From Oscillospiraceae bacterium (lineage in GTDB: Bacteria; Bacillota; Clostridia; Oscillospirales; Ruminococcaceae), in assembly GCA_016281125.1 (NCBI GenBank), contig JAEEIA010000037.1, forward strand, positions 1 to 64,000: DNA of 64,000 bases, given 5' to 3'. Each line of letters starts with the position of its first letter. Positions within the stretch are counted from its first letter, which is position 1. Positions 1 through 64,000 of this stretch are shown in pieces. Both the position numbers and the translations under genes were made by a program. The notes beneath the pieces are model-generated. The model made no database searches. It had not been told where the DNA came from and worked only from the letters and a program-made list of their open reading frames with translations.

Positions 1-2
1 AA

Positions 3-31
3 CCCGCCCTGCTTGGTGTAAGCAGGGCGGG
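3..31 (-). terminator. Rho-independent terminator hairpin at the left edge
   Basis: A perfect 12-bp stem (3-14 with 20-31, GC-rich) closes a 5-base loop, 20 bases past the stop of the minus-strand CAP-domain gene. The left side of the stem is 2 bases from the window edge, so the minus-strand U-tract cannot be seen. In the plus direction the stem is followed by a T-rich run, so it could also serve a gene arriving from the left. Confidence 0.75.
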
Positions 32-51
32 TGTTGTTTGTGCGGAATGCG

Positions 52-1335
52 TTATGAATTCGGGGTGACACGCAGCAGGGTAGAAGAAGTGTTCTGCGCG
101 CGGAGATCATCGAAGTTTTCGTAAACTTCACTCTTGGAGGTATAGATTCTCAGTTTGCCGTTGTTCCAGTTTGCCGTATCGGTTGAGAATAAGTCGATAC
201 ACTTTGTTGTGTTTTTGTGATTCGGCATAAACAGAACGGTTGTTTTATGCATGCTCGCACCGAAAACGGTCTGATTGTTGTAAGCAAACATAACGTCCGT
301 ACCTTTCTGAGCGAAATTGATCGAGCCCAGACTGTTGCACATGCAGAATGCACGCTTATCAATCGTACTTAAGTTCGGGCAGTTCTGGAATCCGGCAGAA
401 ACAAGTTCATAACAATTTTCAAAGGTACGCTCTGCAATACCTGCGAGTGCTGCATTCGGTCCTTCAACTCTTACGCTGATGAGGCTGCCGTTATAAAATG
501 CGCGTTTGCTAAAGGAAAGGACAGTTTTAGGTACCACAAGATACCGGATGGATTGTCTGAGCGCAAGATTTTGAGTAAGCGTGGTCGGCTTATCTCCGAT
601 ATAAATAACGGTATAGGTCTTTCCGTTATTGGGATTCACAACAGTTTCAGGGATTTCTACACGCTCAGCCCGACTGTCGTCAACACCATGGAAATATACA
701 GTCTTGCTGGATTCATTTGCAACTGAGAAGCACATGTTATACGTTAAAAATGGATCCCAATTCGTTGCACGGACTTTGAATGCATTGGTTAACCCGGATG
801 TATTAAATGTCAGTGTGCTTTGCTGCGGTGTAGGAAGATCTGTTTGTTCATAATCCGTCAAGAAAAACAAATCCCAATAATAAGTGCTGCCTCTTTGAAC
901 TCTGCCAACACCAACATAATTATATCTATCACTGTAATTACCCAAAAAGGTGTTTTTATAGTCATCAAGAACCGCTTGTGCAGTAATGTATTTTTGCCCA
1001 TAAACAGGTATTTGGGTAATGGCACCCACACCGCGAGACATAACACTTCTGATATGGTATCTATTCAGAATTGAGTTCCAAGCAGTATTATAATAATTGT
1101 TAATGTCAAGACTGATCTGATTGGCTTGATATTGCGCTGCATCACAAAGCGGTTCAGCTATCTGTAACGGCTGTAATTGATGAGCTGCACGTTCTTTATT
1201 GATGAGGTCTACAAGCTGAAATGCAAGTTTTTCTGTATTATCCTGATAAATAAATGCATTTGCCGGAATTGCCGACACCAACAGTGTCAGTGAAATAATG
1301 ATTGCCGAGATAACAGATAAAATCCTCTTTTTCAT
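52..1335 (-). CDS. Secreted CAP-domain protein with BspA-type leucine-rich repeats
   Basis: 427 residues. An N-terminal signal peptide (KKR, hydrophobic core, cleavage near AIPANA at about 27) indicates export. Residues about 33-165 resemble a CAP/SCP domain (LINKERAAHQLQPL and a later LFFLTDY strand). Residues about 205-355 carry BspA-like leucine-rich repeats of the style IGDKP..LRYLVVPKTV, RAFYNGSLISVRVEG, RTFENCYEL, RAFCMCNSLGSINF. No cell-wall sorting signal or dockerin is seen. The start is well placed behind AAAGGAGA (about 1347-1354). The gene is monocistronic between a promoter at 1597-1625 and the hairpin at 3-31, which leaves a leader of about 250 bases. A role in surface interaction is inference; the CAP family is functionally diverse. 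Confidence 0.8.
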   Translation of the reverse strand: MKKRILSVISAIIISLTLLVSAIPANAFIYQDNTEKLAFQLVDLINKERAAHQLQPLQIAEPLCDAAQYQANQISLDINNYYNTAWNSILNRYHIRSVMSRGVGAITQIPVYGQKYITAQAVLDDYKNTFLGNYSDRYNYVGVGRVQRGSTYYWDLFFLTDYEQTDLPTPQQSTLTFNTSGLTNAFKVRATNWDPFLTYNMCFSVANESSKTVYFHGVDDSRAERVEIPETVVNPNNGKTYTVIYIGDKPTTLTQNLALRQSIRYLVVPKTVLSFSKRAFYNGSLISVRVEGPNAALAGIAERTFENCYELVSAGFQNCPNLSTIDKRAFCMCNSLGSINFAQKGTDVMFAYNNQTVFGASMHKTTVLFMPNHKNTTKCIDLFSTDTANWNNGKLRIYTSKSEVYENFDDLRAQNTSSTLLRVTPNS

Positions 1336-1390
1336 GACATGATTCTCCTTTTAAGTCAATATAATTGTGGTAGATGATATGGGTCGCTAT

Positions 1391-1418
1391 ATATTGTTAT
1401 GAACCGGTTCAACAATAT
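1391..1418. repeat. Nested palindrome in the leader of the CAP-domain gene
   Basis: Arms ATATTGTT (1391-1398) and AACAATAT (1411-1418) are perfect inverted repeats, and they enclose GAACCGGTTC (1401-1410), itself a perfect 10-bp palindrome. It lies in the roughly 250-base leader between the promoter and the start codon of the minus-strand gene ending at 52. It could be an operator or an RNA hairpin; there is no adjacent U-tract, so it is not a normal terminator. Apart from this element, the promoter and the terminator of the next gene, I see nothing coding in 1336-1723. Confidence 0.45.
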
Positions 1419-1596
1419 CAAAGTGAAAGCTGGGATATAGAATCAGAAATGCGGGAAAAAGATGCAAAAAAATATACAGATGAGTTTTTATCAAGTAAAG
1501 AATCAGAAAGACAATTCCGCACAGACAGGAGAAATTTCTATGCGGTGTTTATGATAATATAGCTCCTTTCTTTGAAGTTTTTGTCTTGTTTGTTAC

Positions 1597-1625
1597 AATA
1601 TAGCACGAAAAAACACGAAAGTCAA
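1597..1625 (-). promoter_or_regulatory. Sigma-A promoter of the CAP-domain gene
   Basis: On the minus strand TTGACT (1620-1625), a 17-bp spacer and TATATT (1597-1602), with TGC directly before the -10 (extended -10). The predicted start site near 1590 gives a 5' leader of about 250 bases before the ATG at 1335. Confidence 0.7.
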
Positions 1626-1669
1626 TAGTTGTACCAAGTTTTAATGTATTCTTAATATTCGACAGATAT

Positions 1670-1712
1670 AACAAAATTGCGCAGCCTTGCAGGATTGCCC
1701 TGCGGCTGCGCA
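1670..1712 (-). terminator. Terminator of the NarL-type two-component operon
   Basis: Stem 1678-1686 with 1704-1712 (GCGCAGCC / GGCTGCGC) with an inner GCAGG / CCTGC pairing. On the minus strand it is followed by AATTTTGTTA. It lies 12 bases past the stop of the response regulator. Confidence 0.75.
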
Positions 1713-1723
1713 GCGGATGTATC

Positions 1724-2350
1724 TTAAACAATATTATTTTTAAGCGCAAAGACGGCAAGCTGTGTACGGTCTTTCAGGCCGAGCTTTTCGAGCAGCCGGG
1801 AGATACTGTTGCGTACCGTGCCCTCTGCGAGAAACAGCTTTGCAGCGATCTCCTTGTTGTCGGCTCCGTCGCAGATCAGCCGCAGAATGTCGGTTTCCCG
1901 CGCCGTCAGATCGAAGTTGGAGGCGTCCTGCTGCAATGCGACGTCTTTTTTGATCGAGCGGAACACATTGTCGCAGAATACATTGATGCCGCCCGCGACC
2001 GCACGGATCGAATTGAGAATCTGGCTGTTGTCCATTTCCTTGAGAATGTACCCGTCCGCGCCGCTGGAGATCGCCCTGTCTACGGTTTCCTTGTCGTCGA
2101 AGGTTGTCAGCACGAGCACCTTGACATCCGGCAGCGTATCCTTGATCTTGCGCGTGCCGTAGCCGCCGTCGTGGCCGGGCATCCGCATGTCCATGAGCAC
2201 GACATCCGGTTTCAGCTTCACGCTCATTTCATAGGCCTCTTTGCCGTTCGATGCCTCGCCGACAACTTCAATTTCACTGTCCTCCGCGAGCACCGCCCGC
2301 AGGCCAGCCCGCAGAATCTGCACATCGTCTGCAATGATAACTCGGATCAT
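1724..2350 (-). CDS. NarL/FixJ-family response regulator
   Basis: 208 residues. The receiver domain covers residues 1-120, with acidic residues D8/D9, phospho-acceptor D54 (VVLMDMRMPG), T82/T83 and K104 (YILKE). A LuxR-type helix-turn-helix occupies about 143-205 (LTARETDILRLICDGADNKEIA...LAEGTVRNSISRLLEKLGL). It is a cytoplasmic DNA-binding output protein. Its ATG overlaps the stop of the upstream histidine kinase by 4 bases (ATGA), so the pair is translationally coupled and almost certainly a cognate system. No target operon is obvious beside it. Confidence 0.93.
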   Translation of the reverse strand: MIRVIIADDVQILRAGLRAVLAEDSEIEVVGEASNGKEAYEMSVKLKPDVVLMDMRMPGHDGGYGTRKIKDTLPDVKVLVLTTFDDKETVDRAISSGADGYILKEMDNSQILNSIRAVAGGINVFCDNVFRSIKKDVALQQDASNFDLTARETDILRLICDGADNKEIAAKLFLAEGTVRNSISRLLEKLGLKDRTQLAVFALKNNIV

Positions 2351-3957
2351 GTTTCTGCCTCCTTTACGGGTATCCGGATGACGGTCTGGAATCCCTCGCC
2401 GGGTGCGGACGAGAACCTGACCGTTCCGCCGAGCGCCTCTGTCCGCTCGCGGATTCCGCGCAGCCCGTTCTGTTCGGTGATATTGTCACAGCCCCTGCCG
2501 TCGTCCAGAATGTACATTTCGATGCGGTCGGCAAGGAATTTCAGGATGATGCTGATGCTTTCCGCCTCTGCATAGCGGAGTGCGTTGGTAATCGTTTCGC
2601 GGCAGTTGTCGTACATCCCGCGGATGCAGAAGCTGAACCGCTCGTCCTCGGTGCCCTGTATGCAGAGATCAACCTTGACGGCGCGTACCGCTGAAACAAC
2701 TGTCTGCACGGCTCTTGTGACTGACGTCATGAATTCGTCGTCCCGCAGATTGTTGATCGTACAGCGGAGCTGTGTAACGCCGCTGCGGGAAAGGCCGTCG
2801 ATTGCGGAGATGTTCTCGGCCAGCTTCTGCATATCGGGCGTATCCTGCCCGGTTTCGTACTTCATCATTCTGGCCAGTGAGCTGATCATAGTAAAGGTAT
2901 GCCCCGCAGAATCGTGCATTTCCTGCGCGATACGGTTGCGCTCCTGTTCCAGGCTGAGCTTTTTTTCCGCAGCAGCCAGCTCGTGATATTCTGTCACATT
3001 GCTGATGGTCACGATGCTTGCGACCTTGCTGCCGTTCTGGTTCGTACAGAGCGAGCGGCGGATACTGTAAAATTCATTTCCGATTTGTACTTCTGCGGAG
3101 GAAAAGCCCTTCGGCAGTTCCTTTCCGGCGGCTGTATGCAGCGCTTCAAGAAACTGCGGCATTGTCTGCACGTCACTGAGAAACGGCAGCCCGCCGATGT
3201 ATTTGTTGCGGTAGGTCAGCATGCCGCTAATGTCAAAAATCATGACACCGCTGTCAATGTTGCTGATGGTATCGCGGATTGCGATGCTGTTGATATTGAG
3301 CAGCCCGTACCGTCCGAGCGCGATGAGAATAAGCAGGCTTGAAACACCGAAGAACAGCGGCGTCAGTGCGATGGTCGCCCGAAGAATGCCGGTCAGTGTC
3401 AGTGTATTGATCGCCAGCGGGATCGCTGCGGAAAGAATCAGCAGCACAGACTGCTTTGAGATCATGGCGGAATCCCGTGTATGCTTAAAGCAGATGATTG
3501 TAATGCCGGTGAGAATCAGAACATAATATAGTACCTGGAATGCATAAAACAGCGGGCCGTAGGTCACATGTCCCGCTTCAAATACAGCATAATACAGATG
3601 GTGCAGCGGGTTTGTCAGCACGACGGTCACGGCTGCGACTGCGAGCAGCGGAAGAAAGTTCATGAGACGCTGCACACGTCTGCCGGATTCCGTATATGCG
3701 GAAGAAAGCATCAGCCAGAGCGGTGCAAAGCAGCTGATGCCGACGTTTCCGATGCAGTAGCTGATCCAGTATTGCTGCTTTGTGACGGAAAAGAGGATGA
3801 GCAGCTCGGAAATCAGCCATAGTACGATTGAAAACTGACAGCTGATGAACAGTCTTGTCAGGCGGTTGTTGTTGCCGCGGTGGATAATCCATATGACGGA
3901 ACCCATCATGCCGCACAGACCGATAATCAGTAGAACCGCCGGGACGATTCCGGACAT
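2347..3957 (-). CDS. Membrane histidine kinase with 7TM sensor (HisKA_3 type)
   Basis: 536 residues from the ATG at 3957. A GTG three codons upstream is in frame but sits inside the GGGAGG ribosome binding site, so I reject it. The first 220 residues form about seven hydrophobic helices like the His-kinase N-terminal 7TM sensor family. A PAS-like segment follows (about 225-330, DSGVMIFDISG...YRNKYIGG). Then comes a HisKA_3 phospho-acceptor helix (RNRIAQEMHDSAGHTFTM, His348) and an HATPase_c domain (DNCRETITNALRYAEAE; LDDGRGC; GLRGIRERTEALGG). It is the partner of the NarL-type regulator, which it overlaps by 4 bases. The signal it senses cannot be read from the sequence. Confidence 0.9.
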   Translation of the reverse strand: MSGIVPAVLLIIGLCGMMGSVIWIIHRGNNNRLTRLFISCQFSIVLWLISELLILFSVTKQQYWISYCIGNVGISCFAPLWLMLSSAYTESGRRVQRLMNFLPLLAVAAVTVVLTNPLHHLYYAVFEAGHVTYGPLFYAFQVLYYVLILTGITIICFKHTRDSAMISKQSVLLILSAAIPLAINTLTLTGILRATIALTPLFFGVSSLLILIALGRYGLLNINSIAIRDTISNIDSGVMIFDISGMLTYRNKYIGGLPFLSDVQTMPQFLEALHTAAGKELPKGFSSAEVQIGNEFYSIRRSLCTNQNGSKVASIVTISNVTEYHELAAAEKKLSLEQERNRIAQEMHDSAGHTFTMISSLARMMKYETGQDTPDMQKLAENISAIDGLSRSGVTQLRCTINNLRDDEFMTSVTRAVQTVVSAVRAVKVDLCIQGTEDERFSFCIRGMYDNCRETITNALRYAEAESISIILKFLADRIEMYILDDGRGCDNITEQNGLRGIRERTEALGGTVRFSSAPGEGFQTVIRIPVKEAET

Positions 3958-3980
3958 CCTATGCACCTCCCTTTTTGTTG

Positions 3981-4009
3981 ATTATAGCATATTATACTGA
4001 AAAGTGCAA
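3981..4009 (-). promoter_or_regulatory. Promoter of the 7TM kinase/NarL regulator operon
   Basis: On the minus strand TTGCAC (4004-4009), 17-bp spacer, TATAAT (3981-3986), preceded by TGC (extended -10). The predicted start is about 15 bases before the ribosome binding site. Confidence 0.75.
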
Positions 4010-4130
4010 TGGGAGAAGTGAAAAAAGATAATATCTTCGCTGCTTGGGAGCAAAATCGGAGGGCGGCACTGCCGCCTTAAAGCATATTATGCAGAAAATG
4101 CAATGCGTTTGCCCGAAGAACTGCGTTCAG

Positions 4131-4159
4131 TTGACAATTTTACGGATTTGCTGTATAAT
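4131..4159 (+). promoter_or_regulatory. Perfect consensus sigma-A promoter of the SUKH-like gene
   Basis: TTGACA (4131-4136), exactly 17 bp, TATAAT (4154-4159): both hexamers match consensus. A constitutively strong promoter for a solitary gene is unusual in this window. The start codon lies about 80 bases downstream. Confidence 0.85.
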
Positions 4160-4240
4160 AAAATCGTAATACTTGCGGCTTGTGTGCAGTCTGAAATGCA
4201 GACGGGCCGGAACAAGCAACTGTGCATATGAGGTTTGGTG

Positions 4241-5338
4241 ATGGGGATTTTTGATCGGTTCCGTTCCTTGATGGAGCGGATGGAGCAAAAGGAGCAGCCT
4301 GATACCGGAAAGAATGAAATCGCTGTATCTGACAGCGATGCCGCGCCTGATTTTCCGGAAATCGTGATAGATGTGCATGCGGAACCCGGAAAGGATGCAG
4401 CAGTCATCTGTGAAAAGCTGAAACGGATTATTGAACTTTCCAAAGCGCTTCATGCCTGTAATCGGTGGTGGTATTATGATGCGGATCCGCCGCTTGCTCG
4501 GCAGGAGATCCTGAACTGGTGCAAGGAGAACGGTCTGCTGCTGCCGGAGGCATATATTGCGTGCCTGACCGTAGCAGGCCGCTTTGTCACAGATTACTGC
4601 TCAACGACCGGTTACTTCCGCGTGGAGCGGTTTCACCTTGACTGGCCGCTTGACCAGTATTTCACCGCAGATCACAAGCGGCAGTTTGAGAAAAAGATTC
4701 CGTTCAAGGAGTGCATCGGGTGGCTCGATCACCACTGCATCTATTATGATGTGTTCACCCGTGAGTTGTATCTGGAGCATCAGCGTTATCAGTATACTCC
4801 GATCAGAGATTTCGCAGCTGAGATTCTTGATCCGGTGACCGTACACCTGGAGGAGCAGCTTGCAAAGCAGTCTGTTTACCGGCAGCTGATGGAGGAGAGC
4901 AAAAGCAATCCGCTCAGACCGATGTACGATCAGCTGCTGCGGTTTGCGGGGAACGGCGATGTGCCTGCAATGGGCATTCAGCTGGAACCGCCGGCTGCCG
5001 AAGAAGAAATTGTCCGGTGGGAGCAGGAGAACGGCATGCAGCTGCCTGCTGAATACCGGAACTGGATCCGGATCTCAAACGGCAGTGAATTTCATTACCG
5101 GTTTATCCTCAGTCTGGAGCGTCTGCGCAGGGCATACCGTCTGGATCCGATCGACGGCACGGAGTATGTGATTCTGGCCGGAATCTCCGGCTGCTGCGAT
5201 TATCTCGTATTCAATTCCGAAACCGGAACGTATAAGGTGCTGACGGAGGATCATGAACTTCGGGACGCAGAAGGCTTTGCGGAAGAAGTGTTCCTGGACG
5301 CTTTTGAATCTATGGAAGAAGATATGGAATGTGAATAA
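4241..5338 (+). CDS. SMI1/KNR4 (SUKH)-like domain protein, possible immunity protein
   Basis: 365 residues from the ATG at 4241 (GAGG at 4230, 7-base spacing; in-frame TTG 4235 and GTG 4238 fit worse). There is no signal peptide, so it is probably cytoplasmic. An acidic N-terminus is followed by two similar halves: residues about 85-200 (EILNWCKENGLLLPEAYIACL) and about 245-365 (EEEIVRWEQENGMQLPAEYRNW, then GSEFHYRFILSL...ISGCCDYLVFNSETG). Both show the W..NG..LP..Y signature of SUKH domains. SUKH proteins are often immunity proteins of contact-dependent toxins, but many have other roles. The gene stands alone between a perfect promoter and a terminator, with no toxin next to it. Confidence 0.65.
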   Translation: MGIFDRFRSLMERMEQKEQPDTGKNEIAVSDSDAAPDFPEIVIDVHAEPGKDAAVICEKLKRIIELSKALHACNRWWYYDADPPLARQEILNWCKENGLLLPEAYIACLTVAGRFVTDYCSTTGYFRVERFHLDWPLDQYFTADHKRQFEKKIPFKECIGWLDHHCIYYDVFTRELYLEHQRYQYTPIRDFAAEILDPVTVHLEEQLAKQSVYRQLMEESKSNPLRPMYDQLLRFAGNGDVPAMGIQLEPPAAEEEIVRWEQENGMQLPAEYRNWIRISNGSEFHYRFILSLERLRRAYRLDPIDGTEYVILAGISGCCDYLVFNSETGTYKVLTEDHELRDAEGFAEEVFLDAFESMEEDMECE

Positions 5339-5346
5339 CGGCCATT

Positions 5347-5380
5347 CTGCGGAGCGTAACTGCGTTCCGCAGTTTTGTTT
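5347..5380 (+). terminator. Terminator of the SUKH-like gene
   Basis: CTGCGGA (5347-5353) pairs with TCCGCAG (5366-5372) and is followed by TTTTGTTT. It begins 8 bases after the stop codon. Confidence 0.75.
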
Positions 5381-5414
5381 CTGTTTGATGCAGCACCCCG
5401 GTCAGCATCGGTAC

Positions 5415-5430
5415 TGTGACAAATGTCACA
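5415..5430. promoter_or_regulatory. Perfect CRP/FNR-type operator upstream of the phosphonate operon
   Basis: TGTGA-N6-TCACA with perfect symmetry, extended by one more pair (CTGTGAC-AAAT-GTCACAG, 5414-5431). This is the classic consensus for CRP/FNR-family regulators. Its centre (5422.5) lies about 64 bases before the start predicted from the -10 at 5475-5480 (a class I activator position) and about 111 before the start from the -10 at 5522-5527. The regulator is not in this window. Confidence 0.6.
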
Positions 5431-5451
5431 GAAGTGATGACTTGCAGCATC

Positions 5452-5480
5452 TTCACAATCCGCACCGGATATAGTATGAT
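5452..5480 (+). promoter_or_regulatory. Possible upstream promoter P1 of the phosphonate operon
   Basis: TTCACA (5452-5457), 17 bp, TATGAT (5475-5480). It is weak by itself, but positioned as an activator-dependent promoter relative to the CRP/FNR-type palindrome. Confidence 0.4.
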
Positions 5481-5498
5481 AGTATCAGCAGATGACAC

Positions 5499-5527
5499 TT
5501 GAAAGAAGCGTGCAGAAGTGGTATAAT
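5499..5527 (+). promoter_or_regulatory. Promoter P2 of the phosphonate operon
   Basis: TTGAAA (5499-5504), 17 bp, TATAAT (5522-5527), about 30 bases before the plsC start. It is the best promoter for the eight-gene run ending at 14760. Confidence 0.75.
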
Positions 5528-5558
5528 AAATTGACTTCACTGAAAGGACAGAACTTTA

Positions 5559-6218
5559 ATGAAAAAGAAAAACATGGTGATGTACCGGTCGCTCAGGCTG
5601 ATATTCAAACCGCTGTTTTCCCTTTTGTTCCGCCCGGAGATCATCGGACGGGAGCATATTCCCGCTGAAGGCGCTGCCGTGATCGCGGGCAACCACATGC
5701 ATGCACTGGATCCGATCTTCGTGGACATCTGCACGAAACGCGTTGTATGTACCCTCGCCAAAAAAGCGCTGCATGACGGTGCATTCGGGTTTCTGTTCCG
5801 GGCAGCCGGAACGATCCCGGTGGATCTGCACAGCGCGCACAATCCGGATGCGCTGCATGCAGCCGTTGATGCACTCCGCAGCGGACAGCTCGTGAATGTG
5901 TCGCCGGAGGCCAAGCGCAATTATACGGATGAGCTGCTGCTGCCGTTCAAATACGGCGCGGCTGTCATGTCACAGCGCACCGGCGCGCCGGTTGTGCCGT
6001 ATGCGGTCTCGGGTACATACAAGCCGTTCCGGGGCAAGGTTACGATCTGCTTCGGGGAACCGATTTTCCCAGAGGACAGAACGCCGGATGAGATCAACCG
6101 TGCGCTGTACGGTGCAGTCGCGCAGCTGCTCGAACGGATCATGCTGCCGGAAATCCGCAGAACCAAACGGCTGACGGCCTATGATGCATGGGGTGAAAAA
6201 CATGAAAAGACATCTTGA
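5559..6218 (+). CDS. plsC: 1-acyl-glycerol-3-phosphate acyltransferase family protein (PlsC-like)
   Basis: 219 residues. It has the acyltransferase motif I H-X4-D at H46/D51 (NHMHALDPIF) and motif II (GTIPVDLH). Motif III is altered: where PlsC has FPEGTRS this protein has SPEAKRN (about 115-121). A PVVPYAVSG strand follows. The family transfers an acyl chain to lysophosphatidate or a similar acceptor at the inner face of the membrane. The ribosome binding site AAAGGA is 8 bases before the ATG. As first gene of the phosphonate operon, overlapping the ligase gene by 17 bases, it probably acylates a glycerol-type acceptor used in the same pathway rather than serving bulk phospholipid synthesis; that role is inference. 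Confidence 0.85.
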   Translation: MKKKNMVMYRSLRLIFKPLFSLLFRPEIIGREHIPAEGAAVIAGNHMHALDPIFVDICTKRVVCTLAKKALHDGAFGFLFRAAGTIPVDLHSAHNPDALHAAVDALRSGQLVNVSPEAKRNYTDELLLPFKYGAAVMSQRTGAPVVPYAVSGTYKPFRGKVTICFGEPIFPEDRTPDEINRALYGAVAQLLERIMLPEIRRTKRLTAYDAWGEKHEKTS

Positions 6219-7842
6219 TTATCCGCAGTGCTCCGTATATGAGCACATCAGACAAAAGGCTGAACAGTACGGCAAAGCATGTGCCGTGGAATACTTCGGA
6301 CGCAGAATTTCATTCAGCGAGCTGATCCGTGAGATTGACCGCACGGCATGCGCACTGACGGCAGCGGGCGTCAAAAAGGGCGACAGCGTTTCGATCTGTC
6401 TGCCGAATGTCCCGCAGGCGATTTTCCTGTTTTATGCAGTCAGTAAGATCGGTGCCGTGTCGAATATGATCCATCCGCTCTCTGCGGAGGACGAGATCAT
6501 CCGCGATATCCGCCTGACGAAAAGCCGGTTCATCTTTGCACTGGATATGATCGGGGACAAGCTGGAAAAGGTCGCGGCCAGAACGGAGCTCGATCTGGCG
6601 GTGACGGTTTCTCCGGCGGACGGCATGTCTGCGCTGATGAAGGCGGGCTATTTTCTGAAAAGCCTGAAGGAGCACACGCCGCGTTCCTCGTTCATGAGCT
6701 GGAAGAGCTTCCTTTCCATGGGCGATTCCGAATCTGCTGATCTGCCGCAGAACGACGGCAAGGCCGACGACTGTGCGGCAATCCTGTACAGCGGCGGCAC
6801 GACCGGCAAGCCCAAGGGCATCATGCTGACGAACCTGAACTTCAATGCACTTGCGCTGCAAAGTATTGATGCGTGCGGCTGTCTGACAAAGGGCGACCGC
6901 GTGCTCTCCGTGATGCCGGTATTCCACGGCTTCGGCCTCGGTGTCTGTATTCATACGGTGCTGACGTTCGGCGGCACGGCAGTGATTCTGCCGAAGTTCA
7001 ACGTCAAAGAGTTTGATAAGCTGATTTTCAAATACAGACCGAATGTCATCGCCGGTGTGCCTGCAATCTATGAGGCTATGCTCCGCAGCAAGGGCTTCCA
7101 GGGGCAGTCGCTTGATTTTATCAAATGTGTGATTTCCGGCGGTGATTCCCTTGCGGCCAATACGAAGATCAAGCTGAACGAAATGCTCCGCAGTCACGGA
7201 TGCAAATGCACCGTGCGCGAGGGCTACGGCCTGACGGAATGCGTGACCGGCAGCTGCCTGACGCCGGACGGCTGTACCATCTCCGAAACCTGCGGCCTGC
7301 CGTATGCGGATACGGATTACCGCATTGTCGATCCGGAAACCGGGAAGGATGTTCCGGCGGGTGAAACCGGAGAAATCGTGCTGAGCGGGCCAACGGTGAT
7401 GAAGGGCTATTATCATGAGCCGGAGGAAACCGCGCAGACACTCCGCATGGATACAGGCGGGAAAATCTGGCTGCACACGGGCGACCTCGGCTATCAGGAC
7501 GAGCAGGGCTATGTCTATTTCCGGCAGCGGTTAAAGCGCATGATCGTATCCAACGGCTACAATATCTACCCGCAGAATATTGAAAACGTCATCAGCTCTC
7601 ATGCGCAGGTCGCAATGTGTGCGGTCGTCGGCGTGCCGGATGCGCAGCGCGGACAGATTGCCAAGGCCTACGTGATGCTGCGCGGAGCTTGCTCCGAGGA
7701 GAAGATGCGCACCGAGCTGATGCATCTGATGAAAAAGTCAGTTGCAGCCTATGCGATTCCGAAGGAGATCGTGTTTGTGAACAGCTTTCCGAAAACGCTG
7801 GTCGGAAAGATTGCGTATAACGAGCTGATTGCAGAGGGGTGA
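6202..7842 (+). CDS. AMP-forming acyl-CoA/acyl-ACP synthetase family ligase
   Basis: 546 residues from the ATG at 6202, behind GGGGTG. ANL-superfamily motifs are complete: the P-loop at about 197-210 (YSGGTTGKPKGIMLTN), GYGLTEC (about 345), the HTGDLGYQDE hinge aspartate (about 425), and the C-terminal catalytic lysine in KTLVGKIAY. It would activate a carboxylic acid, most likely a fatty acid given the PlsC partner, through an acyl-adenylate. It overlaps plsC by 17 bases, and its stop lies 5 bases before the next start. CoA or ACP as acceptor cannot be decided; no carrier-protein gene lies in the operon. Confidence 0.88.
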   Translation: MKRHLDYPQCSVYEHIRQKAEQYGKACAVEYFGRRISFSELIREIDRTACALTAAGVKKGDSVSICLPNVPQAIFLFYAVSKIGAVSNMIHPLSAEDEIIRDIRLTKSRFIFALDMIGDKLEKVAARTELDLAVTVSPADGMSALMKAGYFLKSLKEHTPRSSFMSWKSFLSMGDSESADLPQNDGKADDCAAILYSGGTTGKPKGIMLTNLNFNALALQSIDACGCLTKGDRVLSVMPVFHGFGLGVCIHTVLTFGGTAVILPKFNVKEFDKLIFKYRPNVIAGVPAIYEAMLRSKGFQGQSLDFIKCVISGGDSLAANTKIKLNEMLRSHGCKCTVREGYGLTECVTGSCLTPDGCTISETCGLPYADTDYRIVDPETGKDVPAGETGEIVLSGPTVMKGYYHEPEETAQTLRMDTGGKIWLHTGDLGYQDEQGYVYFRQRLKRMIVSNGYNIYPQNIENVISSHAQVAMCAVVGVPDAQRGQIAKAYVMLRGACSEEKMRTELMHLMKKSVAAYAIPKEIVFVNSFPKTLVGKIAYNELIAEG

Positions 7843-7847
7843 AGACG

Positions 7848-9179
7848 GTGAAAACGAACAACAGAGTGCTGCTGGTGCATCCGGAGATTTCCCGGAACAA
7901 GTATAATTTTGCAGGTGTCATTGACAATGAACCGCTGGAGCTGGAATATATCTCCGCACTGCTTAAAGAGCGCGGCTATGCGCCGGAAATCTGGGACGGC
8001 CAGGTCGAGAAGCAGAAATTTGCTGACCGTCTGCGTGCGGTGAAGCCGTTTGCGGTGTATGTCTGCGGCAGAACGCGGCAGGAAAACTTCATGAAGGAAT
8101 ACTGTGCCGCAGCGAAGGCGGCAGGCTGCATCACGATGGTCGGCGGGCTGCATGTGCAGCTCAATTACAGCCGTTTCTTTTCCGAGGATATCGACTGGAT
8201 TCTGACCTCGTTCGATATTTTCCACATTGCGGAGATTCTCTCCGGCAGCGAACCCGCACACAGCGTCTGTCTGCGGCATGAAGGAAAGTGGATCATCAAG
8301 CCCGCGCAGCCGTTTGACATCAGCCGTCTGCCGCGGCCGGACAGAAGCTATTTTTACGCGCACACCGACCGTTACCGCTATCTGGAGCTGCTGCCCTGTG
8401 CGCATGTCCGTTCCGCGTACTGCTGTCCGTACCGCTGCAAGTTTTGCGCCCGCAATCAGATGAACTGCGGCAATTACACCGTCCGCCCGATTGAGGACGT
8501 CGTGGACGAAATCGCTTCGATTCAGTGTGACAATATCTATTTTATCGACGACGATTTTCTCTTTGACCGCAGGCGCATCGAACGCTTTGTCGCATTGATC
8601 CGGCAGCGCGGCATCCGCAAGAAATATGTCTGCTACGGCAGGGCGGATTTTGTCGCTGCGAATCCTGACCTGATGCGTCAGCTGAAAGATATCGGCTTTT
8701 ACTATGTGCTGACCGGTCTGGAGGCCGCTGACGGCAGGCATCTGAAAGCGTATAACAAAAAAACCGGAACGCAGACAAATGCAGAGGCTGTCCGGATTCT
8801 GAATGAAACCGGAATCAATATGATGGGCATGTTCATTGTCGATCTGGATTTCCGGCGCGCGGACTTTTTCAGCATCTACAAATGGATCCGCCGCCATGAC
8901 TTAAAGCATACGGCCATTTCGATTTACACGCCGGAGATGAGCTCGGAACAGTTTGCGGATTACCGCAGCAGACTGATCACAACCGATCCGGGACAATGGG
9001 ATTATCTCCATGTGGTCGCAAAGCCCTCAAACATGAGCGTGAAGCGGTACTATTTTTATTACCATATTCTTGTGGTGATGCTGTTCCTGAAAGGAAAGCG
9101 TGACGGCATCTACGATTTTCTGGATTACGGCTTCTACATTCGTTCCATGGTGAAAAATCTGTTCAGATTCGGAGGATAA
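7848..9179 (+). CDS. Cobalamin-binding radical SAM enzyme (Fom3-like architecture)
   Basis: 443 residues from GTG 7848 (AGAGGGG ends 8 bases upstream; the in-frame GTG at 7839 sits inside that site). Residues 5-140 form a B12-binding Rossmann domain (VLLVHPEI...LEYISALLKERGYAPEIWDG; VGGLHVQLNY). The radical SAM cluster motif is C193-x3-C197-x2-C200 (CPYRCKFCARN), followed by NIYFIDDDF and a TIM-barrel. The C-terminal 150 residues look like those of other B12 radical SAM enzymes. In phosphonate pathways such enzymes methylate unactivated carbons, as Fom3 does on cytidylyl-hydroxyethylphosphonate. Lying in an operon with a cytidylyltransferase-PEP mutase makes that role attractive, but substrate and reaction are inference; modification of a lipid chain is an alternative. 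Confidence 0.88.
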   Translation: MKTNNRVLLVHPEISRNKYNFAGVIDNEPLELEYISALLKERGYAPEIWDGQVEKQKFADRLRAVKPFAVYVCGRTRQENFMKEYCAAAKAAGCITMVGGLHVQLNYSRFFSEDIDWILTSFDIFHIAEILSGSEPAHSVCLRHEGKWIIKPAQPFDISRLPRPDRSYFYAHTDRYRYLELLPCAHVRSAYCCPYRCKFCARNQMNCGNYTVRPIEDVVDEIASIQCDNIYFIDDDFLFDRRRIERFVALIRQRGIRKKYVCYGRADFVAANPDLMRQLKDIGFYYVLTGLEAADGRHLKAYNKKTGTQTNAEAVRILNETGINMMGMFIVDLDFRRADFFSIYKWIRRHDLKHTAISIYTPEMSSEQFADYRSRLITTDPGQWDYLHVVAKPSNMSVKRYYFYYHILVVMLFLKGKRDGIYDFLDYGFYIRSMVKNLFRFGG

Positions 9180-9180
9180 C

Positions 9181-9861
9181 ATGGCAAAGTCAACCTATCA
9201 GAACCCAGTCAAAAAGATGATCCCGAGCAAGCTGGAAACCGGCTTTCAGCAGTTTCTGTATCAGCACGTCGGCAAGCATATCCCGAAGAGCATGACGCCG
9301 AATGATATGACGCTGGTCGGCGCGCTCGGCGGACTCGCGGCTGTCATCTTCACGCTGCTGACGAATCTCAGCCCGTGGTTCTTCCTCGGGACGGTTGCCG
9401 GGATTGCCGTGCATCTGATTGCTGATGATCTTGACGGCTATATCGCCCGCAACCGCGGCATGTCGTCCAGAGCAGGCGCGTATTTTGATCTGATTACGGA
9501 TGTGCTGTTCTCGACCTTTCTGCTGCTGGCGATGGGCCTGACGCCCTATTGCAGCATGAAGCTGGCGGCGTTCGCAGCCCCGCTGTACGGCGTCACGAAT
9601 GTCACGATCATGAACTACATCATCTACTTTAACGAGTTCCAGTTCCCGCGCCTCGGCCCGATTGAAGCGCATCTTTCCTATGCGGCGGTCTGCATCCTCG
9701 GCCTGATCTTCCGGACAAAGGAGATTGTCACAATCGGTTCCGTCGGCTTCACGGTGATGGATCTGGTTATGCTGATCGGCATGATTCCGATGTACTATGA
9801 GATGATCCGGCTTCAGATCCGGCTGTTCCGCAGACTGAAGGAGACCGACCAAAGTGAATGA
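9181..9861 (+). CDS. CDP-alcohol phosphatidyltransferase family membrane enzyme
   Basis: 226 residues, with about six membrane helices. The catalytic signature D-x2-D-G-x2-A-R-x8-G-x3-D-x3-D is perfect: D82, D85, G86, A89, R90, G99, D103, D107. The family moves a phospho-alcohol (or phosphonyl) group from a CMP-activated donor to an alcohol such as diacylglycerol. The operon also encodes PEP mutase fused to nucleotidyltransferases, so the natural reading is transfer of a CMP-activated phosphonate to a lipid alcohol, giving a phosphonolipid with a direct C-P bond. It starts 1 base after the radical SAM stop. Use of an ordinary CDP-alcohol cannot be excluded. Confidence 0.9.
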   Translation: MAKSTYQNPVKKMIPSKLETGFQQFLYQHVGKHIPKSMTPNDMTLVGALGGLAAVIFTLLTNLSPWFFLGTVAGIAVHLIADDLDGYIARNRGMSSRAGAYFDLITDVLFSTFLLLAMGLTPYCSMKLAAFAAPLYGVTNVTIMNYIIYFNEFQFPRLGPIEAHLSYAAVCILGLIFRTKEIVTIGSVGFTVMDLVMLIGMIPMYYEMIRLQIRLFRRLKETDQSE

Positions 9862-10504
9862 AATCTTTATTGTGCTGATCCGAGCGCATACCGGGCTCGG
9901 CAGCATTGCAAGGCTGTTCACGCGGTATCCGTATACCCACGCCGCGCTCAGCCTTGACCGCTCCCTGACAGATTTTGTCAGCTATTCCCGGCGGTATCAC
10001 AGCTTTCCGTTTGATGCGGGCTTTACGCATGAGTACCGCGATTACTACGCCTTCGGAAAGCATAAGGATGTGAAAATCAAGGTGTTCCGGCTTTGCCCGG
10101 ATGACGCGCATATGCAGGAGATCCGCCGTTTTCTTGCACAGTGTGAATCCGACCGCGAGGAGATTTTCAATCTGTATGCCATGATGACGATGCCGCTTCT
10201 GCACGGCCTGCCGATTTGTAAGGCGCATAACTGCATGTCATTTGCCGCAAAAATCGCGGAGCTGTCCGGTACTGTGCAGCTGACAAAGCCGTGTGAACGC
10301 TGCTCGATTCCGGAGCTGGACGCGATGCTCAGCCCGTATCTGTATTTTGAGGGCATGCTCCCGCGGCAGAGCTCGGCCGGGTACAAACGGTATATGCGGC
10401 CGTTTGCGCCTGTGAAGTTCCTGACGGATATGCTGCGGCTGAACGGACAGCTGATCAGCCGCCTGCTTTTGAAACGCAATCAGAAAAGAAGTGATAACTG
10501 GTGA
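9854..10504 (+). CDS. Permuted NlpC/P60 (papain-fold, LRAT/YiiX-order) protein
   Basis: 216 residues from GTG 9854 (AAGGAG at 9838; overlaps the previous gene by 8 bases). The histidine comes first (RYPYTHAALSLD, His29) and the candidate nucleophile later (KAHNCMSFAAKI, Cys127). This is the circularly permuted order of LRAT, H-Rev107 and YiiX-type proteins, not that of classical NlpC/P60 peptidases. There is no signal peptide, so it probably acts in the cytoplasm or at the inner membrane face. Permuted members include lipid acyltransferases and phospholipases. In this lipid-like operon, acyl transfer or remodelling on the product is a reasonable guess; an amidase role is the alternative. Confidence 0.65.
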   Translation: MNEIFIVLIRAHTGLGSIARLFTRYPYTHAALSLDRSLTDFVSYSRRYHSFPFDAGFTHEYRDYYAFGKHKDVKIKVFRLCPDDAHMQEIRRFLAQCESDREEIFNLYAMMTMPLLHGLPICKAHNCMSFAAKIAELSGTVQLTKPCERCSIPELDAMLSPYLYFEGMLPRQSSAGYKRYMRPFAPVKFLTDMLRLNGQLISRLLLKRNQKRSDNW

Positions 10505-12519
10505 AGGCACTGATTCTGAATTCCGGGCTCGGCAGCCGGATGGGTACGCTGACGGCGAAACATCCGAAATGCATGACGGAAATCGCGCCCGGTGAAACAA
10601 TCGTCAGCAGACAGCTTGCCCTGCTGTCAGAGCGCGGCATCCGCGAGGTTGTGATGACAACCGGCGCATTTTCCGATGTGCTCGAATCGTACTGCCGCGG
10701 TCTGGAGCTGCCGCTGCACATCACATTTGTGAAGAATTCGCTCTATGCGGAAACAAACTATATATACTCGATTTACTGTGCGCGGGATGCGCTGATGCAT
10801 GAGGAAATCCTGCTGATGCACGGCGACCTCGTATTTGATTCGACAGTTCTGGACGATGTGCTTGCTGCGGAGAACAGCTGCATGACGGTGTCATCCGCCC
10901 TGCCGCTCCCGGACAAGGATTTCAAGGCGGTGATTGAAAACGGGCTTGTGCAGAAGGTCGGCGTGGCATTCTTTGATCATGCGCTTTCTGCGCAGCCGCT
11001 CTATCATCTGAAACAGGCGGAATGGGGCAAATGGCTCTCAGGGATCGTCGCGTACTGCGAATCCGGGGATCCCGCAAATCGGAAATGCTACGCGGAACAT
11101 GCGCTGAATGAGATTCCTGACAAGCAGATTGCACCGCTGGATTTCGGAGAACGGCTCTGCGCGGAAATAGACAATGCAGACGATCTGGCCGCCGTATCCG
11201 AACGGCTTTCGGCACTCCGCGAACGGACGGTGTATCTTTGCTTTTCGACGGATATGATTCACAGCGGACATATCGCGCTGATCCGGCGGGCGAAGAGCTA
11301 CGGACGCCTGCTGATCGGCGTGCTGACGGACGAAGCGGTTGTGACCTATAAGCGCTTTCCGCTGATGCCGTTCCCGGAGCGCAAGGCGATGTTTGAGGCA
11401 ATCGCAGGCGTGTGGAAGGTCGTTGCACAGGATACGCTCAGCTACCGCGCCAATCTGGAGGCGTACCGCCCGGACTTCGTCCTGCACGGGGACGACTGGC
11501 GGACGGGTGTGCAGCAGCAGATCCGCGCGGAAGTGATTTCTGTGCTGAACGGCTACGGCGGGCGGCTGATCGAAACACCGTATGCGAATGACGACGCATA
11601 CCGCGAGCTGGAAAAGCGCGCCCGTGCGGAAATGTCCATGCCGGATTTCCGGCGTGCGCGGCTGAAAAAGGCCATCGCCATGAAGGGGCTGGTCACCGCG
11701 CTGGAGGCGCACAGCGGCCTGACCGGTCTGATAGCGGAGAAAACCGCCGTGTCCGAAAACAGCGGTCTGCGGCAGTTTGATGCAATGTGGGTTTCCTCGC
11801 TCTGTGATTCCACGGCCAAGGGCAAGCCGGATATTGAGCTGGTTGATATGACGTCCCGGTTCCGGACGATTGATGAGATTATGGACGTCACGACGAAGCC
11901 GGTCATTTTTGACGGCGATACCGGCGGCCTGACCGAGCATTTCGTGCATACGGTGCGCACGCTGGAGCGCATGGGCGTATCCATGGTCGTGATCGAGGAC
12001 AAGACCGGGCTGAAAAAGAACTCGCTGTTCGGGACGGAGGCCACGCAGACGCAGGCCGAAATTCCGGATTTCTGCGCGAAGATCCGCGCAGGCAAAAATG
12101 CGCAGAAGACTGACGCGTTTATGATCTGCGCACGTATCGAAAGCCTGATTCTGGAGCGGGGCATGGAGGACGCGCTGAACCGTGCCTTTGCCTATACGGC
12201 GGCGGGCGCGGATGCGATCATGATTCATTCGCGCAAATCCGATCCGGCAGAGATTCTGACGTTTGCCGACCGGTTCCGCGCAGCCGATTCCGTGACGCCG
12301 CTTGTCGTGGTGCCGACCGCGTTCAATGCTGTCACGGAGGAGGAGCTCAAAGCACACGGAATCAATGTGGTGATTTACGCCAACCAGCTGACACGGAGCA
12401 GCTTTCCGGCGATGCAGAAAGCCGCCGAGCTGATTCTGACGCATCACCGCGCAAAGGAATGCGATGCGTTCTGTATGCCGTTCCAGCAGATTATTCGTTT
12501 GATACCGGAGGATATTTGA
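10501..12519 (+). CDS. aepX: LicC-like nucleotidyltransferase / cytidylyltransferase / phosphoenolpyruvate mutase triple fusion
   Basis: 672 residues; GTG start overlapping the previous stop (GTGA). Three domains are visible. Residues 1-235 are a LicC/PntC-type sugar-nucleotidyltransferase fold (ALILNSGLGSRMG, HPKCM, HGD109). Residues 243-380 are a TagD/Fom1-type cytidylyltransferase (STDMIHSGHIALI, HxGH at H254-H257; VLHGDDWRTG). Residues 395-672 are PEP mutase with the full signature E499DK-x5-N507S (EDKTGLKKNS) and FDGDTGG. PEP mutase makes the C-P bond by turning phosphoenolpyruvate into phosphonopyruvate; a nucleotidyltransferase can then activate the downstream phosphonate with CTP. Fusion of one cytidylyltransferase to PEP mutase is known (Fom1); two different nucleotidyltransferases on one chain are unusual. 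Confidence 0.95.
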   Translation: MKALILNSGLGSRMGTLTAKHPKCMTEIAPGETIVSRQLALLSERGIREVVMTTGAFSDVLESYCRGLELPLHITFVKNSLYAETNYIYSIYCARDALMHEEILLMHGDLVFDSTVLDDVLAAENSCMTVSSALPLPDKDFKAVIENGLVQKVGVAFFDHALSAQPLYHLKQAEWGKWLSGIVAYCESGDPANRKCYAEHALNEIPDKQIAPLDFGERLCAEIDNADDLAAVSERLSALRERTVYLCFSTDMIHSGHIALIRRAKSYGRLLIGVLTDEAVVTYKRFPLMPFPERKAMFEAIAGVWKVVAQDTLSYRANLEAYRPDFVLHGDDWRTGVQQQIRAEVISVLNGYGGRLIETPYANDDAYRELEKRARAEMSMPDFRRARLKKAIAMKGLVTALEAHSGLTGLIAEKTAVSENSGLRQFDAMWVSSLCDSTAKGKPDIELVDMTSRFRTIDEIMDVTTKPVIFDGDTGGLTEHFVHTVRTLERMGVSMVVIEDKTGLKKNSLFGTEATQTQAEIPDFCAKIRAGKNAQKTDAFMICARIESLILERGMEDALNRAFAYTAAGADAIMIHSRKSDPAEILTFADRFRAADSVTPLVVVPTAFNAVTEEELKAHGINVVIYANQLTRSSFPAMQKAAELILTHHRAKECDAFCMPFQQIIRLIPEDI

Positions 12520-12520
12520 A

Positions 12521-13648
12521 ATGCAGAAGCTGATGACTGCAAGTGCAGATTACGCCGAGCTTGACAGCTATTTTGCTGCGTCCGGCGCGAAATGCGTCCT
12601 GCTTGTTTGCGGCAGCTCATTTGAGAAGCTGCCATTGCATCCCTATTTTGATACTTTGGAGCAGCGCTGCGGGATCCGCGCGGTGCGCTTTTCCGATTTC
12701 CAGCCGAATCCGGAGTTCCGCTCCGCCGTAAAGGGGCTGTCTGTATTCCGTGCGCACGGCTGTGATATGCTCGCGGCGGTCGGCGGCGGCAGCGCCATGG
12801 ATGTTGCCAAATGCATCAAGCTCTGCCTCACCTCGTCTAATCCGGAGCATGCGCTGCATGTGCCGTTCGTGCCGAATACGGTTCCGTTCCTTGCTGTCCC
12901 GACGACGGCGGGCTCCGGCAGTGAGGCGACGCGCTTTGCCGTTGTGTACGAAAACGGCGTGAAGCAGTCTGCGGCGGATGACAGCATTCTGCCCGATGCG
13001 GTGCTGTTTGATCCGGATACGCTGAAAACGCTCCCGCTATATCAGAAAAAATCGACAATGCTGGATGCGGTCTGTCACGCGGTTGAGTCGTTCTGGTCGG
13101 TGCATTCGGATGCGGAGAGCATGAAGTATGCCGCAGCGGCGCTCCGGCTGGTCATCGCCAATGAGGAGGGTTATCTTTTCGGCACGGACGAGGGCTGCCG
13201 CAATATGCTGAAAGCGGCGCATTTTGCGGGCAAGGCAATCAATGTGACGAAAACGACCGCAGGCCATGCGATGTGCTATAAGCTGACAACGCATTACGGG
13301 ATTTCGCACGGCCATGCAGCGGCGCTCTGTGTCAAGGCGCTGCTGCCGTATATGTATGCACATCCGGAGCTTTGCATTGACGGGCGGGGCGCTGCACATC
13401 TGGAACAGGTTTATGCAGAGATTGCGGAGGCAATGGGCTGCGCGTCCGCCGCACAGCTGCCGGTGTTTTTCGCGTCCTTTGCCGATTCGCTGCTCCCTGG
13501 GATTGATGCGATGGTTTCAGCAGCGGATCTGCAAATGCTGACGGATTCGGTCAATACCGAGCGGCTGCAAAACCATCCGGTGCGCCTGACTGCGGATACG
13601 ATCCGGCAGCTGTATGCGCAGATTCTCGGGAAGGAGCAGCTGCTATGA
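12521..13648 (+). CDS. Iron-containing alcohol dehydrogenase, probable phosphonoacetaldehyde reductase
   Basis: 375 residues; GGAGGA lies 8 bases before the ATG. Group III metal-dependent alcohol dehydrogenase features are clear: the nucleotide-binding GGGSAMDVAK (88-97), TTAGSGSEATRFAV, PDAVLFDPDTL, and the metal-ligand histidines in DAVCHAVESF, KTTAGHAMCY and ISHGHAAAL. Between PEP mutase and phosphonopyruvate decarboxylase, the expected job is NAD(P)H reduction of phosphonoacetaldehyde to 2-hydroxyethylphosphonate, as FomC and PhpC do. No aminoethylphosphonate transaminase is present, which favours the alcohol over the amine as intermediate. Its stop overlaps the decarboxylase start (ATGA). 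Confidence 0.85.
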   Translation: MQKLMTASADYAELDSYFAASGAKCVLLVCGSSFEKLPLHPYFDTLEQRCGIRAVRFSDFQPNPEFRSAVKGLSVFRAHGCDMLAAVGGGSAMDVAKCIKLCLTSSNPEHALHVPFVPNTVPFLAVPTTAGSGSEATRFAVVYENGVKQSAADDSILPDAVLFDPDTLKTLPLYQKKSTMLDAVCHAVESFWSVHSDAESMKYAAAALRLVIANEEGYLFGTDEGCRNMLKAAHFAGKAINVTKTTAGHAMCYKLTTHYGISHGHAAALCVKALLPYMYAHPELCIDGRGAAHLEQVYAEIAEAMGCASAAQLPVFFASFADSLLPGIDAMVSAADLQMLTDSVNTERLQNHPVRLTADTIRQLYAQILGKEQLL

Positions 13649-14760
13649 GGGCGGAGGATTTTGTACGGATCATTGGTGCGGATTATTTTACCGGCGTACC
13701 GGATTCCCAGCTGAAAGCGCTCTGTAATTATCTGATTCATACCTACGGCACGGATTCGCAGCATCATATCATTGCGGCGAATGAGGGGAACTGCACGGCG
13801 CTGGCGGCAGGGTATCATCTTGCAACCGGAAAGGTGCCGGTTGTCTATATGCAGAATTCCGGTGAGGGCAATCTCATCAATCCGGCGGCATCTTTGCTGC
13901 ATCCGCAGGTGTATGCGATTCCGGTTCTGTTTGTGATCGGCTGGCGCGGCGAGCCGGGCGTGCATGACGAGCCGCAGCATATTTATCAGGGTGCGGTCAC
14001 GCTGAAGCTGCTGGAGGATATGGAGATTGCCTCCTTTGTACTCACGCCGGAAACGACGGCGGACGAGCTGGCCGCAGTGATGACGGATTTCCGCAGGCTG
14101 TTTGCGTCCGGCAGACAGGCGGCGATTGTCGTGAAAAAAGGCGCGCTGACCTGCGAACAGCCCGTTGTATACAAAAACAGCAACACAATGCTGCGTGAGG
14201 AGGTCATCCGGCATATCGTGCAGGTGTCCGGGGCGGATCCTGTCATCTCCACGACCGGCAAGGCGAGCCGTGAACTGTTTGAGCTTCGCGCAGCATCCGG
14301 GCAGAGCCATCAGTACGATTTTCTGACGGTCGGCTCCATGGGGCATGCATCCTCGATTGCGCTGGGGCTTGCGCTCAGCAGGCCGGAGCTGCGGTTCTGG
14401 TGCATTGACGGCGACGGCGCCGTGCTGATGCATATGGGCAGTCTTGCCGTGACGGCACAGTATCACCCGGACAATCTGATTCATGTGGTGATCAACAACG
14501 GTGCGCATGAAACCGTCGGGGGAATGCCGACTGCGGCCTCCGGATGCAGCATTGCGGAAATTGCAAGGGCCTGCGGGTATCCGCATACGGTTTGTGTCGG
14601 TACATTTGAGGCGCTTGACCTTGCGCTGGCAGAAGCCGCAGGCAGACATGCGCTCTCGCTGATTGAGGTGAAATGTGCAATCGGTGCGCGTGCCGATCTC
14701 GGCCGCCCGACAACGACCGCCCTTGAAAACAAGCAGAATTTCATGGCTTATCTGAAATGA
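13645..14760 (+). CDS. aepY: Phosphonopyruvate decarboxylase
   Basis: 371 residues, the usual length for the family. It is a thiamine-diphosphate enzyme: ADYFTGVPDSQLKALCNY at the N-terminus, the catalytic glutamate in AANEGNC (E47), YMQNSGEGNLINP, and the cofactor motif IDGDGAVLMHMGSL followed by VVINNGAHETVGG. It decarboxylates phosphonopyruvate to phosphonoacetaldehyde, the irreversible step that pulls the unfavourable PEP mutase equilibrium. AAGGAG sits 8 bases before the ATG, which overlaps the dehydrogenase stop. It is the last gene of the operon, 3 bases before a strong terminator. Confidence 0.95.
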   Translation: MRAEDFVRIIGADYFTGVPDSQLKALCNYLIHTYGTDSQHHIIAANEGNCTALAAGYHLATGKVPVVYMQNSGEGNLINPAASLLHPQVYAIPVLFVIGWRGEPGVHDEPQHIYQGAVTLKLLEDMEIASFVLTPETTADELAAVMTDFRRLFASGRQAAIVVKKGALTCEQPVVYKNSNTMLREEVIRHIVQVSGADPVISTTGKASRELFELRAASGQSHQYDFLTVGSMGHASSIALGLALSRPELRFWCIDGDGAVLMHMGSLAVTAQYHPDNLIHVVINNGAHETVGGMPTAASGCSIAEIARACGYPHTVCVGTFEALDLALAEAAGRHALSLIEVKCAIGARADLGRPTTTALENKQNFMAYLK

Positions 14761-14763
14761 ACA

Positions 14764-14802
14764 GGCAGTCCCCGCGGTGAATCCGGGGACTGCCTTTGCT
14801 TT
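14764..14802 (+). terminator. Terminator of the phosphonate operon
   Basis: A perfect 11-bp GC-rich stem (14764-14774 with 14784-14794) with a 9-base loop, followed by TTTGCTTT. It ends the eight-gene run cleanly. Confidence 0.85.
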
Positions 14803-14809
14803 GCGGCAC

Positions 14810-14838
14810 TTGCAATCCCGCAGAAATCATGGTATAAT
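14810..14838 (+). promoter_or_regulatory. Promoter of the OmpR-type regulator of the Bce-like set
   Basis: TTGCAA (14810-14815), 17 bp, TATAAT (14833-14838), about 20 bases before the regulator start with its AGAGGTG ribosome binding site. Confidence 0.75.
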
Positions 14839-14860
14839 GTAGAAAAAAAGAGGTGATCTG

Positions 14861-15517
14861 ATGCCGCATATTCTGATCGTGGACGATGATACGCATATCA
14901 GCGAAATGCTGAAAACTGCTCTGCGCGCAGAGGGCTATACTGTTTCGGCTGCGTATTCCGGGACGGAGGCCGCGATGCTCCTGACGCAGATAAAGCCGGA
15001 TCTGGTGCTGCTGGATCTGATGCTGCCGGGACTTTCCGGCGAGGCGCTGCTCCCGAAAATCCGGGAGATTCCTGTGATTGTTGTCAGTGCCAAAGCGGAT
15101 ATTGCCGATAAAGTCGGCCTGCTTCGCGGCGGTGCTGCGGATTATATCACAAAGCCGTTTGAGATGCAGGAGCTTCTTGCGCGGATTGCGGTACAGCTCC
15201 GCGGGAGATGCAGCGACAGCGATGCGCTGACCTTTTCGGATCTGACGCTGCGGACGGATACGCTGACGGCCGTCATCGGGGATGCCGAAATCCGGCTGAC
15301 CCGGACGGAGTGCGCGATTTTGAAGCTGCTGATGCAGAATCCGCAGGTGCCTGTCGGCAAAACAACGATTCTGGAGCGCATCAGCTATGATACGCCGGAC
15401 TGCACAGAGCGCTCGCTGAAACAGCATATCAGCAATATCCGGCACAAGCTGCAATCGGTCAGCGGCCGGGATTATATCGAAGCAGTATACGGTATCGGCT
15501 TCCGTCTGCGATCTTGA
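14861..15517 (+). CDS. OmpR-family response regulator of an ABC-transporter-linked system
   Basis: 218 residues. Receiver 1-115 with D8/D9, phospho-acceptor D52 (LVLLDLMLPG), S/A in VVVSAKAD and lysine in YITKPFE. The OmpR winged helix covers about 125-218 (LTRTECAILKLLMQNPQVPV; ERSLKQHISNIRHKL; AVYGIGFRL). It precedes an ABC ATPase, a permease and a sensor kinase on the same strand, the order of peptide-sensing resistance modules. It probably controls the promoter at 15514-15568 just downstream of its own stop codon. Confidence 0.92.
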   Translation: MPHILIVDDDTHISEMLKTALRAEGYTVSAAYSGTEAAMLLTQIKPDLVLLDLMLPGLSGEALLPKIREIPVIVVSAKADIADKVGLLRGGAADYITKPFEMQELLARIAVQLRGRCSDSDALTFSDLTLRTDTLTAVIGDAEIRLTRTECAILKLLMQNPQVPVGKTTILERISYDTPDCTERSLKQHISNIRHKLQSVSGRDYIEAVYGIGFRLRS

Positions 15518-15568
15518 CGAAATATTGACCTTTTCTTGTCCGGTTTCTTGACCGTTCTCTGCTATACT
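15514..15568 (+). promoter_or_regulatory. Phased TTGAC repeats plus extended -10: inducible promoter of the ABC genes
   Basis: TTGAC at 15514, TTGAC at 15525, TTGTC at 15536 and TTGAC at 15548 are spaced 11, 11 and 12 bases, one helical turn each, which is typical of OmpR-family operators. A TGC-TATACT extended -10 lies at 15560-15568. No good -35 sits at the right distance, as expected if a bound regulator replaces it. The first repeat overlaps the stop codon of the regulator gene. Confidence 0.6.
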
Positions 15569-15598
15569 GTTCTCAGAAACCAAAAAGGAGGTCTAAGC

Positions 15599-16513
15599 AT
15601 GGAATACGTGCTGCAAACAAATGCGCTGACAAAATACTACAAGAATTTCAAAGCGCTTGACGGTCTGACAATGCATGTGCCGAAGGGTTCGATCTACGGC
15701 TTTGTCGGGCGGAACGGTGCCGGAAAGACCACGCTGATCCGGATGATCTGCGGCTTGCAGTTCCCCACAAAGGGGGATCTGGAGCTCTACGGCGTCAAAC
15801 ATACGGACAGCGCTGTTTCGGCGTCGAGAAGAAGAATCGGTGCGGTTGTGGAAACGCCTGCGCTGTATCTGGATATGACCGCGGAGGAAAACCTGAAACA
15901 GCAGTACCGCGTGCTCGGCAAACCGGGCTATGAGGATATCCCCGCGCTGCTCAAGCTGGTCGGGCTGTCCGATACCGGAAAGAAAACCGCAAGACAGTTT
16001 TCGCTCGGTATGCGGCAGCGGCTCGGGATTGCGGTCGCGCTTTGCGGTGATCCGGATTTTCTGGTGCTGGATGAGCCGATCAACGGTCTGGATCCGGAGG
16101 GCATCATCGAAATCCGTGAGCTGATCCTGAAGCTGAACCGCGAGCGGAAAATCACAGTGCTGATTTCGTCGCATATCCTGGATGAGCTTGCAAAGCTGGC
16201 GACGCATTACGGATTTATCGACAGCGGCCGGATCGTAAGGGAAATGAGTGCAGAGGAGCTGGAGGCGGCCTGCCGCAAATGTATGCGTCTGAAAGTGACA
16301 GATACCGGTGTGCTGGCACCTGTCCTTGACGAAATGGGACTGTCGTATCAGATTGCTGATGAACAGTATGCGGATATTTACGGGCAGCCGAGCATCACAA
16401 AGCTTGCACTTGCGCTTGTTGAGAAGAAATGCGAGATCCTCTCTGCTGTGGAGCATGATGAGAGCCTTGAGAGTTTCTATATCTCGCTGATCGGAGGTGC
16501 AAATCATGAGTAA
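15599..16513 (+). CDS. ABC transporter ATP-binding protein (drug/lantibiotic export type)
   Basis: 304 residues from the ATG at 15599, 7 bases behind AAAAAGGAGGT. It has Walker A (GRNGAGKTTL, about 40-49), the Q-loop region, signature FSLGMRQRLGI (about 137), Walker B (FLVLDEPINGLDP) and the H-loop (ISSHILDEL). The C-terminal 80 residues follow the usual accessory domain of the BcrA/CcmA-like export ATPases. It pairs with the small permease that starts 8 bases before its own stop. The substrate is probably an antimicrobial peptide or lipid-targeting antibiotic, by analogy with the gene order. Confidence 0.92.
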   Translation: MEYVLQTNALTKYYKNFKALDGLTMHVPKGSIYGFVGRNGAGKTTLIRMICGLQFPTKGDLELYGVKHTDSAVSASRRRIGAVVETPALYLDMTAEENLKQQYRVLGKPGYEDIPALLKLVGLSDTGKKTARQFSLGMRQRLGIAVALCGDPDFLVLDEPINGLDPEGIIEIRELILKLNRERKITVLISSHILDELAKLATHYGFIDSGRIVREMSAEELEAACRKCMRLKVTDTGVLAPVLDEMGLSYQIADEQYADIYGQPSITKLALALVEKKCEILSAVEHDESLESFYISLIGGANHE

Positions 16514-17225
16514 GCTGTTTTGTGCCTATTTCAGCAGGCTTTCCAAATGGATGATCTTTCGTTTTATGCTGGTTCTGATGCTGGCGGGCAGCATCATCGG
16601 CGGCGCTGCACTGAAATCACTGACAGGTGCATGGAACACTCCATATATGCTTGCGTATATTGCTTTTCCGCATTATGTCGGCATTGTCATCGGGCTGTTC
16701 AATTATCCGTTGTTTACAAACGGTACGATCCGCAATCAGCTGTCTGTCGGACATAAGCGCAGTCATGTTTACATTGCTGACTGGGCGGCTTCCAATGCTT
16801 TTTCACTTGCGCTGTATCTGGTATTCTCGTGTGCATTCCTGATTACCTTCTCGCAGTTTGCCGATACAACCGGTGTATCTGTGAAGGCTGCCTTGTCCGG
16901 TGTTGCGGTTTCGGCACTTCAGATCGTGTTCTATACGACTGTCTCGCAGCTGTTCTGTGTTGTGCTCAAGGGTGTCAAGAGCTTCCTGGCGATTTACCTC
17001 GGAAATCAGCTCATCATGCTTCTCGGCATTGCCGCATCCGAAATGATTTCTGAGTACGATCTCCCTGCGGAAATGATCAATCTGTTTCCGACTGCTGTCT
17101 GTATGCGTCAGAGCTGCTTTGCCGTCGATCCCGATCTGACGCTGGGGGTCACTGGGCTTGTCGTTGAAACTGTGATCGTTTTCCTGCTCGGCATGCTATA
17201 TTTCCGCAAAACCGATCTCAATTAA
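16506..17225 (+). CDS. ABC transporter permease (ABC-2-like, about 6 membrane helices)
   Basis: 239 residues from the ATG at 16506 (GGAGG at 16493, 8-base spacing; the in-frame GTG at 16497 lies in that site). Hydrophobic segments fall near 15-35, 55-75, 95-118, 130-155, 165-182 and 212-232. The N-terminus resembles lantibiotic-immunity or BcrB permeases (YFSRLSKWMIFRFMLVL). It overlaps the ATPase gene by 8 bases, so the two are translated together and presumably form the transporter. Confidence 0.85.
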   Translation: MSKLFCAYFSRLSKWMIFRFMLVLMLAGSIIGGAALKSLTGAWNTPYMLAYIAFPHYVGIVIGLFNYPLFTNGTIRNQLSVGHKRSHVYIADWAASNAFSLALYLVFSCAFLITFSQFADTTGVSVKAALSGVAVSALQIVFYTTVSQLFCVVLKGVKSFLAIYLGNQLIMLLGIAASEMISEYDLPAEMINLFPTAVCMRQSCFAVDPDLTLGVTGLVVETVIVFLLGMLYFRKTDLN

Positions 17226-17240
17226 ACCGGAGGGGTTCCA

Positions 17241-18116
17241 ATGTTGTATTGTCTGTGCGCGCTGCTGGCAGTGTTGCTGGCCGCGGCTGTTTATAAGATC
17301 ATTTATCTCAAAAAATCTGCAAGGGAGATCACGGCTGCATTTGCGGACAGACTTCACACCGATACCAATACCCGGATTGATATTTCCACCCGCGATAAGG
17401 ATATGTGTGCGCTTGCTGACAGCATAAACTGTCAGCTGCGCATTCTGCGGGAGGAGCACCTGCGGTTCTATCAGGGTGACCGCGAGCTGAAAAACGCGGT
17501 TACGAATATTTCCCATGATCTGCGCACGCCGCTGACTGCGATCTGCGGGTATCTGTATATGATTGAGAAAACCGATGACCGTGCTGCGGTTGACCGGTAT
17601 CTGTCGTTCATTGCGGAGCGCACCGAAGCGATGAAGCAGCTCACGGAGGAGCTGTTCCGCTATTCCGTCATCCAGACGGAGGACACGGAAGCTGTGCTTG
17701 AGGACGTCAATGTCAATCAGGCACTCGAGGACAGCATCATGGGTTATTACGGTGCGTTCAGCGAAAAGGGGATTATCCCCGAAGTCGAGATCACTGCGCA
17801 GCGGATTGTCAGGCGGCTGAATCCTGCGTATCTGTCCCGTATCTTCTCCAATCTGCTGAACAATGCGCTGAAATACAGTGACGGCGATCTGCAAATCTGC
17901 CTGCGCGATTCCGGTGAACTGGTGTTTGCGAATACTGCCAAAGGGCTCTCTGCCGTTGCGGTGGAGCAGCTCTTTGACCGTTTCTATACGGTTGAGGCGG
18001 CGCACAAATCGACCGGCCTCGGTCTTTCGATTGCGCGGACGCTGGTGGAGCGTATGGGCGGCACCATTTCCGCTGCCTATGAGAATGAACGGCTGACAAT
18101 CACGCTGAGGCTCTGA
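17241..18116 (+). CDS. Sensor histidine kinase with a minimal N-terminal anchor
   Basis: 291 residues. One N-terminal hydrophobic helix (about 3-23) and no extracellular domain, a layout of kinases that take their signal from a partner transporter. A short linker leads to HisKA with His92 (NISHDLRTPLTAICGY), then HATPase_c with the N box (SNLLNNALKYS), a shortened G1 region (LVFANTAKGLS), and G2 (STGLGLSIARTLVERMGG). The G1 box lacks the usual D-x-G-x-G, as often seen in this kinase subgroup. Last gene of the regulator/ABC/permease/kinase set, before a bidirectional terminator. Confidence 0.88.
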   Translation: MLYCLCALLAVLLAAAVYKIIYLKKSAREITAAFADRLHTDTNTRIDISTRDKDMCALADSINCQLRILREEHLRFYQGDRELKNAVTNISHDLRTPLTAICGYLYMIEKTDDRAAVDRYLSFIAERTEAMKQLTEELFRYSVIQTEDTEAVLEDVNVNQALEDSIMGYYGAFSEKGIIPEVEITAQRIVRRLNPAYLSRIFSNLLNNALKYSDGDLQICLRDSGELVFANTAKGLSAVAVEQLFDRFYTVEAAHKSTGLGLSIARTLVERMGGTISAAYENERLTITLRL

Positions 18117-18148
18117 TTTTTCCGGAATGACATCATAGAATAAACCGA

Positions 18149-18190
18149 AGGCACCGCTGAACGTGTGATTCAGCGGTGCCTGTTTCTTGC
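18149..18190. terminator. Bidirectional terminator between convergent genes
   Basis: A perfect 13-bp stem (18149-18161 with 18169-18181) with a 7-base loop. It is followed by GTTTCTT on the plus strand. It separates the sensor kinase from cardiolipin synthase, which reads toward it. Confidence 0.8.
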
Positions 18191-18217
18191 GATTCAGTTT
18201 TATGATCACGATTGATA

Positions 18218-19792
18218 CTACATCAGCGGGGAGAATACCTTGAGAAAACCGCCGAGCATTTTATAAAACAGCGATTCGTTCAGAATGGTTTCCGGCGTGA
18301 CTGTCCGGCATTCCTCGCGGGTCTGCTGAAAATCCCGCTCAATATCCGCGATGCACGGCGTCTTGTAGAGATACGCGGCGCACTCAAAATGATGATACAG
18401 ACTGCGGTAATCAAAATTGATCGAGCCGACCACAGCTTTTTCGCCGTCGCTGACGACCGTCTTTGCGTGAACAAATCCCGGCGTATACTCGTACAGCCGG
18501 ACGCCTGCTGCGATCAGCGTGCGGTAATGCGTTTTTGCGAGCGCGTAGGCCGATCGCTTGTCCGGGATGCCCGGCAGAATGATCTGCACGTCCACGCCGC
18601 GCTGTGCGGCATATTTCAGAGCGGTTTCCAGTTCCCCGTCCAGAATGAGGTACGGCGTCATGATATGCACGTATTTCCGTGCGCGGTACAGCATATTGAT
18701 ATACACATTTTCAGCGACCTTGTCATTGTCGAGCGGACAGTCCGCATAGGGGATGACCCATCCCTTCGATTGCTGCGGTTCTGTCGGTGCGCTGATGAAC
18801 GGCTCCCAGGCAGCGGCCGGTTCGTTGATATTCCACATCTGGAGGAACATGAGCGTGAAGCTCGGAATTGCCTCGCCTTTCAGCATGATGCCCGCGTCCT
18901 TCCAGTGGCCGAAGCGCTCCTCACGGTTGATATATTCATCCGCGAGATTGATGCCGCCCGTGAATGCGGTTTTGCCGTCAATGACAACAATTTTGCGGTG
19001 ATCACGGTAGTTGTAATGCGTGGAAAGGAACGGCTGTACCGGCGAAAAATCCTTGCAGCGCACGCCGAACTGCTCCATCCGCTTCGGATAGTCAAACGAC
19101 AGCGAGGAGATTTCGCACATGCCGTCATACAGCACGCGGACGTCTACGCCCTGCCGCACCTTTTCCGAAAGCAGCGAAAGCACCTTGCCCCACATATAGC
19201 CCTCTGCGATGATGAAGAATTCCATGAAGATAAAAGATTCAGCCTTTTCCAGCTCTTCAAGCATCGCATCGAACATTTCTTCGCCGTCCCCGAAATAGGT
19301 TGCATCCGTATTGCGGTAAACCGGAAAGCATCCCGTGCGGTTCAGGTATTTGCAGAGATCATCCGTGCCGGATTCCGTCAGTTCGGGATCATTGATGACC
19401 TCCGGATCCTGTGGAAGCGCGTGCTTTGTTTCCAGAATCAGATCCGTGATTTCACGCCTGATGCGCCGGTGTCCGAAATTATTGTCTGTAAACCAGAGAA
19501 GAAGCGAGCCGGGCACAGGGAACATGGCAATCAGCCAGAGCCATGTCAGCTTGGCTGAGGAATCCATATCTTTGTTGATCAGGAAAAAGATCATGGAGAG
19601 TGTGAACAGTGTCTGAATGATCTTAAACCGCGGGATGAACTCCGCGAACAGACCGTAGATTGAAGCAATCAGCAGAATCTGTGAGATGATGAGTACCAGA
19701 ATGACCGCAAGCCGGCTGAAAATCAGGCGAAGCAGTCTGCTTCTTGTTTTCGGCAGCAGCCGGATGATGCGGTCGGATTCAAACGGATCCAT
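18218..19792 (-). CDS. cls: Cardiolipin synthase (two-PLD-motif type)
   Basis: 524 residues from the ATG at 19792, which has GGGAGG 12 bases upstream; the earlier in-frame ATG at 19819 would leave a nearly leaderless message without a ribosome binding site. Two N-terminal membrane helices (about 15-60) precede two HKD motifs: HYNYRDHRKIVVIDG with GGINLADEYINR, and FVHAKTVVSDGEKAVVGSINFDYRS. The enzyme condenses two phosphatidylglycerols into cardiolipin at the membrane. It is monocistronic, with its own extended -10 promoter. Nothing sets it apart from ordinary family members. Confidence 0.93.
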   Translation of the reverse strand: MDPFESDRIIRLLPKTRSRLLRLIFSRLAVILVLIISQILLIASIYGLFAEFIPRFKIIQTLFTLSMIFFLINKDMDSSAKLTWLWLIAMFPVPGSLLLWFTDNNFGHRRIRREITDLILETKHALPQDPEVINDPELTESGTDDLCKYLNRTGCFPVYRNTDATYFGDGEEMFDAMLEELEKAESFIFMEFFIIAEGYMWGKVLSLLSEKVRQGVDVRVLYDGMCEISSLSFDYPKRMEQFGVRCKDFSPVQPFLSTHYNYRDHRKIVVIDGKTAFTGGINLADEYINREERFGHWKDAGIMLKGEAIPSFTLMFLQMWNINEPAAAWEPFISAPTEPQQSKGWVIPYADCPLDNDKVAENVYINMLYRARKYVHIMTPYLILDGELETALKYAAQRGVDVQIILPGIPDKRSAYALAKTHYRTLIAAGVRLYEYTPGFVHAKTVVSDGEKAVVGSINFDYRSLYHHFECAAYLYKTPCIADIERDFQQTREECRTVTPETILNESLFYKMLGGFLKVFSPLM

Positions 19793-19836
19793 ATGCCGTG
19801 CGCGCCTCCCTTCGCTCATGCATTCAATTTTATTAT

Positions 19837-19865
19837 ATTATAGCACATTGCTTACAGAATTGCAA
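19837..19865 (-). promoter_or_regulatory. Promoter of cardiolipin synthase
   Basis: On the minus strand TTGCAA (19860-19865), 17 bp, TATAAT (19837-19842) with TGC before the -10. The predicted start is near 19830. Confidence 0.75.
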
Positions 19866-19994
19866 TGACTTCTGTACGAATCGGCGTGGAAAATCAGGGG
19901 CGTATTATAAAAAAGAATCACTGTGCAATGCATGAGTATGGGGCAGCGTCAACAAGTCCCTGCGGGGATGTATCTCCGGCTCTCTTTTCCGGGA

Positions 19995-21839
19995 TTATTC
20001 CGCATCCGGATGTTCGCCCGACCAGCCGCGTTCCGGCAGGCAGGAGAGATACGACATGTCATCACCGGAAATTGTAAAGCCGAAAATGTCAAGATTTTCC
20101 AGCATTCTCTTTGTGGAAGAGGATTTCGGGATGACCGGAATGCCGCGCTGATTAAGGTACCGGAGCAGAAGCTGCGCATTGGAGCAGCCATATTTTGCGG
20201 CAATTTTAGTGATTTCCTGGTCTTGCAGCAGCTTTGCTCGCCCGAGCGGACTCCATGCCTGCGGCAGGATGCCCTGCTCTCTGAGATATGCAAGCGTATA
20301 TTCCTGCATGTATCCTGCGTGCAGTTCCAGCTGATCGACCATCGGGCGGATTTCTGCAATTTCCAGCAGCGGGCGCAGATGATGCGGCAGGAAGTTTGAT
20401 ACACCGACGGCGCGCACCTTGCCCTGTTTATACAGCTCCTCCATCGCAATCCATGACTGCTGCACCTTGTCGAACCATTCCGGATCATCCGCTTCATTTT
20501 TCGGCCAGTGAATCAGGTACAGATCCAGATAATCGGTTTTCAGTCTGCGGCAGGATTCTGCAAAGGAAGCGAACGTATTTTCTCTGCCGAGATCCGTCGG
20601 CCAGACCTTGCTGCACAGGAAAATATCTGCACGCGGAATCCCGGACTGCGCAATCGCTTCCCCGATTTCCGCCTCATTGTTGTAGAATTTCGCCGTATCA
20701 ATATAGCGGTATCCCGCAGCGAGCGCATCTGTAATCGTCTGCGTGCCGTGCTCCGTGGAGAGATACGAGCCGAAGCCGACTGCGGGAACCGTCACGCCGT
20801 TTGGCAGGACGAATTCTCTTTTGGATTCTGTATAACCCGCTGCGTCAAGAATGCGATCCAGCAGGCGCATGTTTCTGACGGAAAAATCCTCGGTGATATG
20901 CGGCGTTTGACCGCTGTGGATGCAGGCGTTCATCTGCTCGATTTCCATGCAGTAATTGGAGCCTGCGGTAACGCATTCCGTCCGGGTAATCCGTTCGCCG
21001 TCTGCATTTTTCACGGTGATATCAAAGGAAAGCGTGCCTTCGCCGTTGTATTCTGCGGAAGAGCGGATATAGCCCTTTGTGCCGTGAATGAACAGCCGGT
21101 CATAGCGGTCGCAGGTATCCTTGCCGAGAATCATGCCCGCGTGGAAAGAAGCTCTTGCGCCGTCAGAAAATCCGATCAGCACCGAAGCCATATGATCGAC
21201 GCCGGTGCTGTCCAGCTCGGCTTGCGCTTTGACGTATGATACCGGCGCGTCAATCAGGGAGAGAATCATAGAGGTGCAGTAGCATCCGACGTCGTAAATG
21301 CCGCCGCCGCCCAGTTCCTTGTGCAGACGGAAATCCTCAGTGTAATCCTGCGTCAGAAATGCGGTGTCGATGTAGTCGATTGTTCCGATTTCACCGTCAG
21401 CAATGACCTGCTTCAGCTTTGCGAGAAACGGGCTGTGCAGATATGCAAATGCCTCCATGAGGATGACGCCGTTTTCCTTTGCAGCCCGGAACATGCGCCG
21501 GAGCTCGGCTTCGTTCATGGCGGCCGGCTTTTCGCAGAGTACATGCTTTTTTGCATTCAGTGCTTTGATGACCCATTCACAGTGCAGATTATTGGGCAGC
21601 GGGATATAAACCGCTTCGACGTCCGGGTCGGAAAGCAGTGCGTCATAGCCGTGATATGCTTTCTCAAAGCTGAACCGTTCCTTGAATGCTTTTGCTTTTT
21701 CCGGGTTTCTTCCGGCTATGGCATACAGCCTGCAATTCTTTGCCTGCTGCATGCCGGGAATCGTGCATCCGGCAGCAATGCCTGCCGTACCCAGCACGCC
21801 CCACCGCACCGGCTGATTCCCGTTCCGTTCTTCGATCAT
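19995..21839 (-). CDS. Gfo/Idh/MocA oxidoreductase fused to an aldo/keto reductase
   Basis: 614 residues. Residues 10-335 are a Gfo/Idh/MocA-type NAD(P) dehydrogenase: Rossmann GVLGTAGIA, EKP at HVLCEKPAAMN, a domain break near GGGGIYDVGCY. Residues about 340-605 are a complete aldo/keto reductase: VGFGSYLS, catalytic set YIDTAKFYNNE (Asp, Tyr), CSKVW (Lys), LIHWP (His), GVSNF and the NADP-binding IPKSSS near the end. The start has GGGAGG 7 bases upstream. It is the last gene of the MerR-led run; the gap to the previous stop is 96 bases. The frame is open through the junction, so the fusion is real unless assembled wrongly. The substrate is unknown; a sugar or polyol route is plausible. Confidence 0.9.
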   Translation of the reverse strand: MIEERNGNQPVRWGVLGTAGIAAGCTIPGMQQAKNCRLYAIAGRNPEKAKAFKERFSFEKAYHGYDALLSDPDVEAVYIPLPNNLHCEWVIKALNAKKHVLCEKPAAMNEAELRRMFRAAKENGVILMEAFAYLHSPFLAKLKQVIADGEIGTIDYIDTAFLTQDYTEDFRLHKELGGGGIYDVGCYCTSMILSLIDAPVSYVKAQAELDSTGVDHMASVLIGFSDGARASFHAGMILGKDTCDRYDRLFIHGTKGYIRSSAEYNGEGTLSFDITVKNADGERITRTECVTAGSNYCMEIEQMNACIHSGQTPHITEDFSVRNMRLLDRILDAAGYTESKREFVLPNGVTVPAVGFGSYLSTEHGTQTITDALAAGYRYIDTAKFYNNEAEIGEAIAQSGIPRADIFLCSKVWPTDLGRENTFASFAESCRRLKTDYLDLYLIHWPKNEADDPEWFDKVQQSWIAMEELYKQGKVRAVGVSNFLPHHLRPLLEIAEIRPMVDQLELHAGYMQEYTLAYLREQGILPQAWSPLGRAKLLQDQEITKIAAKYGCSNAQLLLRYLNQRGIPVIPKSSSTKRMLENLDIFGFTISGDDMSYLSCLPERGWSGEHPDAE

Positions 21840-21935
21840 ATTTACGCCTCCCGTGATTGAGATTTTGTTCTGTTTCGCGGATTCAGCAGATCCATACGCA
21901 CAGAATCTGCGCTGATGACAGTGCGTTCCCGGCGG

Positions 21936-22865
21936 TTACGGCAGGAATTTGCCTGACGCAAGATACAGTGCATACCAGTCATGATGTGACAGCGTGACGT
22001 CACAGGCCGCGCAGATGTCCCGGATGTGTTCAGGATTCATCGTGCCGATGACGGCCTGCATGTGTGCAGGATGCCGCAGAATCCATGCAATCGCAACAGC
22101 AGCTTTGGATACGCCCTCACGGTCTGCGATTTCACCGAGGGCGCTGTTCAGTGCCGGGTAATCCGGGTTATCAATGAAGGTGCCGCCGAACATCCCGATT
22201 TGCAGCGGCGACCACGCCTGCACCGTCATATCGTGCAGGCGGCAGTAATCCAGTGCGCTGCCGTCACGGTTCAGCGAATAATCGGTGGTTTTGTTGTTCA
22301 TATAGAGCGCCTGGTCAATCAGCTGCGACTGCTCCAGCGAGAGCTGCACCTGATTGATAATCAGTGGCTGCTTCACGTATTTTTTCAGCAGCTCGGTCTG
22401 CATCGGCATCAGATTGCTGACACCGAAAAAGCGTACCTTTCCGGCCTGCTCCAGCGAATTGAACGCCTCTGCGACCTCCGCCGGATCAAAGAGCAGGTCG
22501 GGGCGGTGCAGCAGCAGCGTATCGAGATAATCGACGCGCAGTCTGCGCAGGCTGTCATCGACGCTGGAGAGGATGGTTTCCTTTGTCCAGTCGAATTCCT
22601 GCCGCTCCGGGCAGATGCCGCATTTGCTCTGGATATATACTTCCTCACGTCTGAGGCCTGTCAGCGGGAATGCCTCGGAGAAGCGGGTTTCCGCGGCGCC
22701 GTTTTCGCCGTAGCAGGTTGCGTGATCAAAGAAATTGATGCCGCAGTCAAATGCCGTGCGGATGACCTCTGCCGCTTTCTCTTTTGAGAGTGCGGGCATC
22801 CGCATGCAGCCCTGAATGACCGCGGATACCTGCTGCGGTCCGTTTGCAATATTGATATATTTCAT
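21936..22865 (-). CDS. Aldo/keto reductase (YdhF-type)
   Basis: 309 residues. A TIM-barrel NADPH reductase with the tetrad in FFDHATCYGENG (Asp, Tyr), YIQSKCGI (Lys) and LLLHRPD (His), then FFGVSNLMPMQ, NQVQLSLEQ, QAWSPLQIGMFGG and the cofactor-binding AVIGTMNPEHI at the end. Its closest style is YdhF, an oxidoreductase of unknown physiological substrate. It lies 10 bases after the DXP-synthase-like gene, in one operon with it and with a second aldo/keto reductase module. That suggests a shared carbonyl substrate or product. Confidence 0.9.
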   Translation of the reverse strand: MKYINIANGPQQVSAVIQGCMRMPALSKEKAAEVIRTAFDCGINFFDHATCYGENGAAETRFSEAFPLTGLRREEVYIQSKCGICPERQEFDWTKETILSSVDDSLRRLRVDYLDTLLLHRPDLLFDPAEVAEAFNSLEQAGKVRFFGVSNLMPMQTELLKKYVKQPLIINQVQLSLEQSQLIDQALYMNNKTTDYSLNRDGSALDYCRLHDMTVQAWSPLQIGMFGGTFIDNPDYPALNSALGEIADREGVSKAAVAIAWILRHPAHMQAVIGTMNPEHIRDICAACDVTLSHHDWYALYLASGKFLP

Positions 22866-22875
22866 TTCTGCCTCC

Positions 22876-24621
22876 TCAGTAAATATCTGCGCAGATCTGC
22901 TCCGGCGTCAGATGATTCGCTTTCAGTACCTCGTCAACCGAATAGCGGTCCAGGAATTCCTTTTTGAGTCCGTAGCAATATACTTTCATATCCGTCGGCC
23001 CGTAATATCTTGCAATTTTCTCGCCGAAGCCTCCGTCCAGGATGCCGTCTTCCAGCGTGATGACAACGGAATGGTGATCAGAGAGCTCCCGGAAAAGCTG
23101 TTCATCCAGCCCGGTGATATAGCGCGGATTGATCAGTGTCGGGGCGGTTCCGGTTGTTTCGGCTATTTTCTTTGCAAGCGCTTCTCCCAGCTGATAAAAG
23201 TCACCGAGCGCGAGAACCGCGGTTCCGGAACCCTGCTGCGTGACCTGATAGCGGTTCAGTGCACTGTAATCGGTCTGAACCGGCCTGTCCGTATGGAACA
23301 CGCCGTTGCAGGGCATCCGGATTGCGACGGGAAAGCTGTTCTGTTCGATGCTCCAATCGAGCATGGCGAAATATTCCTCGCAGTTTGTCGGCGCAAGATA
23401 AACCAGATTCGGGATATTGGACATCATCGCAATATCGAAAATGCCGAGGTGCGTAATGTCGTGCATTCCGTAGACGGATGCCGTGTTGACGAGCAATGTT
23501 GCCGGATTCCGGTTGATGCAGAGATCCTGTGAAAGCTGATCGTAGGTGCGCTGGAAAAAGCTCGAATGTGTCGCAAATACGGGCTTTCCGCCGCCTCGTG
23601 CAATGCCGGATGCCATTGCGACGGCGTGTTCCTCCGCAATGCCGGCATCGACGAACTGCTTTCCGGCTTCTTTGCGTTTTTCCGGCGTAAAGCCGATGCA
23701 GACCGGCACGGCCGCCGCCAGCGTGACGACCTTCGGATCCGCTTTCATCTTTTTCAGCAGAAAATCGCAGGTCAGGTCGCCGTAGCTTTCACCGCCGCCC
23801 AGCTGCAATGCATGACCGGTTTCCGGATCAAACGGCACATGCCAGTGCCAGTTTTCTCTGTCGGTTTCCGCAGGTGTATAGCCTTTTCCTTTCTGTGTGA
23901 CGATATGCACCACAGTCGGGTGATCTGTATCCTTAACCGCTGAGAATGCCGCAATCAGCTGCGCAATATCATTGCCGTCCGCGACAAAGCGGTAATCCAG
24001 CCCCATTGCCCGGAACAGATTGCATGCACACGTCCCGTTGGATTTGCGCAGTGCATTCAGATTCTGATAGAGTCCGCCGTGGTTTTCCGCAATCGACATA
24101 TCATTGTCATTGACGACGATGATGAAATTGCTGCCGAGCTCCGCGGCAAAATCAAGCCCTTCTAGTGCCTCTCCGCCGCTCAGGGAGCCGTCGCCGATGA
24201 CCGCAATCACATTGCCGGATTCGCCCATAAGATCCCGGCTTTTTGCAAGACCGCAGGCCAGGCTGACCGACGTGGACGTATGCCCGACGTTAAAGAAATC
24301 GTGTTCGCTCTCTGCCGGATTCGTATAGCCGGAAACGTCGCCGAAGTGTTCCTCACTGAAAAATGCGCTGCTGCGTCCGGTCAGGATTTTATGTGTATAG
24401 CACTGATGCGATACATCAAATACGATTTTGTCCTTCGGTGAGTCGAACACAAAATGCAGTGCGATTGTCGCCTCCACAATGCCGTAGTTCGGGCCGAAAT
24501 GGCCGCCGCGCTTTGACAGGCGGTTCATCAGTCCGCTTCGGATTTCTGCGGCAAGCGCGATCAGCTGCGTGATGTCGAGTTGTTTGATGTCAACGGGGGA
24601 ATGGATTGTTTCAATCAGCAT
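22876..24621 (-). CDS. dxs: Divergent 1-deoxy-D-xylulose-5-phosphate synthase-like transketolase
   Basis: 581 residues, about 40 shorter than typical Dxs. The thiamine-diphosphate motif is intact (GDGSLSGGEALEGL...NDNDMSIAENHGG), as are SKRGGHFGPNYG and DVSHQCYTHKILTGR. The acceptor-binding region has changed: the DRAG motif of Dxs (with a conserved substrate-binding arginine) reads NTAS here, in front of VYGMHDITHLGIFD, and RYPRG reads RMPCN. The fold and ketol chemistry are therefore safe, but glyceraldehyde-3-phosphate may not be the acceptor. AGGAG is 6 bases before the ATG. It sits 3 bases after a MerR regulator and is followed by two reductases, not by isoprenoid genes. Confidence 0.85.
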   Translation of the reverse strand: MLIETIHSPVDIKQLDITQLIALAAEIRSGLMNRLSKRGGHFGPNYGIVEATIALHFVFDSPKDKIVFDVSHQCYTHKILTGRSSAFFSEEHFGDVSGYTNPAESEHDFFNVGHTSTSVSLACGLAKSRDLMGESGNVIAVIGDGSLSGGEALEGLDFAAELGSNFIIVVNDNDMSIAENHGGLYQNLNALRKSNGTCACNLFRAMGLDYRFVADGNDIAQLIAAFSAVKDTDHPTVVHIVTQKGKGYTPAETDRENWHWHVPFDPETGHALQLGGGESYGDLTCDFLLKKMKADPKVVTLAAAVPVCIGFTPEKRKEAGKQFVDAGIAEEHAVAMASGIARGGGKPVFATHSSFFQRTYDQLSQDLCINRNPATLLVNTASVYGMHDITHLGIFDIAMMSNIPNLVYLAPTNCEEYFAMLDWSIEQNSFPVAIRMPCNGVFHTDRPVQTDYSALNRYQVTQQGSGTAVLALGDFYQLGEALAKKIAETTGTAPTLINPRYITGLDEQLFRELSDHHSVVITLEDGILDGGFGEKIARYYGPTDMKVYCYGLKKEFLDRYSVDEVLKANHLTPEQICADIY

Positions 24622-24624
24622 AGA

Positions 24625-25038
24625 TTACTCCTGTTCTGCGCTGCACGGACAGCCGCAGGCGCCGTTGTTCCAGTCCAGAACGCCTGTTTCGACCGCCTTT
24701 TCGTACACGCTGATTTTATAGTTCATTTTTTTCAGTGCTTCCTTGCATTTCTGCTGCTCGGCCAGGAGGTGCGCCCTGGCCTGCTTCAGCAACTCGCAGC
24801 GCGCGGAGATTGTACTGCTGCCCTCCTTGTAGAGCCGGACATATTCGACAAGCAGATCAATCGGCATTCCGGCGCTGCGGAAGCAGGCTGCTGTTTCGAC
24901 CCAGCCGATGTCCTCCTCGGTGTAGTCGCGGATGCCGCCTGCCGTCCGGTGAACCTCGGGAATCACGCCGACGCGTTCATAATAGCGGAGCGTATCCGGA
25001 CTGATGCCGAATCTGCTGCATACTTCTTTGATTGTCAT
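24625..25038 (-). CDS. MerR-family transcriptional regulator (AdhR/NmlR-like)
   Basis: 137 residues from the ATG at 25038 (GGAGG 8 bases upstream; the in-frame GTG at 25047 overlaps that site). A winged helix opens it (MTIKEVCSRFGISPDTLRYYERVGVIP), then the YTEEDIGWVETAACFRSAGM wing, a long coiled-coil dimer helix (about 80-115) and a cysteine-containing tail (ACGCPC). AdhR/NmlR-type members sense aldehydes or thiol stress. It heads the operon with the DXP-synthase-like enzyme and two aldo/keto reductase modules, and its promoter has the 19-bp spacer and dyad expected for MerR control, so it is probably self-regulating. Confidence 0.88.
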   Translation of the reverse strand: MTIKEVCSRFGISPDTLRYYERVGVIPEVHRTAGGIRDYTEEDIGWVETAACFRSAGMPIDLLVEYVRLYKEGSSTISARCELLKQARAHLLAEQQKCKEALKKMNYKISVYEKAVETGVLDWNNGACGCPCSAEQE

Positions 25039-25069
25039 GCGGATCACCTCCAGTCAGTAAGATGTCTTT

Positions 25070-25100
25070 ATTATACTACCTGGAGTTCACTCAAAGTCAA
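25070..25100 (-). promoter_or_regulatory. MerR-type promoter and operator (19-bp spacer with dyad)
   Basis: On the minus strand TTGACT (25095-25100), a 19-bp spacer and TATAAT (25070-25075). An imperfect dyad CTTTGAGT-GA-ACTCCAGG (25079-25096) fills the spacer. The overlong spacer and the CTTnGAGT-NN-ACTCnAnG pattern match sites of AdhR/NmlR-like MerR regulators. The 357-base gap 25039-25395 holds only this promoter, the divergent promoter at 25236-25264 and the leader of the next gene. Confidence 0.75.
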
Positions 25101-25235
25101 GAGGCTTCGCGGCTTTTCGGAGATGTACACAAAGAATGCATTTCGTTTTTGGGCAGGTTGACGGCTGTACTGTGTACACCTTCGCTGCATGCTGTCTGGC
25201 AATGCGAATAATATACAATTTTTATTGATAAAGTA

Positions 25236-25264
25236 TTGAAAATTTCAAACAATTCTGTTATAAT
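25236..25264 (+). promoter_or_regulatory. Promoter of the diguanylate cyclase/hybrid kinase operon
   Basis: TTGAAA (25236-25241), 17 bp, TATAAT (25259-25264). The leader to the ATG at 25396 is about 125 bases; I see no GEMM-type c-di-GMP riboswitch consensus in it. Confidence 0.75.
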
Positions 25265-25395
25265 ATAAATATCATCCAGGATTGTTTTCCGATTGCCGTC
25301 ACGGTCGTCGTATGACAGAAAAAAGATACCGAAAAAAGGAAGTATGTGCAATAGGTGTACGTGCAGGATTGCTGCACGAAACGGAGGATTACCCG

Positions 25396-27153
25396 ATGAT
25401 GATTCATATTATGATTGTTGACGATGATGCTGCGAATCTTCGCATGGCCGGCCATATTCTCAAACGGAACGACATGCGCGTGACAGCGGTGGATTCCGGT
25501 GCGGCGATGCTTTCCGGCATACAGAAGGAGGATCTGCCGGATCTGATCCTGCTTGACATCAAAATGCCGGAAATGGACGGCTTTGAGGTGCTTGCGCATC
25601 TCCGGAATAAGGAAAAGGAACTGGGAATCGGAGAGATTCCGGTTATTTTCCTGACCTCCGACGAAGCGCCCGATACGGAGCGGATGGGCTTTGAAGCAGG
25701 TGTGTCGGATTATATCCGGAAGCCGTTTGATCCGGATATTCTGCTCCGGCGCGTCAGCAACATTGTATCAAAAGAGAAGCGGCTCAGTTCTTTGCGCTCA
25801 GAGGCGGATACCGATAAGCTGACCGGCTTTCTGAACAAGGCTGCTGCGACCAGAACAATGGCTTCCCTCTGTGCCTCGGATCTTGGATGCCTGATGGTGG
25901 TTGATCTGGATTCGTTCAAGCTGGTCAACGACCTGTTCGGACACAAAATGGGCGACAATATTCTGATTTGCTTTGCCGCAATCCTGCGCGGCGCGGCACC
26001 GGAGGGCAGCGTCATCGGCCGGATCGGCGGCGACGAGTTTACCGTCTTTTCCGGCGGAATACAGACGGAGGCTGAGGTTGCCGCATTCACGGCGTGCATC
26101 AATCAGGAGCTGCTTGCCAAGGCCAGGGAGCTGATGGGCGAGGATATGGGGATTCCGCTCGGTGCCTCCGTCGGTGCGGTGTTTGTGCCGCAGAACGGGG
26201 ACGATTACGATGCGCTGTTCAAACTTGCGGATCAGGAGATGTATACCGTGAAGAAGAACGGCAAGCACGGGTATTCGCTCTTCCGTGCGGAGATTGCGCC
26301 GGAGGAGATGACACGGGCTTCTGTCCATGACATTCATAAGCTCTCGGAGATTCTCGGGGAGCGTTCCGTTCCGAACATGGCGCTCCACCTGGACAAGGAT
26401 GCATTCTCCTATGTTTACCGCTACATCATGCGCTATATGATCCGCAATCAGCGCAGCCTGTACAAGGTTCTGATTACGCTGCTGCCGGAGGACGGCGCAT
26501 CGGAGCGGGATTACAAGAGCAGCTGCGATGCATTCGGCAGCCATATCCGTGCATCGCTGCGCAAAACGGATATCCTGATGCGGAACCGGTTCAATCAGTT
26601 TTTTGTCCTTCTGACGGACATCCGGAAGCAGGATATTCAGATTGTGACCGGCAATATCATGAAAAGATGGCATCTCAACGGCGGCACAGGGCTTTCTGTT
26701 GCGTATGAAACGGAATTCGTCTGCACGGATCTCAGCCAGCCGAAGCGAAACGGTGAAATCCGGATTGTCGCCGCAGATGACGACGAGAATGTTCTGCGCC
26801 TGATCGGCAATACGCTCAGCAAGGCGGGGTACCGGGTTTCTGCGGTGAAGTCCGGGCGGGCGCTGCTGAAATATCTGACGGATCAGACGCCGGATCTCGT
26901 GCTGCTCGATGCACAGATGCCGGAGCCGGACGGATTTGAAACCCTGCGGCAGCTCCGGCAAATCAAGGGGGCGGAGGAGATTCCGGTCATGATGCTGACA
27001 GAGGACGATGCCCCGGAAACGGTGAAGCAGTGTCTTTCGCTCGGCGCCGGTGAGATCATGCGGAAGCCGGTTGTTCCGGAGCTTCTGGTTCACAGAATCC
27101 GTCTTATGCTTGAACATGCGGCGCGGCACGGGCTCGTGCATCCGGGAAACTGA
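25396..27153 (+). CDS. Two-receiver diguanylate cyclase (REC-GGDEF-degenerate GGDEF-REC)
   Basis: 585 residues from the ATG at 25396 (ACGGAGG, 8-base spacing). Receiver 1 covers 1-125 (IMIVDDD, D54 in LILLDIKMPEMDG, KPFD). A GGDEF domain spans about 135-300 with intact GGDEF at 211-215 and VVDLDSFKLVND metal-binding strand; no RxxD inhibitory site is seen just before it. A segment at about 330-470 resembles a second, worn GGDEF-like fold (FSYVYRYIMRY...RNRFNQFFVLLTD). Receiver 2 covers about 470-585 (IVAADDDENVLRLIG, LVLLDAQMPEPDG, MRKPV). The soluble enzyme would make c-di-GMP under control of one or both receivers. It is followed within 30 bases by two hybrid kinases that may phosphorylate it. 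Confidence 0.9.
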   Translation: MMIHIMIVDDDAANLRMAGHILKRNDMRVTAVDSGAAMLSGIQKEDLPDLILLDIKMPEMDGFEVLAHLRNKEKELGIGEIPVIFLTSDEAPDTERMGFEAGVSDYIRKPFDPDILLRRVSNIVSKEKRLSSLRSEADTDKLTGFLNKAAATRTMASLCASDLGCLMVVDLDSFKLVNDLFGHKMGDNILICFAAILRGAAPEGSVIGRIGGDEFTVFSGGIQTEAEVAAFTACINQELLAKARELMGEDMGIPLGASVGAVFVPQNGDDYDALFKLADQEMYTVKKNGKHGYSLFRAEIAPEEMTRASVHDIHKLSEILGERSVPNMALHLDKDAFSYVYRYIMRYMIRNQRSLYKVLITLLPEDGASERDYKSSCDAFGSHIRASLRKTDILMRNRFNQFFVLLTDIRKQDIQIVTGNIMKRWHLNGGTGLSVAYETEFVCTDLSQPKRNGEIRIVAADDDENVLRLIGNTLSKAGYRVSAVKSGRALLKYLTDQTPDLVLLDAQMPEPDGFETLRQLRQIKGAEEIPVMMLTEDDAPETVKQCLSLGAGEIMRKPVVPELLVHRIRLMLEHAARHGLVHPGN

Positions 27154-27183
27154 TCCGCGCCGGATCCTTTGAGGAAACGTAAT

Positions 27184-29748
27184 ATGAATAACTATGAAAA
27201 GAACAATCTGTTCCAGGCCTCCCAGCTGACCATTCTTCTGAGCCTTTCGGTCTTTTCTGTGATTCTGTCAGTGGAAGCGTTTCTGATGTCATGGGAGCTC
27301 TGGCCGCTGATCCCGATCATGATCGGCGTTTCGGTTTCATGGATGGTGCATATTCAGCAGCGGCTGACCGGCAATCAGCGGCTGTGGCTGTATACGACGT
27401 TCGTGATGTTTTCCTTTTTCTATTACGGGAGCCATCAGACAAGCGTATTTGATACCGTTGCGGTCATGGCAATGATCATGATTCTGTATACCATGGTCTG
27501 CATCAAACCGCTTATCACGTTTTTGCAGATGATCTATTATCTGACGCTCGGATACGGGCTGCTGATGCTGTGGCACAGCGGAGAACGGTTTGATACACTG
27601 CTCTGGTCGCGTGCGCTGATGAATGCAGTTGTCATCACCGCGGTCAGTATCATTTCAAGAACGATCATTGAAAAGTGGACGGAGGTTATGGCGCATTCGC
27701 ACAGTGAGATTGAAAAGCTGACCGATGCGACGGACCGGCTGAACGATTTTCTGGCAAATGTTTCGCATGAAACGCGAACCCCGATCAATGCGATCATCGG
27801 TCTGTCGGGGATCTGCATTGACGAGGAGGAAAATGCAGAGCGCCGCGCGAATCTGATTTCCGTGCGGGAGGCCGGCAGGCGCGTTGCGGAGCAGATCAGC
27901 GATATTCTCGATTTCACGGAAATTGACCGGAAAAAGCTGACGAATCATTATGAGGATTATATGCTGTCCTCTGTGCTGAACGACCTGGTGGAGGAGATCC
28001 GTCCGTTCAAGCCGAAGGAACTGGAGCTGATCATTGACGTGGATCCCGCAATCCCGTCCGTCATGAATACCGACATCAGCAAGCTGCGGAAGATCCTGCG
28101 GCATCTGATTATGAACGGCCTGAAATATACGCATGAGGGCGGCGTGTATGTCCGTCTGTATACGATTCAGGAGAGCTACGGTGTCAATTTGCTGATCAAG
28201 GTAACAGATACCGGCATCGGCATGACGGAGGATGAACTGGAACGGATCTTTGAGCGGTATTTTCAGGCGGATTCCGGCCGCAGCAGACAGGGCGGCGGCC
28301 TCGGCCTCGGCATGACGATCGTGCAGGGCTTTACGGCATCGCTCGGCGGATTTATCCGTGTCAGCAGCAAGCCCGGGGAGGGTACCACGGTGACAGTAAG
28401 TCTGCCGCAGAAGGTCGTGGATCCGGTCAGCTGTATGTCGATTTCCAGGCCGGAAAAGCTCTGTCTGGGCGCATTCCTGCATCTGGACAAGTACGCGAAT
28501 CCGAATGTGCGTGAATACTACAATATGATGATTCACAACATTGTCAAGGGCTTCGGCGTGCAGATGCACCGCGTCGATCATGTTGCGAACCTGAAAAAAC
28601 TGCTTGCCTCCGTGCAGCTGACGCATCTGTTTATCGCGGAGGAGGAGTACGCGACTGCACCGGAGCTGATCGAGTCGATTGCGCAGAAAATCATCACGGT
28701 TGTGGTTGCAAACGACGGCTTCAGACTGCCGGAGGGCTCCAAAGCGCGGATCATGGCCAAGCCGTTTTACTGTTTTCCGGTGGCGGCGATTCTCAATGCG
28801 GAGCACAATCTGGACGCGCTGGATGAACGGATTTCGTTCCCGGGCATCCGTGCGCTGGTTGTCGATGACGAGCCGATGAACCTGACCGTCGCGCAGAATA
28901 TCTTTAAGCGCTACGGGATGAAGGTGACGACGGCGAGCTCCGGTTCAGATGCGCTTGACCTTTGCCGGGAGCGCAGCTTTGATATCGTGTTTATGGATCA
29001 CATGATGCCGGGAATGGACGGCGTTGAGGCACTCAAGCGCATCCGTTCCAATAAGAATTATGCGGAGATTCCGGTCGTTGCACTGACGGCGAATGCAGTC
29101 AGTACGGCGCGGGAAACCTTCCTTGCAGCAGGCTTTGACGGCTTTGTCAGCAAGCCGATTGAGCTGGTTGATCTGGAACGCGTGCTGCGGAAGGTGCTCC
29201 GGAAATCGCTGGTGACCTATCAGTCCGCAGAGCAGAGCAATCCGCAGCCGGAACAGCCGGCAGCAGCAGAGCAGTCTGTGCCGGAGCAGCCCCTGACTGT
29301 TATGCAGCAGCTGAAAGCCTGCGGTTTGAATACCGCAGACGGGCTGAAATACTGTGCAGGCGACGATGAATTCTATCTTTCCATGCTGCGGCAGTTTTCT
29401 GAGGAATATGCAGAGCGTGCGGACAGGATGCAGACGTTCCTTGCAGACGGTGATCTGAAAAATTATGAGATCCTTGTCCATGCACTGAAAAGCAATCTGA
29501 AAATGCTCGGCAGTGAGGCGCTCTCCGAACGGGCGAAGGAAATGGAGTTTGCGGCGAAGGACGGCAATGCCGCGCTGATTGCGGAAAAGCACGGCGTTCT
29601 GAATGACGACTGCCGGAGCCTTGCCGTTGAACTGCTGCGGATTCTCGGCGGAGAATCTCGGCCGGAATCGGATACAGATGAAATCATGGAGTTTCTCCCG
29701 GAGGATGATTCCGTAACGGAATTTGCGCCGGACGGAGAGGAGGGATGA
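27184..29748 (+). CDS. Hybrid histidine kinase with receiver and HPt domains
   Basis: 854 residues from the ATG at 27184 (GAGGAAA upstream). About five or six membrane helices (15-165) lack a recognisable extracellular domain. HisKA follows with His195 (NVSHETRTPINAIIGL) and HATPase_c (TDTGIGMTEDELERIFERYF; GGGLGLGMTIV). Residues about 430-560 form a pseudo-receiver-like segment without a clear phospho-acceptor. A true receiver lies at about 560-675 (LVVDDEPMNLTVA, IVFMDHMMPGMDG). After a Gln/Pro/Ala linker comes a C-terminal HPt domain with the histidine in LVHALKSNLKMLG. This is a full phosphorelay on one chain. It starts 30 bases after the diguanylate cyclase and ends 1 base before the next kinase. 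Confidence 0.9.
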   Translation: MNNYEKNNLFQASQLTILLSLSVFSVILSVEAFLMSWELWPLIPIMIGVSVSWMVHIQQRLTGNQRLWLYTTFVMFSFFYYGSHQTSVFDTVAVMAMIMILYTMVCIKPLITFLQMIYYLTLGYGLLMLWHSGERFDTLLWSRALMNAVVITAVSIISRTIIEKWTEVMAHSHSEIEKLTDATDRLNDFLANVSHETRTPINAIIGLSGICIDEEENAERRANLISVREAGRRVAEQISDILDFTEIDRKKLTNHYEDYMLSSVLNDLVEEIRPFKPKELELIIDVDPAIPSVMNTDISKLRKILRHLIMNGLKYTHEGGVYVRLYTIQESYGVNLLIKVTDTGIGMTEDELERIFERYFQADSGRSRQGGGLGLGMTIVQGFTASLGGFIRVSSKPGEGTTVTVSLPQKVVDPVSCMSISRPEKLCLGAFLHLDKYANPNVREYYNMMIHNIVKGFGVQMHRVDHVANLKKLLASVQLTHLFIAEEEYATAPELIESIAQKIITVVVANDGFRLPEGSKARIMAKPFYCFPVAAILNAEHNLDALDERISFPGIRALVVDDEPMNLTVAQNIFKRYGMKVTTASSGSDALDLCRERSFDIVFMDHMMPGMDGVEALKRIRSNKNYAEIPVVALTANAVSTARETFLAAGFDGFVSKPIELVDLERVLRKVLRKSLVTYQSAEQSNPQPEQPAAAEQSVPEQPLTVMQQLKACGLNTADGLKYCAGDDEFYLSMLRQFSEEYAERADRMQTFLADGDLKNYEILVHALKSNLKMLGSEALSERAKEMEFAAKDGNAALIAEKHGVLNDDCRSLAVELLRILGGESRPESDTDEIMEFLPEDDSVTEFAPDGEEG

Positions 29749-29749
29749 T

Positions 29750-32446
29750 ATGCGTTTCGGAAAGATCAGGGATTTGTTTTTCAGCGATGTCTATCCGCAG
29801 CAGGACAGGTTTTATGTTCTGATTACTGCACTGACGGTTATGATGTGGGCGGTGAAGCTCACAGAAATCATCATCACCGCAGCGCCGTTCTATCACATTC
29901 TGTTCCTGTTTTTCAGCATGATTCTGATTGCAGCGGTTACGGTACATGCAATCAGAAGCGGGCGCGGGAGAATGGGCGCGGCGGTAGTCGTGTTCATTGT
30001 CTGTCTTGTGTATACACCCAATGTGTTTTTTCACGACGGCGGCATTTACGGTGAGGCGCCGATCTGGTTCCTGTTCAGTGCGTTCTTTATCAGCACCTGC
30101 CTGAACGGCAGGACGATGTTTATCTATCTGACGATTTTACTGGCAGAAGCAATCGGCTGCTGGTACTGCTCATGGCGGTTCCCGTCGCTGATTGTGCATG
30201 ATTCGGAAATTTCAGCGCATTTGTTTTCGCTGATTGCACTGTACCTGACCGGCCTGACTGTCTGCATCACTATCTGTTACCGGAGTATGCTCTATCGGCA
30301 GGAGGTCACGCGGTCGCTTCAGCAGAAAAAGGAGATTGAGGCGCTGAACGAGTCGCAGAATCATTTCTTTTCCAGCATGAGCCACGAGATCCGCACACCA
30401 ATCAACACAATCATCGCGCTGAATGAAATGATCCTGCGCGAGAATATCAACGACGAGGTCGCGGAGGACGCGGCGAATATTCAGTCCGCGAGTAAAATGC
30501 TGCTGCATCTCATCAACGATATTCTGGATATGTCCAAATTTGCTTCCGGAAAGATGAAGCTCACGCCGGTTGTGTACAATCCCGGTGATATGCTTTCGGA
30601 GATTGTCGGAATGCTCTGGATCCGTGCCAAGGAAAAGGGACTGGATTTTCAGGTGCATGTTTCGCCGGATATTCCGGTTGAGTTGCTGGGCGACGAGGTG
30701 CGTATCAAGCAGATTCTGATTAACGTGCTGAACAATGCAATCAAGTATACGCAGCAGGGGTCGGTATCCCTGACGATTGAGCCCGGAGAAACCGAGGACG
30801 GCATTCTGCATGTTGTGTATTCGGTCAGCGATACCGGCATCGGCATCAAAAAAGAGAATATCCCGCACCTGTTCTCCGCGTTCAAGCGCATGGACGAGGA
30901 AAAAAACCGCCATATTGAGGGCACCGGCCTCGGGCTGTCGATTGTCCGGCAGTTTGTCGATATGATGGGCGGAAAGATTACGGTCAACAGCATCTATACC
31001 AAGGGCTCGACGTTTATCATTGAGATTCCGCAGAAAATTGTAACAACACAGAAGATCGGTGAAATCCGCATCGACAGCGAATCCGCGCCCGGGAGCCGCA
31101 GAGAGCATATCGCCGGGTTTGAGGCACCGGAGGCCAAGGTGCTGGTCGTCGATGACAATGCGTCGAATCTGCTGGTCGTATCCAAGCTGCTGCGCGAAAC
31201 AAAGGTGCAGGTAGAAACTGTTTCCTGCGGCGAGGAGGCGCTGAAAAGAACGCTGAATCAGCATTATCATGTGATTTTCATGGACCATCTGATGCCGGAG
31301 ATGGACGGCATTGAGTGCCTGAAGGCAATCCGTTCCCAGATCGGCGGGCAGAGCAAGGACGCAAGGATTGTTGTGCTGACCGCGAACGCCGGGAGCGAAA
31401 ATAAGATGCTGTATGAAAAGGCGGGCTTTGACGGCTATCTGACCAAGCCGATTACCGGCGATATTCTGGAAAAGGAGCTGTACCGGCTGCTGCCGCGCAA
31501 TCTCACATTCACCACGGGAAGCGGCGAGGATATTCTGAAAGAAACCGTTTCCTGGATGAAGAAGGAGCAGCGCAAAAAGACCGTTGTGATCACGACGGAG
31601 AGTGTTGCGGATCTGCCGCAGGAGATCATTGCACGTTACGGCATCGCGGTGCTTCCGCATTTGGTCTGTACGGCGGAGGGCGATTTCCTGGATGGCGTCG
31701 AGATTGAAACAAAGGGTCTGCTGGATTATATGAACGACCGTGAGCGAAAGGTGCGCACGGGCATTCCGGATGTGCAGACGGTTGAGGCATTTTTCGCAAG
31801 ACAGCTGACGACTGCCAACAACATTATCCATATTTCCGTATCCGGAGGGCTCACGAACAGCGGATGTCCGGTCGCGCAGGAGGCCGCAAGGGCGTTTAAT
31901 AATGTCACTGTGATTGACTCCGGACACCTTTCCAGCGGGCAGGGGCTGATGGTCATTGAAGCCTGCCGCATGGCGGAGGAGGGGAAGAGCCCCGACGAAA
32001 TCCGTGAACATCTGGAACGCATGAAGCCGCGGATCCATACCAGCTTTGTGGTGGACAGTCTTGATTTCCTTTCGCGTGCAGATCAGGTGAGCAGCCGTGT
32101 CGCGCGTGTGACAAAGGCGCTGATGGCCAAGCCGGTGCTCGTCCTGAAACGCGGAAAAATGGGCGTCGGAAAGGTGTTTTTCGGCACGCGGGAAAATGTA
32201 TGGAAGCAATATATCCGGTCTGTGCTGCGGTCGCCCGCGTCGATTGATCACCGGATTTTGTTCGTGACATATGTCGGCATCACCAACAGGGATATGGAAT
32301 GGATCCGGAATCAGGTGGAGAAGCGGACGAAATTTGAAAGCATCTATTTTCAGCAGGCATCGCCTGTCATTGCCGTGAACTGCGGCAGCGGAACATTCGG
32401 GCTGCTGGTACGGGATGCCGATCCGCAGACGGAAACATTCTCATGA
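29750..32446 (+). CDS. Hybrid histidine kinase with C-terminal DegV (fatty-acid-binding) domain
   Basis: 898 residues from the ATG at 29750 (GAGGGATGAT upstream, 1 base after the previous stop). Five or six membrane helices (about 20-180) lead to HisKA with His212 (SSMSHEIRTPINTIIAL), HATPase_c (SDTGIGIKKENIPHLF; GTGLGLSIVRQF), and a receiver with D512 (VIFMDHLMPEMDG) and KPITGD. From about residue 610 to the end is a DegV domain: VVITTESVADLP, HISVSGGLTNSG, VIDSGHLSSGQGLMVIEA, KPVLVLKRGKMG. DegV/FakB proteins bind a fatty acid in a buried pocket. A kinase carrying that domain could sense or respond to free fatty acids; this is inference from architecture. Confidence 0.9.
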   Translation: MRFGKIRDLFFSDVYPQQDRFYVLITALTVMMWAVKLTEIIITAAPFYHILFLFFSMILIAAVTVHAIRSGRGRMGAAVVVFIVCLVYTPNVFFHDGGIYGEAPIWFLFSAFFISTCLNGRTMFIYLTILLAEAIGCWYCSWRFPSLIVHDSEISAHLFSLIALYLTGLTVCITICYRSMLYRQEVTRSLQQKKEIEALNESQNHFFSSMSHEIRTPINTIIALNEMILRENINDEVAEDAANIQSASKMLLHLINDILDMSKFASGKMKLTPVVYNPGDMLSEIVGMLWIRAKEKGLDFQVHVSPDIPVELLGDEVRIKQILINVLNNAIKYTQQGSVSLTIEPGETEDGILHVVYSVSDTGIGIKKENIPHLFSAFKRMDEEKNRHIEGTGLGLSIVRQFVDMMGGKITVNSIYTKGSTFIIEIPQKIVTTQKIGEIRIDSESAPGSRREHIAGFEAPEAKVLVVDDNASNLLVVSKLLRETKVQVETVSCGEEALKRTLNQHYHVIFMDHLMPEMDGIECLKAIRSQIGGQSKDARIVVLTANAGSENKMLYEKAGFDGYLTKPITGDILEKELYRLLPRNLTFTTGSGEDILKETVSWMKKEQRKKTVVITTESVADLPQEIIARYGIAVLPHLVCTAEGDFLDGVEIETKGLLDYMNDRERKVRTGIPDVQTVEAFFARQLTTANNIIHISVSGGLTNSGCPVAQEAARAFNNVTVIDSGHLSSGQGLMVIEACRMAEEGKSPDEIREHLERMKPRIHTSFVVDSLDFLSRADQVSSRVARVTKALMAKPVLVLKRGKMGVGKVFFGTRENVWKQYIRSVLRSPASIDHRILFVTYVGITNRDMEWIRNQVEKRTKFESIYFQQASPVIAVNCGSGTFGLLVRDADPQTETFS

Positions 32447-32455
32447 CACAAAGAG

Positions 32456-32485
32456 ATGCCCCTGTCCTTTGCAGGACAGGGGCAT
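32456..32485. terminator. Bidirectional terminator between convergent operons
   Basis: A perfect 13-bp stem (32456-32468 with 32473-32485) with a 4-base loop, between the DegV-kinase stop and the end of the minus-strand kinase gene at 32505. The flanking T content is modest on both strands. Confidence 0.7.
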
Positions 32486-32504
32486 TGGTATGCAGTGAAA
32501 TCTT

Positions 32505-33788
32505 TTATACAGGCAGAGAAATATAAAAGATATTGAATCCGTTTTCACTTTCTGCCCAGATTTTTCCGTTGTGTTCCCGGACGATGCTTTCCGCGATGGA
32601 GAGTCCCAGCCCGTAGCTCTGACGGTCATTTCTTGCCTGATCCACACGGTAGAACCGTTTGAAGATGTTCTGGCATTCCTCCTTTGACAGCGGCGTTCCC
32701 CGTCCCTTGATCGTCAGATTTGCGCTGGAGGACTGGTGCTTCAGGCTGACCGTGACCGGATCGGCGGGGTCGCAGTATTTCAGCGCGTTATCGAGCAGGA
32801 TGGTGATAACCTGACGCAGCTTATCCTTATCGCCCTGCACGGTGATGCCGGGGGCAATTTCCGTGATGAGCGCCATATCATTTTCATAGAACAGCGGTTC
32901 AAACGGGAGCACGCTGTTATTGAGCAGCTTGCTGAGATCCACAGCGGAATGCTGAATTGCGGTTCTCTGATTGTCCAGCCTTGCAAGCTCCAGGAGGCTT
33001 TCCACAAGGCCGCGCATCCGCTTGGAGGTGGAGAGAATATTCTGCGTGAACTGGGATCTGTCCTGTTCCGTGTAGCTCTGATCGGTGAGCATTTCCGCAT
33101 TCGTCATGATGACTGTCAGCGGCGTTTTCAGCTCATGTGACGCATCCGCTATGAACTGCTTCTGCTCGTTCCAGGCATTTTCAACTGGCTTTGTCATCCA
33201 CCAGGAGAGCAGCAGGCTGATGATGAACAGAAATGCATATGCAGGCGCGCCGATCAGAATGCAGTTGCGCATCAGGCCGCGGAGCATGGTTCTTTCCCGG
33301 GAGATATCTGCAAATACGATCCGGTTCTCATTCCGGTTATTTGACTTCATGTATCTGAGGTCATATCCGGCAATAACGCCGATCTGCTCCGTGCTTTCCT
33401 CTGCCACGCTGACAATTTCCGTCAGAATGACCTCTTCCGTCAGGCCGAGTGCTTCATAATCCGAGAGCGTGACTGTTCCGTCCTCGGCAATATCCGCAGT
33501 AAAAAACGGCAGACGCATTCCGCCGCGCGTTTCGTCGGGCATTCGCTCCGGCTTGTTTGTCTGTTTATTGTCAGGCTTATCTGAGGGCTTGCTGTCCGGC
33601 TTGTAATCCGGCCTGTGCATCATTGCATCATCGGGCGGACGGAATGCCATGCTGTGCATCGTCTGTATGCTTTCGCGTTCCAGATAATTCCCGGTGAGAT
33701 GCATGACAAGCCCGAACACCGCAGCAAACAGCGCCGTGACAATCGTCATAATGACAAGGAAGAATTTGATTTTCAGCCGTTTCAGCAT
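32505..33788 (-). CDS. Sensor histidine kinase with degenerate G1 box
   Basis: 427 residues. Two membrane helices (about 10-32 and 172-194) bound an extracellular domain that contains a lysine/proline/aspartate-rich repeat-like stretch (about 52-85, PDYKPDSKPSDKPDNK). HisKA has its histidine in ADASHELKTPLTVIMTN. HATPase_c shows a good N box (ILLDNALKYCD) and G2 box (QSYGLGLSIAES), but the G1 box reads IKGRGTPL where D-x-G-x-G is expected, so the adenine-binding aspartate is missing. The DNA reads clearly here, with no frameshift. It follows and overlaps its response regulator by 7 bases. It may be a weak kinase, mainly a phosphatase, or tolerate the change. Confidence 0.88.
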   Translation of the reverse strand: MLKRLKIKFFLVIMTIVTALFAAVFGLVMHLTGNYLERESIQTMHSMAFRPPDDAMMHRPDYKPDSKPSDKPDNKQTNKPERMPDETRGGMRLPFFTADIAEDGTVTLSDYEALGLTEEVILTEIVSVAEESTEQIGVIAGYDLRYMKSNNRNENRIVFADISRERTMLRGLMRNCILIGAPAYAFLFIISLLLSWWMTKPVENAWNEQKQFIADASHELKTPLTVIMTNAEMLTDQSYTEQDRSQFTQNILSTSKRMRGLVESLLELARLDNQRTAIQHSAVDLSKLLNNSVLPFEPLFYENDMALITEIAPGITVQGDKDKLRQVITILLDNALKYCDPADPVTVSLKHQSSSANLTIKGRGTPLSKEECQNIFKRFYRVDQARNDRQSYGLGLSIAESIVREHNGKIWAESENGFNIFYISLPV

Positions 33789-34459
33789 GATTTGTCACAC
33801 TCCAGATGGTAGCCGAGCCGCCGCACGGCTTCAATGCGGATATCCGATCCGATGCTGCTTAATTTTTTCCGCAGGAACCCGACATAGACCTCAACATGGT
33901 TTTCCACCGCGTTGGAATCGTATCCCCAGACCTTGGTCAGCAGAGATTCCTTTGAAACATGATTGGTTCCGGATACCATCAGCATCCGCATGACCTCGAA
34001 TTCCCGTGCCGAGAGCCGGACATTGTTTTCCCCGCAGATCAGCGAGGCCGATTCCAGATCCAGACGCGTATCGCCGAAGCAGAGCTCATTGACCTGTGAG
34101 CCCTGCCGCCGCAGCAGTGCATTGACACAGGCCAGCAGTTCCCTTGCATCAAACGGCTTTGTCAGATAGTAGTCTGCCCCGGCATTGAGTCCTTCAACCT
34201 TGTCCTCAATATCCGAACGCGCAGTCAGCATCAGAATCGGCGTGGTATTGCGCTTCTGCCGGATGTGATCCGCAACCTGATAGCCGTTCTGCTTCGGCAG
34301 CATAATATCCAGAATAATCAGATCGTAGATATTCAGCATGGCATACTGCTCTCCGCTCTCACCGTCGTAGACAGCCTCTGCCTCAAAGCCCTTGGATGTC
34401 AGCATGAGCTTCAGCGAATCCGCAAGCACTTTTTCATCTTCAACAATCAGAATTTTCAT
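33782..34459 (-). CDS. OmpR-family response regulator
   Basis: 225 residues. Receiver with E7/D8, D51 (LIILDIMLPKQNGY), T in MLTARSD and K in YYLTKPFD; an OmpR winged helix follows (LSAREFEVMRMLMVSGTNHVS; VENHVEVYVGFLRKKL; AVRRLGYHL). The ribosome binding site is GGGGGGA. It is the first gene of the pair, before the G1-degenerate kinase, with a promoter at 34488-34516. Its target is not evident from the neighbourhood; the divergent dockerin gene is one candidate. Confidence 0.93.
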   Translation of the reverse strand: MKILIVEDEKVLADSLKLMLTSKGFEAEAVYDGESGEQYAMLNIYDLIILDIMLPKQNGYQVADHIRQKRNTTPILMLTARSDIEDKVEGLNAGADYYLTKPFDARELLACVNALLRRQGSQVNELCFGDTRLDLESASLICGENNVRLSAREFEVMRMLMVSGTNHVSKESLLTKVWGYDSNAVENHVEVYVGFLRKKLSSIGSDIRIEAVRRLGYHLECDKSC

Positions 34460-34487
34460 TGAAATCCCCCCATTGCTTCTATGTCAT

Positions 34488-34516
34488 ATTATAATACAGA
34501 ATTCAGAAGATTGCAA
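34488..34516 (-). promoter_or_regulatory. Promoter of the OmpR regulator/kinase pair
   Basis: On the minus strand TTGCAA (34511-34516), 17 bp, TATAAT (34488-34493), about 30 bases before the regulator start. Confidence 0.75.
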
Positions 34517-34643
34517 GCTGTACATGCCTTTTCTGCAACTTTTTTGCGGTTTTGAGAATCCTTCTGCATATTATCATACATGATTTCGCTGAATACATGC
34601 TGAAAGCAGCGGCGGAAAGAAGAAAATAAATTTTCGGATGCAC

Positions 34644-34672
34644 TTTACTTTCCCGGATTTATGTTGTATAAT
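34644..34672 (+). promoter_or_regulatory. Promoter of the dockerin-bearing secreted protein
   Basis: TTTACT (34644-34649), 17 bp, TATAAT (34667-34672), about 50 bases before the ATG at 34721. Confidence 0.65.
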
Positions 34673-34720
34673 CAGGGTAAGCAGAACAATCTGCTGCTTT
34701 GAAAAAGGAAGGTGAATACC

Positions 34721-36709
34721 ATGCAGCGAAGAACCCGAAGCATTCTCACAATGACAGCAGCCTTGTTTGCCGCATGCACGCAGGCAGCCTGCGCGCTGAC
34801 AGCAGTGTGTGCAGCGGCAGATCCTGAAAAGAACATTCCGCTCCCAGACTGGATCCCGGATACCTACGGCAAAGCAAGTAACTTTCTCAATGTTTACGGC
34901 GGCACGCATATTGAGGACGGTCTGCTCTGCGTGGTGTTCTATGAATATCAGAACCGCAGCCCGGAGAGCACGCCTGTTCAGCACACGGTCACCGCTGCCG
35001 GCGATGCTGTGCAGGAGCTGTATCACGAAACATATTCGTATGCCAGTGAAACGGCATCCCCGTATTTGACCTGGGATATGGAAGTGTTTGTGTACCGGCC
35101 AGTCCGCGCAGGGGAGTTTGAGATCAGCCTTTCCTCGGTGATTCCGGAGGGCACATATATGCCGGATCAGGGAACATATATCCCTGAATACCGGTTTTCC
35201 GTGGACGATCAGCTTGTAATCACGGAAACCGACCCATACAGCTGGGTGCCGGACTGTGCGCAGGAATATGAGGATTTTTATCTGGAGAACGGCATGTATG
35301 CCGTGAACGGGAATCAGATCGCGTTCCTGCTGAATTATTCGGTTTCCTACCTGGAAGTCGGAACGGATCGTATCACGGAAACGGTTTCATCCGATGCGGT
35401 ACAACGGATCGGATGGTGGAGCTGTGACGGGAAAGAAGCAGAGAGCGGCAGAAGCGGGCCGCTCCGGAAATCATATCAGGAAATCGCTGTCTATGAGGCG
35501 GTTGCTGACGGTGAGGCGGAGATTACATGGACGCTGAAGGACAAGGATGGGAACATCTTTATCACGCCGGTAGGGGGCGGATGGGGCGGAACAGGTTCCG
35601 TTAAAACATCGCAGCAGATCGGCGGGCAATTCCGGATTACGGACCATGCACAGACCGTGCTCGGCCCCGGCGATGCGCGGATTACCATTGCCGATGCTGC
35701 CGCGGGTGAGCCGGTGACGGTTGCGCCGGGTTCCGGCTTTTCGCTGTACCGGCGGTTGGAAAACTCCGATGCCAAGCCGTTGATTGCGCGCGTAACGTCC
35801 AATCCGTTTGCCGTCCGGAAGCTCGGTCAATATTTGGATGATGATGCACTGACGCCGGATGCTGCCGGGTTTGCGCTGGCGGTGCCTCCGGCATACAGGA
35901 TTCCGACAGAGGCAGAGAAGCGCGGAACCGTCACGAAATATGACAACGGCTCCTATGATGTTGAATTCCGGCTGGTATGCGATTCCGCTGGCGATGTCAA
36001 CCGTGACCGCATCCTGAACAAAGCGGATGTGACCGCGCTGATTCAATGGCTGACCGCGGAGCCGGAATTGCAGATTGCCATCTGGGATGCTGCTGACTGC
36101 AATCAGGACAGCATTCTCAGTGCGGCTGACCTGACGCTGATGAAACGAAAGCTGCTGAACGCCGGAGCATCCGCGGAGCCGGATATCATCACGGCTTCGA
36201 CAAAGCTGCCTGTCATTGAAGATGAAACCGGCGATATCACAGACAGCATGAAAGCACAGCTGGAGGAAACTGTGCGCGCCATGTACCCGGGTTCGGATCT
36301 CAGTGATTTCAAGCTGGTGTATGCGCCGGATCATCCGCTGACGAAAAAGGCGGGCGGCCCCTGCTTCTATGTTTACTATCAGGATACGCTGGTTCACGGG
36401 CTCGGTGACATTGATCTGCGCAATAACGTCTATGCGGCGTTTGACCAAAACGGAAAGGTGACGCTGCAATTACTTGCTTCCCCGGAAGCATTTCTGTCCG
36501 TGGATCTTTCCGGGCAGGATGTTTCGGAGATCTGGATGAATGAAAGGAAAAAGGGACATTTCGTTGAGCGGATCGTTTATGCGAAGCGCGACGACAGGGA
36601 AAAGCCGCTCCGGGTTGCATACCGTGTGATCCGGTCAGATGTGCCGTGGGAGCAGATCTGCGACGAAATCGGTAATGTAATCGTTACAACGGATCTTCCG
36701 AAAACATAA
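34721..36709 (+). CDS. Secreted protein with an internal type I dockerin module
   Basis: 662 residues from the ATG at 34721 (AAGGAAGG, 8-base spacing; in-frame GTG 34712 overlaps it). A signal peptide (about 1-33) is followed by about 390 residues of beta-rich sequence that I do not recognise, including a GGGWGGTGS loop. A dockerin of two calcium-binding repeats lies at about 425-482 (GDVNRDRILNKADVTALIQWL and DCNQDSILSAADLTLMKRKL). About 170 further residues follow, resembling a protease-propeptide-like module (ITDSMKAQLEETVRAMYPGSDLSDFKL). An internal rather than terminal dockerin is less common. The dockerin implies binding to a cohesin-bearing scaffold outside the cell. No catalytic domain is recognised. 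Confidence 0.8.
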   Translation: MQRRTRSILTMTAALFAACTQAACALTAVCAAADPEKNIPLPDWIPDTYGKASNFLNVYGGTHIEDGLLCVVFYEYQNRSPESTPVQHTVTAAGDAVQELYHETYSYASETASPYLTWDMEVFVYRPVRAGEFEISLSSVIPEGTYMPDQGTYIPEYRFSVDDQLVITETDPYSWVPDCAQEYEDFYLENGMYAVNGNQIAFLLNYSVSYLEVGTDRITETVSSDAVQRIGWWSCDGKEAESGRSGPLRKSYQEIAVYEAVADGEAEITWTLKDKDGNIFITPVGGGWGGTGSVKTSQQIGGQFRITDHAQTVLGPGDARITIADAAAGEPVTVAPGSGFSLYRRLENSDAKPLIARVTSNPFAVRKLGQYLDDDALTPDAAGFALAVPPAYRIPTEAEKRGTVTKYDNGSYDVEFRLVCDSAGDVNRDRILNKADVTALIQWLTAEPELQIAIWDAADCNQDSILSAADLTLMKRKLLNAGASAEPDIITASTKLPVIEDETGDITDSMKAQLEETVRAMYPGSDLSDFKLVYAPDHPLTKKAGGPCFYVYYQDTLVHGLGDIDLRNNVYAAFDQNGKVTLQLLASPEAFLSVDLSGQDVSEIWMNERKKGHFVERIVYAKRDDREKPLRVAYRVIRSDVPWEQICDEIGNVIVTTDLPKT

Positions 36710-36750
36710 CGCGCAAAAATGAAAACGAAAAAGAACTGCATGACAATGAA

Positions 36751-36782
36751 CCGCCGTCTGAAACACACAGACGGCGGTTTTG
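36751..36782. terminator. Terminator between convergent dockerin genes
   Basis: A perfect 10-bp stem CCGCCGTCTG / CAGACGGCGG (36751-36760, 36768-36777) followed by TTTTGC on the plus strand. It also lies 20 bases past the stop of the minus-strand lysozyme gene. Confidence 0.8.
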
Positions 36783-36801
36783 CATGTATTCTGTGCCGGG
36801 T

Positions 36802-38175
36802 TCATTTGCCCAGCAGCTGATCCCAGGTGATATCCTTTGCGGAAACATATTTCACAGTGTAGTATTTGAGGATCCACTGTGCGTCCTCCACGCTGACCTG
36901 ACCGTCGCCGGTGATGTCAGCCGCTTTGATCTGGGTGTCCGTCAGCTGCATTCCGATGCCTGCAATCCGTTCGGTATAGGCTTTCAGTGCAATCTGCGCG
37001 TCATCCGGGCCGATTTCCCTGTTTCCGTTCACATCTCCGCGGATAATTGCGTCAGCAGCCGGAGCAGCTTCTTTCAGGTACTCCGTCACGCAGTAGCCCG
37101 TGACGCCTCTGTATTCGACCTTTGCCCAGCGGCCGTCCTCGGTGATGCTTTTGACGGTGACTTTGGTATCCTTCGGAATCGTCAGCAGAATCCCGCCGAA
37201 AATTGAGGCGGAATCCCGCATGTTCAGACTGCCGGAGTTCGTTGCAACGACATAGACCTGACCGGAATCGACCCATTTCACAGGGGCAGCGGTGTGCTCT
37301 CCGTAGTAAAAGCGCGCCTTTTCCCGCCGCATTTCAAATGTCCAGTTTGCGCAGCCCTCATAGCGGCGCGCAAACAGATCGGAGGCAGCCACAGCATCCT
37401 CTTCGGTATTGCCGATTGCTTTCAGATCGTCATACAGATGAAAGGAGAGCAGATAGCTGTTGTGCAGCAGATCATGCCGGATGAAATCCAGCTGACCGTT
37501 CAGCGTTCTCCATTCCGTTGTATAATTCTGGAGCTCCTGCATCCGGTATCCGGCCGCTGCGCCGCTGTTCCACTGGCAGATGCCGTAGCCCTGCGTTTCA
37601 CCGACATCATTTTCATTGTGTGCCTCGGGGTCGAAGGTTCCGCCGGTTTCAACGTGTATATTGCCGATGATGCCGCAGGCGGCTGCGGTGGTTAATCCGA
37701 GTGTTTCAGTCAGATAGCGGTAGATGGTTTCCTCATTGGCTTTCGGGTTATTGACTGTTGAAGGTGTGGAATCCGGGGTTGTCACCGGGGCGGCAGGGGA
37801 TTCCTGAACAAGCGTCAGCCATTCCATTGCGCAGTAACCGATGACGGATCCGTACTGCACCTTGCCCCAGCTGTCACAGGTTTGCAGCACCGTGATGACG
37901 GTTCCCTTCGGGATTGTTGTCATAATCAGTCCGGACAGACCGGGCTCTGCGCGCATATTCAGCGGATCGGTTTTGGTTGTCACCTGATAACGCCGCCCGT
38001 CATCCTTCCAGTTCTGTTCCGATGAATCTGATGCACTGCCGGATGCCGGAAGGAATCCGCTTTCCGCTGTCTGAACAGCATCGGCAGACAGTGCTGCTGC
38101 CGGGAGCGGACAGAGCGAAATCAGGGCGATGATGCCCGCTGCTGCAAAAGCGAGGCGTTCCGGTTTTCTTTTCAT
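36802..38175 (-). CDS. Secreted peptidoglycan hydrolase: SH3b - phage-tail-lysozyme - SH3b - dockerin
   Basis: 457 residues from the ATG at 38175 (AGGAGG, 5-base spacing). It has a signal peptide (about 1-30). SH3b domain 1 lies at about 60-125 (RYQVTTKTDPLNMRAEPGLSG...VIGYCAMEWL). A phage-tail-lysozyme-like domain covers about 145-295 (IYRYLTETLGLTTAAACGIIGNI, VETGGTFDP, QGYGICQWNS, FARRYEGCANW). SH3b domain 2 lies at about 305-370, and a type I dockerin at about 380-440 (GDVNGNREIGPDDAQIALKAY and ADITGDGQVSVEDAQWILKYY). It probably cleaves peptidoglycan glycans of its own wall or of competitors. The dockerin would anchor it to a cohesin scaffold, which is unusual for a wall hydrolase. Confidence 0.88.
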   Translation of the reverse strand: MKRKPERLAFAAAGIIALISLCPLPAAALSADAVQTAESGFLPASGSASDSSEQNWKDDGRRYQVTTKTDPLNMRAEPGLSGLIMTTIPKGTVITVLQTCDSWGKVQYGSVIGYCAMEWLTLVQESPAAPVTTPDSTPSTVNNPKANEETIYRYLTETLGLTTAAACGIIGNIHVETGGTFDPEAHNENDVGETQGYGICQWNSGAAAGYRMQELQNYTTEWRTLNGQLDFIRHDLLHNSYLLSFHLYDDLKAIGNTEEDAVAASDLFARRYEGCANWTFEMRREKARFYYGEHTAAPVKWVDSGQVYVVATNSGSLNMRDSASIFGGILLTIPKDTKVTVKSITEDGRWAKVEYRGVTGYCVTEYLKEAAPAADAIIRGDVNGNREIGPDDAQIALKAYTERIAGIGMQLTDTQIKAADITGDGQVSVEDAQWILKYYTVKYVSAKDITWDQLLGK

Positions 38176-38252
38176 TTTTTCCTCCTGTTTCTTTCGTGTG
38201 CGCCGGCATGCATGGCAATCAGCCAGCATATCCTTTTTGTGTTATGCGTTCT

Positions 38253-38281
38253 ATTATAGCACAGAAAACCGGAAAATGCAA
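38253..38281 (-). promoter_or_regulatory. Promoter of the dockerin peptidoglycan hydrolase
   Basis: On the minus strand TTGCAT (38276-38281), 17 bp, TATAAT (38253-38258), with TGC before the -10. The 358-base gap 38176-38533 holds this promoter, the divergent glutamine synthetase promoter and no other feature I can support. Confidence 0.75.
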
Positions 38282-38416
38282 GTTTGGGACAATAACGGAC
38301 GAAAAAGCAATAATCTCTTACGTAAATATATCTTCCGCTGTCGGAAGTACGGAAATACCTGAAAATCGCTCCTTTGCAATATCTGATAAATTATTGGAAG
38401 AAATTTACAAAATATA

Positions 38417-38445
38417 TTGACTTTATTGAATTGGTATGATAAAAT
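38417..38445 (+). promoter_or_regulatory. Promoter of glutamine synthetase
   Basis: TTGACT (38417-38422), 17 bp, TAAAAT (38440-38445). The leader is about 80 bases and includes a small TCAGAC / GTCTGA hairpin (about 38478-38498). No GlnR-type box is evident. Confidence 0.6.
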
Positions 38446-38533
38446 GGAAGAGTGATACAGTAAAAATCCGATTTTTCAGACAGCAATGCGGTCTGATCAA
38501 TATAAAACAATTTATCTAAAGGAGGATTTCGCA

Positions 38534-39958
38534 ATGTTCAAAAGCACATCAGAGGTTATGGATTTCATCCGGAAGAACGGCATCAAAATGGTGGACTTCA
38601 AAATGGTGGATATCAACGGTGCATTCCGCCATGTGACGATTCCTGCATCGGGCTTTACAGAGAATCTGCTGAAAGACGGTGTCGGCTTTGATGCGTCGAA
38701 TTACGGGTATGCCGTTGTGGAGAAGAGCGATATGGTCTTCATTCCGGACATTGAAACGGCGTTGATCGACCCGTTCTGTGAAATCCCGACACTGTCCATG
38801 TCCGGCAATGTGATGATCATTGATTATCCGAATAACCGGCCGCTTCCGGAGTATCCGAGAAATATTGTCCAGGCAGCGATTCAGTATATGAAGGATACGG
38901 GCGTTGCTGATACCATGCTGATTCTCCCCGAATTTGAGTTCTATCTTCTGGACGCTGCCGGCTGGAAGCTGGAAGGCAGACGTCAGGAAGCGCATGTGGA
39001 TGCGGAACAGGCGCACTGGAACAGTGAAACACAGGGCGCAGGCAATATTGTTCCGCTGCAAAAGAATTATCATATTGCAAAACCGTATGATACCGCTTAT
39101 GATCTCCGCAGCGAAATGGTGCTCCGGATTGAAGAAGCAGGCATTCCGATCAAATACCATCACCCCGAGGTCAGCGCAAGCGGACAGTTTGAGATTGAGC
39201 CGCTTCTCGGTGAATTGCTGAAAATGGCGGACGCGACTATCATGATTAAATATATTATCAAGAATGTCGCGCAGAAATACGGAAAGTGCGCGACCTTTAT
39301 GCCGAAGCCGGTGTACGGCGAGGCCGGAAGCGGTATGCATGTGCATATGCTGCTGATGAAGGGCGACAAGCCGGTCTTTTCCGATGACAAGGGCTATTCG
39401 CATCTCAGCAAAACCGCACATTATTTCATGGGCGGCCTTTTGAAGCATATAGCGTCTCTTTGCGCGCTGACCAATCCCAGCACCAATTCATTCAAGCGTC
39501 TGGTTCCCGGATTTGAAGCACCGGTTACGGTTGGCTACGCCACATCCAACCGCAGTGCGGTCATCCGCATTCCTGCATATGCAAAAGCGCCGGATAAACG
39601 CCGCTTTGAACTGCGTAATCCCGATGCGACCTGCAACCCGTATCTGGCATATGCTGCGATTCTGATGGCCGGTCTGGACGGCGTGAAAAATAAGATTGAT
39701 CCGCACAAGAACGGCTGGGGGCCGTTTGACGTGAATCTGTATCATCTGCCGGAAGAGGAAAAAGCCAAGCTGACGTCCCTGCCGACCAGCCTCGGCAGAG
39801 CGCTGGATGCGCTGGAGGCAGATCACGATTATCTGACCGCAGGCGGTGTATTCCCGGAGAATCTGGTTCTTGACTTTATCCGTGTGAAGCGCAACGAATG
39901 TTCGGATATTGCAAAGATTCCCACTGTGCCGGAATTTGAAAAATATTTTAATTGCTGA
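38534..39958 (+). CDS. glnA: Glutamine synthetase, type I
   Basis: 474 residues from the ATG at 38534 (AAAGGAGG, 8-base spacing). It makes glutamine from glutamate, ammonia and ATP in the cytoplasm, as a dodecamer. Visible family motifs: the beta-grasp N-terminus (VDFKMVDINGAFRHVTIP), metal ligands in LPEFEFYLLD and SASGQFEIE, GSGMHVHMLLM, the glutamate loop NPSTNSFKRLVPGFEAPV, and RRFELRNPD. NLYHLP near the C-terminus aligns with the NLYDLP region that holds the adenylylation tyrosine in the GSI-beta type; whether this enzyme is adenylylated is unknown. Monocistronic, between its promoter and a 13-bp-stem terminator. Confidence 0.95.
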   Translation: MFKSTSEVMDFIRKNGIKMVDFKMVDINGAFRHVTIPASGFTENLLKDGVGFDASNYGYAVVEKSDMVFIPDIETALIDPFCEIPTLSMSGNVMIIDYPNNRPLPEYPRNIVQAAIQYMKDTGVADTMLILPEFEFYLLDAAGWKLEGRRQEAHVDAEQAHWNSETQGAGNIVPLQKNYHIAKPYDTAYDLRSEMVLRIEEAGIPIKYHHPEVSASGQFEIEPLLGELLKMADATIMIKYIIKNVAQKYGKCATFMPKPVYGEAGSGMHVHMLLMKGDKPVFSDDKGYSHLSKTAHYFMGGLLKHIASLCALTNPSTNSFKRLVPGFEAPVTVGYATSNRSAVIRIPAYAKAPDKRRFELRNPDATCNPYLAYAAILMAGLDGVKNKIDPHKNGWGPFDVNLYHLPEEEKAKLTSLPTSLGRALDALEADHDYLTAGGVFPENLVLDFIRVKRNECSDIAKIPTVPEFEKYFNC

Positions 39959-39992
39959 TGAAAACGCAGGCAACGGTTTTCAAGGCGCCGGG

Positions 39993-40277
39993 ATGAGAAA
40001 CAGAACAGGCAGATACTTCCCGCTTGGGGGTATCTGCCTGTTTTTCAGATTGCCGTTCAGAGAGATTTCTAACAGATTCCACATTTCTCTGTATGCGATT
40101 CCGGCAGCGATTCTGGCGCTTACAATGACAGGCTGCGGCATGATTCAGGAAACCGGCATTGCAGACGCAGAGCATAAAGCGGCTGGCACCGAGGCGGCCG
40201 GACAGATTGCATCACCCGCGGCTGCGGAGGAAGATGGCACAGCAGACGCGCGGCAGAGAATTGTTCGATCCGTGTGA
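39993..40277 (+). CDS. Possible small lipoprotein or remnant of one
   Basis: 94 residues from the ATG at 39993. A hydrophobic stretch ending in a lipobox-like LTMTGC (residues about 36-51) is followed by a short Ala/Glu-rich tail. Against it: there is no good ribosome binding site, the coding frame runs through the glutamine synthetase terminator, and the lipobox is far from the start. A non-standard start nearer the hydrophobic core or a decayed gene are equally possible. Confidence 0.25.
   Translation: MRNRTGRYFPLGGICLFFRLPFREISNRFHISLYAIPAAILALTMTGCGMIQETGIADAEHKAAGTEAAGQIASPAAAEEDGTADARQRIVRSV
40004..40046 (+). terminator. Terminator of glutamine synthetase
   Basis: A perfect 13-bp stem (40004-40016 with 40030-40042) followed by TTTTC, 45 bases after the glnA stop. 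Confidence 0.8.
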
Positions 40278-40331
40278 ATACAGATGACACAGCTCCCACT
40301 GTGCTTTACAAAACAATATGTTAAATAAAGA

Positions 40332-40358
40332 ATGCCTGCGAAAAAACTCCCGCAGGCA
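40332..40358 (-). terminator. Terminator of the Thr/Ala-rich lipoprotein gene
   Basis: TGCCTGCG / CGCAGGCA inverted repeat with a 10-base loop. On the minus strand it is followed by ATTCTTTATTT. It starts 15 bases past the stop at 40373. Confidence 0.65.
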
Positions 40359-40372
40359 ATCCGTTTTGAATT

Positions 40373-41416
40373 TTACCGGAACTCGTAGCTTTTGATTTTC
40401 CAGTTTGTGCCGTCGAACACAAAATGCGCGATGCCTTTACCGTCAAGCTGGTTGGAATCATTGGTCGTTGCCGTGAAGGACGTATCCGTCAGGTCGGTGA
40501 TTGTGACGCCGTGCCCGGTTTCAAAGGTGTAGTAGCCGTGTGCTTTGGAAGTAATGACATAGGTCTGGCCGTCCGGTTCGCTGATCCGGAAGCTGTCATC
40601 CAGCACCGCCTTCCAGTGTGTATATTCGCTGCCGGATACGGTTTCCTCCAGCAGCCGCTCGAAAGCGATTTTTCCGAGGCTGTTGATCACAAAGCGCGAA
40701 TCCGTGACCAAGGTATAGGTCTGATTGTCAACGGTCATGGTATGGTTCGCGTCCGTTTCCAGATCACCGCCGCCGCCGGACATGCTCTTCATCAGAAATG
40801 TCAGATTGTTCATCTTTTCGGCTGCAACATCCTCAAGGCTGACGCGGACAAATTCCATCTCACCGTCCTGACCGGAAGCAATTCTGCTGACCGGCAGCGT
40901 GCTGCACGGGAATCCGATCCACGCGGTGTTATCATCGTCGTAAACGGAATACCAGTAGCCGGCAGTACCGTCGGGATGCTCTTCCTTGTCGATGCGGAGC
41001 TTGCCGAAGCGCGTACCGCCTGCTGCATAGCGCAGAATGACAGAGCCGTCTGGTCTGACGGTCATGGTGTTGTTCCGTGTACCGAAGGTTCCCGGCATCG
41101 ACCATTCTCCGACAAGATCGTCTGCTGAATACGGGCACTTCACGGCAGGGGCTGCGGTTGTCTGTGCCGCTGCGGTCTGTTCGGAAACGGTCAGCACCGC
41201 GGCGGTATCTGCTGTGCTTACAGTGCTTTCGGTGACGGCTGTCACGGCTGCTGTTTCCGCCGCTGATACCGCTTCTGTCGTGACGGCTGTGTTCGATACA
41301 GTCGTAACGACTGTTGCTGTCGGAATGTTCACATTGATCTGAACGGGATCCGAGCCGCAGCCTGTGAACAGAACGCCGATGATTGCGGCGGTGAGAATCA
41401 TCATTTGCTTTTTCAT
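40373..41416 (-). CDS. Secreted lipoprotein with Thr/Ala/Val-rich linker, unknown function
   Basis: 347 residues from the ATG at 41416 (AGGAG, 9-base spacing). A lipoprotein signal peptide has lipobox LFTGC at about residues 15-19. Residues about 35-90 are a low-complexity Thr/Val/Ala linker, as in lipid-anchored surface proteins. The rest is a beta-rich domain (DLVGEWSMPGTFGTRNNTM; DGSVILRYAAGG; then a C-terminal module ending YTFETGHGVTITDL...HFVFDGTNWKIKSYEFR). The first half resembles lipocalin-like or META-like sheets, but I cannot assign a family. It is divergent from the ABC/hydrolase operon and shares a control region with a perfect 16-bp palindrome. Confidence 0.75.
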   Translation of the reverse strand: MKKQMMILTAAIIGVLFTGCGSDPVQINVNIPTATVVTTVSNTAVTTEAVSAAETAAVTAVTESTVSTADTAAVLTVSEQTAAAQTTAAPAVKCPYSADDLVGEWSMPGTFGTRNNTMTVRPDGSVILRYAAGGTRFGKLRIDKEEHPDGTAGYWYSVYDDDNTAWIGFPCSTLPVSRIASGQDGEMEFVRVSLEDVAAEKMNNLTFLMKSMSGGGGDLETDANHTMTVDNQTYTLVTDSRFVINSLGKIAFERLLEETVSGSEYTHWKAVLDDSFRISEPDGQTYVITSKAHGYYTFETGHGVTITDLTDTSFTATTNDSNQLDGKGIAHFVFDGTNWKIKSYEFR

Positions 41417-41495
41417 GATTATATGCTCCTTTGTAATTCGTTCAACCTCTGTTGACAGCCTTATCTTAACACATTTTTTGCGGCTTGTGCGAAGA

Positions 41496-41511
41496 ATTAC
41501 AAATTTGTAAT
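41496..41511. promoter_or_regulatory. Perfect 16-bp palindrome in a divergent control region
   Basis: ATTACAAATTTGTAAT is fully self-complementary. It lies between the lipoprotein gene (80 bases to its start) and the ABC/hydrolase operon (110 bases). The size suits a dimeric repressor operator acting on one or both. Confidence 0.5.
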
Positions 41512-41539
41512 CCGGCAACAGCAAAAGACTGGCTCCAGG

Positions 41540-41593
41540 ATGACAAAACTGTAAGATTCAGATAATGCGGTTGTCATGAAGCTGTGCTATAAT
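41540..41593 (+). promoter_or_regulatory. Extended -10 promoter with upstream inverted repeat
   Basis: TGC-TATAAT (41585-41593) stands about 25 bases before the ABC ATPase start and has no matching -35. A perfect inverted repeat ATGACAA (41540-41546) / TTGTCAT (41571-41577) lies just upstream. Arms about 31 bases apart (three helical turns) could hold an activator, perhaps the regulator encoded at 45799. Confidence 0.5.
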
Positions 41594-41620
41594 AGGATCA
41601 AAAGAACGGGAGGTATCGTT

Positions 41621-42337
41621 ATGGAACTGTTGAAAGTGGAAAATCTTTGCAAGGTTTACGGCAAAGGGGAAAATGAAGTCAGAGCGGTGGACGGCGTATC
41701 GTTCAGCGTCCCGAAAGGACAGATGGTTGCAATCGTCGGAGCGAGCGGCTCCGGCAAATCAACTTTGCTGCATATGATCGGTGCTGTGGATCGCCCGACT
41801 TCGGGGAAAATCTGGCTGGACGGACAGGATGTGTTCAAGCAGAATCAAAGGGAGCTTGCGATTTTCCGCAGACGGCAGGTCGGGCTGATTTATCAGTTCT
41901 ATAATCTGATTCCGGTTCTGACAGCCGAAGAAAACATCACACTTCCGATTCTGATGGACGGCCGGAAGCCCGACAGGGAGTATCTCGAAAAAATCCTTGA
42001 TATGCTCGGCCTGAAAGCGCGCAGGAACCATCTTCCCTCGCAGATGTCGGGCGGTCAGCAGCAGAGAGTATCTATCGGCAGAGCGATTTTCACCTCGCCG
42101 CAGGTGATTCTCGCGGACGAGCCGACCGGTAACCTCGACAGCAAAAACAGCGCCGAAATCATGGAACTGTTCCGCCGCTCGAACCGCGAGTTGAAACAGA
42201 CTATTATCATCATCACACATGACGAAAACATTGCCGAGCAGTGCGACCGGATCATCGTGCTGAGCGACGGCAAGATTATTTCCGATGAAGCGAATTCTGC
42301 GCAGCCTGCCGAAGCTGAATATACGGAGGAGGCATGA
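41621..42337 (+). CDS. ABC transporter ATP-binding protein (BceA/MacB/LolD type)
   Basis: 238 residues from the ATG at 41621 (GGGAGG, 7-base spacing). Walker A (GASGSGKSTLLH, about 39), Q-loop (LIYQFYNLIPVLT), signature MSGGQQQRVSIGRA, Walker B (VILADEPTGNLDS) and H-loop (IITHDENI) are all intact. It is the ATPase of the FtsX-type transporter encoded by the next gene, whose start overlaps its stop (ATGA). Such mechanotransmitter ATPases drive peptide detoxification, signalling or lipid extraction rather than classical transport. Confidence 0.95.
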   Translation: MELLKVENLCKVYGKGENEVRAVDGVSFSVPKGQMVAIVGASGSGKSTLLHMIGAVDRPTSGKIWLDGQDVFKQNQRELAIFRRRQVGLIYQFYNLIPVLTAEENITLPILMDGRKPDREYLEKILDMLGLKARRNHLPSQMSGGQQQRVSIGRAIFTSPQVILADEPTGNLDSKNSAEIMELFRRSNRELKQTIIIITHDENIAEQCDRIIVLSDGKIISDEANSAQPAEAEYTEEA

Positions 42338-45300
42338 CAGCAATGAAATATGAGAATTTGCTTGCTTCCCGCTATATCAAAGCGCAAAAGCGGCAGTCGG
42401 TCTTTACCTGTTTCAGCATTATTGCGGCTGTGGCGGTTATGACAATGGTGTTTGTGCTGTACAGCGTTTGTATGGACTGTCTGCAAAGCACCTATTACTT
42501 CAAGGCGCCGTATCATCTCAAATTCAGTGAGCTGACTGAGGAACAGGGCGAAGCGATGGCAGATTTCGAGAACGTCCGCTCCGTGCAGCTTTTCCGCACA
42601 GAAGACGGCGTTTCGGCAGAAGTGTTATTCGGCACTGACATCGGCGACCGCGAAATCTGGCTGCAAAAAGCTGCACAGAAGATCGGCGCGGAGAAGCAAT
42701 ATTACGTCAGCAAGAATAACAATATGCACGGCGCATATGAATGGAACGACAATCTCATGAAGATGGACGGCGTCTATGACGGCGCACATCTTTTCAAGCT
42801 GCGCATATTCTGCCTCTTCTTCATTTTTGCAATCCTGATTGCGTTTGCGCTGCGCATGATTATAGACACGGCGTTTGAGGTGTCCTCAAAGGAGCGCGAA
42901 CGGCATTACGGCGTGTTGCAGTCCATCGGCGCAACACCGGAACAGATCGTGCGCATCATCACTTACGAGGGACTGCGGCTCTGTGTCATCGCGGTTCCGT
43001 TCGGGCTGATTGCTGGCATCGGGTTTGCCTATCTGATGTATCATATTCTGATTGCGGCCGGTATTGCCGAGCTGTATCATGGCATGACAAATGCAAAGCT
43101 TTCTCTGCCGTTTTCGGTTGATCCGAAAATGCTGCTTGTTGCGGCGGCTGTCGGCATAGTCTGGGTATTTCTCTCGGCATACGGCGTCGGCATGCGCATT
43201 ATCAAAAAGATGCCGATGGAAGCAATTACGGTCCGCGCAAATACTGTGGAAAACGTGAAAAAGCGTTCGCTTTCCGGTCTGTTGTTCGGTGTTTCCGGAA
43301 GCATTGCTTCCCGCAACGCACGCCGGGAGAAGAAACGCTTTGTCATCACAGTACTGACGCTGACCGTTTCGATCACGATGTTTGCGCTGTTTTCATCGCT
43401 TGCAAACACGGCCGAGCGCAGTTTTATCACCTATCATACAGACTATGTATACGAACAGAGTAAAGGCGCTGATTTTTCCGCAAACATCAGCAGCATTCAA
43501 TCCGGTTCGACTTATATGGAAACGGCGGCAGAAATTGCGGACAGCGGCTTATTCAAAGACATTTCGATCATGACTTTTCAGAGGTTAAAAGATTACGGCG
43601 AAGTGGCATATATGTCCAGAGAAACCTATGCGCAGCAGTTCGGAACCGACCCGGCAGTCAGCTATGACGAGCTTGTCCGCACCGGCGGTTATGTGCTCAA
43701 TACGGCATGCGGTTTCGCAGAAGTACTATCGGGCAGGATCGAACAGGATACGTTGCAGCTGGAAACGATCCGCTATACGCTTCCGGCGGATCTGGATTGT
43801 TCCGGAATGGACAGGCAGGAAATCCGGAAGAACCTTGACCTCACTCCGATGCCGCATTCGTTCAAAGTACTCGGACAGGATAACGTTACCCCAATATATG
43901 GTTTTGTATCTCTGATCGGCGCGATCGAAACCTACGATCAGGTTGCGGATGAATGGTTCGGCATAAGCGTTTACGGCGTGGATGCAGCATTCAGCTTCAA
44001 CGGAAACGGCGATTATAATGCTGCTGATTATAAAAAGGCGTCTGACTGGTTCATGGAGCACTCCGACACCGTCACCCTTGAAATCGATTTTTACAACCTG
44101 AAATGGAGAACACAAAACATCATGGCATCCGTCCGCGCAGGCGTACTGATGCTGAATATGCTGCTTGCACTGGCGGCGCTTATCAACCTGCTGAACATCA
44201 TCTCGACCGGCATTGCAAACCGCCGCAGTGAACTCGCATCGCTGCAATGCGTCGGCATGACCGAACGGCAGCTTGACCGCATGGCAGTAATCGAATGCCT
44301 GCAATTTACCGGTGCGGCGGCGATCATCTCGGCGGTAATATGCGCGCTGGTGATTTTCGGGAGCGAGGGAATCATGTCTGCGATCATCCGCGATTCGTTT
44401 GTGGACGAGAGCGAAGAAACAAAAAAAATGCTGATGAACATTGTCCAGATTGACCGGATCACGCCGTTTGTGCGCATCGTCCTTTCGGCGCTGGCAGCAT
44501 TTGCAGCAGGCTGTGTGACATCGCTTGTCATGCTGCGGACGCAGAACAAAGAGAACCTTTCCGACCGGATTCGCGGTTCAGAAATGAATCTTGATACGAA
44601 GAAAACGCACATTCTCCGGAACAGTATCCTTGCAGTCGCGGGTGTATTTGTCCTTGTGATCGCGGGGCTGCGCATTTACAGCGCCGCCGCTTATCGCCGT
44701 GACCGGAACGAATACGCAAAGGCGGGCTATCTTAATCTCGTGGACGGCGCAGACAACAGGATCAATGTTTACAGCACCGGTGCGCAAAACGGCAGGCATA
44801 CGATTGTCGGGCTTGCGGGCATGGGCGTGCATGACTATCCGATTGTCACAAAGGCACTCAATGAACGACTCGGAAAGGAAAACACGCTCGTTTATCCCGA
44901 CCGCGCAGGCTATGGATTCAGCGATGATTCGCTCAAAAGTCAGACGCTTGAACAGGTTGTGGAGGATTACCGTGCGGGACTGAAAAATGCGGGCTTTGCA
45001 GCGCCGTATGTGCTGATGCCGCATTCCTACGGCGACTTTTATGCGCTTTGGTGGCAGATGAAATATCCGGATGAGGTCGAAGCGATCATCTTCATGGACG
45101 GCACATGGCTTGAGAAAAATGACCTCTGGCAGTCCTGGACGATTGAAGAAGCCCCCTCGGAATCCTATTTTTATGCAGATATGCGCAGATTCCGGCTGCG
45201 GACATGGCTCGGGCTCAACAGGCTGTTCCCGGAAGAAGAACCAACCGAAGACACATGGGGCAAAGCATTTCTTTCTGCGGAGCAGCTCAAGCTCTCAAAT

Positions 45301-45714
45301 CTGACACAAAACCGTGAATGCAGTGCAGCGTTTGTTTCTGAACTGGTGAATGAACGGGAAGCAGCACACGAACTGCGGAACATTCTGCACCCGACCGATA
45401 CCCCGAAGCTCTACTTCTCGACAATGGCTTCCTGCGAAGCGGATATCCGCGAAAATATGGAATTCCAGAAAGCAGATTATGAAGCCGTCGGACTGGAATA
45501 CAAGCTGAATCCCGAAACGGCCGCAAAAGCTGAGTGGCAGCGCGATGCCCGGGAATATCTGGATATCTACGAAAATACGCTGACGCCGTTTCTGGAGCGC
45601 TGCGGGAATTACAGGCTTGTTCCCATCGGCGGCGACCACGGCCTTTTCCATGCACAGAAGCCGGATGAAGTGGCGGATACGATACTTGACTTCCTCGCCG
45701 AAACGACAGAATAA
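42334..45714 (+). CDS. FtsX/BceB-type ABC permease fused to an extracellular alpha/beta hydrolase
   Basis: 1126 residues. ATG 42334 overlaps the previous stop; an ATG at 42343 is an alternative. Residues 1-750 are an FtsX-type permease: membrane helices near 22-45, 155-178, 210-235, 258-280 and 335-355, a large external domain (about 360-600), then helices near 610-632, 660-680 and 710-735. After a basic cytoplasmic loop, a ninth helix (about 762-785) leads to an alpha/beta hydrolase (about 800-1126). This has a nucleophile elbow MPHSYGD (Ser898), FMDGTW (Asp922) and terminal GGDHGLFH (His1102). By the positive-inside rule the hydrolase faces outward. The frame is unbroken. The pairing suggests the transporter hands an ester- or amide-containing molecule to the enzyme, or that both protect the surface. 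Confidence 0.88.
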   Translation: MTAMKYENLLASRYIKAQKRQSVFTCFSIIAAVAVMTMVFVLYSVCMDCLQSTYYFKAPYHLKFSELTEEQGEAMADFENVRSVQLFRTEDGVSAEVLFGTDIGDREIWLQKAAQKIGAEKQYYVSKNNNMHGAYEWNDNLMKMDGVYDGAHLFKLRIFCLFFIFAILIAFALRMIIDTAFEVSSKERERHYGVLQSIGATPEQIVRIITYEGLRLCVIAVPFGLIAGIGFAYLMYHILIAAGIAELYHGMTNAKLSLPFSVDPKMLLVAAAVGIVWVFLSAYGVGMRIIKKMPMEAITVRANTVENVKKRSLSGLLFGVSGSIASRNARREKKRFVITVLTLTVSITMFALFSSLANTAERSFITYHTDYVYEQSKGADFSANISSIQSGSTYMETAAEIADSGLFKDISIMTFQRLKDYGEVAYMSRETYAQQFGTDPAVSYDELVRTGGYVLNTACGFAEVLSGRIEQDTLQLETIRYTLPADLDCSGMDRQEIRKNLDLTPMPHSFKVLGQDNVTPIYGFVSLIGAIETYDQVADEWFGISVYGVDAAFSFNGNGDYNAADYKKASDWFMEHSDTVTLEIDFYNLKWRTQNIMASVRAGVLMLNMLLALAALINLLNIISTGIANRRSELASLQCVGMTERQLDRMAVIECLQFTGAAAIISAVICALVIFGSEGIMSAIIRDSFVDESEETKKMLMNIVQIDRITPFVRIVLSALAAFAAGCVTSLVMLRTQNKENLSDRIRGSEMNLDTKKTHILRNSILAVAGVFVLVIAGLRIYSAAAYRRDRNEYAKAGYLNLVDGADNRINVYSTGAQNGRHTIVGLAGMGVHDYPIVTKALNERLGKENTLVYPDRAGYGFSDDSLKSQTLEQVVEDYRAGLKNAGFAAPYVLMPHSYGDFYALWWQMKYPDEVEAIIFMDGTWLEKNDLWQSWTIEEAPSESYFYADMRRFRLRTWLGLNRLFPEEEPTEDTWGKAFLSAEQLKLSNLTQNRECSAAFVSELVNEREAAHELRNILHPTDTPKLYFSTMASCEADIRENMEFQKADYEAVGLEYKLNPETAAKAEWQRDAREYLDIYENTLTPFLERCGNYRLVPIGGDHGLFHAQKPDEVADTILDFLAETTE

Positions 45715-45718
45715 CACA

Positions 45719-45746
45719 AAGCGGACGGTTTTGATGCCGTCCGCTT
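45719..45746 (+). terminator. Hairpin after the permease-hydrolase gene
   Basis: A perfect 10-bp stem AAGCGGACGG / CCGTCCGCTT (45719-45728, 45737-45746), 4 bases past the stop. The T-tract is weak, so partial read-through into the regulator is likely. Confidence 0.55.
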
Positions 45747-45773
45747 GCATTCATTATCAATTCGTGCTATAAT
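45745..45773 (+). promoter_or_regulatory. Promoter of the response regulator/kinase pair
   Basis: TTGCAT (45745-45750), 17 bp, TATAAT (45768-45773) with TGC before the -10. The -35 overlaps the end of the preceding hairpin. Confidence 0.75.
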
Positions 45774-45798
45774 AAAAGCATGGCAGGAGGTGAACACA

Positions 45799-46473
45799 AT
45801 GCCGAAAATATTGCTGATTGAAGATGATGAACAGCTCGCACGGTTTCTGATGCGCTTTCTCAATTCCGAGGGCTACACAACAGATTATGCCAGCGGGCAG
45901 AAGGACGGGCTGCGCCTGTTTGAAGCAAATGCATATGACTGCGTGCTGCTTGATATTTCGCTGAAAGACGGCAGCGGGTATTCGGTTTGTGCGGCGATCA
46001 AGGCGCAGAACGATACGCCTGTCATTTTTATCACGGCATCGGCGGACGAGGCCTGCACGGTCGCGGGCTTTGAAATCGGTGCGGATGACTACATCGGCAA
46101 GCCGTTCGGCACAAGGGAGCTGCTTGCCCGTATGAAAAATGTCATGCGGCGGCATCAGAAATCTTCTCCGCTGCTGCATTGCGGCAATGTGACGATTGAT
46201 CCGATCAAGGGCATTGTCCGGAAAAACGGCAGCGAGATTGCGATGTCCGCACTGGAATACCGCCTGCTGCTGGTGTTCTTCTCCAACAAAAACCAGATGC
46301 TTTCCCGCGACAGGCTTGCGGAGGAGCTTTGGTCGCTGACCAAGGAATTTATCTCGGACAATACCCTGAGCGTCTATATCCGCCGGCTGCGTGAAAAAAT
46401 TGAGGATGATCCGCAGAATCCGACCGTGATTATCACGGTCAGAGGACTTGGCTATAAGGCGGTGGATGAATGA
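45799..46473 (+). CDS. OmpR-family response regulator (Bce-like)
   Basis: 224 residues from the ATG at 45799 (AGGAGGTG upstream). Receiver with E8/D9/D10, D52 (VLLDISLKDGSG), T/S in FITASADEA and K in YIGKPFG. Winged helix at about 130-224 (MSALEYRLLLVFFSNKNQML; DNTLSVYIRRLREKI; TVRGLGYKAV). Its stop overlaps the kinase start. Together with the upstream ABC pair it forms a BceRSAB-like module with its own promoter. Confidence 0.93.
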   Translation: MPKILLIEDDEQLARFLMRFLNSEGYTTDYASGQKDGLRLFEANAYDCVLLDISLKDGSGYSVCAAIKAQNDTPVIFITASADEACTVAGFEIGADDYIGKPFGTRELLARMKNVMRRHQKSSPLLHCGNVTIDPIKGIVRKNGSEIAMSALEYRLLLVFFSNKNQMLSRDRLAEELWSLTKEFISDNTLSVYIRRLREKIEDDPQNPTVIITVRGLGYKAVDE

Positions 46474-47462
46474 GAGCGAAAAAGCGTCGGCTCATTCACA
46501 TTCTCCTGACCGCAGTTCTGGCCGTTCCCTGCCTGTTTTTCAGCATTCCCTGCGCGGTAACGGCAGCAGCAGTGTCGGCGGTGTTCTTTGTGTTTTACGA
46601 AATGCTGTTTTCTCAGCGGCGAAGCAAAGTCATGAAGCTGTGTGATGATATTGACCGGATTTTGCTGCGTGACGATCTGATTTCGTTTGATGAATACAAA
46701 GAGGGCGAGCTGAGCGTGCTTTCAGCTGAGATCCATAAAATGACCATTCGCCTGCGCGAGCAGAATGCGGAGCTGAAAAAAGAAAAGCAGTTTGCAAAAG
46801 AGGCTCTGGAGGATATTTCCCACCAGCTCCGGACACCGCTGACGTCTGTAATGATGATTCTCGGCCTGATGAACGGCTCCGGGCTGACCGAGAAAGAACG
46901 GACGGAGTATCACCGTGATCTGTATGAGCTGCTTGCCCGCATGAAATGGCTGATTGAAACCATGCTGAGCCTTTCGCGGATTGAAGCGGATGCGGTCAGA
47001 TTTGCAAAGAATCCCGTTCATTGCCGTGAATTGATTGCACAGTCGGTTGAAACAGTATTGGTCACAGCCGAGCTGAAGGGTGTGGAAATCCGGACAGTCA
47101 TAGACGGAGATCCTGAACTGACCGGAGATATTCATTATACGTCTGAGGCGATTGTGAATTTGCTGAAAAATGCGATTGAGCATACGCCGTCCGGCGGAGC
47201 GGTTACTGTTACGGCAAAGGGCGGCAGCCTTTCAACTGAGATTACGATTGCGGATAACGGAGAGGGAATCCCCGAAACGGAGCTGCCGCATATCTTTGAA
47301 CGGTTTTATCGCTCCTCAGAATATACCAAAAAGGGGTTTGGCATCGGGCTGGCATTTGCTAAAAAGGTGATTACCGCGCAGGACGGCAGCCTGAAAGCCG
47401 TCAATGTCAAACCGCAGGGGGCGGCGTTCGTGATTCGGTTTTACAGAACGTCAGGATCGTGA
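46470..47462 (+). CDS. Sensor histidine kinase (intramembrane-sensing type)
   Basis: 330 residues; ATGA overlap with the regulator. Two closely spaced N-terminal helices (about 8-45) with almost no external loop mark an intramembrane-sensing kinase, the kind that depends on a Bce-type transporter. HisKA follows (EDISHQLRTPLTSVMMIL, His about 117) and HATPase_c with N (VNLLKNAIEHTP), G1 (IADNGEGIPE), F (IFERFYRS) and G2 (GFGIGLAFAKK) boxes, all intact. It probably reads the flux state of the permease-hydrolase transporter encoded upstream. Confidence 0.92.
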   Translation: MRAKKRRLIHILLTAVLAVPCLFFSIPCAVTAAAVSAVFFVFYEMLFSQRRSKVMKLCDDIDRILLRDDLISFDEYKEGELSVLSAEIHKMTIRLREQNAELKKEKQFAKEALEDISHQLRTPLTSVMMILGLMNGSGLTEKERTEYHRDLYELLARMKWLIETMLSLSRIEADAVRFAKNPVHCRELIAQSVETVLVTAELKGVEIRTVIDGDPELTGDIHYTSEAIVNLLKNAIEHTPSGGAVTVTAKGGSLSTEITIADNGEGIPETELPHIFERFYRSSEYTKKGFGIGLAFAKKVITAQDGSLKAVNVKPQGAAFVIRFYRTSGS

Positions 47463-47540
47463 TTCGTGCAGATCCCGGAGAGTGTAAAAGCATACTGCAT
47501 CTCCCGGATAAATCCTGTATTCCGCCTGGTTTCAAGCATT

Positions 47541-47587
47541 AACGCCTGTGAAGGATGCTGTCATCCGACACGGGCGTTTTTTTATTT
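47541..47587 (+). terminator. Strong terminator of the Bce-like operon
   Basis: AACGCCTGTG / CACGGGCGTT stem (47541-47550, 47569-47578, one G-U pair) with an inner GGATG / CATCC stem, followed by TTTTTATTTTG. Confidence 0.85.
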
Positions 47588-47633
47588 TGTTTCTTTGCGC
47601 GTCCGGGCGATGTTCTCCGCGTCCTTCGGATTC

Positions 47634-49100
47634 TCAAAGCCCTTTCTCATCAATGAGATGCCTGATATGCGCATCCGTTTCAGCAGATTTGAGCTGTTCA
47701 ACGGCATGACAGAGTTCATCTGACAATTCCGATAACGGACAGTTTTTCACGGTACACCATTCTGAAATCGTCCGGATCGCCTGTGTACGGCAGAAAACAT
47801 CCGGCATTTTCATAGCAGCGATGACAAGATCGGTACTGCAAAGCGGATACGGATTGAGAAACTGGAGCAGGAAACTGAGTTTATGGTAATTCAGTTTATA
47901 ATTGCTGCTTTCTTCGTTTTCCGGTTCATGGAGCATTTGCTGCAAGGGGAGCGCATGCCGGAACAGATCAATCACGCGTTCTCTGTATTGTTCATCTTTG
48001 ATTAAGCAACCACAGTTTCCGAATCCCTTTTCAAAATCTGACTGCATATGTGCAAAAATCTTTTCCTGATAGGGGACGCCGGTTGCTTCTGCAAGATCGA
48101 CAGCGTTTCCGTTCGTGAGCTCCCGGCTGATCAGTTCCCGGCATTTCAGACTGTTCAGGAGGGAAACAGACCTTCCGTAAAACTTCTGAAAACGCTTGTC
48201 ACCGGAAAGCTGCCGGAGCAGCTCACAAATACACAGGGAGGCCGGTTGCGTTTCCGCATGGCGGAGAAAGTCACCGATCATCGTCTGTGATTCTACTTCC
48301 GGCAGCGCGCTGATTCCTCTGACAGGCCCTTCGTCAAACATCGCAAGCAGCACGCGGGCGATCTGATTTAACTGTGTATCGGTGACTTCCGTTTTCAGCA
48401 GCGCAGCAATATCTGTTTTCTGGTATACGTCAAGTGCGGAATACGCCTGCACGATATTGTTCTCAATGCCTTCGGCCAGCAGCCAGTCTTTGATCTCCTG
48501 CGTTTCAGGTTTCAGGCGCTCCACTGCATGAATTCTGCCCCAGCCGTGAACCTTTCGGGCAAGCGCAAAGATTTCATCATTCTCGTTTTGCCATCTCTGC
48601 ATATTGAATACGGCAAAAATCGTAAATTCATCACTGAGCCCCAGCGTCCGGATCATGTCTTTTAAGGCGTCATCCGGCTCTGAAAAGATTTCAGTGAGGA
48701 TAAAACCGAGCTTCACAAGATCAATCTCCGAACCGGAGATGCAGTCCATTGCCAGCTGATAAACTTTGGAAGCTGGCAAAATGTCAGTGTGATCGAAGAT
48801 ATAGTTCTGGATTGCGTCAATCCCGCGCAGGGGAACGACCTGTGCAAAAAAGTCCCGCATTCTTGCTTTGACTTTCTCAGGATCATCCAGCATGGAGAAA
48901 GCATCCGCAATGATTTGCAAGTGCTCCTCCGTGATCTTCGGCGCCCCCATATGATAGATGCCGACGCCGTCCAGTGCGCCGTCTGCCCATTTCACCTTCT
49001 TCGGATCGGAATCATCCTTCGGGAGAGAAAACGTATCCGGCAGTTCGCCGTTCCGGATGTTTTCCCGAATCACTTCTAATAACGGTTTATTCTGAATCAT
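47634..49100 (-). CDS. Large helical protein of unknown function
   Basis: 488 residues from the ATG at 49100 (GAGGAGG about 12 bases upstream, a little long). No signal peptide or membrane helix, so cytoplasmic. The N-terminus reads PLLEVIRENIRNGELPDTFSLPKDD, then VKWADGALDGVGIYHMG, a pattern I associate with clostridial proteins of doubtful annotation. The remainder is mostly alpha-helical, with HEAT-like units (LVIAAMKMPDVFCRTQAIRTISEWC). It contains several cysteines (FGNCGCLIKD) but no known catalytic motif. It stands alone with its own promoter. I cannot give a function. Confidence 0.75.
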   Translation of the reverse strand: MIQNKPLLEVIRENIRNGELPDTFSLPKDDSDPKKVKWADGALDGVGIYHMGAPKITEEHLQIIADAFSMLDDPEKVKARMRDFFAQVVPLRGIDAIQNYIFDHTDILPASKVYQLAMDCISGSEIDLVKLGFILTEIFSEPDDALKDMIRTLGLSDEFTIFAVFNMQRWQNENDEIFALARKVHGWGRIHAVERLKPETQEIKDWLLAEGIENNIVQAYSALDVYQKTDIAALLKTEVTDTQLNQIARVLLAMFDEGPVRGISALPEVESQTMIGDFLRHAETQPASLCICELLRQLSGDKRFQKFYGRSVSLLNSLKCRELISRELTNGNAVDLAEATGVPYQEKIFAHMQSDFEKGFGNCGCLIKDEQYRERVIDLFRHALPLQQMLHEPENEESSNYKLNYHKLSFLLQFLNPYPLCSTDLVIAAMKMPDVFCRTQAIRTISEWCTVKNCPLSELSDELCHAVEQLKSAETDAHIRHLIDEKGL

Positions 49101-49181
49101 GTCGTTTTTACGCCTCCTCAGCAGCATCAATCTGATCACGGTATATCGTCAAATCAGCGCGCGGATTTCCTGATATATTTT

Positions 49182-49210
49182 ATTATATCACGAATTGCTG
49201 CTGTTTTCAA
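49182..49210 (-). promoter_or_regulatory. Promoter of the unknown helical protein
   Basis: On the minus strand TTGAAA (49205-49210), 17 bp, TATAAT (49182-49187), with TG two bases before the -10. The 335-base gap 49101-49435 holds this and the divergent promoter at 49307-49335, with nothing else I can support. Confidence 0.75.
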
Positions 49211-49306
49211 GATACATTTGTGCTTTTCTGTATCAAGCGGGAAGGGAAAGGCAAATTTGCCGGTGGTGTCTGAAAGGATATAAATTCGCAATTTTGTACC
49301 AAAGTA

Positions 49307-49335
49307 TTGCATTTTATTGTGGATTGTGTTATAAT
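49307..49335 (+). promoter_or_regulatory. Promoter of the FHA/PP2C/kinase operon
   Basis: TTGCAT (49307-49312), 17 bp, TATAAT (49330-49335). About 95 bases of leader precede the ATG at 49436. It is the only promoter I can see for the run up to the terminator at 61387. Confidence 0.75.
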
Positions 49336-49435
49336 AAACATAATACTGTGTTTTGCACATCTTCGTGCATTTATTAAGGGAAAATTCAGGATAATGTGTG
49401 CAAATCTGGTCCTGCATACAAGGAGGAGGCTGCGG

Positions 49436-50875
49436 ATGCTGAAACCGTTCAGAAATCTGTTTACATTCAAAACCGTGTATTCCGAGAACAAAACATATGT
49501 GAATTATACAATCGGCAGAAAGGAAGAAATCAACTATACGCAGGTGCAGATGCTGGAAAAGCCTTCGTTCCGTGAATACTTCGTGCCGTTTCAGTGTACA
49601 AAAACCGCTTCCGTCAACAAGATCTGCTTTGACATCAGCGGCCTGACGGCGCTTTCGGAGTATCTGAAAACCGATCTGACACAGGAGCAGTATTTTGAGA
49701 TCATCTCCGGGATTCAGCGGATTGCGTCCTTCTGCAAGAAGTCCTATCTTTCCACGGATAATCTCGTTTGCTCGCTGAAATATATGTATTATCACAACGT
49801 AAAGAAAAAGGTACTGATGGCATATGTGCCCCTGAAAAATCCGCATTATTTCGGTGACGGACTCGGTGCCTGCCTGATCAGGATTCATAAGAAGGCAAGG
49901 AAAGTCATCATTACGGACGGGAACTACATGCAGAAGTATGAGGCGTTTTTGCAGCGCTATACGCCCGCAAGAGGGATCCGCCGCAAGAAATCTGGCGCGC
50001 TGACCTTTTCGCCGGATTCCCTTCTGCATTTCTTCAATGAGAATCGCATGAACGCCGGTGCGGATCCGGATTTTGCAATCGAAAAGATGCATCCGGAATC
50101 TGCCGGACAGCAGGCAGAGAATTTTGCAATTATCGGGCAGCTTTCCGAACCGGTATCTCCGGTTCACGCAGAAGCGCCTGCGCAGGCTGTCACCGAACCG
50201 GAGCCTGTCCCGAAAAAAAGCAACAGTGAAACCGTAATCCGGAAGCGCACGCGCGCCAGCCTGATCGACAGCCGCGGGATTATTTTTCATGTTTCCGAGC
50301 CGGTGTTCCGGATCGGCAGAAACGTGGAAAACGACCTTGTTGTGAATGAGGCAACGGTTTCCGGTTTTCATGCTGAGATTACCTGCGAGAACGATGAGTT
50401 CTTCATCCGGGATCTCTCTACGAACGGAACCTATCTGAATGACGATCCGCATGTGGTGACCCGGGCAAAGCTCAAGGACGGTGACCTGATCCTGTTTGAT
50501 GAATTCCGCTATACATTCCGCATCGGGGAAAAGAAGGATGAGGCAAGTCATACGGAATCTGCGAACCGCACGGCGCCGACCTATACCGTTTCGCAGAAGC
50601 GGCGTTCCGAGCGCCCGCTTGCCTATCTGAAGCGTGTTTCCGACGGCAGTGAAATCAGCATTTTCCGGTTCCCGTTCCAGTGCGACGAGCTGCCCGGTCT
50701 GGTGCTATCCAGTGAGCGTTCATGGAACCGGCAGGAGATTTTTGCTGAAAACCAGTCCTGTGAATCGCTCTGTTTCCAGACTGTCAATATTGCGCCCGGT
50801 GCAAAGCAGTCAATTTTTTCCGGCTGTGTTCTGGTCGTGAACGGCGAGCGCTTCCGCTTCCAGATCGAAAACTGA
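49436..50875 (+). CDS. FHA-domain protein with N-terminal DUF6382-like domain
   Basis: 479 residues from the ATG at 49436 (GGAGGAGG upstream). Residues about 1-190 form a domain of the kind found before FHA domains in Firmicutes (NYTIGRKEEINYTQVQML...EYFVPFQ). An Ala/Pro/Glu linker follows. The FHA domain at about 270-365 has the phosphothreonine-binding set: arginine in FRIGRNVENDLVV, S-x-x-H in VSGFHAEI, and NGTYLND. The C-terminal 100 residues are beta-rich. As a cytoplasmic phosphothreonine reader it is well matched to the phosphatase and kinase encoded directly downstream. Confidence 0.85.
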   Translation: MLKPFRNLFTFKTVYSENKTYVNYTIGRKEEINYTQVQMLEKPSFREYFVPFQCTKTASVNKICFDISGLTALSEYLKTDLTQEQYFEIISGIQRIASFCKKSYLSTDNLVCSLKYMYYHNVKKKVLMAYVPLKNPHYFGDGLGACLIRIHKKARKVIITDGNYMQKYEAFLQRYTPARGIRRKKSGALTFSPDSLLHFFNENRMNAGADPDFAIEKMHPESAGQQAENFAIIGQLSEPVSPVHAEAPAQAVTEPEPVPKKSNSETVIRKRTRASLIDSRGIIFHVSEPVFRIGRNVENDLVVNEATVSGFHAEITCENDEFFIRDLSTNGTYLNDDPHVVTRAKLKDGDLILFDEFRYTFRIGEKKDEASHTESANRTAPTYTVSQKRRSERPLAYLKRVSDGSEISIFRFPFQCDELPGLVLSSERSWNRQEIFAENQSCESLCFQTVNIAPGAKQSIFSGCVLVVNGERFRFQIEN

Positions 50876-50889
50876 TTCGGGAGTGTGCG

Positions 50890-51678
50890 ATGTTTCAATA
50901 TACATATATTACAACAAAGGGGCTGCGGGCTTCCAATCAGGACGCCCTTCTGATTCAGACTGCACGGGTGCAGGGACGGGAGATTCTGTTCGCTGCTGTC
51001 TGCGACGGAATGGGCGGACTGTCCTGCGGAGAACATGCCAGCTCCTATGCAGTTTCCGAGGCAGCAGCCTGGTTTTCCGGGCAGTTTGCGCAGCTCGCGG
51101 AGGCAGATGCAGATGTTCTTGAAATCCGGAGCAGTCTGGATGATTTGCTGCACCGGATCAATGATGAGATTAACCTGGCCGGTGAGCGGCTCGGGGGCAT
51201 GGGCACGACCTATACCTCCATGCTGCTGGATCCCGAGAAAAACTTTCTGCTTGCCGCGCATGTCGGCGATACACGGCTGTACCGGATCACGGACAGTGAA
51301 GCATCCGTTCTGACGACCGATCATTCTGTGATTGCAGAGGAGCTGCGCCGCGGCATTCTGACTGAGGAAGCTGCACGCACGGACAGCCGGCAGAACCAGA
51401 TTACCAACTGCCTGGGGGCGGGCGAAACCGGCCGCGCTTATGATTACAGCATTCTGGAACCGGAGGACGGCTGTACCTATCTGCTGTGCACGGACGGGTT
51501 CCGCAAGCTGATTTCCGCTGATGAGATCCGGCAGGCACTCGCGCCCTCTGCCAATTCCCATGCCGATGCGCTGAAACGCAGCCTGACCCGTCTTACAGAT
51601 CTGAATCTGAGCCGTCAGGAAAGCGACAATATTACGGCGGCAGCTGTCAAATACACAAAGGAGAACAGTGTCGGATGA
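50890..51678 (+). CDS. PP2C-family Ser/Thr phosphatase
   Basis: 262 residues. Metal-binding PP2C motifs are complete: SNQDA, VCDGMGGLSCGE, GMGTTYTSMLL, AHVGDTRLYRI, TTDHSV, LLCTDGF and the final ESDNITAAAV. It removes phosphate from Ser/Thr residues with two Mn or Mg ions. GGAG precedes the ATG. Its stop overlaps the start of the kinase gene (ATGA), so the antagonistic pair is made together. Confidence 0.93.
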   Translation: MFQYTYITTKGLRASNQDALLIQTARVQGREILFAAVCDGMGGLSCGEHASSYAVSEAAAWFSGQFAQLAEADADVLEIRSSLDDLLHRINDEINLAGERLGGMGTTYTSMLLDPEKNFLLAAHVGDTRLYRITDSEASVLTTDHSVIAEELRRGILTEEAARTDSRQNQITNCLGAGETGRAYDYSILEPEDGCTYLLCTDGFRKLISADEIRQALAPSANSHADALKRSLTRLTDLNLSRQESDNITAAAVKYTKENSVG

Positions 51679-53348
51679 GATTACTTGCAAATCGGTATGA
51701 GATCGAAAAAATTGCAGGAACCGGCGGCACCTCTGTGGTCTATAAGGCATACGATTTACAGGCGGAACGCGCCATGCGCGCGATCAAGGAGATCAGCAAA
51801 GCCAATCCGGATGTTTACGACATGGCAAAGCTCGAATCCCAGCTGATCCGTGAGCTTTATGAAAAAGATACATCCTACGGCTTTCTGCCGAATATCATTC
51901 ACCGGTTTGAAATCGACGATATGTTCTATATCGTGCAGGATTTTCTGGACGGAGAAACGATGGACAAGATGCTCCAGGCCGGGCCGATGCCGTATGAGCT
52001 GTTCATCGAGAGTGCAAAGCAGATCTGCCAGTTCATGACCTTTTTTCACAGCACAGGCCGTGTCCACAGTGATATGAAGCCGGAAAATATCATGGTGATC
52101 CGGCCGGACACACGCTGGGACAGCAATAAGAAGCACACGGTCAAGCTGAAATTCATTGATTTCGGAACCGCTGTCCGGAATGAGGCAGGCACGACCCGCG
52201 GATATACGCCGGAATATGCTGCGCCGGAGCAGTACCGTGAGGAACGGCTCGATGAACGGACTGATATTTTCAATATCGGTGCGACCTTTTATCATATGAT
52301 CACCGGCAGACAGCCTGCGCGTGTTGCAAATGAGCGCCGTGTGCTGGTTGCCGCGGAGCGGTTCCGGTTCGATAAAAATATCAATTCAGAAATCAAAAAA
52401 ATCATTCTGAAATGTGTGCAGGACGATCCGGACGCACGCTATAAAAACTGCGAAGCGGTCTATAAAGACCTGATGCACATTGAAAAGCGGTTTCACTTCC
52501 GGCTGCTCACGACGCTTTACGGCGCTGCCCTGTTCTGTTTTGCCGGCGCAGGGGTCTGCGCGCTGATTTCCGGTTCGATGCAGAACAATGCGGACAGCAA
52601 GCTGTATGAGCAGTATTTCAATGCGGGACAGTATGACGAAGCGCTCCGGATTGACCACACAAACCGTGACGGAATCTATACCAAGCTGATTAACCGTTTC
52701 ACGGAGGACGAAAAGCTCGATACTGCGGAGGATAATTTCATCATCAACGAGATCAAGTGCCGCAGCGATCTTTCCCCGTCGGACAGTGACTACGGGCGGA
52801 TTATGTATGAAATCGGCAATGCCTACTGGCTCTATTACGATCCGCATACCGAAGGCGCTGCGCTCAGCGAAAACGAACTGGAAAAAAACCGGATTACGGT
52901 ATCCTATGAATGGTTTGAAAAGGCGGTCGGGAGCGAAACCTTTGCTGCTGACGAACCGGATGCATATGCACGCGCAAAGATTTTTTACAACATCGGCAAA
53001 TTCTACATCGAGATTGACCGCAAGGAACGTGAGGGAACCGATGACCGGCAGTTCTATCAGAATATGTGGGACAGCATCAGGCAGATGTCCGCGTTTGCGA
53101 ACGATTCCAATGAGGTCATCAGCGCAAGAGTCTGCCAGACGCTCTGCACGCTGATTTCGCGCTACTCCCCGAAATTCCGGCAGGTCGGAATCAGTCAGTC
53201 CGATCAGGAAGCAATCCTTTCGCTGATTGAAGACAGGCTGTATCAGTACGGTGAGATCAGCTATACCAATACATATTCCATCGGCATTGCCGAGCAGATT
53301 GACGTCGAAGCAGTCCGGCTGAAGCTCTCGATGGCATACGCAGATTAA
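51675..53348 (+). CDS. Transmembrane Ser/Thr kinase with EssB-like topology
   Basis: 557 residues. The kinase domain covers 1-270 with all key residues: Gly-rich loop GTGGTSVVYKA (15-25), Lys38 (RAIKE), catalytic loop HSDMKPENIM (Asp133, Lys135, Asn138), DFG at 162-164, and APEQY. One membrane helix (about 277-300) leads to an extracytoplasmic alpha-helical, TPR-like domain (about 310-557). Kinase fold, single helix and external domain are also the layout of EssB/YukC in type VIIb secretion, but EssB is a pseudokinase while this one looks active. It may be a regulator beside the secretion system or take the EssB place. Confidence 0.88.
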   Translation: MRLLANRYEIEKIAGTGGTSVVYKAYDLQAERAMRAIKEISKANPDVYDMAKLESQLIRELYEKDTSYGFLPNIIHRFEIDDMFYIVQDFLDGETMDKMLQAGPMPYELFIESAKQICQFMTFFHSTGRVHSDMKPENIMVIRPDTRWDSNKKHTVKLKFIDFGTAVRNEAGTTRGYTPEYAAPEQYREERLDERTDIFNIGATFYHMITGRQPARVANERRVLVAAERFRFDKNINSEIKKIILKCVQDDPDARYKNCEAVYKDLMHIEKRFHFRLLTTLYGAALFCFAGAGVCALISGSMQNNADSKLYEQYFNAGQYDEALRIDHTNRDGIYTKLINRFTEDEKLDTAEDNFIINEIKCRSDLSPSDSDYGRIMYEIGNAYWLYYDPHTEGAALSENELEKNRITVSYEWFEKAVGSETFAADEPDAYARAKIFYNIGKFYIEIDRKEREGTDDRQFYQNMWDSIRQMSAFANDSNEVISARVCQTLCTLISRYSPKFRQVGISQSDQEAILSLIEDRLYQYGEISYTNTYSIGIAEQIDVEAVRLKLSMAYAD

Positions 53349-53360
53349 GGGGGAACACGG

Positions 53361-53909
53361 ATGAATCCGGAACAACTGCATAAAATTGCCGTGATTCTTC
53401 TGATCGCGGGGATTCTGATTCTGATTGCAGCGATCTTTTTTTCTGTCCGGTTTGACCTGATTTCTCTGCTCAGGACAGAGCTGAACAGAAAAAAGGATCC
53501 GAAGCAGACAGACGGACAGGATTATTTTGATTCTGTGAAAACAAAAGAGATCGAGAGCATTCCGGCTGATGCACTGGCGCCTGCGCCGGACAAAACGGTT
53601 CCGGCAAACAGGCAGCAGCCCGTTCCGGACGCGCAGCGTACACCGGCGACCGTTCTTGCACGCAGCAAAACGGCAGCGCCCGGCAGTCAGCCTGCCCGCA
53701 CCGGAACAGTGCTTGCGGGTGCCGGAAAACGGCAGCAGGAGCGTACAGGTTCCGGCACACTGGTGGTATCTGCCAGGCGCAGACATCCCGAACCGGAGCC
53801 GCAGGAGCAGAAATTTGTCATCACAGATCAGATTCTTGTCATGGGCGGAGATCCCGCCGCAGTATCACGATGCAGAACCACAACACGGAAAGGATCACGG
53901 AATGAATAA
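53361..53909 (+). CDS. Small single-pass membrane protein with disordered tail
   Basis: 182 residues; GGGGGA before the ATG. One membrane helix at about 8-30 (IAVILLIAGILILIAAIFFSV), then a long Pro/Ala/Gln/Thr/Arg-rich, probably disordered cytoplasmic tail, and a short beta-like patch near the end (KFVITDQILVMGG). It starts 13 bases after the kinase and overlaps the next gene by 8. The threonine-rich tail could be a substrate for the kinase and a ligand for the FHA protein; this is inference. No family recognised. Confidence 0.75.
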   Translation: MNPEQLHKIAVILLIAGILILIAAIFFSVRFDLISLLRTELNRKKDPKQTDGQDYFDSVKTKEIESIPADALAPAPDKTVPANRQQPVPDAQRTPATVLARSKTAAPGSQPARTGTVLAGAGKRQQERTGSGTLVVSARRRHPEPEPQEQKFVITDQILVMGGDPAAVSRCRTTTRKGSRNE

Positions 53910-54888
53910 ACTCATCAAAGCAGCGGCAGCGGTGCTGATGCTTCTGACGGCTGTCACGCCGCTGCATGCCGCTGCCGAAACGCCCCCGCAGGATATGCAC
54001 CTGACAGTCGAAACGAAGGAACTCAAAGCAGATGAAATCCGCGGGGACGGATATGTCGAACTGAAAGTCTTTGCGGAAAACCTTCCGGCATGCCGTTCCA
54101 TGCAGATTTTGCTGGAAAAGGATTCCGGACTGACCTATTCCGGTCACTACGCGGTTCCATGTGCAGAGCTGTCCCGCGCAGGCGGGATGAGCTTTTCGCT
54201 TGGCTCCGGTAATTATCCGGATATCATAGGGTGCAACATTGCGGTCGTGGAGCCTGAGCCGCTCCTGCTCAGCGGCGAGATTATAACCCTGCATCTGTTT
54301 TTGCCGGATCATGTGCAGCCGGGAGATTTTTACCGCGTCCGCATCCTGCGTTCCCATGATGATTTATATCACGATGAAACCTTTGTTGAAACGGATGAAG
54401 CGCGGTACGGCGAATCCTATTTTACAGTTTTAGCAGCAGGCGGTATCCGGATCCAGTCGGATAAACCCGCACCGCCCGTACAGCAGGATACGCCGGAGCC
54501 GCAGCAGCAGGCTTCGCCGGAGCCGCAGCAAAACGAAGATCCGGAACCGGACGCGGTGGAAACGACGGGGCAGACTGAAACGACAGCTCCGGCAGATCAT
54601 ACAACGACCGCCGCAAGCGTTACGGAAACGCTGACAACGTCTGCGCCGGAACCGACAGAAGCGCCGGTCACGGAAACGACCGACGGTCTGACAACAGAAA
54701 CACAGACATCTGAGCTGATGACAACCGGTGCCGAGGCTGCACCGGTCACAGAAACCAATCCGCAGGCGCCTGAAAAACACAGTGCATGGCCTCTGGTCCT
54801 GCTCGGAATCGCCGGAATTGGCGCCGGAGCAGGTGCCGCAGTTTGGAGTAGAAAACGGAAGATGCAACAGGAGAGGGAAGGATTATGA
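53902..54888 (+). CDS. Membrane-anchored surface protein with cohesin-like domain
   Basis: 328 residues from the ATG at 53902 (GGAAAGGA, 7-base spacing). Signal peptide (1-25), then a beta-sandwich at about 30-185 whose strands resemble cohesins (GYVELKVFAENLPACRSMQILLE; LLLSGEIITLHLFLPDHVQPGDFYRVRI). A Pro/Gln/Glu then Thr-rich stalk (about 190-290) leads to a C-terminal membrane helix with basic tail (WPLVLLGIAGIGAGAGAAVW, RKRK). It overlaps the giant gene by 4 bases. If the cohesin reading is right, it could dock dockerin proteins such as those encoded at 34.7-38.2 kb. Confidence 0.7.
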   Translation: MNKLIKAAAAVLMLLTAVTPLHAAAETPPQDMHLTVETKELKADEIRGDGYVELKVFAENLPACRSMQILLEKDSGLTYSGHYAVPCAELSRAGGMSFSLGSGNYPDIIGCNIAVVEPEPLLLSGEIITLHLFLPDHVQPGDFYRVRILRSHDDLYHDETFVETDEARYGESYFTVLAAGGIRIQSDKPAPPVQQDTPEPQQQASPEPQQNEDPEPDAVETTGQTETTAPADHTTTAASVTETLTTSAPEPTEAPVTETTDGLTTETQTSELMTTGAEAAPVTETNPQAPEKHSAWPLVLLGIAGIGAGAGAAVWSRKRKMQQEREGL

Positions 54889-57800
54889 GCCGGAAAAGCA
54901 ACTATTTGAGAAGAATGGCAGCCTTTGCCGCAGCGCTTTCATTTTTTGCGGCGGCGAATCTGACGCCGACGGGAGTTCTCGCAGCAGAAATCTCCGGGGC
55001 GGTATCCCAAAAGGCAGCCGTCAGCGCAAAGGCGGTTCCTGCTGCCTTTACGCCGCAGGATGATCAGAAAACCGCCGCCGTGACAGGCACGACAGCTGCA
55101 CAGGCTGCCACAACTGCGCAGCAGACGACCACAACTGCACAGCGGACGACCACAACTGCACAGGTGACCACGACGACGGTTCAGACAACGACGACAGCCG
55201 CACCGACGGAGCAGTCCGTTAAATTGAAGTTTTCACTTTCCTTCGGGGATCTGGACGGGCTCATTCCAAACAAGAATAACCTGTGTCAGAATCTCGGCAA
55301 TCAGCTGAAAAGCATTCTGGATACGAATAAGAAAGATAAGGTGTTCTACGATATCAACGTATCCTTTATCAGGGACAAGGGCGTCATTACGGACATTGTT
55401 CTGACGTATAAAACCTATGATACGGCAGCAGCGCAGGACATCATTGACAAAGCGGTTGCAGGCGGACTGACGCAGGTCGAGAGTGCAAAGTATTACGGTC
55501 AGTTTTCTGTGGATCAGAGTCACCAGAAAATCAGCTGTGAGAAAGTGTTCTGCCGCTGGGAAACCGACACCGATGCCCGCGTCGCGCTGGATCATACATG
55601 GGCAGCCGGGGAAACCGTGACGCAGAATGAAGGAAAAGAGCTGTATGTGAAGTACGGGCTCAAGTTTACGGAGAAGCAATTCAAGGCGGATACCGGATAC
55701 TATCTGGAACTCGTGCAGGATGAGAATGCCGGTGAGAATCAAAAGTCTGCGTCCGGCATCACCGTGAGCGATACGGTCAGGCTGTCAAAGGACGGCATTT
55801 CCGTCGGCAGCGATCAGATCTATCAGGTGAAGGACTGCATAATCAAACTCACTGTGAATACGGATGACTCCGTGCAGAAAAACTATGCGCCGGAATCTTT
55901 CAAATGGTCTGAGCTGAGTGCGGATCAGCCTGAACTGAAATTCCAGGCCACCACGGATGACAACGCAGGTGTTGAGATCCGGGCAGAAAACAATAAAAAG
56001 AAGACCATTCAGGTGAACGGGAAGGATGAAAAAGCTGTCAAGCTGAAAGGTCTTTTGAATGAACTGGGCTATTACCTTGATACGCTCGGTAAGCAGAAAG
56101 AAACCGTCATCAAGCTCAACATGACGGCGATGCCGAAGCTGTTCAAGATCAATATGAAATTCAATGGCACCGAAGAATCTGATATAAAGAAAGTGCAGCT
56201 TAAGGACGGCAATATTCAGATTCCGCTGCTGATCAAGCGGGACGGCGTGGACTATTACCTCATGCAGTATACAGTAAAACGGCTGTATAATCAGACGGAT
56301 GCTGCTGTGACTCTGGACTGGAAACAGGTCTGTGAGAAACTGAACGGCGGTTCTTCCTGTGAGGGTACCATCTATTGGGATTACCAGCATTGGCCGGCTT
56401 ATCAGATTGACACGGTTTATGAGAAGGTCAGCAGTACAGCGGACTATACAGTAGTCAGTCAGCTGAAATCCCTGTTTTTCGGGGCTTCTCAGGTCAAACG
56501 AAACGACGATGTCCTGACATGGGATTTCAAAAAAGCGTTTTACTTCGACAGTGACCTGAGCAAAATGAGCGTCGTCATGGTCGGCAGCGACGGCCTGACC
56601 TATACCGGTACCTTTACAGAAATTGAGAATGAAGATCCGGATGAGGAAACACGCTACCGTTTGCTCATTCAGATTCCGAAGGAAAAGGCAGATACCCTGT
56701 ACTATCTGCGTGTGCAGTCCCTGATGGATAATGAACTGAAGCAATCGCCGCGTGCATATGAAGGATTTCAACCGTTCTATATTTATGTGGATCATCAGGC
56801 GCCGGTTGTCAGCGATTTGAAAAACAGCTACAAATACGGCTGGTCAAATAAAAACAGCTTTGATTTTAGTTTCAGTATCAGCGACGATGAGAGCGCCGCT
56901 AAGCTGACAAGATCGGACGAGGAGCAAGAGGCGCTGGATCGGATCAATGATAACAAGGATCTGGCCTCTGTCAAAGAAATCCGTATCGGTGATCTGGTTT
57001 TTGCCAAGCCGGAGGACGGCTGGGGCAGCGGTGCTGTGAAAGGCTTGCCGAAAAAGATCTCTGTCACAGATGAGGAAACCGGGGAATCCGAATTGAAATC
57101 TGTGGATACAGCGTACAATATCACGCTGACTCCGGTTGTGGATGAGGAAGGCGTATGCACCGGAAAGTTCACAGGTACATTCAGCCTGACGGACGAGGAG
57201 GCAAAATATTTCAGCGCGGATCTGCCGCTCACAGCCGTGGATTACTGCGGACTGGAAAGCGGCGCATCGGCTTTGAAAATCCGGCTCGATACTGTTGCTC
57301 CGACGGTCGACAGCCTGACGGTTGATTCCCTGACCGACGGCAGGAACGGCGAACGTGTGCTGAGCGCGGCGGCCGGAAAGGATCTTGTGGTTCATGCGAA
57401 TGTTTCGGACGGTTCAAAATCGTCCAACATTCGCAGCGTCAAGATCAAGTACGCCGATCTTGACGCGCAGCAAGCGAACAATGTCAATGCCCCGATATGG
57501 GAGAATCAGATGACATTTTCTTCGGATGATATCAGCCGAAGAGGCACCGTTGCTGTTACTGTTGAGGACTATGCCGGAAACCGCAGTACCTATTACTTCG
57601 GGCGGAAGGATGATGCGTATACTTCTGTGCCGGATGCAGCGAAGGCAGTTAAGGTCGTAACGGATTTCCAGGCGCCTTCTGATCCGAAATTCACTGCACT
57701 GCGCGAGCCGGATTACTTCGATCAGATGCCCGGCAAAAAGTGGTATCAGAACTATCTGAATATGCCGGTTTCTGCTGCGGACGAGGGACAGGTGCGCTCT

Positions 57801-60800
57801 GAAATCCGCACGCTGAATTACAGGATCAATGACAGCGAATGGTGTGCAGTCAATCTGTATCAGGCGATCGACACAGAACTGCTTTCTGCTGCCGATATTG
57901 CGGAGAAGCTCGCTGACGGCAAGTTTTATCTGACATTTGTGCCGGATACGAAGAATACCAGGGCATTCCAGGTGTATCTCTGCTGCCAGGGAATCAGCGG
58001 CATCAAGGTTCCGCTTTCCAAAGAGCTGTTCACGCTGCGGGATTCCGGCAGACTGACGGTCGAGATGTATACGCTGGATCATGCCGGAAACCAGAGCCGT
58101 ACTGCTTCACAGACGGTCTATATCGACAATACGGATCCCTCTGCGGATACGCACTTTACCGCCGAAAAGGAGTACCATTCCAAAACGGTTGCACAAACCC
58201 TGTTCGGCGTGTTCTCGTCCGCACCGATTCATATTAAGGTGAAGATTTCCGATACCGATGACAATGCACCGTCCTCCGGTATTCAGAAAGCCGAACTAAC
58301 CTTTGCAGGTTCGACCTATACCGGCGAGCTCAGCACAGATCCGCAGACGAATCAGACGGTTGCCGATTTTCTCATTCCGGAAAATCTGCCGGAGGAGAGC
58401 TGCGTATCCGGTACCGTGACGATTAAAGTCACGGACAAGGTCGGTCGTACCTATGAGAGCGAGAGCCTGCTCTCTGAAAAGGAAAGCACGCTGATCATGC
58501 TTGAGAACAGAAAGCCCGTTCTGTCGGATCCGGTCGTGGAAGGGCCGAACCGCTACGAGAACGAGGCAGGTGAGACATGGTTCAGCGGTGATGTGACGGT
58601 GACATATTCTGTTACGGATCCGGATTCCGGCATTGCACAGGTTGATTATGACCGTGTCCAGAAAAACAGTAACCGCACCGAAAAAGAAGGCGGAAAGTAC
58701 GATGATCTGGAGAAGAAAACAACCTCTGCTTCGTATACGCTGCAAACTGCGGAAGGGGAGGACGGACAGGCGGATTTCAAGATCCGTGCGGCAGACAATG
58801 CTGGAAATCACACGGATCATGATGTGACAGTCTACAAGGACGTATCAAAGCCGTATGTATCTGCGTTCCGGTTCTCTGATGCCAGATCGTTTGAAACGGC
58901 TAATCCTGATAATATCGTCGAAAAGATTGCGGAAAGCTACGGACATTTCTCCCGGAAGGACACCGTGCTTCAGGTGACCGTGCGTGATGACCGCGGTGCA
59001 AGTGCCGGCATCCGGTCGGTTTCCTGCGCACTGTATCAGCCGGATCAGACACTGTTCAGCGAGCCTGTGACGCAATCCGCAGATCAGCTGACTGAAATGC
59101 CGGACGGCAGCCGTGTTGCCTATTTCCTGCTGCCGGAAGGCTTCAAGGGTGATATCTCTGCGTGGACGACCGACAATGTGGGGAACATTTCGGATATCAG
59201 TTCTCCTGACGGTTTTGCCGCAGAGGATGAAACGCGGCATCAGGCACACTCGCACCTGACCATTTCGCTGCCGCAGACGGAAAAGCGTGATGTCAGCGGT
59301 CTGCCGCTGTATAATCAGGATGTGACCGCGGAGCTGACTGTGGAAGACAGCTTTTCCGGTATCCGGCGTATTGAATGGACCACCTCAGATCTTGAGGACT
59401 GGCAGAGCGCCGAGATCGACCGGAACGGCAGCGTCAACCACGAAGGGTGGACGGTGAAGCAGAATGACCGTAACCTTGCGGTGCGTGTTTCGGCTGTCAT
59501 TACCGTCAAAAAGGATGCAAATGCAGATTTCATCCGGCTGCAGATCGAAGATAACGCAGGCAATATCTCCGAGGAAGCTGTGAGTTTCAGCATTGACAAG
59601 CAGGCGCCGCATATCATGGTCGGCGGTCTTGCGTCCTCACAGCAGACTGCGTACTATAACCATGATATTACCGCGAATGTCGAAATCGCAGAGCGCAATT
59701 TCTCTGCGCCGACGGTCAACGGAGCGCCTGATCCCGGTTTTACGGCGGATCCCAATTCGCCCGAAAACACCGACCGGTATATCCATGCAAAGCAATTTGT
59801 CTACGACAAAGACGGTACCTACTCGCTGACGGTGGACAATACGGATCTTGCAGGCAATGAAACCGATATGCCGTTCCGTTCCGGGGAATTTGTCATTGAC
59901 AAAACGCCGCCGAAGGCCGTGCTCTCCTTCAAGAGAAAGAACGGCGGGACTGTCGATCCGAAAAAGAATCCGTATATCAGCGATGTTGTCAGTGCAACAT
60001 TTACCGTGACCGAGCTGAATTTCGATCCGGCGCGGGCGGTTATCACGATCAACGGGCAGAACTATGTTCCGGATGCAAAGGACTGGAAAACCGGTCAGGA
60101 AAACGTGCATATCCTGACAATCCCGGCAGATCAGTTCACCGAAAACCGCAGTTATACCGTTGCGGCATCTGTTACGGATAAGGCTGGCAACACATCGGGC
60201 ACTGCCGCAGCAGATTTTGTTGTAGATACGGTGGATCCGACCGTTGAAATCTCCGGTTTTTCCGCTGCCAACAAAGACCGTGTTGCACCGGTCATCAAAT
60301 CCTCCGATGAAAACTATGCCGACTGGGAGCTGAAGCTGATCAGAAACGGCGAGGAATGCGCAATCAAAACCAATCCGGACAACAGCAGCTTTACATTTGC
60401 CGTTCCGGGCTCGGGCAAGTCTGTCACGGGAAGCTGGGAATCGCTGGATTCCGGCAAAACGATCCGCTTCCTCTTTGACGATTTCCCGCATGAGGAAGCA
60501 TTTGACGGCGCCTATCAGCTGACGCTTTCTGTCGTGGATCAGTCCGGCCGGAAATCCTCGGAAACGAAAGAATTTACCGTCAACCGGTTTGGCTCGGTAT
60601 TCACGGTAACCGGATATGAGGAGATTCACAGAAAGCATATTCCGCAGCCGCGGGATATTGAGATTGTCGAGCGCAATGTCGATCTGCATGCAGAGGGCTC
60701 GGAGATCATCGTCGTTGCGGACAAGGGCGCTGCGACCGTGCAGCTGACGGAAAACGACTATGAGGTTTCGGCGGCCGTGCCGCTTGCTGACAAATCCGGC

Positions 60801-61358
60801 TACGAATATACCTATACGATCAAAGCGGAGAACTTCTCGCAGGATCTGGACTACAAAATCACGATCCGCACAACGGATGCGGCAGGCAATGCGAATGTCA
60901 GCACAAACCGCGGCGCAGAGCTTGATTTCACAGTGGATACGCATGTGCCGGAGTTTTCCTGCGACGATCTCTTTGACCGCGCAGAATACCGTGATTCCGC
61001 AAAGCAATTCCGGCTGAATGTCACAGAGCCGCTGCGCTCCATCCGTGTCACGACCAGCGACAACGAGGTGCTTCTGGATAAAGCGGATGACGGCGTGCTC
61101 GGACTTTCCGACACCAGCTTTGAGTTTGCGGTTCCGGCATCCAACTCGTCCCGCATGATCACGGTCGAGATGAAGGATCTCGCGGGCAATGTCATGAAGC
61201 GGGAATTTGAAAACCTGCTCGTGACGGAGAATATGGCGCTCTATATGCTCCACAAATCATGGGTGCGGAATATCGGCGCAGGCTGTCTTGCAGGCATCGC
61301 CGGTATCGGTACATTCCTTGGAATCCGCAGGGCAAAGAAGAAAAAGAATGAATATTAA
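54885..61358 (+). CDS. Giant multi-Ig-like surface protein with C-terminal membrane anchor
   Basis: 2157 residues. Signal peptide (about 1-34), Thr-rich linker (about 70-105), then a series of Ig-like beta-sandwich repeats. The boundaries are marked by D-x-x-x-P strands near residues 634, 801, 927, 1080, 1207, 1318, 1570, 1671, 1780 and 2017 (for example IDKQAPHI, IDKTPPKAV, VDTVDPTV), with DxAGN turns ahead of many of them. The end is a membrane helix and a basic tail (about 2130-2157). It would form a long stalk outside the cell, suited to adhesion or to shaping a secretion apparatus. Its place between a Ser/Thr kinase set and EssC-type genes links it to the type VIIb locus. Confidence 0.88.
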   Translation: MSRKSNYLRRMAAFAAALSFFAAANLTPTGVLAAEISGAVSQKAAVSAKAVPAAFTPQDDQKTAAVTGTTAAQAATTAQQTTTTAQRTTTTAQVTTTTVQTTTTAAPTEQSVKLKFSLSFGDLDGLIPNKNNLCQNLGNQLKSILDTNKKDKVFYDINVSFIRDKGVITDIVLTYKTYDTAAAQDIIDKAVAGGLTQVESAKYYGQFSVDQSHQKISCEKVFCRWETDTDARVALDHTWAAGETVTQNEGKELYVKYGLKFTEKQFKADTGYYLELVQDENAGENQKSASGITVSDTVRLSKDGISVGSDQIYQVKDCIIKLTVNTDDSVQKNYAPESFKWSELSADQPELKFQATTDDNAGVEIRAENNKKKTIQVNGKDEKAVKLKGLLNELGYYLDTLGKQKETVIKLNMTAMPKLFKINMKFNGTEESDIKKVQLKDGNIQIPLLIKRDGVDYYLMQYTVKRLYNQTDAAVTLDWKQVCEKLNGGSSCEGTIYWDYQHWPAYQIDTVYEKVSSTADYTVVSQLKSLFFGASQVKRNDDVLTWDFKKAFYFDSDLSKMSVVMVGSDGLTYTGTFTEIENEDPDEETRYRLLIQIPKEKADTLYYLRVQSLMDNELKQSPRAYEGFQPFYIYVDHQAPVVSDLKNSYKYGWSNKNSFDFSFSISDDESAAKLTRSDEEQEALDRINDNKDLASVKEIRIGDLVFAKPEDGWGSGAVKGLPKKISVTDEETGESELKSVDTAYNITLTPVVDEEGVCTGKFTGTFSLTDEEAKYFSADLPLTAVDYCGLESGASALKIRLDTVAPTVDSLTVDSLTDGRNGERVLSAAAGKDLVVHANVSDGSKSSNIRSVKIKYADLDAQQANNVNAPIWENQMTFSSDDISRRGTVAVTVEDYAGNRSTYYFGRKDDAYTSVPDAAKAVKVVTDFQAPSDPKFTALREPDYFDQMPGKKWYQNYLNMPVSAADEGQVRSEIRTLNYRINDSEWCAVNLYQAIDTELLSAADIAEKLADGKFYLTFVPDTKNTRAFQVYLCCQGISGIKVPLSKELFTLRDSGRLTVEMYTLDHAGNQSRTASQTVYIDNTDPSADTHFTAEKEYHSKTVAQTLFGVFSSAPIHIKVKISDTDDNAPSSGIQKAELTFAGSTYTGELSTDPQTNQTVADFLIPENLPEESCVSGTVTIKVTDKVGRTYESESLLSEKESTLIMLENRKPVLSDPVVEGPNRYENEAGETWFSGDVTVTYSVTDPDSGIAQVDYDRVQKNSNRTEKEGGKYDDLEKKTTSASYTLQTAEGEDGQADFKIRAADNAGNHTDHDVTVYKDVSKPYVSAFRFSDARSFETANPDNIVEKIAESYGHFSRKDTVLQVTVRDDRGASAGIRSVSCALYQPDQTLFSEPVTQSADQLTEMPDGSRVAYFLLPEGFKGDISAWTTDNVGNISDISSPDGFAAEDETRHQAHSHLTISLPQTEKRDVSGLPLYNQDVTAELTVEDSFSGIRRIEWTTSDLEDWQSAEIDRNGSVNHEGWTVKQNDRNLAVRVSAVITVKKDANADFIRLQIEDNAGNISEEAVSFSIDKQAPHIMVGGLASSQQTAYYNHDITANVEIAERNFSAPTVNGAPDPGFTADPNSPENTDRYIHAKQFVYDKDGTYSLTVDNTDLAGNETDMPFRSGEFVIDKTPPKAVLSFKRKNGGTVDPKKNPYISDVVSATFTVTELNFDPARAVITINGQNYVPDAKDWKTGQENVHILTIPADQFTENRSYTVAASVTDKAGNTSGTAAADFVVDTVDPTVEISGFSAANKDRVAPVIKSSDENYADWELKLIRNGEECAIKTNPDNSSFTFAVPGSGKSVTGSWESLDSGKTIRFLFDDFPHEEAFDGAYQLTLSVVDQSGRKSSETKEFTVNRFGSVFTVTGYEEIHRKHIPQPRDIEIVERNVDLHAEGSEIIVVADKGAATVQLTENDYEVSAAVPLADKSGYEYTYTIKAENFSQDLDYKITIRTTDAAGNANVSTNRGAELDFTVDTHVPEFSCDDLFDRAEYRDSAKQFRLNVTEPLRSIRVTTSDNEVLLDKADDGVLGLSDTSFEFAVPASNSSRMITVEMKDLAGNVMKREFENLLVTENMALYMLHKSWVRNIGAGCLAGIAGIGTFLGIRRAKKKKNEY
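55109..55171 (+). repeat. Three 21-bp tandem repeats encoding a Thr-rich linker
   Basis: Units at 55109-55129, 55130-55150 and 55151-55171 share CACAACTGC-CAG-GAC cores and encode TTAQxTT steps in the giant surface protein. In-frame repeats of this kind can change in number by slippage and alter linker length. Confidence 0.75.
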
Positions 61359-61386
61359 GCAGTCATAGTTCGTGAAATGTGAAAAG

Positions 61387-61429
61387 GAGCGGAAACGGCG
61401 AAGCGTTTTTTGCTGTTTCCGCTCTTTTC
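61387..61429 (+). terminator. Terminator after the giant surface protein gene
   Basis: GAGCGGAAAC / GTTTCCGCTC stem (61387-61396, 61415-61424), extendable with one bulge, and a following TTTTC. The loop itself holds a T6 run. No new promoter is visible before the next gene at 61458, so some read-through is likely. Confidence 0.7.
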
Positions 61430-61457
61430 GGAAATGAAACAATGCAGGAGGAACAGT

Positions 61458-62390
61458 ATGCGGCAGGAAGAAATTGAACGCTTGTTGCAGGCAGAATCCG
61501 TTTCGGGTGATGAACTGGGCAGGGTGATCCTGGAGAATGACGTCAACCGATACAGAAGGCAGCTCGGCCTTGACGATGAAACAGACAGTGTCACTGTCGG
61601 GCAGGCGGTTCTGGATGAACTCATGGAGAAAATCAGTACCGTAGAGGACGCGGAAACGCTGGAAAGCTATCTTGCGCTCCAGAATTATATTCGCTATGCA
61701 CAGGCCATCTCCTATGCATATAATCAGCAGGCGCAGAACGGTTTTTGCAGACTGCTGATGTATATGACGCAGGCGCAGCAGGTTGAGCATGCCCGCTTTA
61801 CGCTGGAAATGCTGCCGATGATCATGACGGACAGGCAGTTCCGTGAGATGCCGCCCCCCGGTATCATTGCCAGACGGCGCGGCGTTGCAATCGTGGCGGA
61901 CAGCTTTCCGTGCCGCCCGAAATGTCTGGATGCCAATGACTATTTTGTAGAGCCGGATCTGGACTGCTTCCAGGAAATGATGAGTCTGGAGCATGCTGCG
62001 GAAATGGCAGATAAGCTGGAGTATTTCCGGAATGATCTGCTGCTGGACGGACTCAGGCGCCAGTCTGCATACAATAAGCTGTTTGAACTGCTTGCAGAAC
62101 GGCTGGAAATGGACGCATTTACGGTGTTCTGCACGGATGTAACCGGCATTACGGTACAGGTTGACGAGTTCAATGCACAGCGGAACGATCTGCTGGCAGA
62201 GCTGACAGGGGAGGGGGATGTCCTTCAAAAGAAGCAGGAGATCCTCGAAAGCGTGTTCCGCCCGATTGACCTGCACCAGACGGTGTTTTCGGAAGATGCC
62301 GTGAACAGACTGCGGGAACGTCTGACGGATCTCAGCATCTTCCGGCATCCGGCAGCGGATCCGGCGATGCTGCTGCTCAGCGAAGGGTGA
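61458..62390 (+). CDS. Helical protein of unknown function in the type VII locus
   Basis: 310 residues from the ATG at 61458 (AGGAGG upstream). No signal peptide or membrane helix. Mostly alpha-helical, with a segment PPPGIIARRRGVAIVADSFPCRPKCLDANDYFVEP about a third to halfway along (two cysteines, C-x3-C), and long helices on both sides. It starts 100 bases after the giant gene and is followed 5 bases later by a Rep-like gene. I do not recognise the family; a partner of the next gene product is the most that context allows. Confidence 0.7.
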   Translation: MRQEEIERLLQAESVSGDELGRVILENDVNRYRRQLGLDDETDSVTVGQAVLDELMEKISTVEDAETLESYLALQNYIRYAQAISYAYNQQAQNGFCRLLMYMTQAQQVEHARFTLEMLPMIMTDRQFREMPPPGIIARRRGVAIVADSFPCRPKCLDANDYFVEPDLDCFQEMMSLEHAAEMADKLEYFRNDLLLDGLRRQSAYNKLFELLAERLEMDAFTVFCTDVTGITVQVDEFNAQRNDLLAELTGEGDVLQKKQEILESVFRPIDLHQTVFSEDAVNRLRERLTDLSIFRHPAADPAMLLLSEG

Positions 62391-62394
62391 ACAG

Positions 62395-63360
62395 ATGGAG
62401 TACAAAAAAGGAATTGACGGCAATTCTGCTGCCGTCGGTCAGGTACTTGCGCCGGATTTGCAGGTGCATACTGTTTCCGGAAATCTGTTCCGCGTGATGC
62501 GGCAGTCCTCTGCCATGAATAAGCTGGCCACGCTGAAAACGACCAGGCTGCCGTCAGCGCCGGACGATGACGATACATTCTGTATCGAAAAGGACAACCT
62601 GCGGATTCTGTTCAAGAATTTCTCGACGCTGGGCGGATTGAAAACGACGACGCACCGTCTTGCGGATGCGCTGATGATTAAATTCACAGAGAGCGGCTCC
62701 AGGGAACGCACGGTCATGCTCTCCGTTGAGGAATACATGCGCCTCTGTGAGCTGAAAAACAGCGCCGAGGTCAAAAAGCAGATCGGCTCGGATCTGAAAA
62801 CGCTGCTGAATATGCATCTGGATTTTCAGAAATCCTCAAACCGGGAGCAGAGTATGCAGAACATCCGGCTCTGCACGGAAACCAGAATCCGGAACAATTA
62901 TATTTTCTTTACGTTCAGCGAAGAATTCTATTCGATCATGAAAACAATGCCGGTCATGCCGTATCCGGAGAAGCTGTTCCGGATCAACCTGAAACGCAAT
63001 CCGAACAGCTATTATTTTCTGAAAAAGCTCTCCGAGCACAAGAAAATGAATTATTTCAAAAAAAATGCCGATACGATCAGTGTCCGGACGCTGATCGGCA
63101 GCACGCCGGAGCTGCCGACCTATGAAGAGGTCATGGAAACGGACCGTGCCCTGACAAGGCGCATCATCGAGCCGTTTGAACGCGATATGAACGAGCTTGC
63201 CGATGTGCTGGACTGGGAATACTGCCATGCCAGCGGCACGCCGCTCACGGATGCCGACCTTGCAAATTTCAATTACCATGTGTTCAGCGGACTGCTTGTG
63301 CGAATCCGCTGGCGCGACTATCCTGAACTGAAAAAGAAGAAAAGGAAGCAGAGCAAATGA
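62395..63360 (+). CDS. Rep-like (winged-helix replication initiator style) protein
   Basis: 321 residues. The middle and C-terminal parts (IFFTFSEEFYSIMKTMP; NSYYFLKKLSEHKKMNYFKKNADTISVRTLI; SYEEV-like TYEEVMETDRALTRRIIEPFERDM; WEYCHASGTPL) recall replication initiator or replisome-organiser proteins of clostridial plasmids and elements. The charged tail KKKKRKQSK suits DNA binding. The match is from memory of sequence style only. It overlaps the ubiquitin-like gene (ATGA), so it is co-translated with type VII components. That is odd for a plasmid gene and suggests either domestication or a different function. Confidence 0.5.
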   Translation: MEYKKGIDGNSAAVGQVLAPDLQVHTVSGNLFRVMRQSSAMNKLATLKTTRLPSAPDDDDTFCIEKDNLRILFKNFSTLGGLKTTTHRLADALMIKFTESGSRERTVMLSVEEYMRLCELKNSAEVKKQIGSDLKTLLNMHLDFQKSSNREQSMQNIRLCTETRIRNNYIFFTFSEEFYSIMKTMPVMPYPEKLFRINLKRNPNSYYFLKKLSEHKKMNYFKKNADTISVRTLIGSTPELPTYEEVMETDRALTRRIIEPFERDMNELADVLDWEYCHASGTPLTDADLANFNYHVFSGLLVRIRWRDYPELKKKKRKQSK

Positions 63361-63608
63361 ATAAAATCATTGTTCAGGTTTATCTGCCTGTGAACGGAAT
63401 CACGTATGAAATCCGCTTGCCGGACAATATGTATGTCCGGGATGTGACGGATGTGCTGTCAGAGCTGTTTTCAGAGATTGCAAAGGGCTTTTACAGCAGC
63501 TGCGAAAACAATGTGCTGTGTTTCCGGGAACAGGGCGAAAGTCTGCCGCAGGACCGTACTCTGCGGGAGCTCGGGATCTGCAACCGTTCCCGTCTGATGT
63601 TTATTTGA
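63357..63608 (+). CDS. esaB: YukD/EsaB-type ubiquitin-like protein
   Basis: 83 residues. A beta-grasp pattern, MNKIIVQVYLPVNGITYEIRLPDNMYV then a helix and FREQGESLPQDRTLRELGICNRSRLMFI, matches the length and order of YukD/EsaB, the small ubiquitin-like cytoplasmic component of type VIIb secretion systems. It lacks a C-terminal di-glycine, as YukD does. It lies 22 bases before an EssC-type gene, the usual neighbour, which strengthens the call. Confidence 0.75.
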   Translation: MNKIIVQVYLPVNGITYEIRLPDNMYVRDVTDVLSELFSEIAKGFYSSCENNVLCFREQGESLPQDRTLRELGICNRSRLMFI

Positions 63609-63630
63609 TCTGAATGCAGAGGATAAAACC

Positions 63631-64000
63631 ATGCTGTTAATTACATTTTTGCAGGACGCGTATGTCAATACGACCGTTCTGCCCGATAAAAAAACAGGCC
63701 ACTATAAGATCCGGCACAGCATTCCGGATCTGACGGAGGATATCATCATCGACGGCATCAATCAGCGCTGGATCATCTCCAGCGGCGAGCAGTACCGGAT
63801 TGCGGATGATGCCGGAAATCTGCTCCCGCGCGCCGAAATCGGGGATGAGGACGTTCTGACGCTGATGGTCGGCGGCATGAAGTGTACGCTGATCATTGAG
63901 CCGATCCGCGATGAGAAGAACCGCTTTATCAAGTTCTGTGCAGGAAAGCTTGCGGAACAGGATTATTCGATCCGCATCGGCAGCCAGCCGGACAATGACA
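63631..64000 (+). CDS. essC: EssC-type FHA/FtsK secretion ATPase, N-terminal part (cut by the window edge)
   Basis: Partial: 123 residues visible from the ATG at 63631 (AGAGGA, 7-base spacing); the frame stays open to the end. It is not a separate short gene. Residues 1-95 form a beta-rich, FHA-like module (HYKIRHSIPDLTEDIIIDG; RWIISSGEQYRIADDAGN; LTLMVGGMKCTLIIEP). A second module begins at about 108 with YSIRIGSQPDND, the typical opening of an FHA domain. Tandem N-terminal FHA domains before membrane helices and FtsK/SpoIIIE ATPase domains define EssC of type VIIb systems. The ATPase part lies outside the window, so the name rests on these modules and on the YukD-like neighbour. Confidence 0.65.
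   Translation, partial: MLLITFLQDAYVNTTVLPDKKTGHYKIRHSIPDLTEDIIIDGINQRWIISSGEQYRIADDAGNLLPRAEIGDEDVLTLMVGGMKCTLIIEPIRDEKNRFIKFCAGKLAEQDYSIRIGSQPDND

Follow-up and report, generated by a model that had tools for sequence, protein, structure and literature searches.

The fosfomycin pathway of Streptomyces (Fom1, Fom2, FomC and Fom3) brings together a cytidylyltransferase-PEP mutase fusion, a decarboxylase, an iron-type dehydrogenase and a B12 radical SAM enzyme. Phosphonolipids, which regular phospholipases cannot cleave (PMC5987646), have been predicted as products of clusters in a lichen Nostoc and in Burkholderia (PMC5987646, Fig. 7, after Yu et al., 2013); the figure legend names pepM, ppd, an NTP transferase and a CDP-alcohol phosphatidyltransferase together, along with a 2-oxoglutarate Fe(II) oxidase and an aminotransferase for AEP. 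CMP activation of phosphonates is described for PntC and for nucleotidyltransferase-PEP mutase fusions; by the counts given in that report, a triple fusion of PF12804, PF01467 and PEP mutase accounts for 42 of 1485 PEP mutases, and two characterised PntCs prefer aminoethylphosphonate (PMC6697681). In the CDP-choline pathway, CEPT1 and CHPT1 join a CDP-type head group to diacylglycerol, and their Glu/His dyad is given as G2ExxD3HxxD4 (PMC10182977).

We analysed a window of 64,000 nucleotides (the whole stretch of DNA, positions 1 to 64,000 of contig JAEEIA010000037.1, assembly GCA_016281125.1), in which a Ruminococcus-type bacterium appears to employ the early biosynthetic steps of fosfomycin, an antibiotic, for a membrane fat with a C-P head group. 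The original prediction described eight tightly packed plus-strand genes, and all eight open reading frames are indeed present between 5559 and 14760, with an overlap or 1 bp spacing at each junction. Pfam and NCBIfam agree with the families it had named for PlsC, the ligase, the B12 radical SAM enzyme, the CDP-alcohol phosphotransferase, PEP mutase, the iron-type alcohol dehydrogenase (Fe-ADH) and the decarboxylase. In window coordinates, the features are:

5414-5431, strand not applicable: candidate operator, perfect inverted repeat CTGTGACA-AA-TGTCACAG (from the sequence)
5499-5527, plus strand: sigma-70-like promoter candidate TTGAAA-17-TATAAT (consensus scan, 11/12)
5559-6218, plus strand: gene 1, PlsC-family acyltransferase (PF01553, E 4.4e-20; NHxxxxD present; motif III SPEAKRN)
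6205-7842 (alternative start 6181), plus strand: gene 2, acyl-AMP ligase (PF00501, E 3.5e-81)
7839-9179, plus strand: gene 3, B12-binding radical SAM enzyme (PF04055, PF02310)
9181-9861, plus strand: gene 4, CDP-alcohol phosphotransferase (PF01066; DxxDGxxAR..GxxxDxxxD complete)
9854-10504, plus strand: gene 5, permuted NlpC/P60-like (YiiX/LRAT-order) enzyme (alignment, AlphaFold2 model, Foldseek)
10501-12519, plus strand: gene 6, triple fusion nucleotidyltransferase/cytidylyltransferase/PEP mutase (Pfam/NCBIfam and domain comparison)
12521-13648, plus strand: gene 7, iron-type alcohol dehydrogenase, predicted phosphonoacetaldehyde reductase (PF00465)
13645-14760, plus strand: gene 8, phosphonopyruvate decarboxylase (TIGR03297, 454 bits, cut-off 312)
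14763-14803, plus strand: terminator-like hairpin (14763-14795) with T-rich tail (-27.9 kcal/mol, z -4.2)

We consider it probable that this is a Kennedy-type phosphonolipid operon, in which CMP-hydroxyethylphosphonate and diacylglycerol would give a phosphonolipid with a C-P head group. The reactions, lipid acceptor, pathway product, head group, B12-enzyme substrate and role of the NlpC-like enzyme that we infer are as follows. PEP mutase would form phosphonopyruvate, which the decarboxylase would turn into phosphonoacetaldehyde and Fe-ADH into 2-hydroxyethylphosphonate (HEP). One or both nucleotidyltransferase domains would convert HEP to CMP-HEP, and the CDP-alcohol transferase would pass its phosphonyl group to diacylglycerol with release of CMP. 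PlsC and the acyl-AMP ligase may supply or re-acylate the lipid part, and the lipid may be modified both by the B12 radical SAM enzyme, most likely through methylation of a lipid carbon, and by the NlpC-like enzyme, most likely through acyl transfer or hydrolysis. A phosphonolipid product had been proposed from the outset; the tie to PEP mutase, the likeness to CDP-choline:diacylglycerol enzymes and an Fe-ADH fusion favour it; the Fom3-like methylation step is so far unsupported. Compared with the fosfomycin pathway, whose fusion, decarboxylase and dehydrogenase have counterparts here beside a B12 radical SAM gene of putative Fom3 likeness, the operon adds a LicC/PntC-type domain and lipid genes, and no Fom4 epoxidase family was found among its eight genes. 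A soluble phosphonate natural product, such as a fosfomycin-like antibiotic, would explain the Fom1/Fom2/FomC-like steps and the B12 radical SAM gene, but five lipid-type genes are kept instead and, as the original prediction stated, neither an epoxidase nor a phosphonate exporter family occurs among the eight; we think such a product very improbable.

The transferase (226 aa) retains the CDP-AP motif DxxDGxxAR..GxxxDxxxD, in which Asp, Gly and Ala are invariant and Arg nearly so across 30 sequences. It resembles CEPT1/CHPT1, the CDP-choline:diacylglycerol enzymes, most closely, both in profile comparison (CEPT1 best at 3e-6 vs 1e-4 for CDP-DAG:serine enzymes) and in modelled fold (Foldseek, CEPT1 2.2e-5, TM 0.73). 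It shares with them the motif and the proposed reaction of a CDP-type head group with diacylglycerol, but it is a shorter, bacterial protein with a predicted phosphonate head group, and the Glu/His dyad of the eukaryotic enzymes is absent, the window sequence being GAYFDLITD; the motif therefore does not fix donor or acceptor. All NCBIfam matches of the transferase are under cut-off, and the top one, archaetidylinositol phosphate synthase (43 bits, cut-off 180), would suit an ordinary phosphatidyltransferase that joins CDP-diacylglycerol to HEP through its hydroxyl, or to a different alcohol, with the CMP-phosphonate used elsewhere, for example in glycans via LicD, which the triple fusion adjoins in one carrier (G008). 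We hold this to be unlikely, given that profile and fold lie closer to CEPT1/CHPT1 than to CDP-DAG enzymes, that no LicD or glycosyltransferase family occurs among the eight genes, and that at three loci (L035, L043, L048) a nucleotidyltransferase gene adjoins the lipid cassette even without a neighbouring PEP mutase.

The transferase is present in 32 further distinct genomes, isolates of Ruminococcus albus (such as strains 8 and KH2T6) and R. flavefaciens (such as 007c) among them. The original prediction had suggested a neighbourhood search for the eight-gene set. The full order of the five-gene cassette recurs in 24/32 of these genomes. Phosphonate genes adjoin the cassette in 13/32, for one of which a second contig was used to decide, and the two modules lie either in the same orientation or divergently. 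PEP mutase has a match in 29/32 cassette genomes, above the TIGR02320 cut-off in 26; the three weaker matches comprise two full-length proteins (260 and 292 bits) and a contig-end fragment (95 bits). In the three cassette genomes with no PEP mutase match, one contig stops just after the cassette, one cassette is without the ligase and has the nucleotidyltransferase only (L048), and one transferase is 44% identical (L064). Among 247 family genomes, PEP mutase (at least 250 bits) was found in 5/6 with the cassette vs 25/241 without it (Fisher p 1.1e-4), or 4/6 vs 24/241 at the strict TIGR02320 cut-off; here 8/38 genomes, whose TIGR02320 matches were weak and did not exceed 137 bits, were not scored as carrying PEP mutase, and the duplicate genomes G210=G307 and G244=G306 were each scored once. 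Within one genus the counts were 5/5 with the cassette vs 5/25 without (p 1.8e-3) and within a second 7/7 vs 6/22 (p 1.1e-3); these sets overlap the 32 genomes, which makes the association tests mutually dependent. Several genus members had seemed to hold the phosphonate core without the cassette; G020, G024 and G008 carry the cassette on another contig.

For 16/32 cassettes, no phosphonate gene lies in the stretch examined, in some of them through the contig end, and this separation of the modules in many genomes would be expected if two unrelated operons had been joined by chance in the window. We give that reading very little credence, since the modules are adjacent in both orientations in the 13 loci above, and PEP mutase occurs in all 12 of the cassette genomes found in the two genera, a co-distribution that already opposes it. 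Most genomes with such 'bare' cassettes have a PEP mutase locus elsewhere, and no replacement gene recurs across all the neighbourhoods examined.

The probable phosphonolipid route would draw its head group from genes 6-8. Gene 6 had been read as a nucleotidyltransferase-PEP mutase; domains for both activities are present, but the reading overlooked that there are two different nucleotidyltransferase domains, the protein being a triple fusion of a LicC/PntC-type nucleotidyltransferase (about residues 1-236), a Fom1-type cytidylyltransferase (240-363) and PEP mutase (388-671; TIGR02320, 391 bits, cut-off 320). Residues 240-363 match 5x3d, which we take to be the Fom1 cytidylyltransferase domain, at E 1.8e-36 in sequence comparison, and HxGH is retained in the cytidylyltransferase domains of four sequences compared. 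As domains, the Fom1 arrangement of an HEP cytidylyltransferase fused to PEP mutase is thereby present, with the activity predicted from sequence. Gene 7 matches TIGR03405 at 143 bits, under its cut-off of 424. Gene 6 shares the triple-fusion architecture reported for some PEP mutases (PMC6697681). In contrast to PntC, whose solved chain 6pd1 is named nucleotidyl transferase/aminotransferase, relatives here are fused to Fe-ADH: a nucleotidyltransferase::Fe-ADH fusion occurs in two genomes (58% identical), tying the reduction step to CMP activation, and loci L034 and L119, from two further genomes, have them as separate neighbouring genes.

In most carriers, a hydroxyethyl head group is more likely than an aminoethyl one, judging from an Fe-ADH orthologue (E 1e-50 or better) in 22/32 vs the transaminase PhnW above cut-off in 1/32, a genome that also has the Fe-ADH fusion. 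The absence of a transaminase from the operon, claimed earlier, agrees with Pfam, which finds no AEP aminotransferase among the eight genes. The other 10/32 carriers, R. flavefaciens SAb67 included, have distant Fe-ADHs only, and their PhnW matches never rise above 36 bits. A phosphonolipid headed instead by aminoethylphosphonate or by something made from it, HEP being no more than an intermediate or by-product in some of the carriers, would accommodate these ten genomes, the aminotransferase genes near PEP mutase loci L097 (278 bits) and L099 (115 bits), both under the PhnW cut-off, and the aminotransferase drawn in the predicted Nostoc and Burkholderia clusters (PMC5987646), but it sits poorly with an operon that has no aminotransferase, with the single PhnW genome and with the nucleotidyltransferase::Fe-ADH fusions, and we rate it as improbable.

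Aas consists of an acyltransferase followed by an acyl-ACP synthetase domain. PlsC and the ligase are neighbours in the same order here, and PlsC gives partial matches to acyl-[ACP]--phospholipid O-acyltransferase models (NCBIfam), but these are far under the model cut-offs and the two proteins are encoded by separate genes. FPEGTRS is a canonical PlsC motif; the PlsC motifs here were examined in an alignment of 29 sequences, window included (28 relatives; one of 29 dropped for length). The CxxxCxxC cysteines of the gene 3 protein are invariant in 28 aligned sequences; its best NCBIfam models, HpnR (116 bits, cut-off 650) and BchE, are both far under cut-off, and its matches to solved structures are weak and do not place it. 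In the 247-genome sample this enzyme tracks the lipid cassette (6/6) and not PEP mutase (5/30). Likeness to Fom3 is putative, and these comparisons so far lend no support to the idea in the original prediction that the CMP ester is methylated in the manner of Fom3. For gene 5, no Pfam or NCBIfam family matched, and among its relatives no Pfam family matched more than 1/27 members (best E 0.0074, an unrelated DUF). His29 and Cys127 (Asn126-Cys127) are invariant in 27 sequences, and the best seven Foldseek rows for its AlphaFold2 model (pLDDT 91) fall on three PDB entries (TseH, YiiX and a cysteine peptidase of B. cereus) at weak E-values of 2.5e-3 to 0.84. TseH, YiiX and 3kw0 are permuted NlpC/P60 proteins; with His before Cys and both invariant, the permuted NlpC/LRAT-order assignment made earlier fits. 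It is conceivable, though we would not expect it, that the B12 enzyme C-methylates an activated or lipid-bound head group, or that the hydroxyl of the head group receives an acyl chain from the NlpC-like enzyme, which would make hydroxyethyl- or hydroxypropylphosphonyl lipids a new membrane lipid class with the fosfomycin precursor as head group and one dedicated operator in many carriers.

Phosphonolipid clusters of the aminotransferase type have already been predicted; what is new here is the predicted hydroxyethyl route and the five-gene cassette, with Fe-ADH, the B12 radical SAM enzyme, PlsC, the ligase and the NlpC-like enzyme distinguishing the operon from the Nostoc and Burkholderia clusters. 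A limited literature search on phosphonolipids, PEP mutase and Ruminococcus found no Ruminococcus phosphonolipid cassette in print. Since the cassette points to one particular transferase with four helper genes, and does so in species available as isolates, the final step of a phosphonolipid pathway is open to direct testing. If R. albus and R. flavefaciens do make phosphonolipids, ruminants would hold a little-noticed C-P pool.

The strong terminator described 3′ of gene 8 corresponds to the hairpin at 14763-14795, which a simple terminator scan did not pick up and which is directly followed by TTTGCTTT. The promoter region proposed upstream does hold the candidate at 5499-5527, but such sites are without clear enrichment in the region (13 vs 9.1 +/- 2.9, consensus scan). 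The candidate operator has the core GTGACA-NN-TGTCAC (5416-5429) and contains a perfect TGTGA-N6-TCACA box (5415-5430), which we take to be akin to a CRP/FNR box and which is the sole match in the window (0.07 expected). Operator scans took in the upstream regions of the window and 24 loci and, over their full length, loci L015-L025, L032-L065 and L096-L120 together with the window. No exact match was found upstream of split PEP mutase loci; the one-mismatch matches there were two distinct sites (L019/L106, one place, and L110), both rejected as lying inside other open reading frames. With at most one mismatch, the core occurs upstream of the cassette in 12/33 cases (window plus 32 loci), and in three loci it sits between divergent cassette and phosphonate modules.

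Eight plus-strand genes occupy positions 5559-14760 of the window in a tight row and, because each overlaps the next or lies 1 bp from it, their sequence has the layout of a single operon. The gene families are those originally predicted, namely PlsC, an acyl-AMP ligase, a B12 radical SAM enzyme, a CDP-alcohol transferase and a permuted NlpC/P60-like protein (genes 1-5, the cassette), followed by a fusion of nucleotidyltransferases with PEP mutase, an iron-type alcohol dehydrogenase (Fe-ADH) and a phosphonopyruvate decarboxylase (genes 6-8). The expected flanking signals were also recovered: a candidate promoter-like site before the operon (5499-5527), and, 3′ of the last gene, a strong hairpin followed by a T-rich tail. 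A SUKH-1 (SMI1/KNR4) domain protein is encoded just 5′ of the operon and outside it (4235-5338). The operon consists of ordinary parts in a new arrangement, which had been read as making a phosphonolipid by fosfomycin-like early steps. Association with PEP mutase, Fe-ADH fusions and a CEPT1-like transferase speak for this; on balance, we consider a Kennedy-type phosphonolipid pathway built on fosfomycin-like early steps, with its predicted product, fairly probable. Phosphonolipid clusters with a CDP-alcohol transferase have been predicted before in general terms (PMC5987646), and no description of the hydroxyethyl variant or of the Ruminococcus cassette was found in the literature searched.

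With the transferase as query, the named genome collection gave 29 loci, and matches came from 6 of the 247 genomes sampled in the window's family (its own included), making 32 cassette genomes besides the window's after removal of duplicates. One gene order recurs: PlsC, acyl-AMP ligase, B12 enzyme, transferase, NlpC-like gene. Isolates carrying the cassette are, among others, R. albus AR67, KH2T6 and 8 and R. flavefaciens SAb67 and 007c. Of the eight-gene neighbourhood, the five-gene cassette is complete in 24/32 genomes; PEP mutase, decarboxylase or Fe-ADH adjoins it, in the same or divergent direction, in 12/32 loci, with L113 counted as a further case judged via a second contig of its genome, but 16/32 fetched stretches contain no phosphonate or nucleotidyltransferase gene. 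A nucleotidyltransferase is the only such neighbour in 3/32. PlsC is present in 29 of the 32 genomes, the ligase in 26, and a full-length B12 enzyme and the NlpC-like protein in 28 each. Two cassettes are truncated at contig ends (L060, L062), one retains a mere remnant of the B12 gene (L056), one lacks the NlpC-like gene (L043), two lack the ligase (L048, L055), and two loci have PlsC and a 44%-identical transferase with the rest absent (L063, L064). The ligase-less cassette of L048 (7965-12044) includes a LicC-type nucleotidyltransferase, 41% identical to the window's, in a genome where no PEP mutase was found, and may represent an ordinary phospho-head-group version. In the window's genus, two carriers have a second CDP-alcohol transferase, 39% identical (G020:C23:27860-28492; G024:C40:40674-41306). 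In L113, a gene judged by eye to be cobyric acid synthase-like (493-1968) directly follows PEP mutase, decarboxylase and nucleotidyltransferase genes; that genome carries the B12 enzyme.

PEP mutase matches at E 0.001 or better were obtained for 30/34 searched handles, corresponding to 29/32 distinct cassette genomes, and 26/32 exceeded the TIGR02320 cut-off (320 bits). Three fell short of it, at 260 bits in G169, at 292 bits in G320 and with a fragment in G304; each of them adjoins the cassette. Among 14 well-known control genomes, six matched at E 0.001 or better and none passed the cut-off. In the 247-genome sample, a PEP mutase match of at least 250 bits was found in 30 genomes, including 5/6 with the cassette (Fisher p 1.1e-4); the strict cut-off gave 4/6 cassette genomes versus 24/241 others. 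Because shared ancestry could mimic such an association, the test was repeated within genera, using genomes that overlap with the 32. In the window's genus, the cassette occurs in 5/30 genomes and PEP mutase in all five (10/30 overall; p 1.8e-3); in the genus of R. albus KH2T6 it occurs in 7/29, with PEP mutase in all seven (13/29 overall; p 1.1e-3). The combined p is 2.8e-5, with kinship inside each genus remaining. The converse fails: PEP mutase is common in genomes without the cassette, so the phosphonate core has other uses too. In the carrier G008, a LicD gene adjoins the nucleotidyltransferase-PEP mutase fusion.

Gene 6 contains two differing nucleotidyltransferase domains, a point absent from the original prediction, followed by PEP mutase:

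Gene 6, LicC/PntC-type domain: matches 6pd1 (nucleotidyl transferase/aminotransferase), E 5e-8, and 1jyk (CTP:phosphocholine cytidylyltransferase), E 1e-7
Gene 6, Fom1-type domain: matches 5x3d, E 1.8e-36

Such triple fusions are already known (42 of 1485 PEP mutases), and EDKxxxxxNS is a signature of true PEP mutases (PMC6697681); the window's translated protein has EDKTGLKKNS. The solved PntC relative is named as a fusion to an aminotransferase, whereas two genomes have the nucleotidyltransferase joined to an Fe-ADH in one protein (581 and 582 aa, sharing 58% identity). In one of these genomes, L045, a single run comprises the cassette, a PEP mutase that lacks a Fom1-type domain, the decarboxylase and then this fusion gene; nucleotidyltransferase and Fe-ADH are separate, overlapping genes in L034, and adjoin each other at a distance from PEP mutase in G300 (L119). 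By analogy with the aminotransferase partner of the PntC relative, the LicC-type domain should activate the dehydrogenase product, 2-hydroxyethylphosphonate (HEP). An Fe-ADH orthologue (E 1e-50 or better) was found in 22/32 carriers, and the aminoethylphosphonate transaminase PhnW exceeded its cut-off in 1/32. The ten carriers lacking the orthologue, including R. flavefaciens SAb67, have distant Fe-ADHs only and no PhnW match above 36 bits, so they must have another reductase or another head group.

The CDP-AP motif of the transferase is preserved in 30 aligned sequences, its Arg in nearly all. Family profile searches ranked CEPT1/CHPT1 first (3e-6 to 1.6e-5), before CDP-DAG:serine enzymes (1e-4) and AF2299 (1.7e-4), and the closest fold to the model (pLDDT 91) was CEPT1 (Foldseek E 2.2e-5, TM 0.73), followed by AF2299 (1.1e-3) and CDP-DAG enzymes (6e-3 and worse). 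A Glu/His pair with a proposed active role in CHPT1 is missing from most bacterial enzymes (PMC10182977) and is absent from the cassette transferase, so transfer from CMP-HEP to diacylglycerol is favoured but not proved.

A Fom3-like step on the CMP ester had been proposed for the B12 enzyme, but its distribution follows the lipid module: among the 247 genomes, those with the cassette (six, the window's included) are exactly the ones that have orthologues of at least 60% identity. A lipid substrate is thus a little more likely than CMP-HEP. One more genome of the sample has four tandem copies at 30-36% identity to the window's (E 1e-30 or better); genes for an acyl-AMP ligase and for two GNAT proteins lie close to them (L115, 6014-16663), perhaps another lipid or metabolite pathway. 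PlsC retains NHxxxxD, and its motif III, canonically FPEGTRS, is SPEA(K/G)RN or SPEGERN in 29/29 aligned sequences, the window's included; this departure hints at an unusual acceptor. His29, Glu60, Asn126 and Cys127 of the NlpC-like protein are invariant (27 sequences), and its model (pLDDT 91) gave TseH, a B. cereus cysteine peptidase and YiiX as top Foldseek matches, all of them weak (E 2.5e-3 to 0.84). The protein may act on lipid by deacylation or transacylation.

The cassette may also share a regulatory site, for which one candidate lies 5′ of the operon:

5414-5431: candidate palindromic operator, recognised by sequence, core GTGACA-NN-TGTCAC at 5416-5429

The palindrome also fits TGTGA-N6-TCACA, the CRP/FNR-type box consensus. 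It is exact upstream of the cassette in the window, L037, L038, L039, L040, L052, L054 and L065, and has one mismatch in L035, L041, L058 (two copies) and L059, totalling 12/33 (window plus 32 loci), some of them close relatives, so that the 12 do not count as independent cases. Across 25 upstream stretches, each of 350 bp, seven exact matches were found versus none in shuffles, and nine with at most one mismatch versus 0.015; 13 of the 25, including R. albus, have no palindrome within two mismatches. Loci with split PEP mutase showed no exact palindrome and two one-mismatch matches, both within other ORFs. The palindrome lies between the cassette and divergent phosphonate genes in L052, L054 and L058, and about 670 bp 5′ of PlsC in L041, L059 and L065, ahead of a nitroreductase gene in L059.

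Elsewhere in the window, one 907-aa ORF (29723-32446) encodes a histidine kinase with a receiver and a C-terminal DegV domain, from a fatty-acid-binding family, and 19995-21839 encodes a GFO/IDH/MocA oxidoreductase fused to an aldo/keto reductase.
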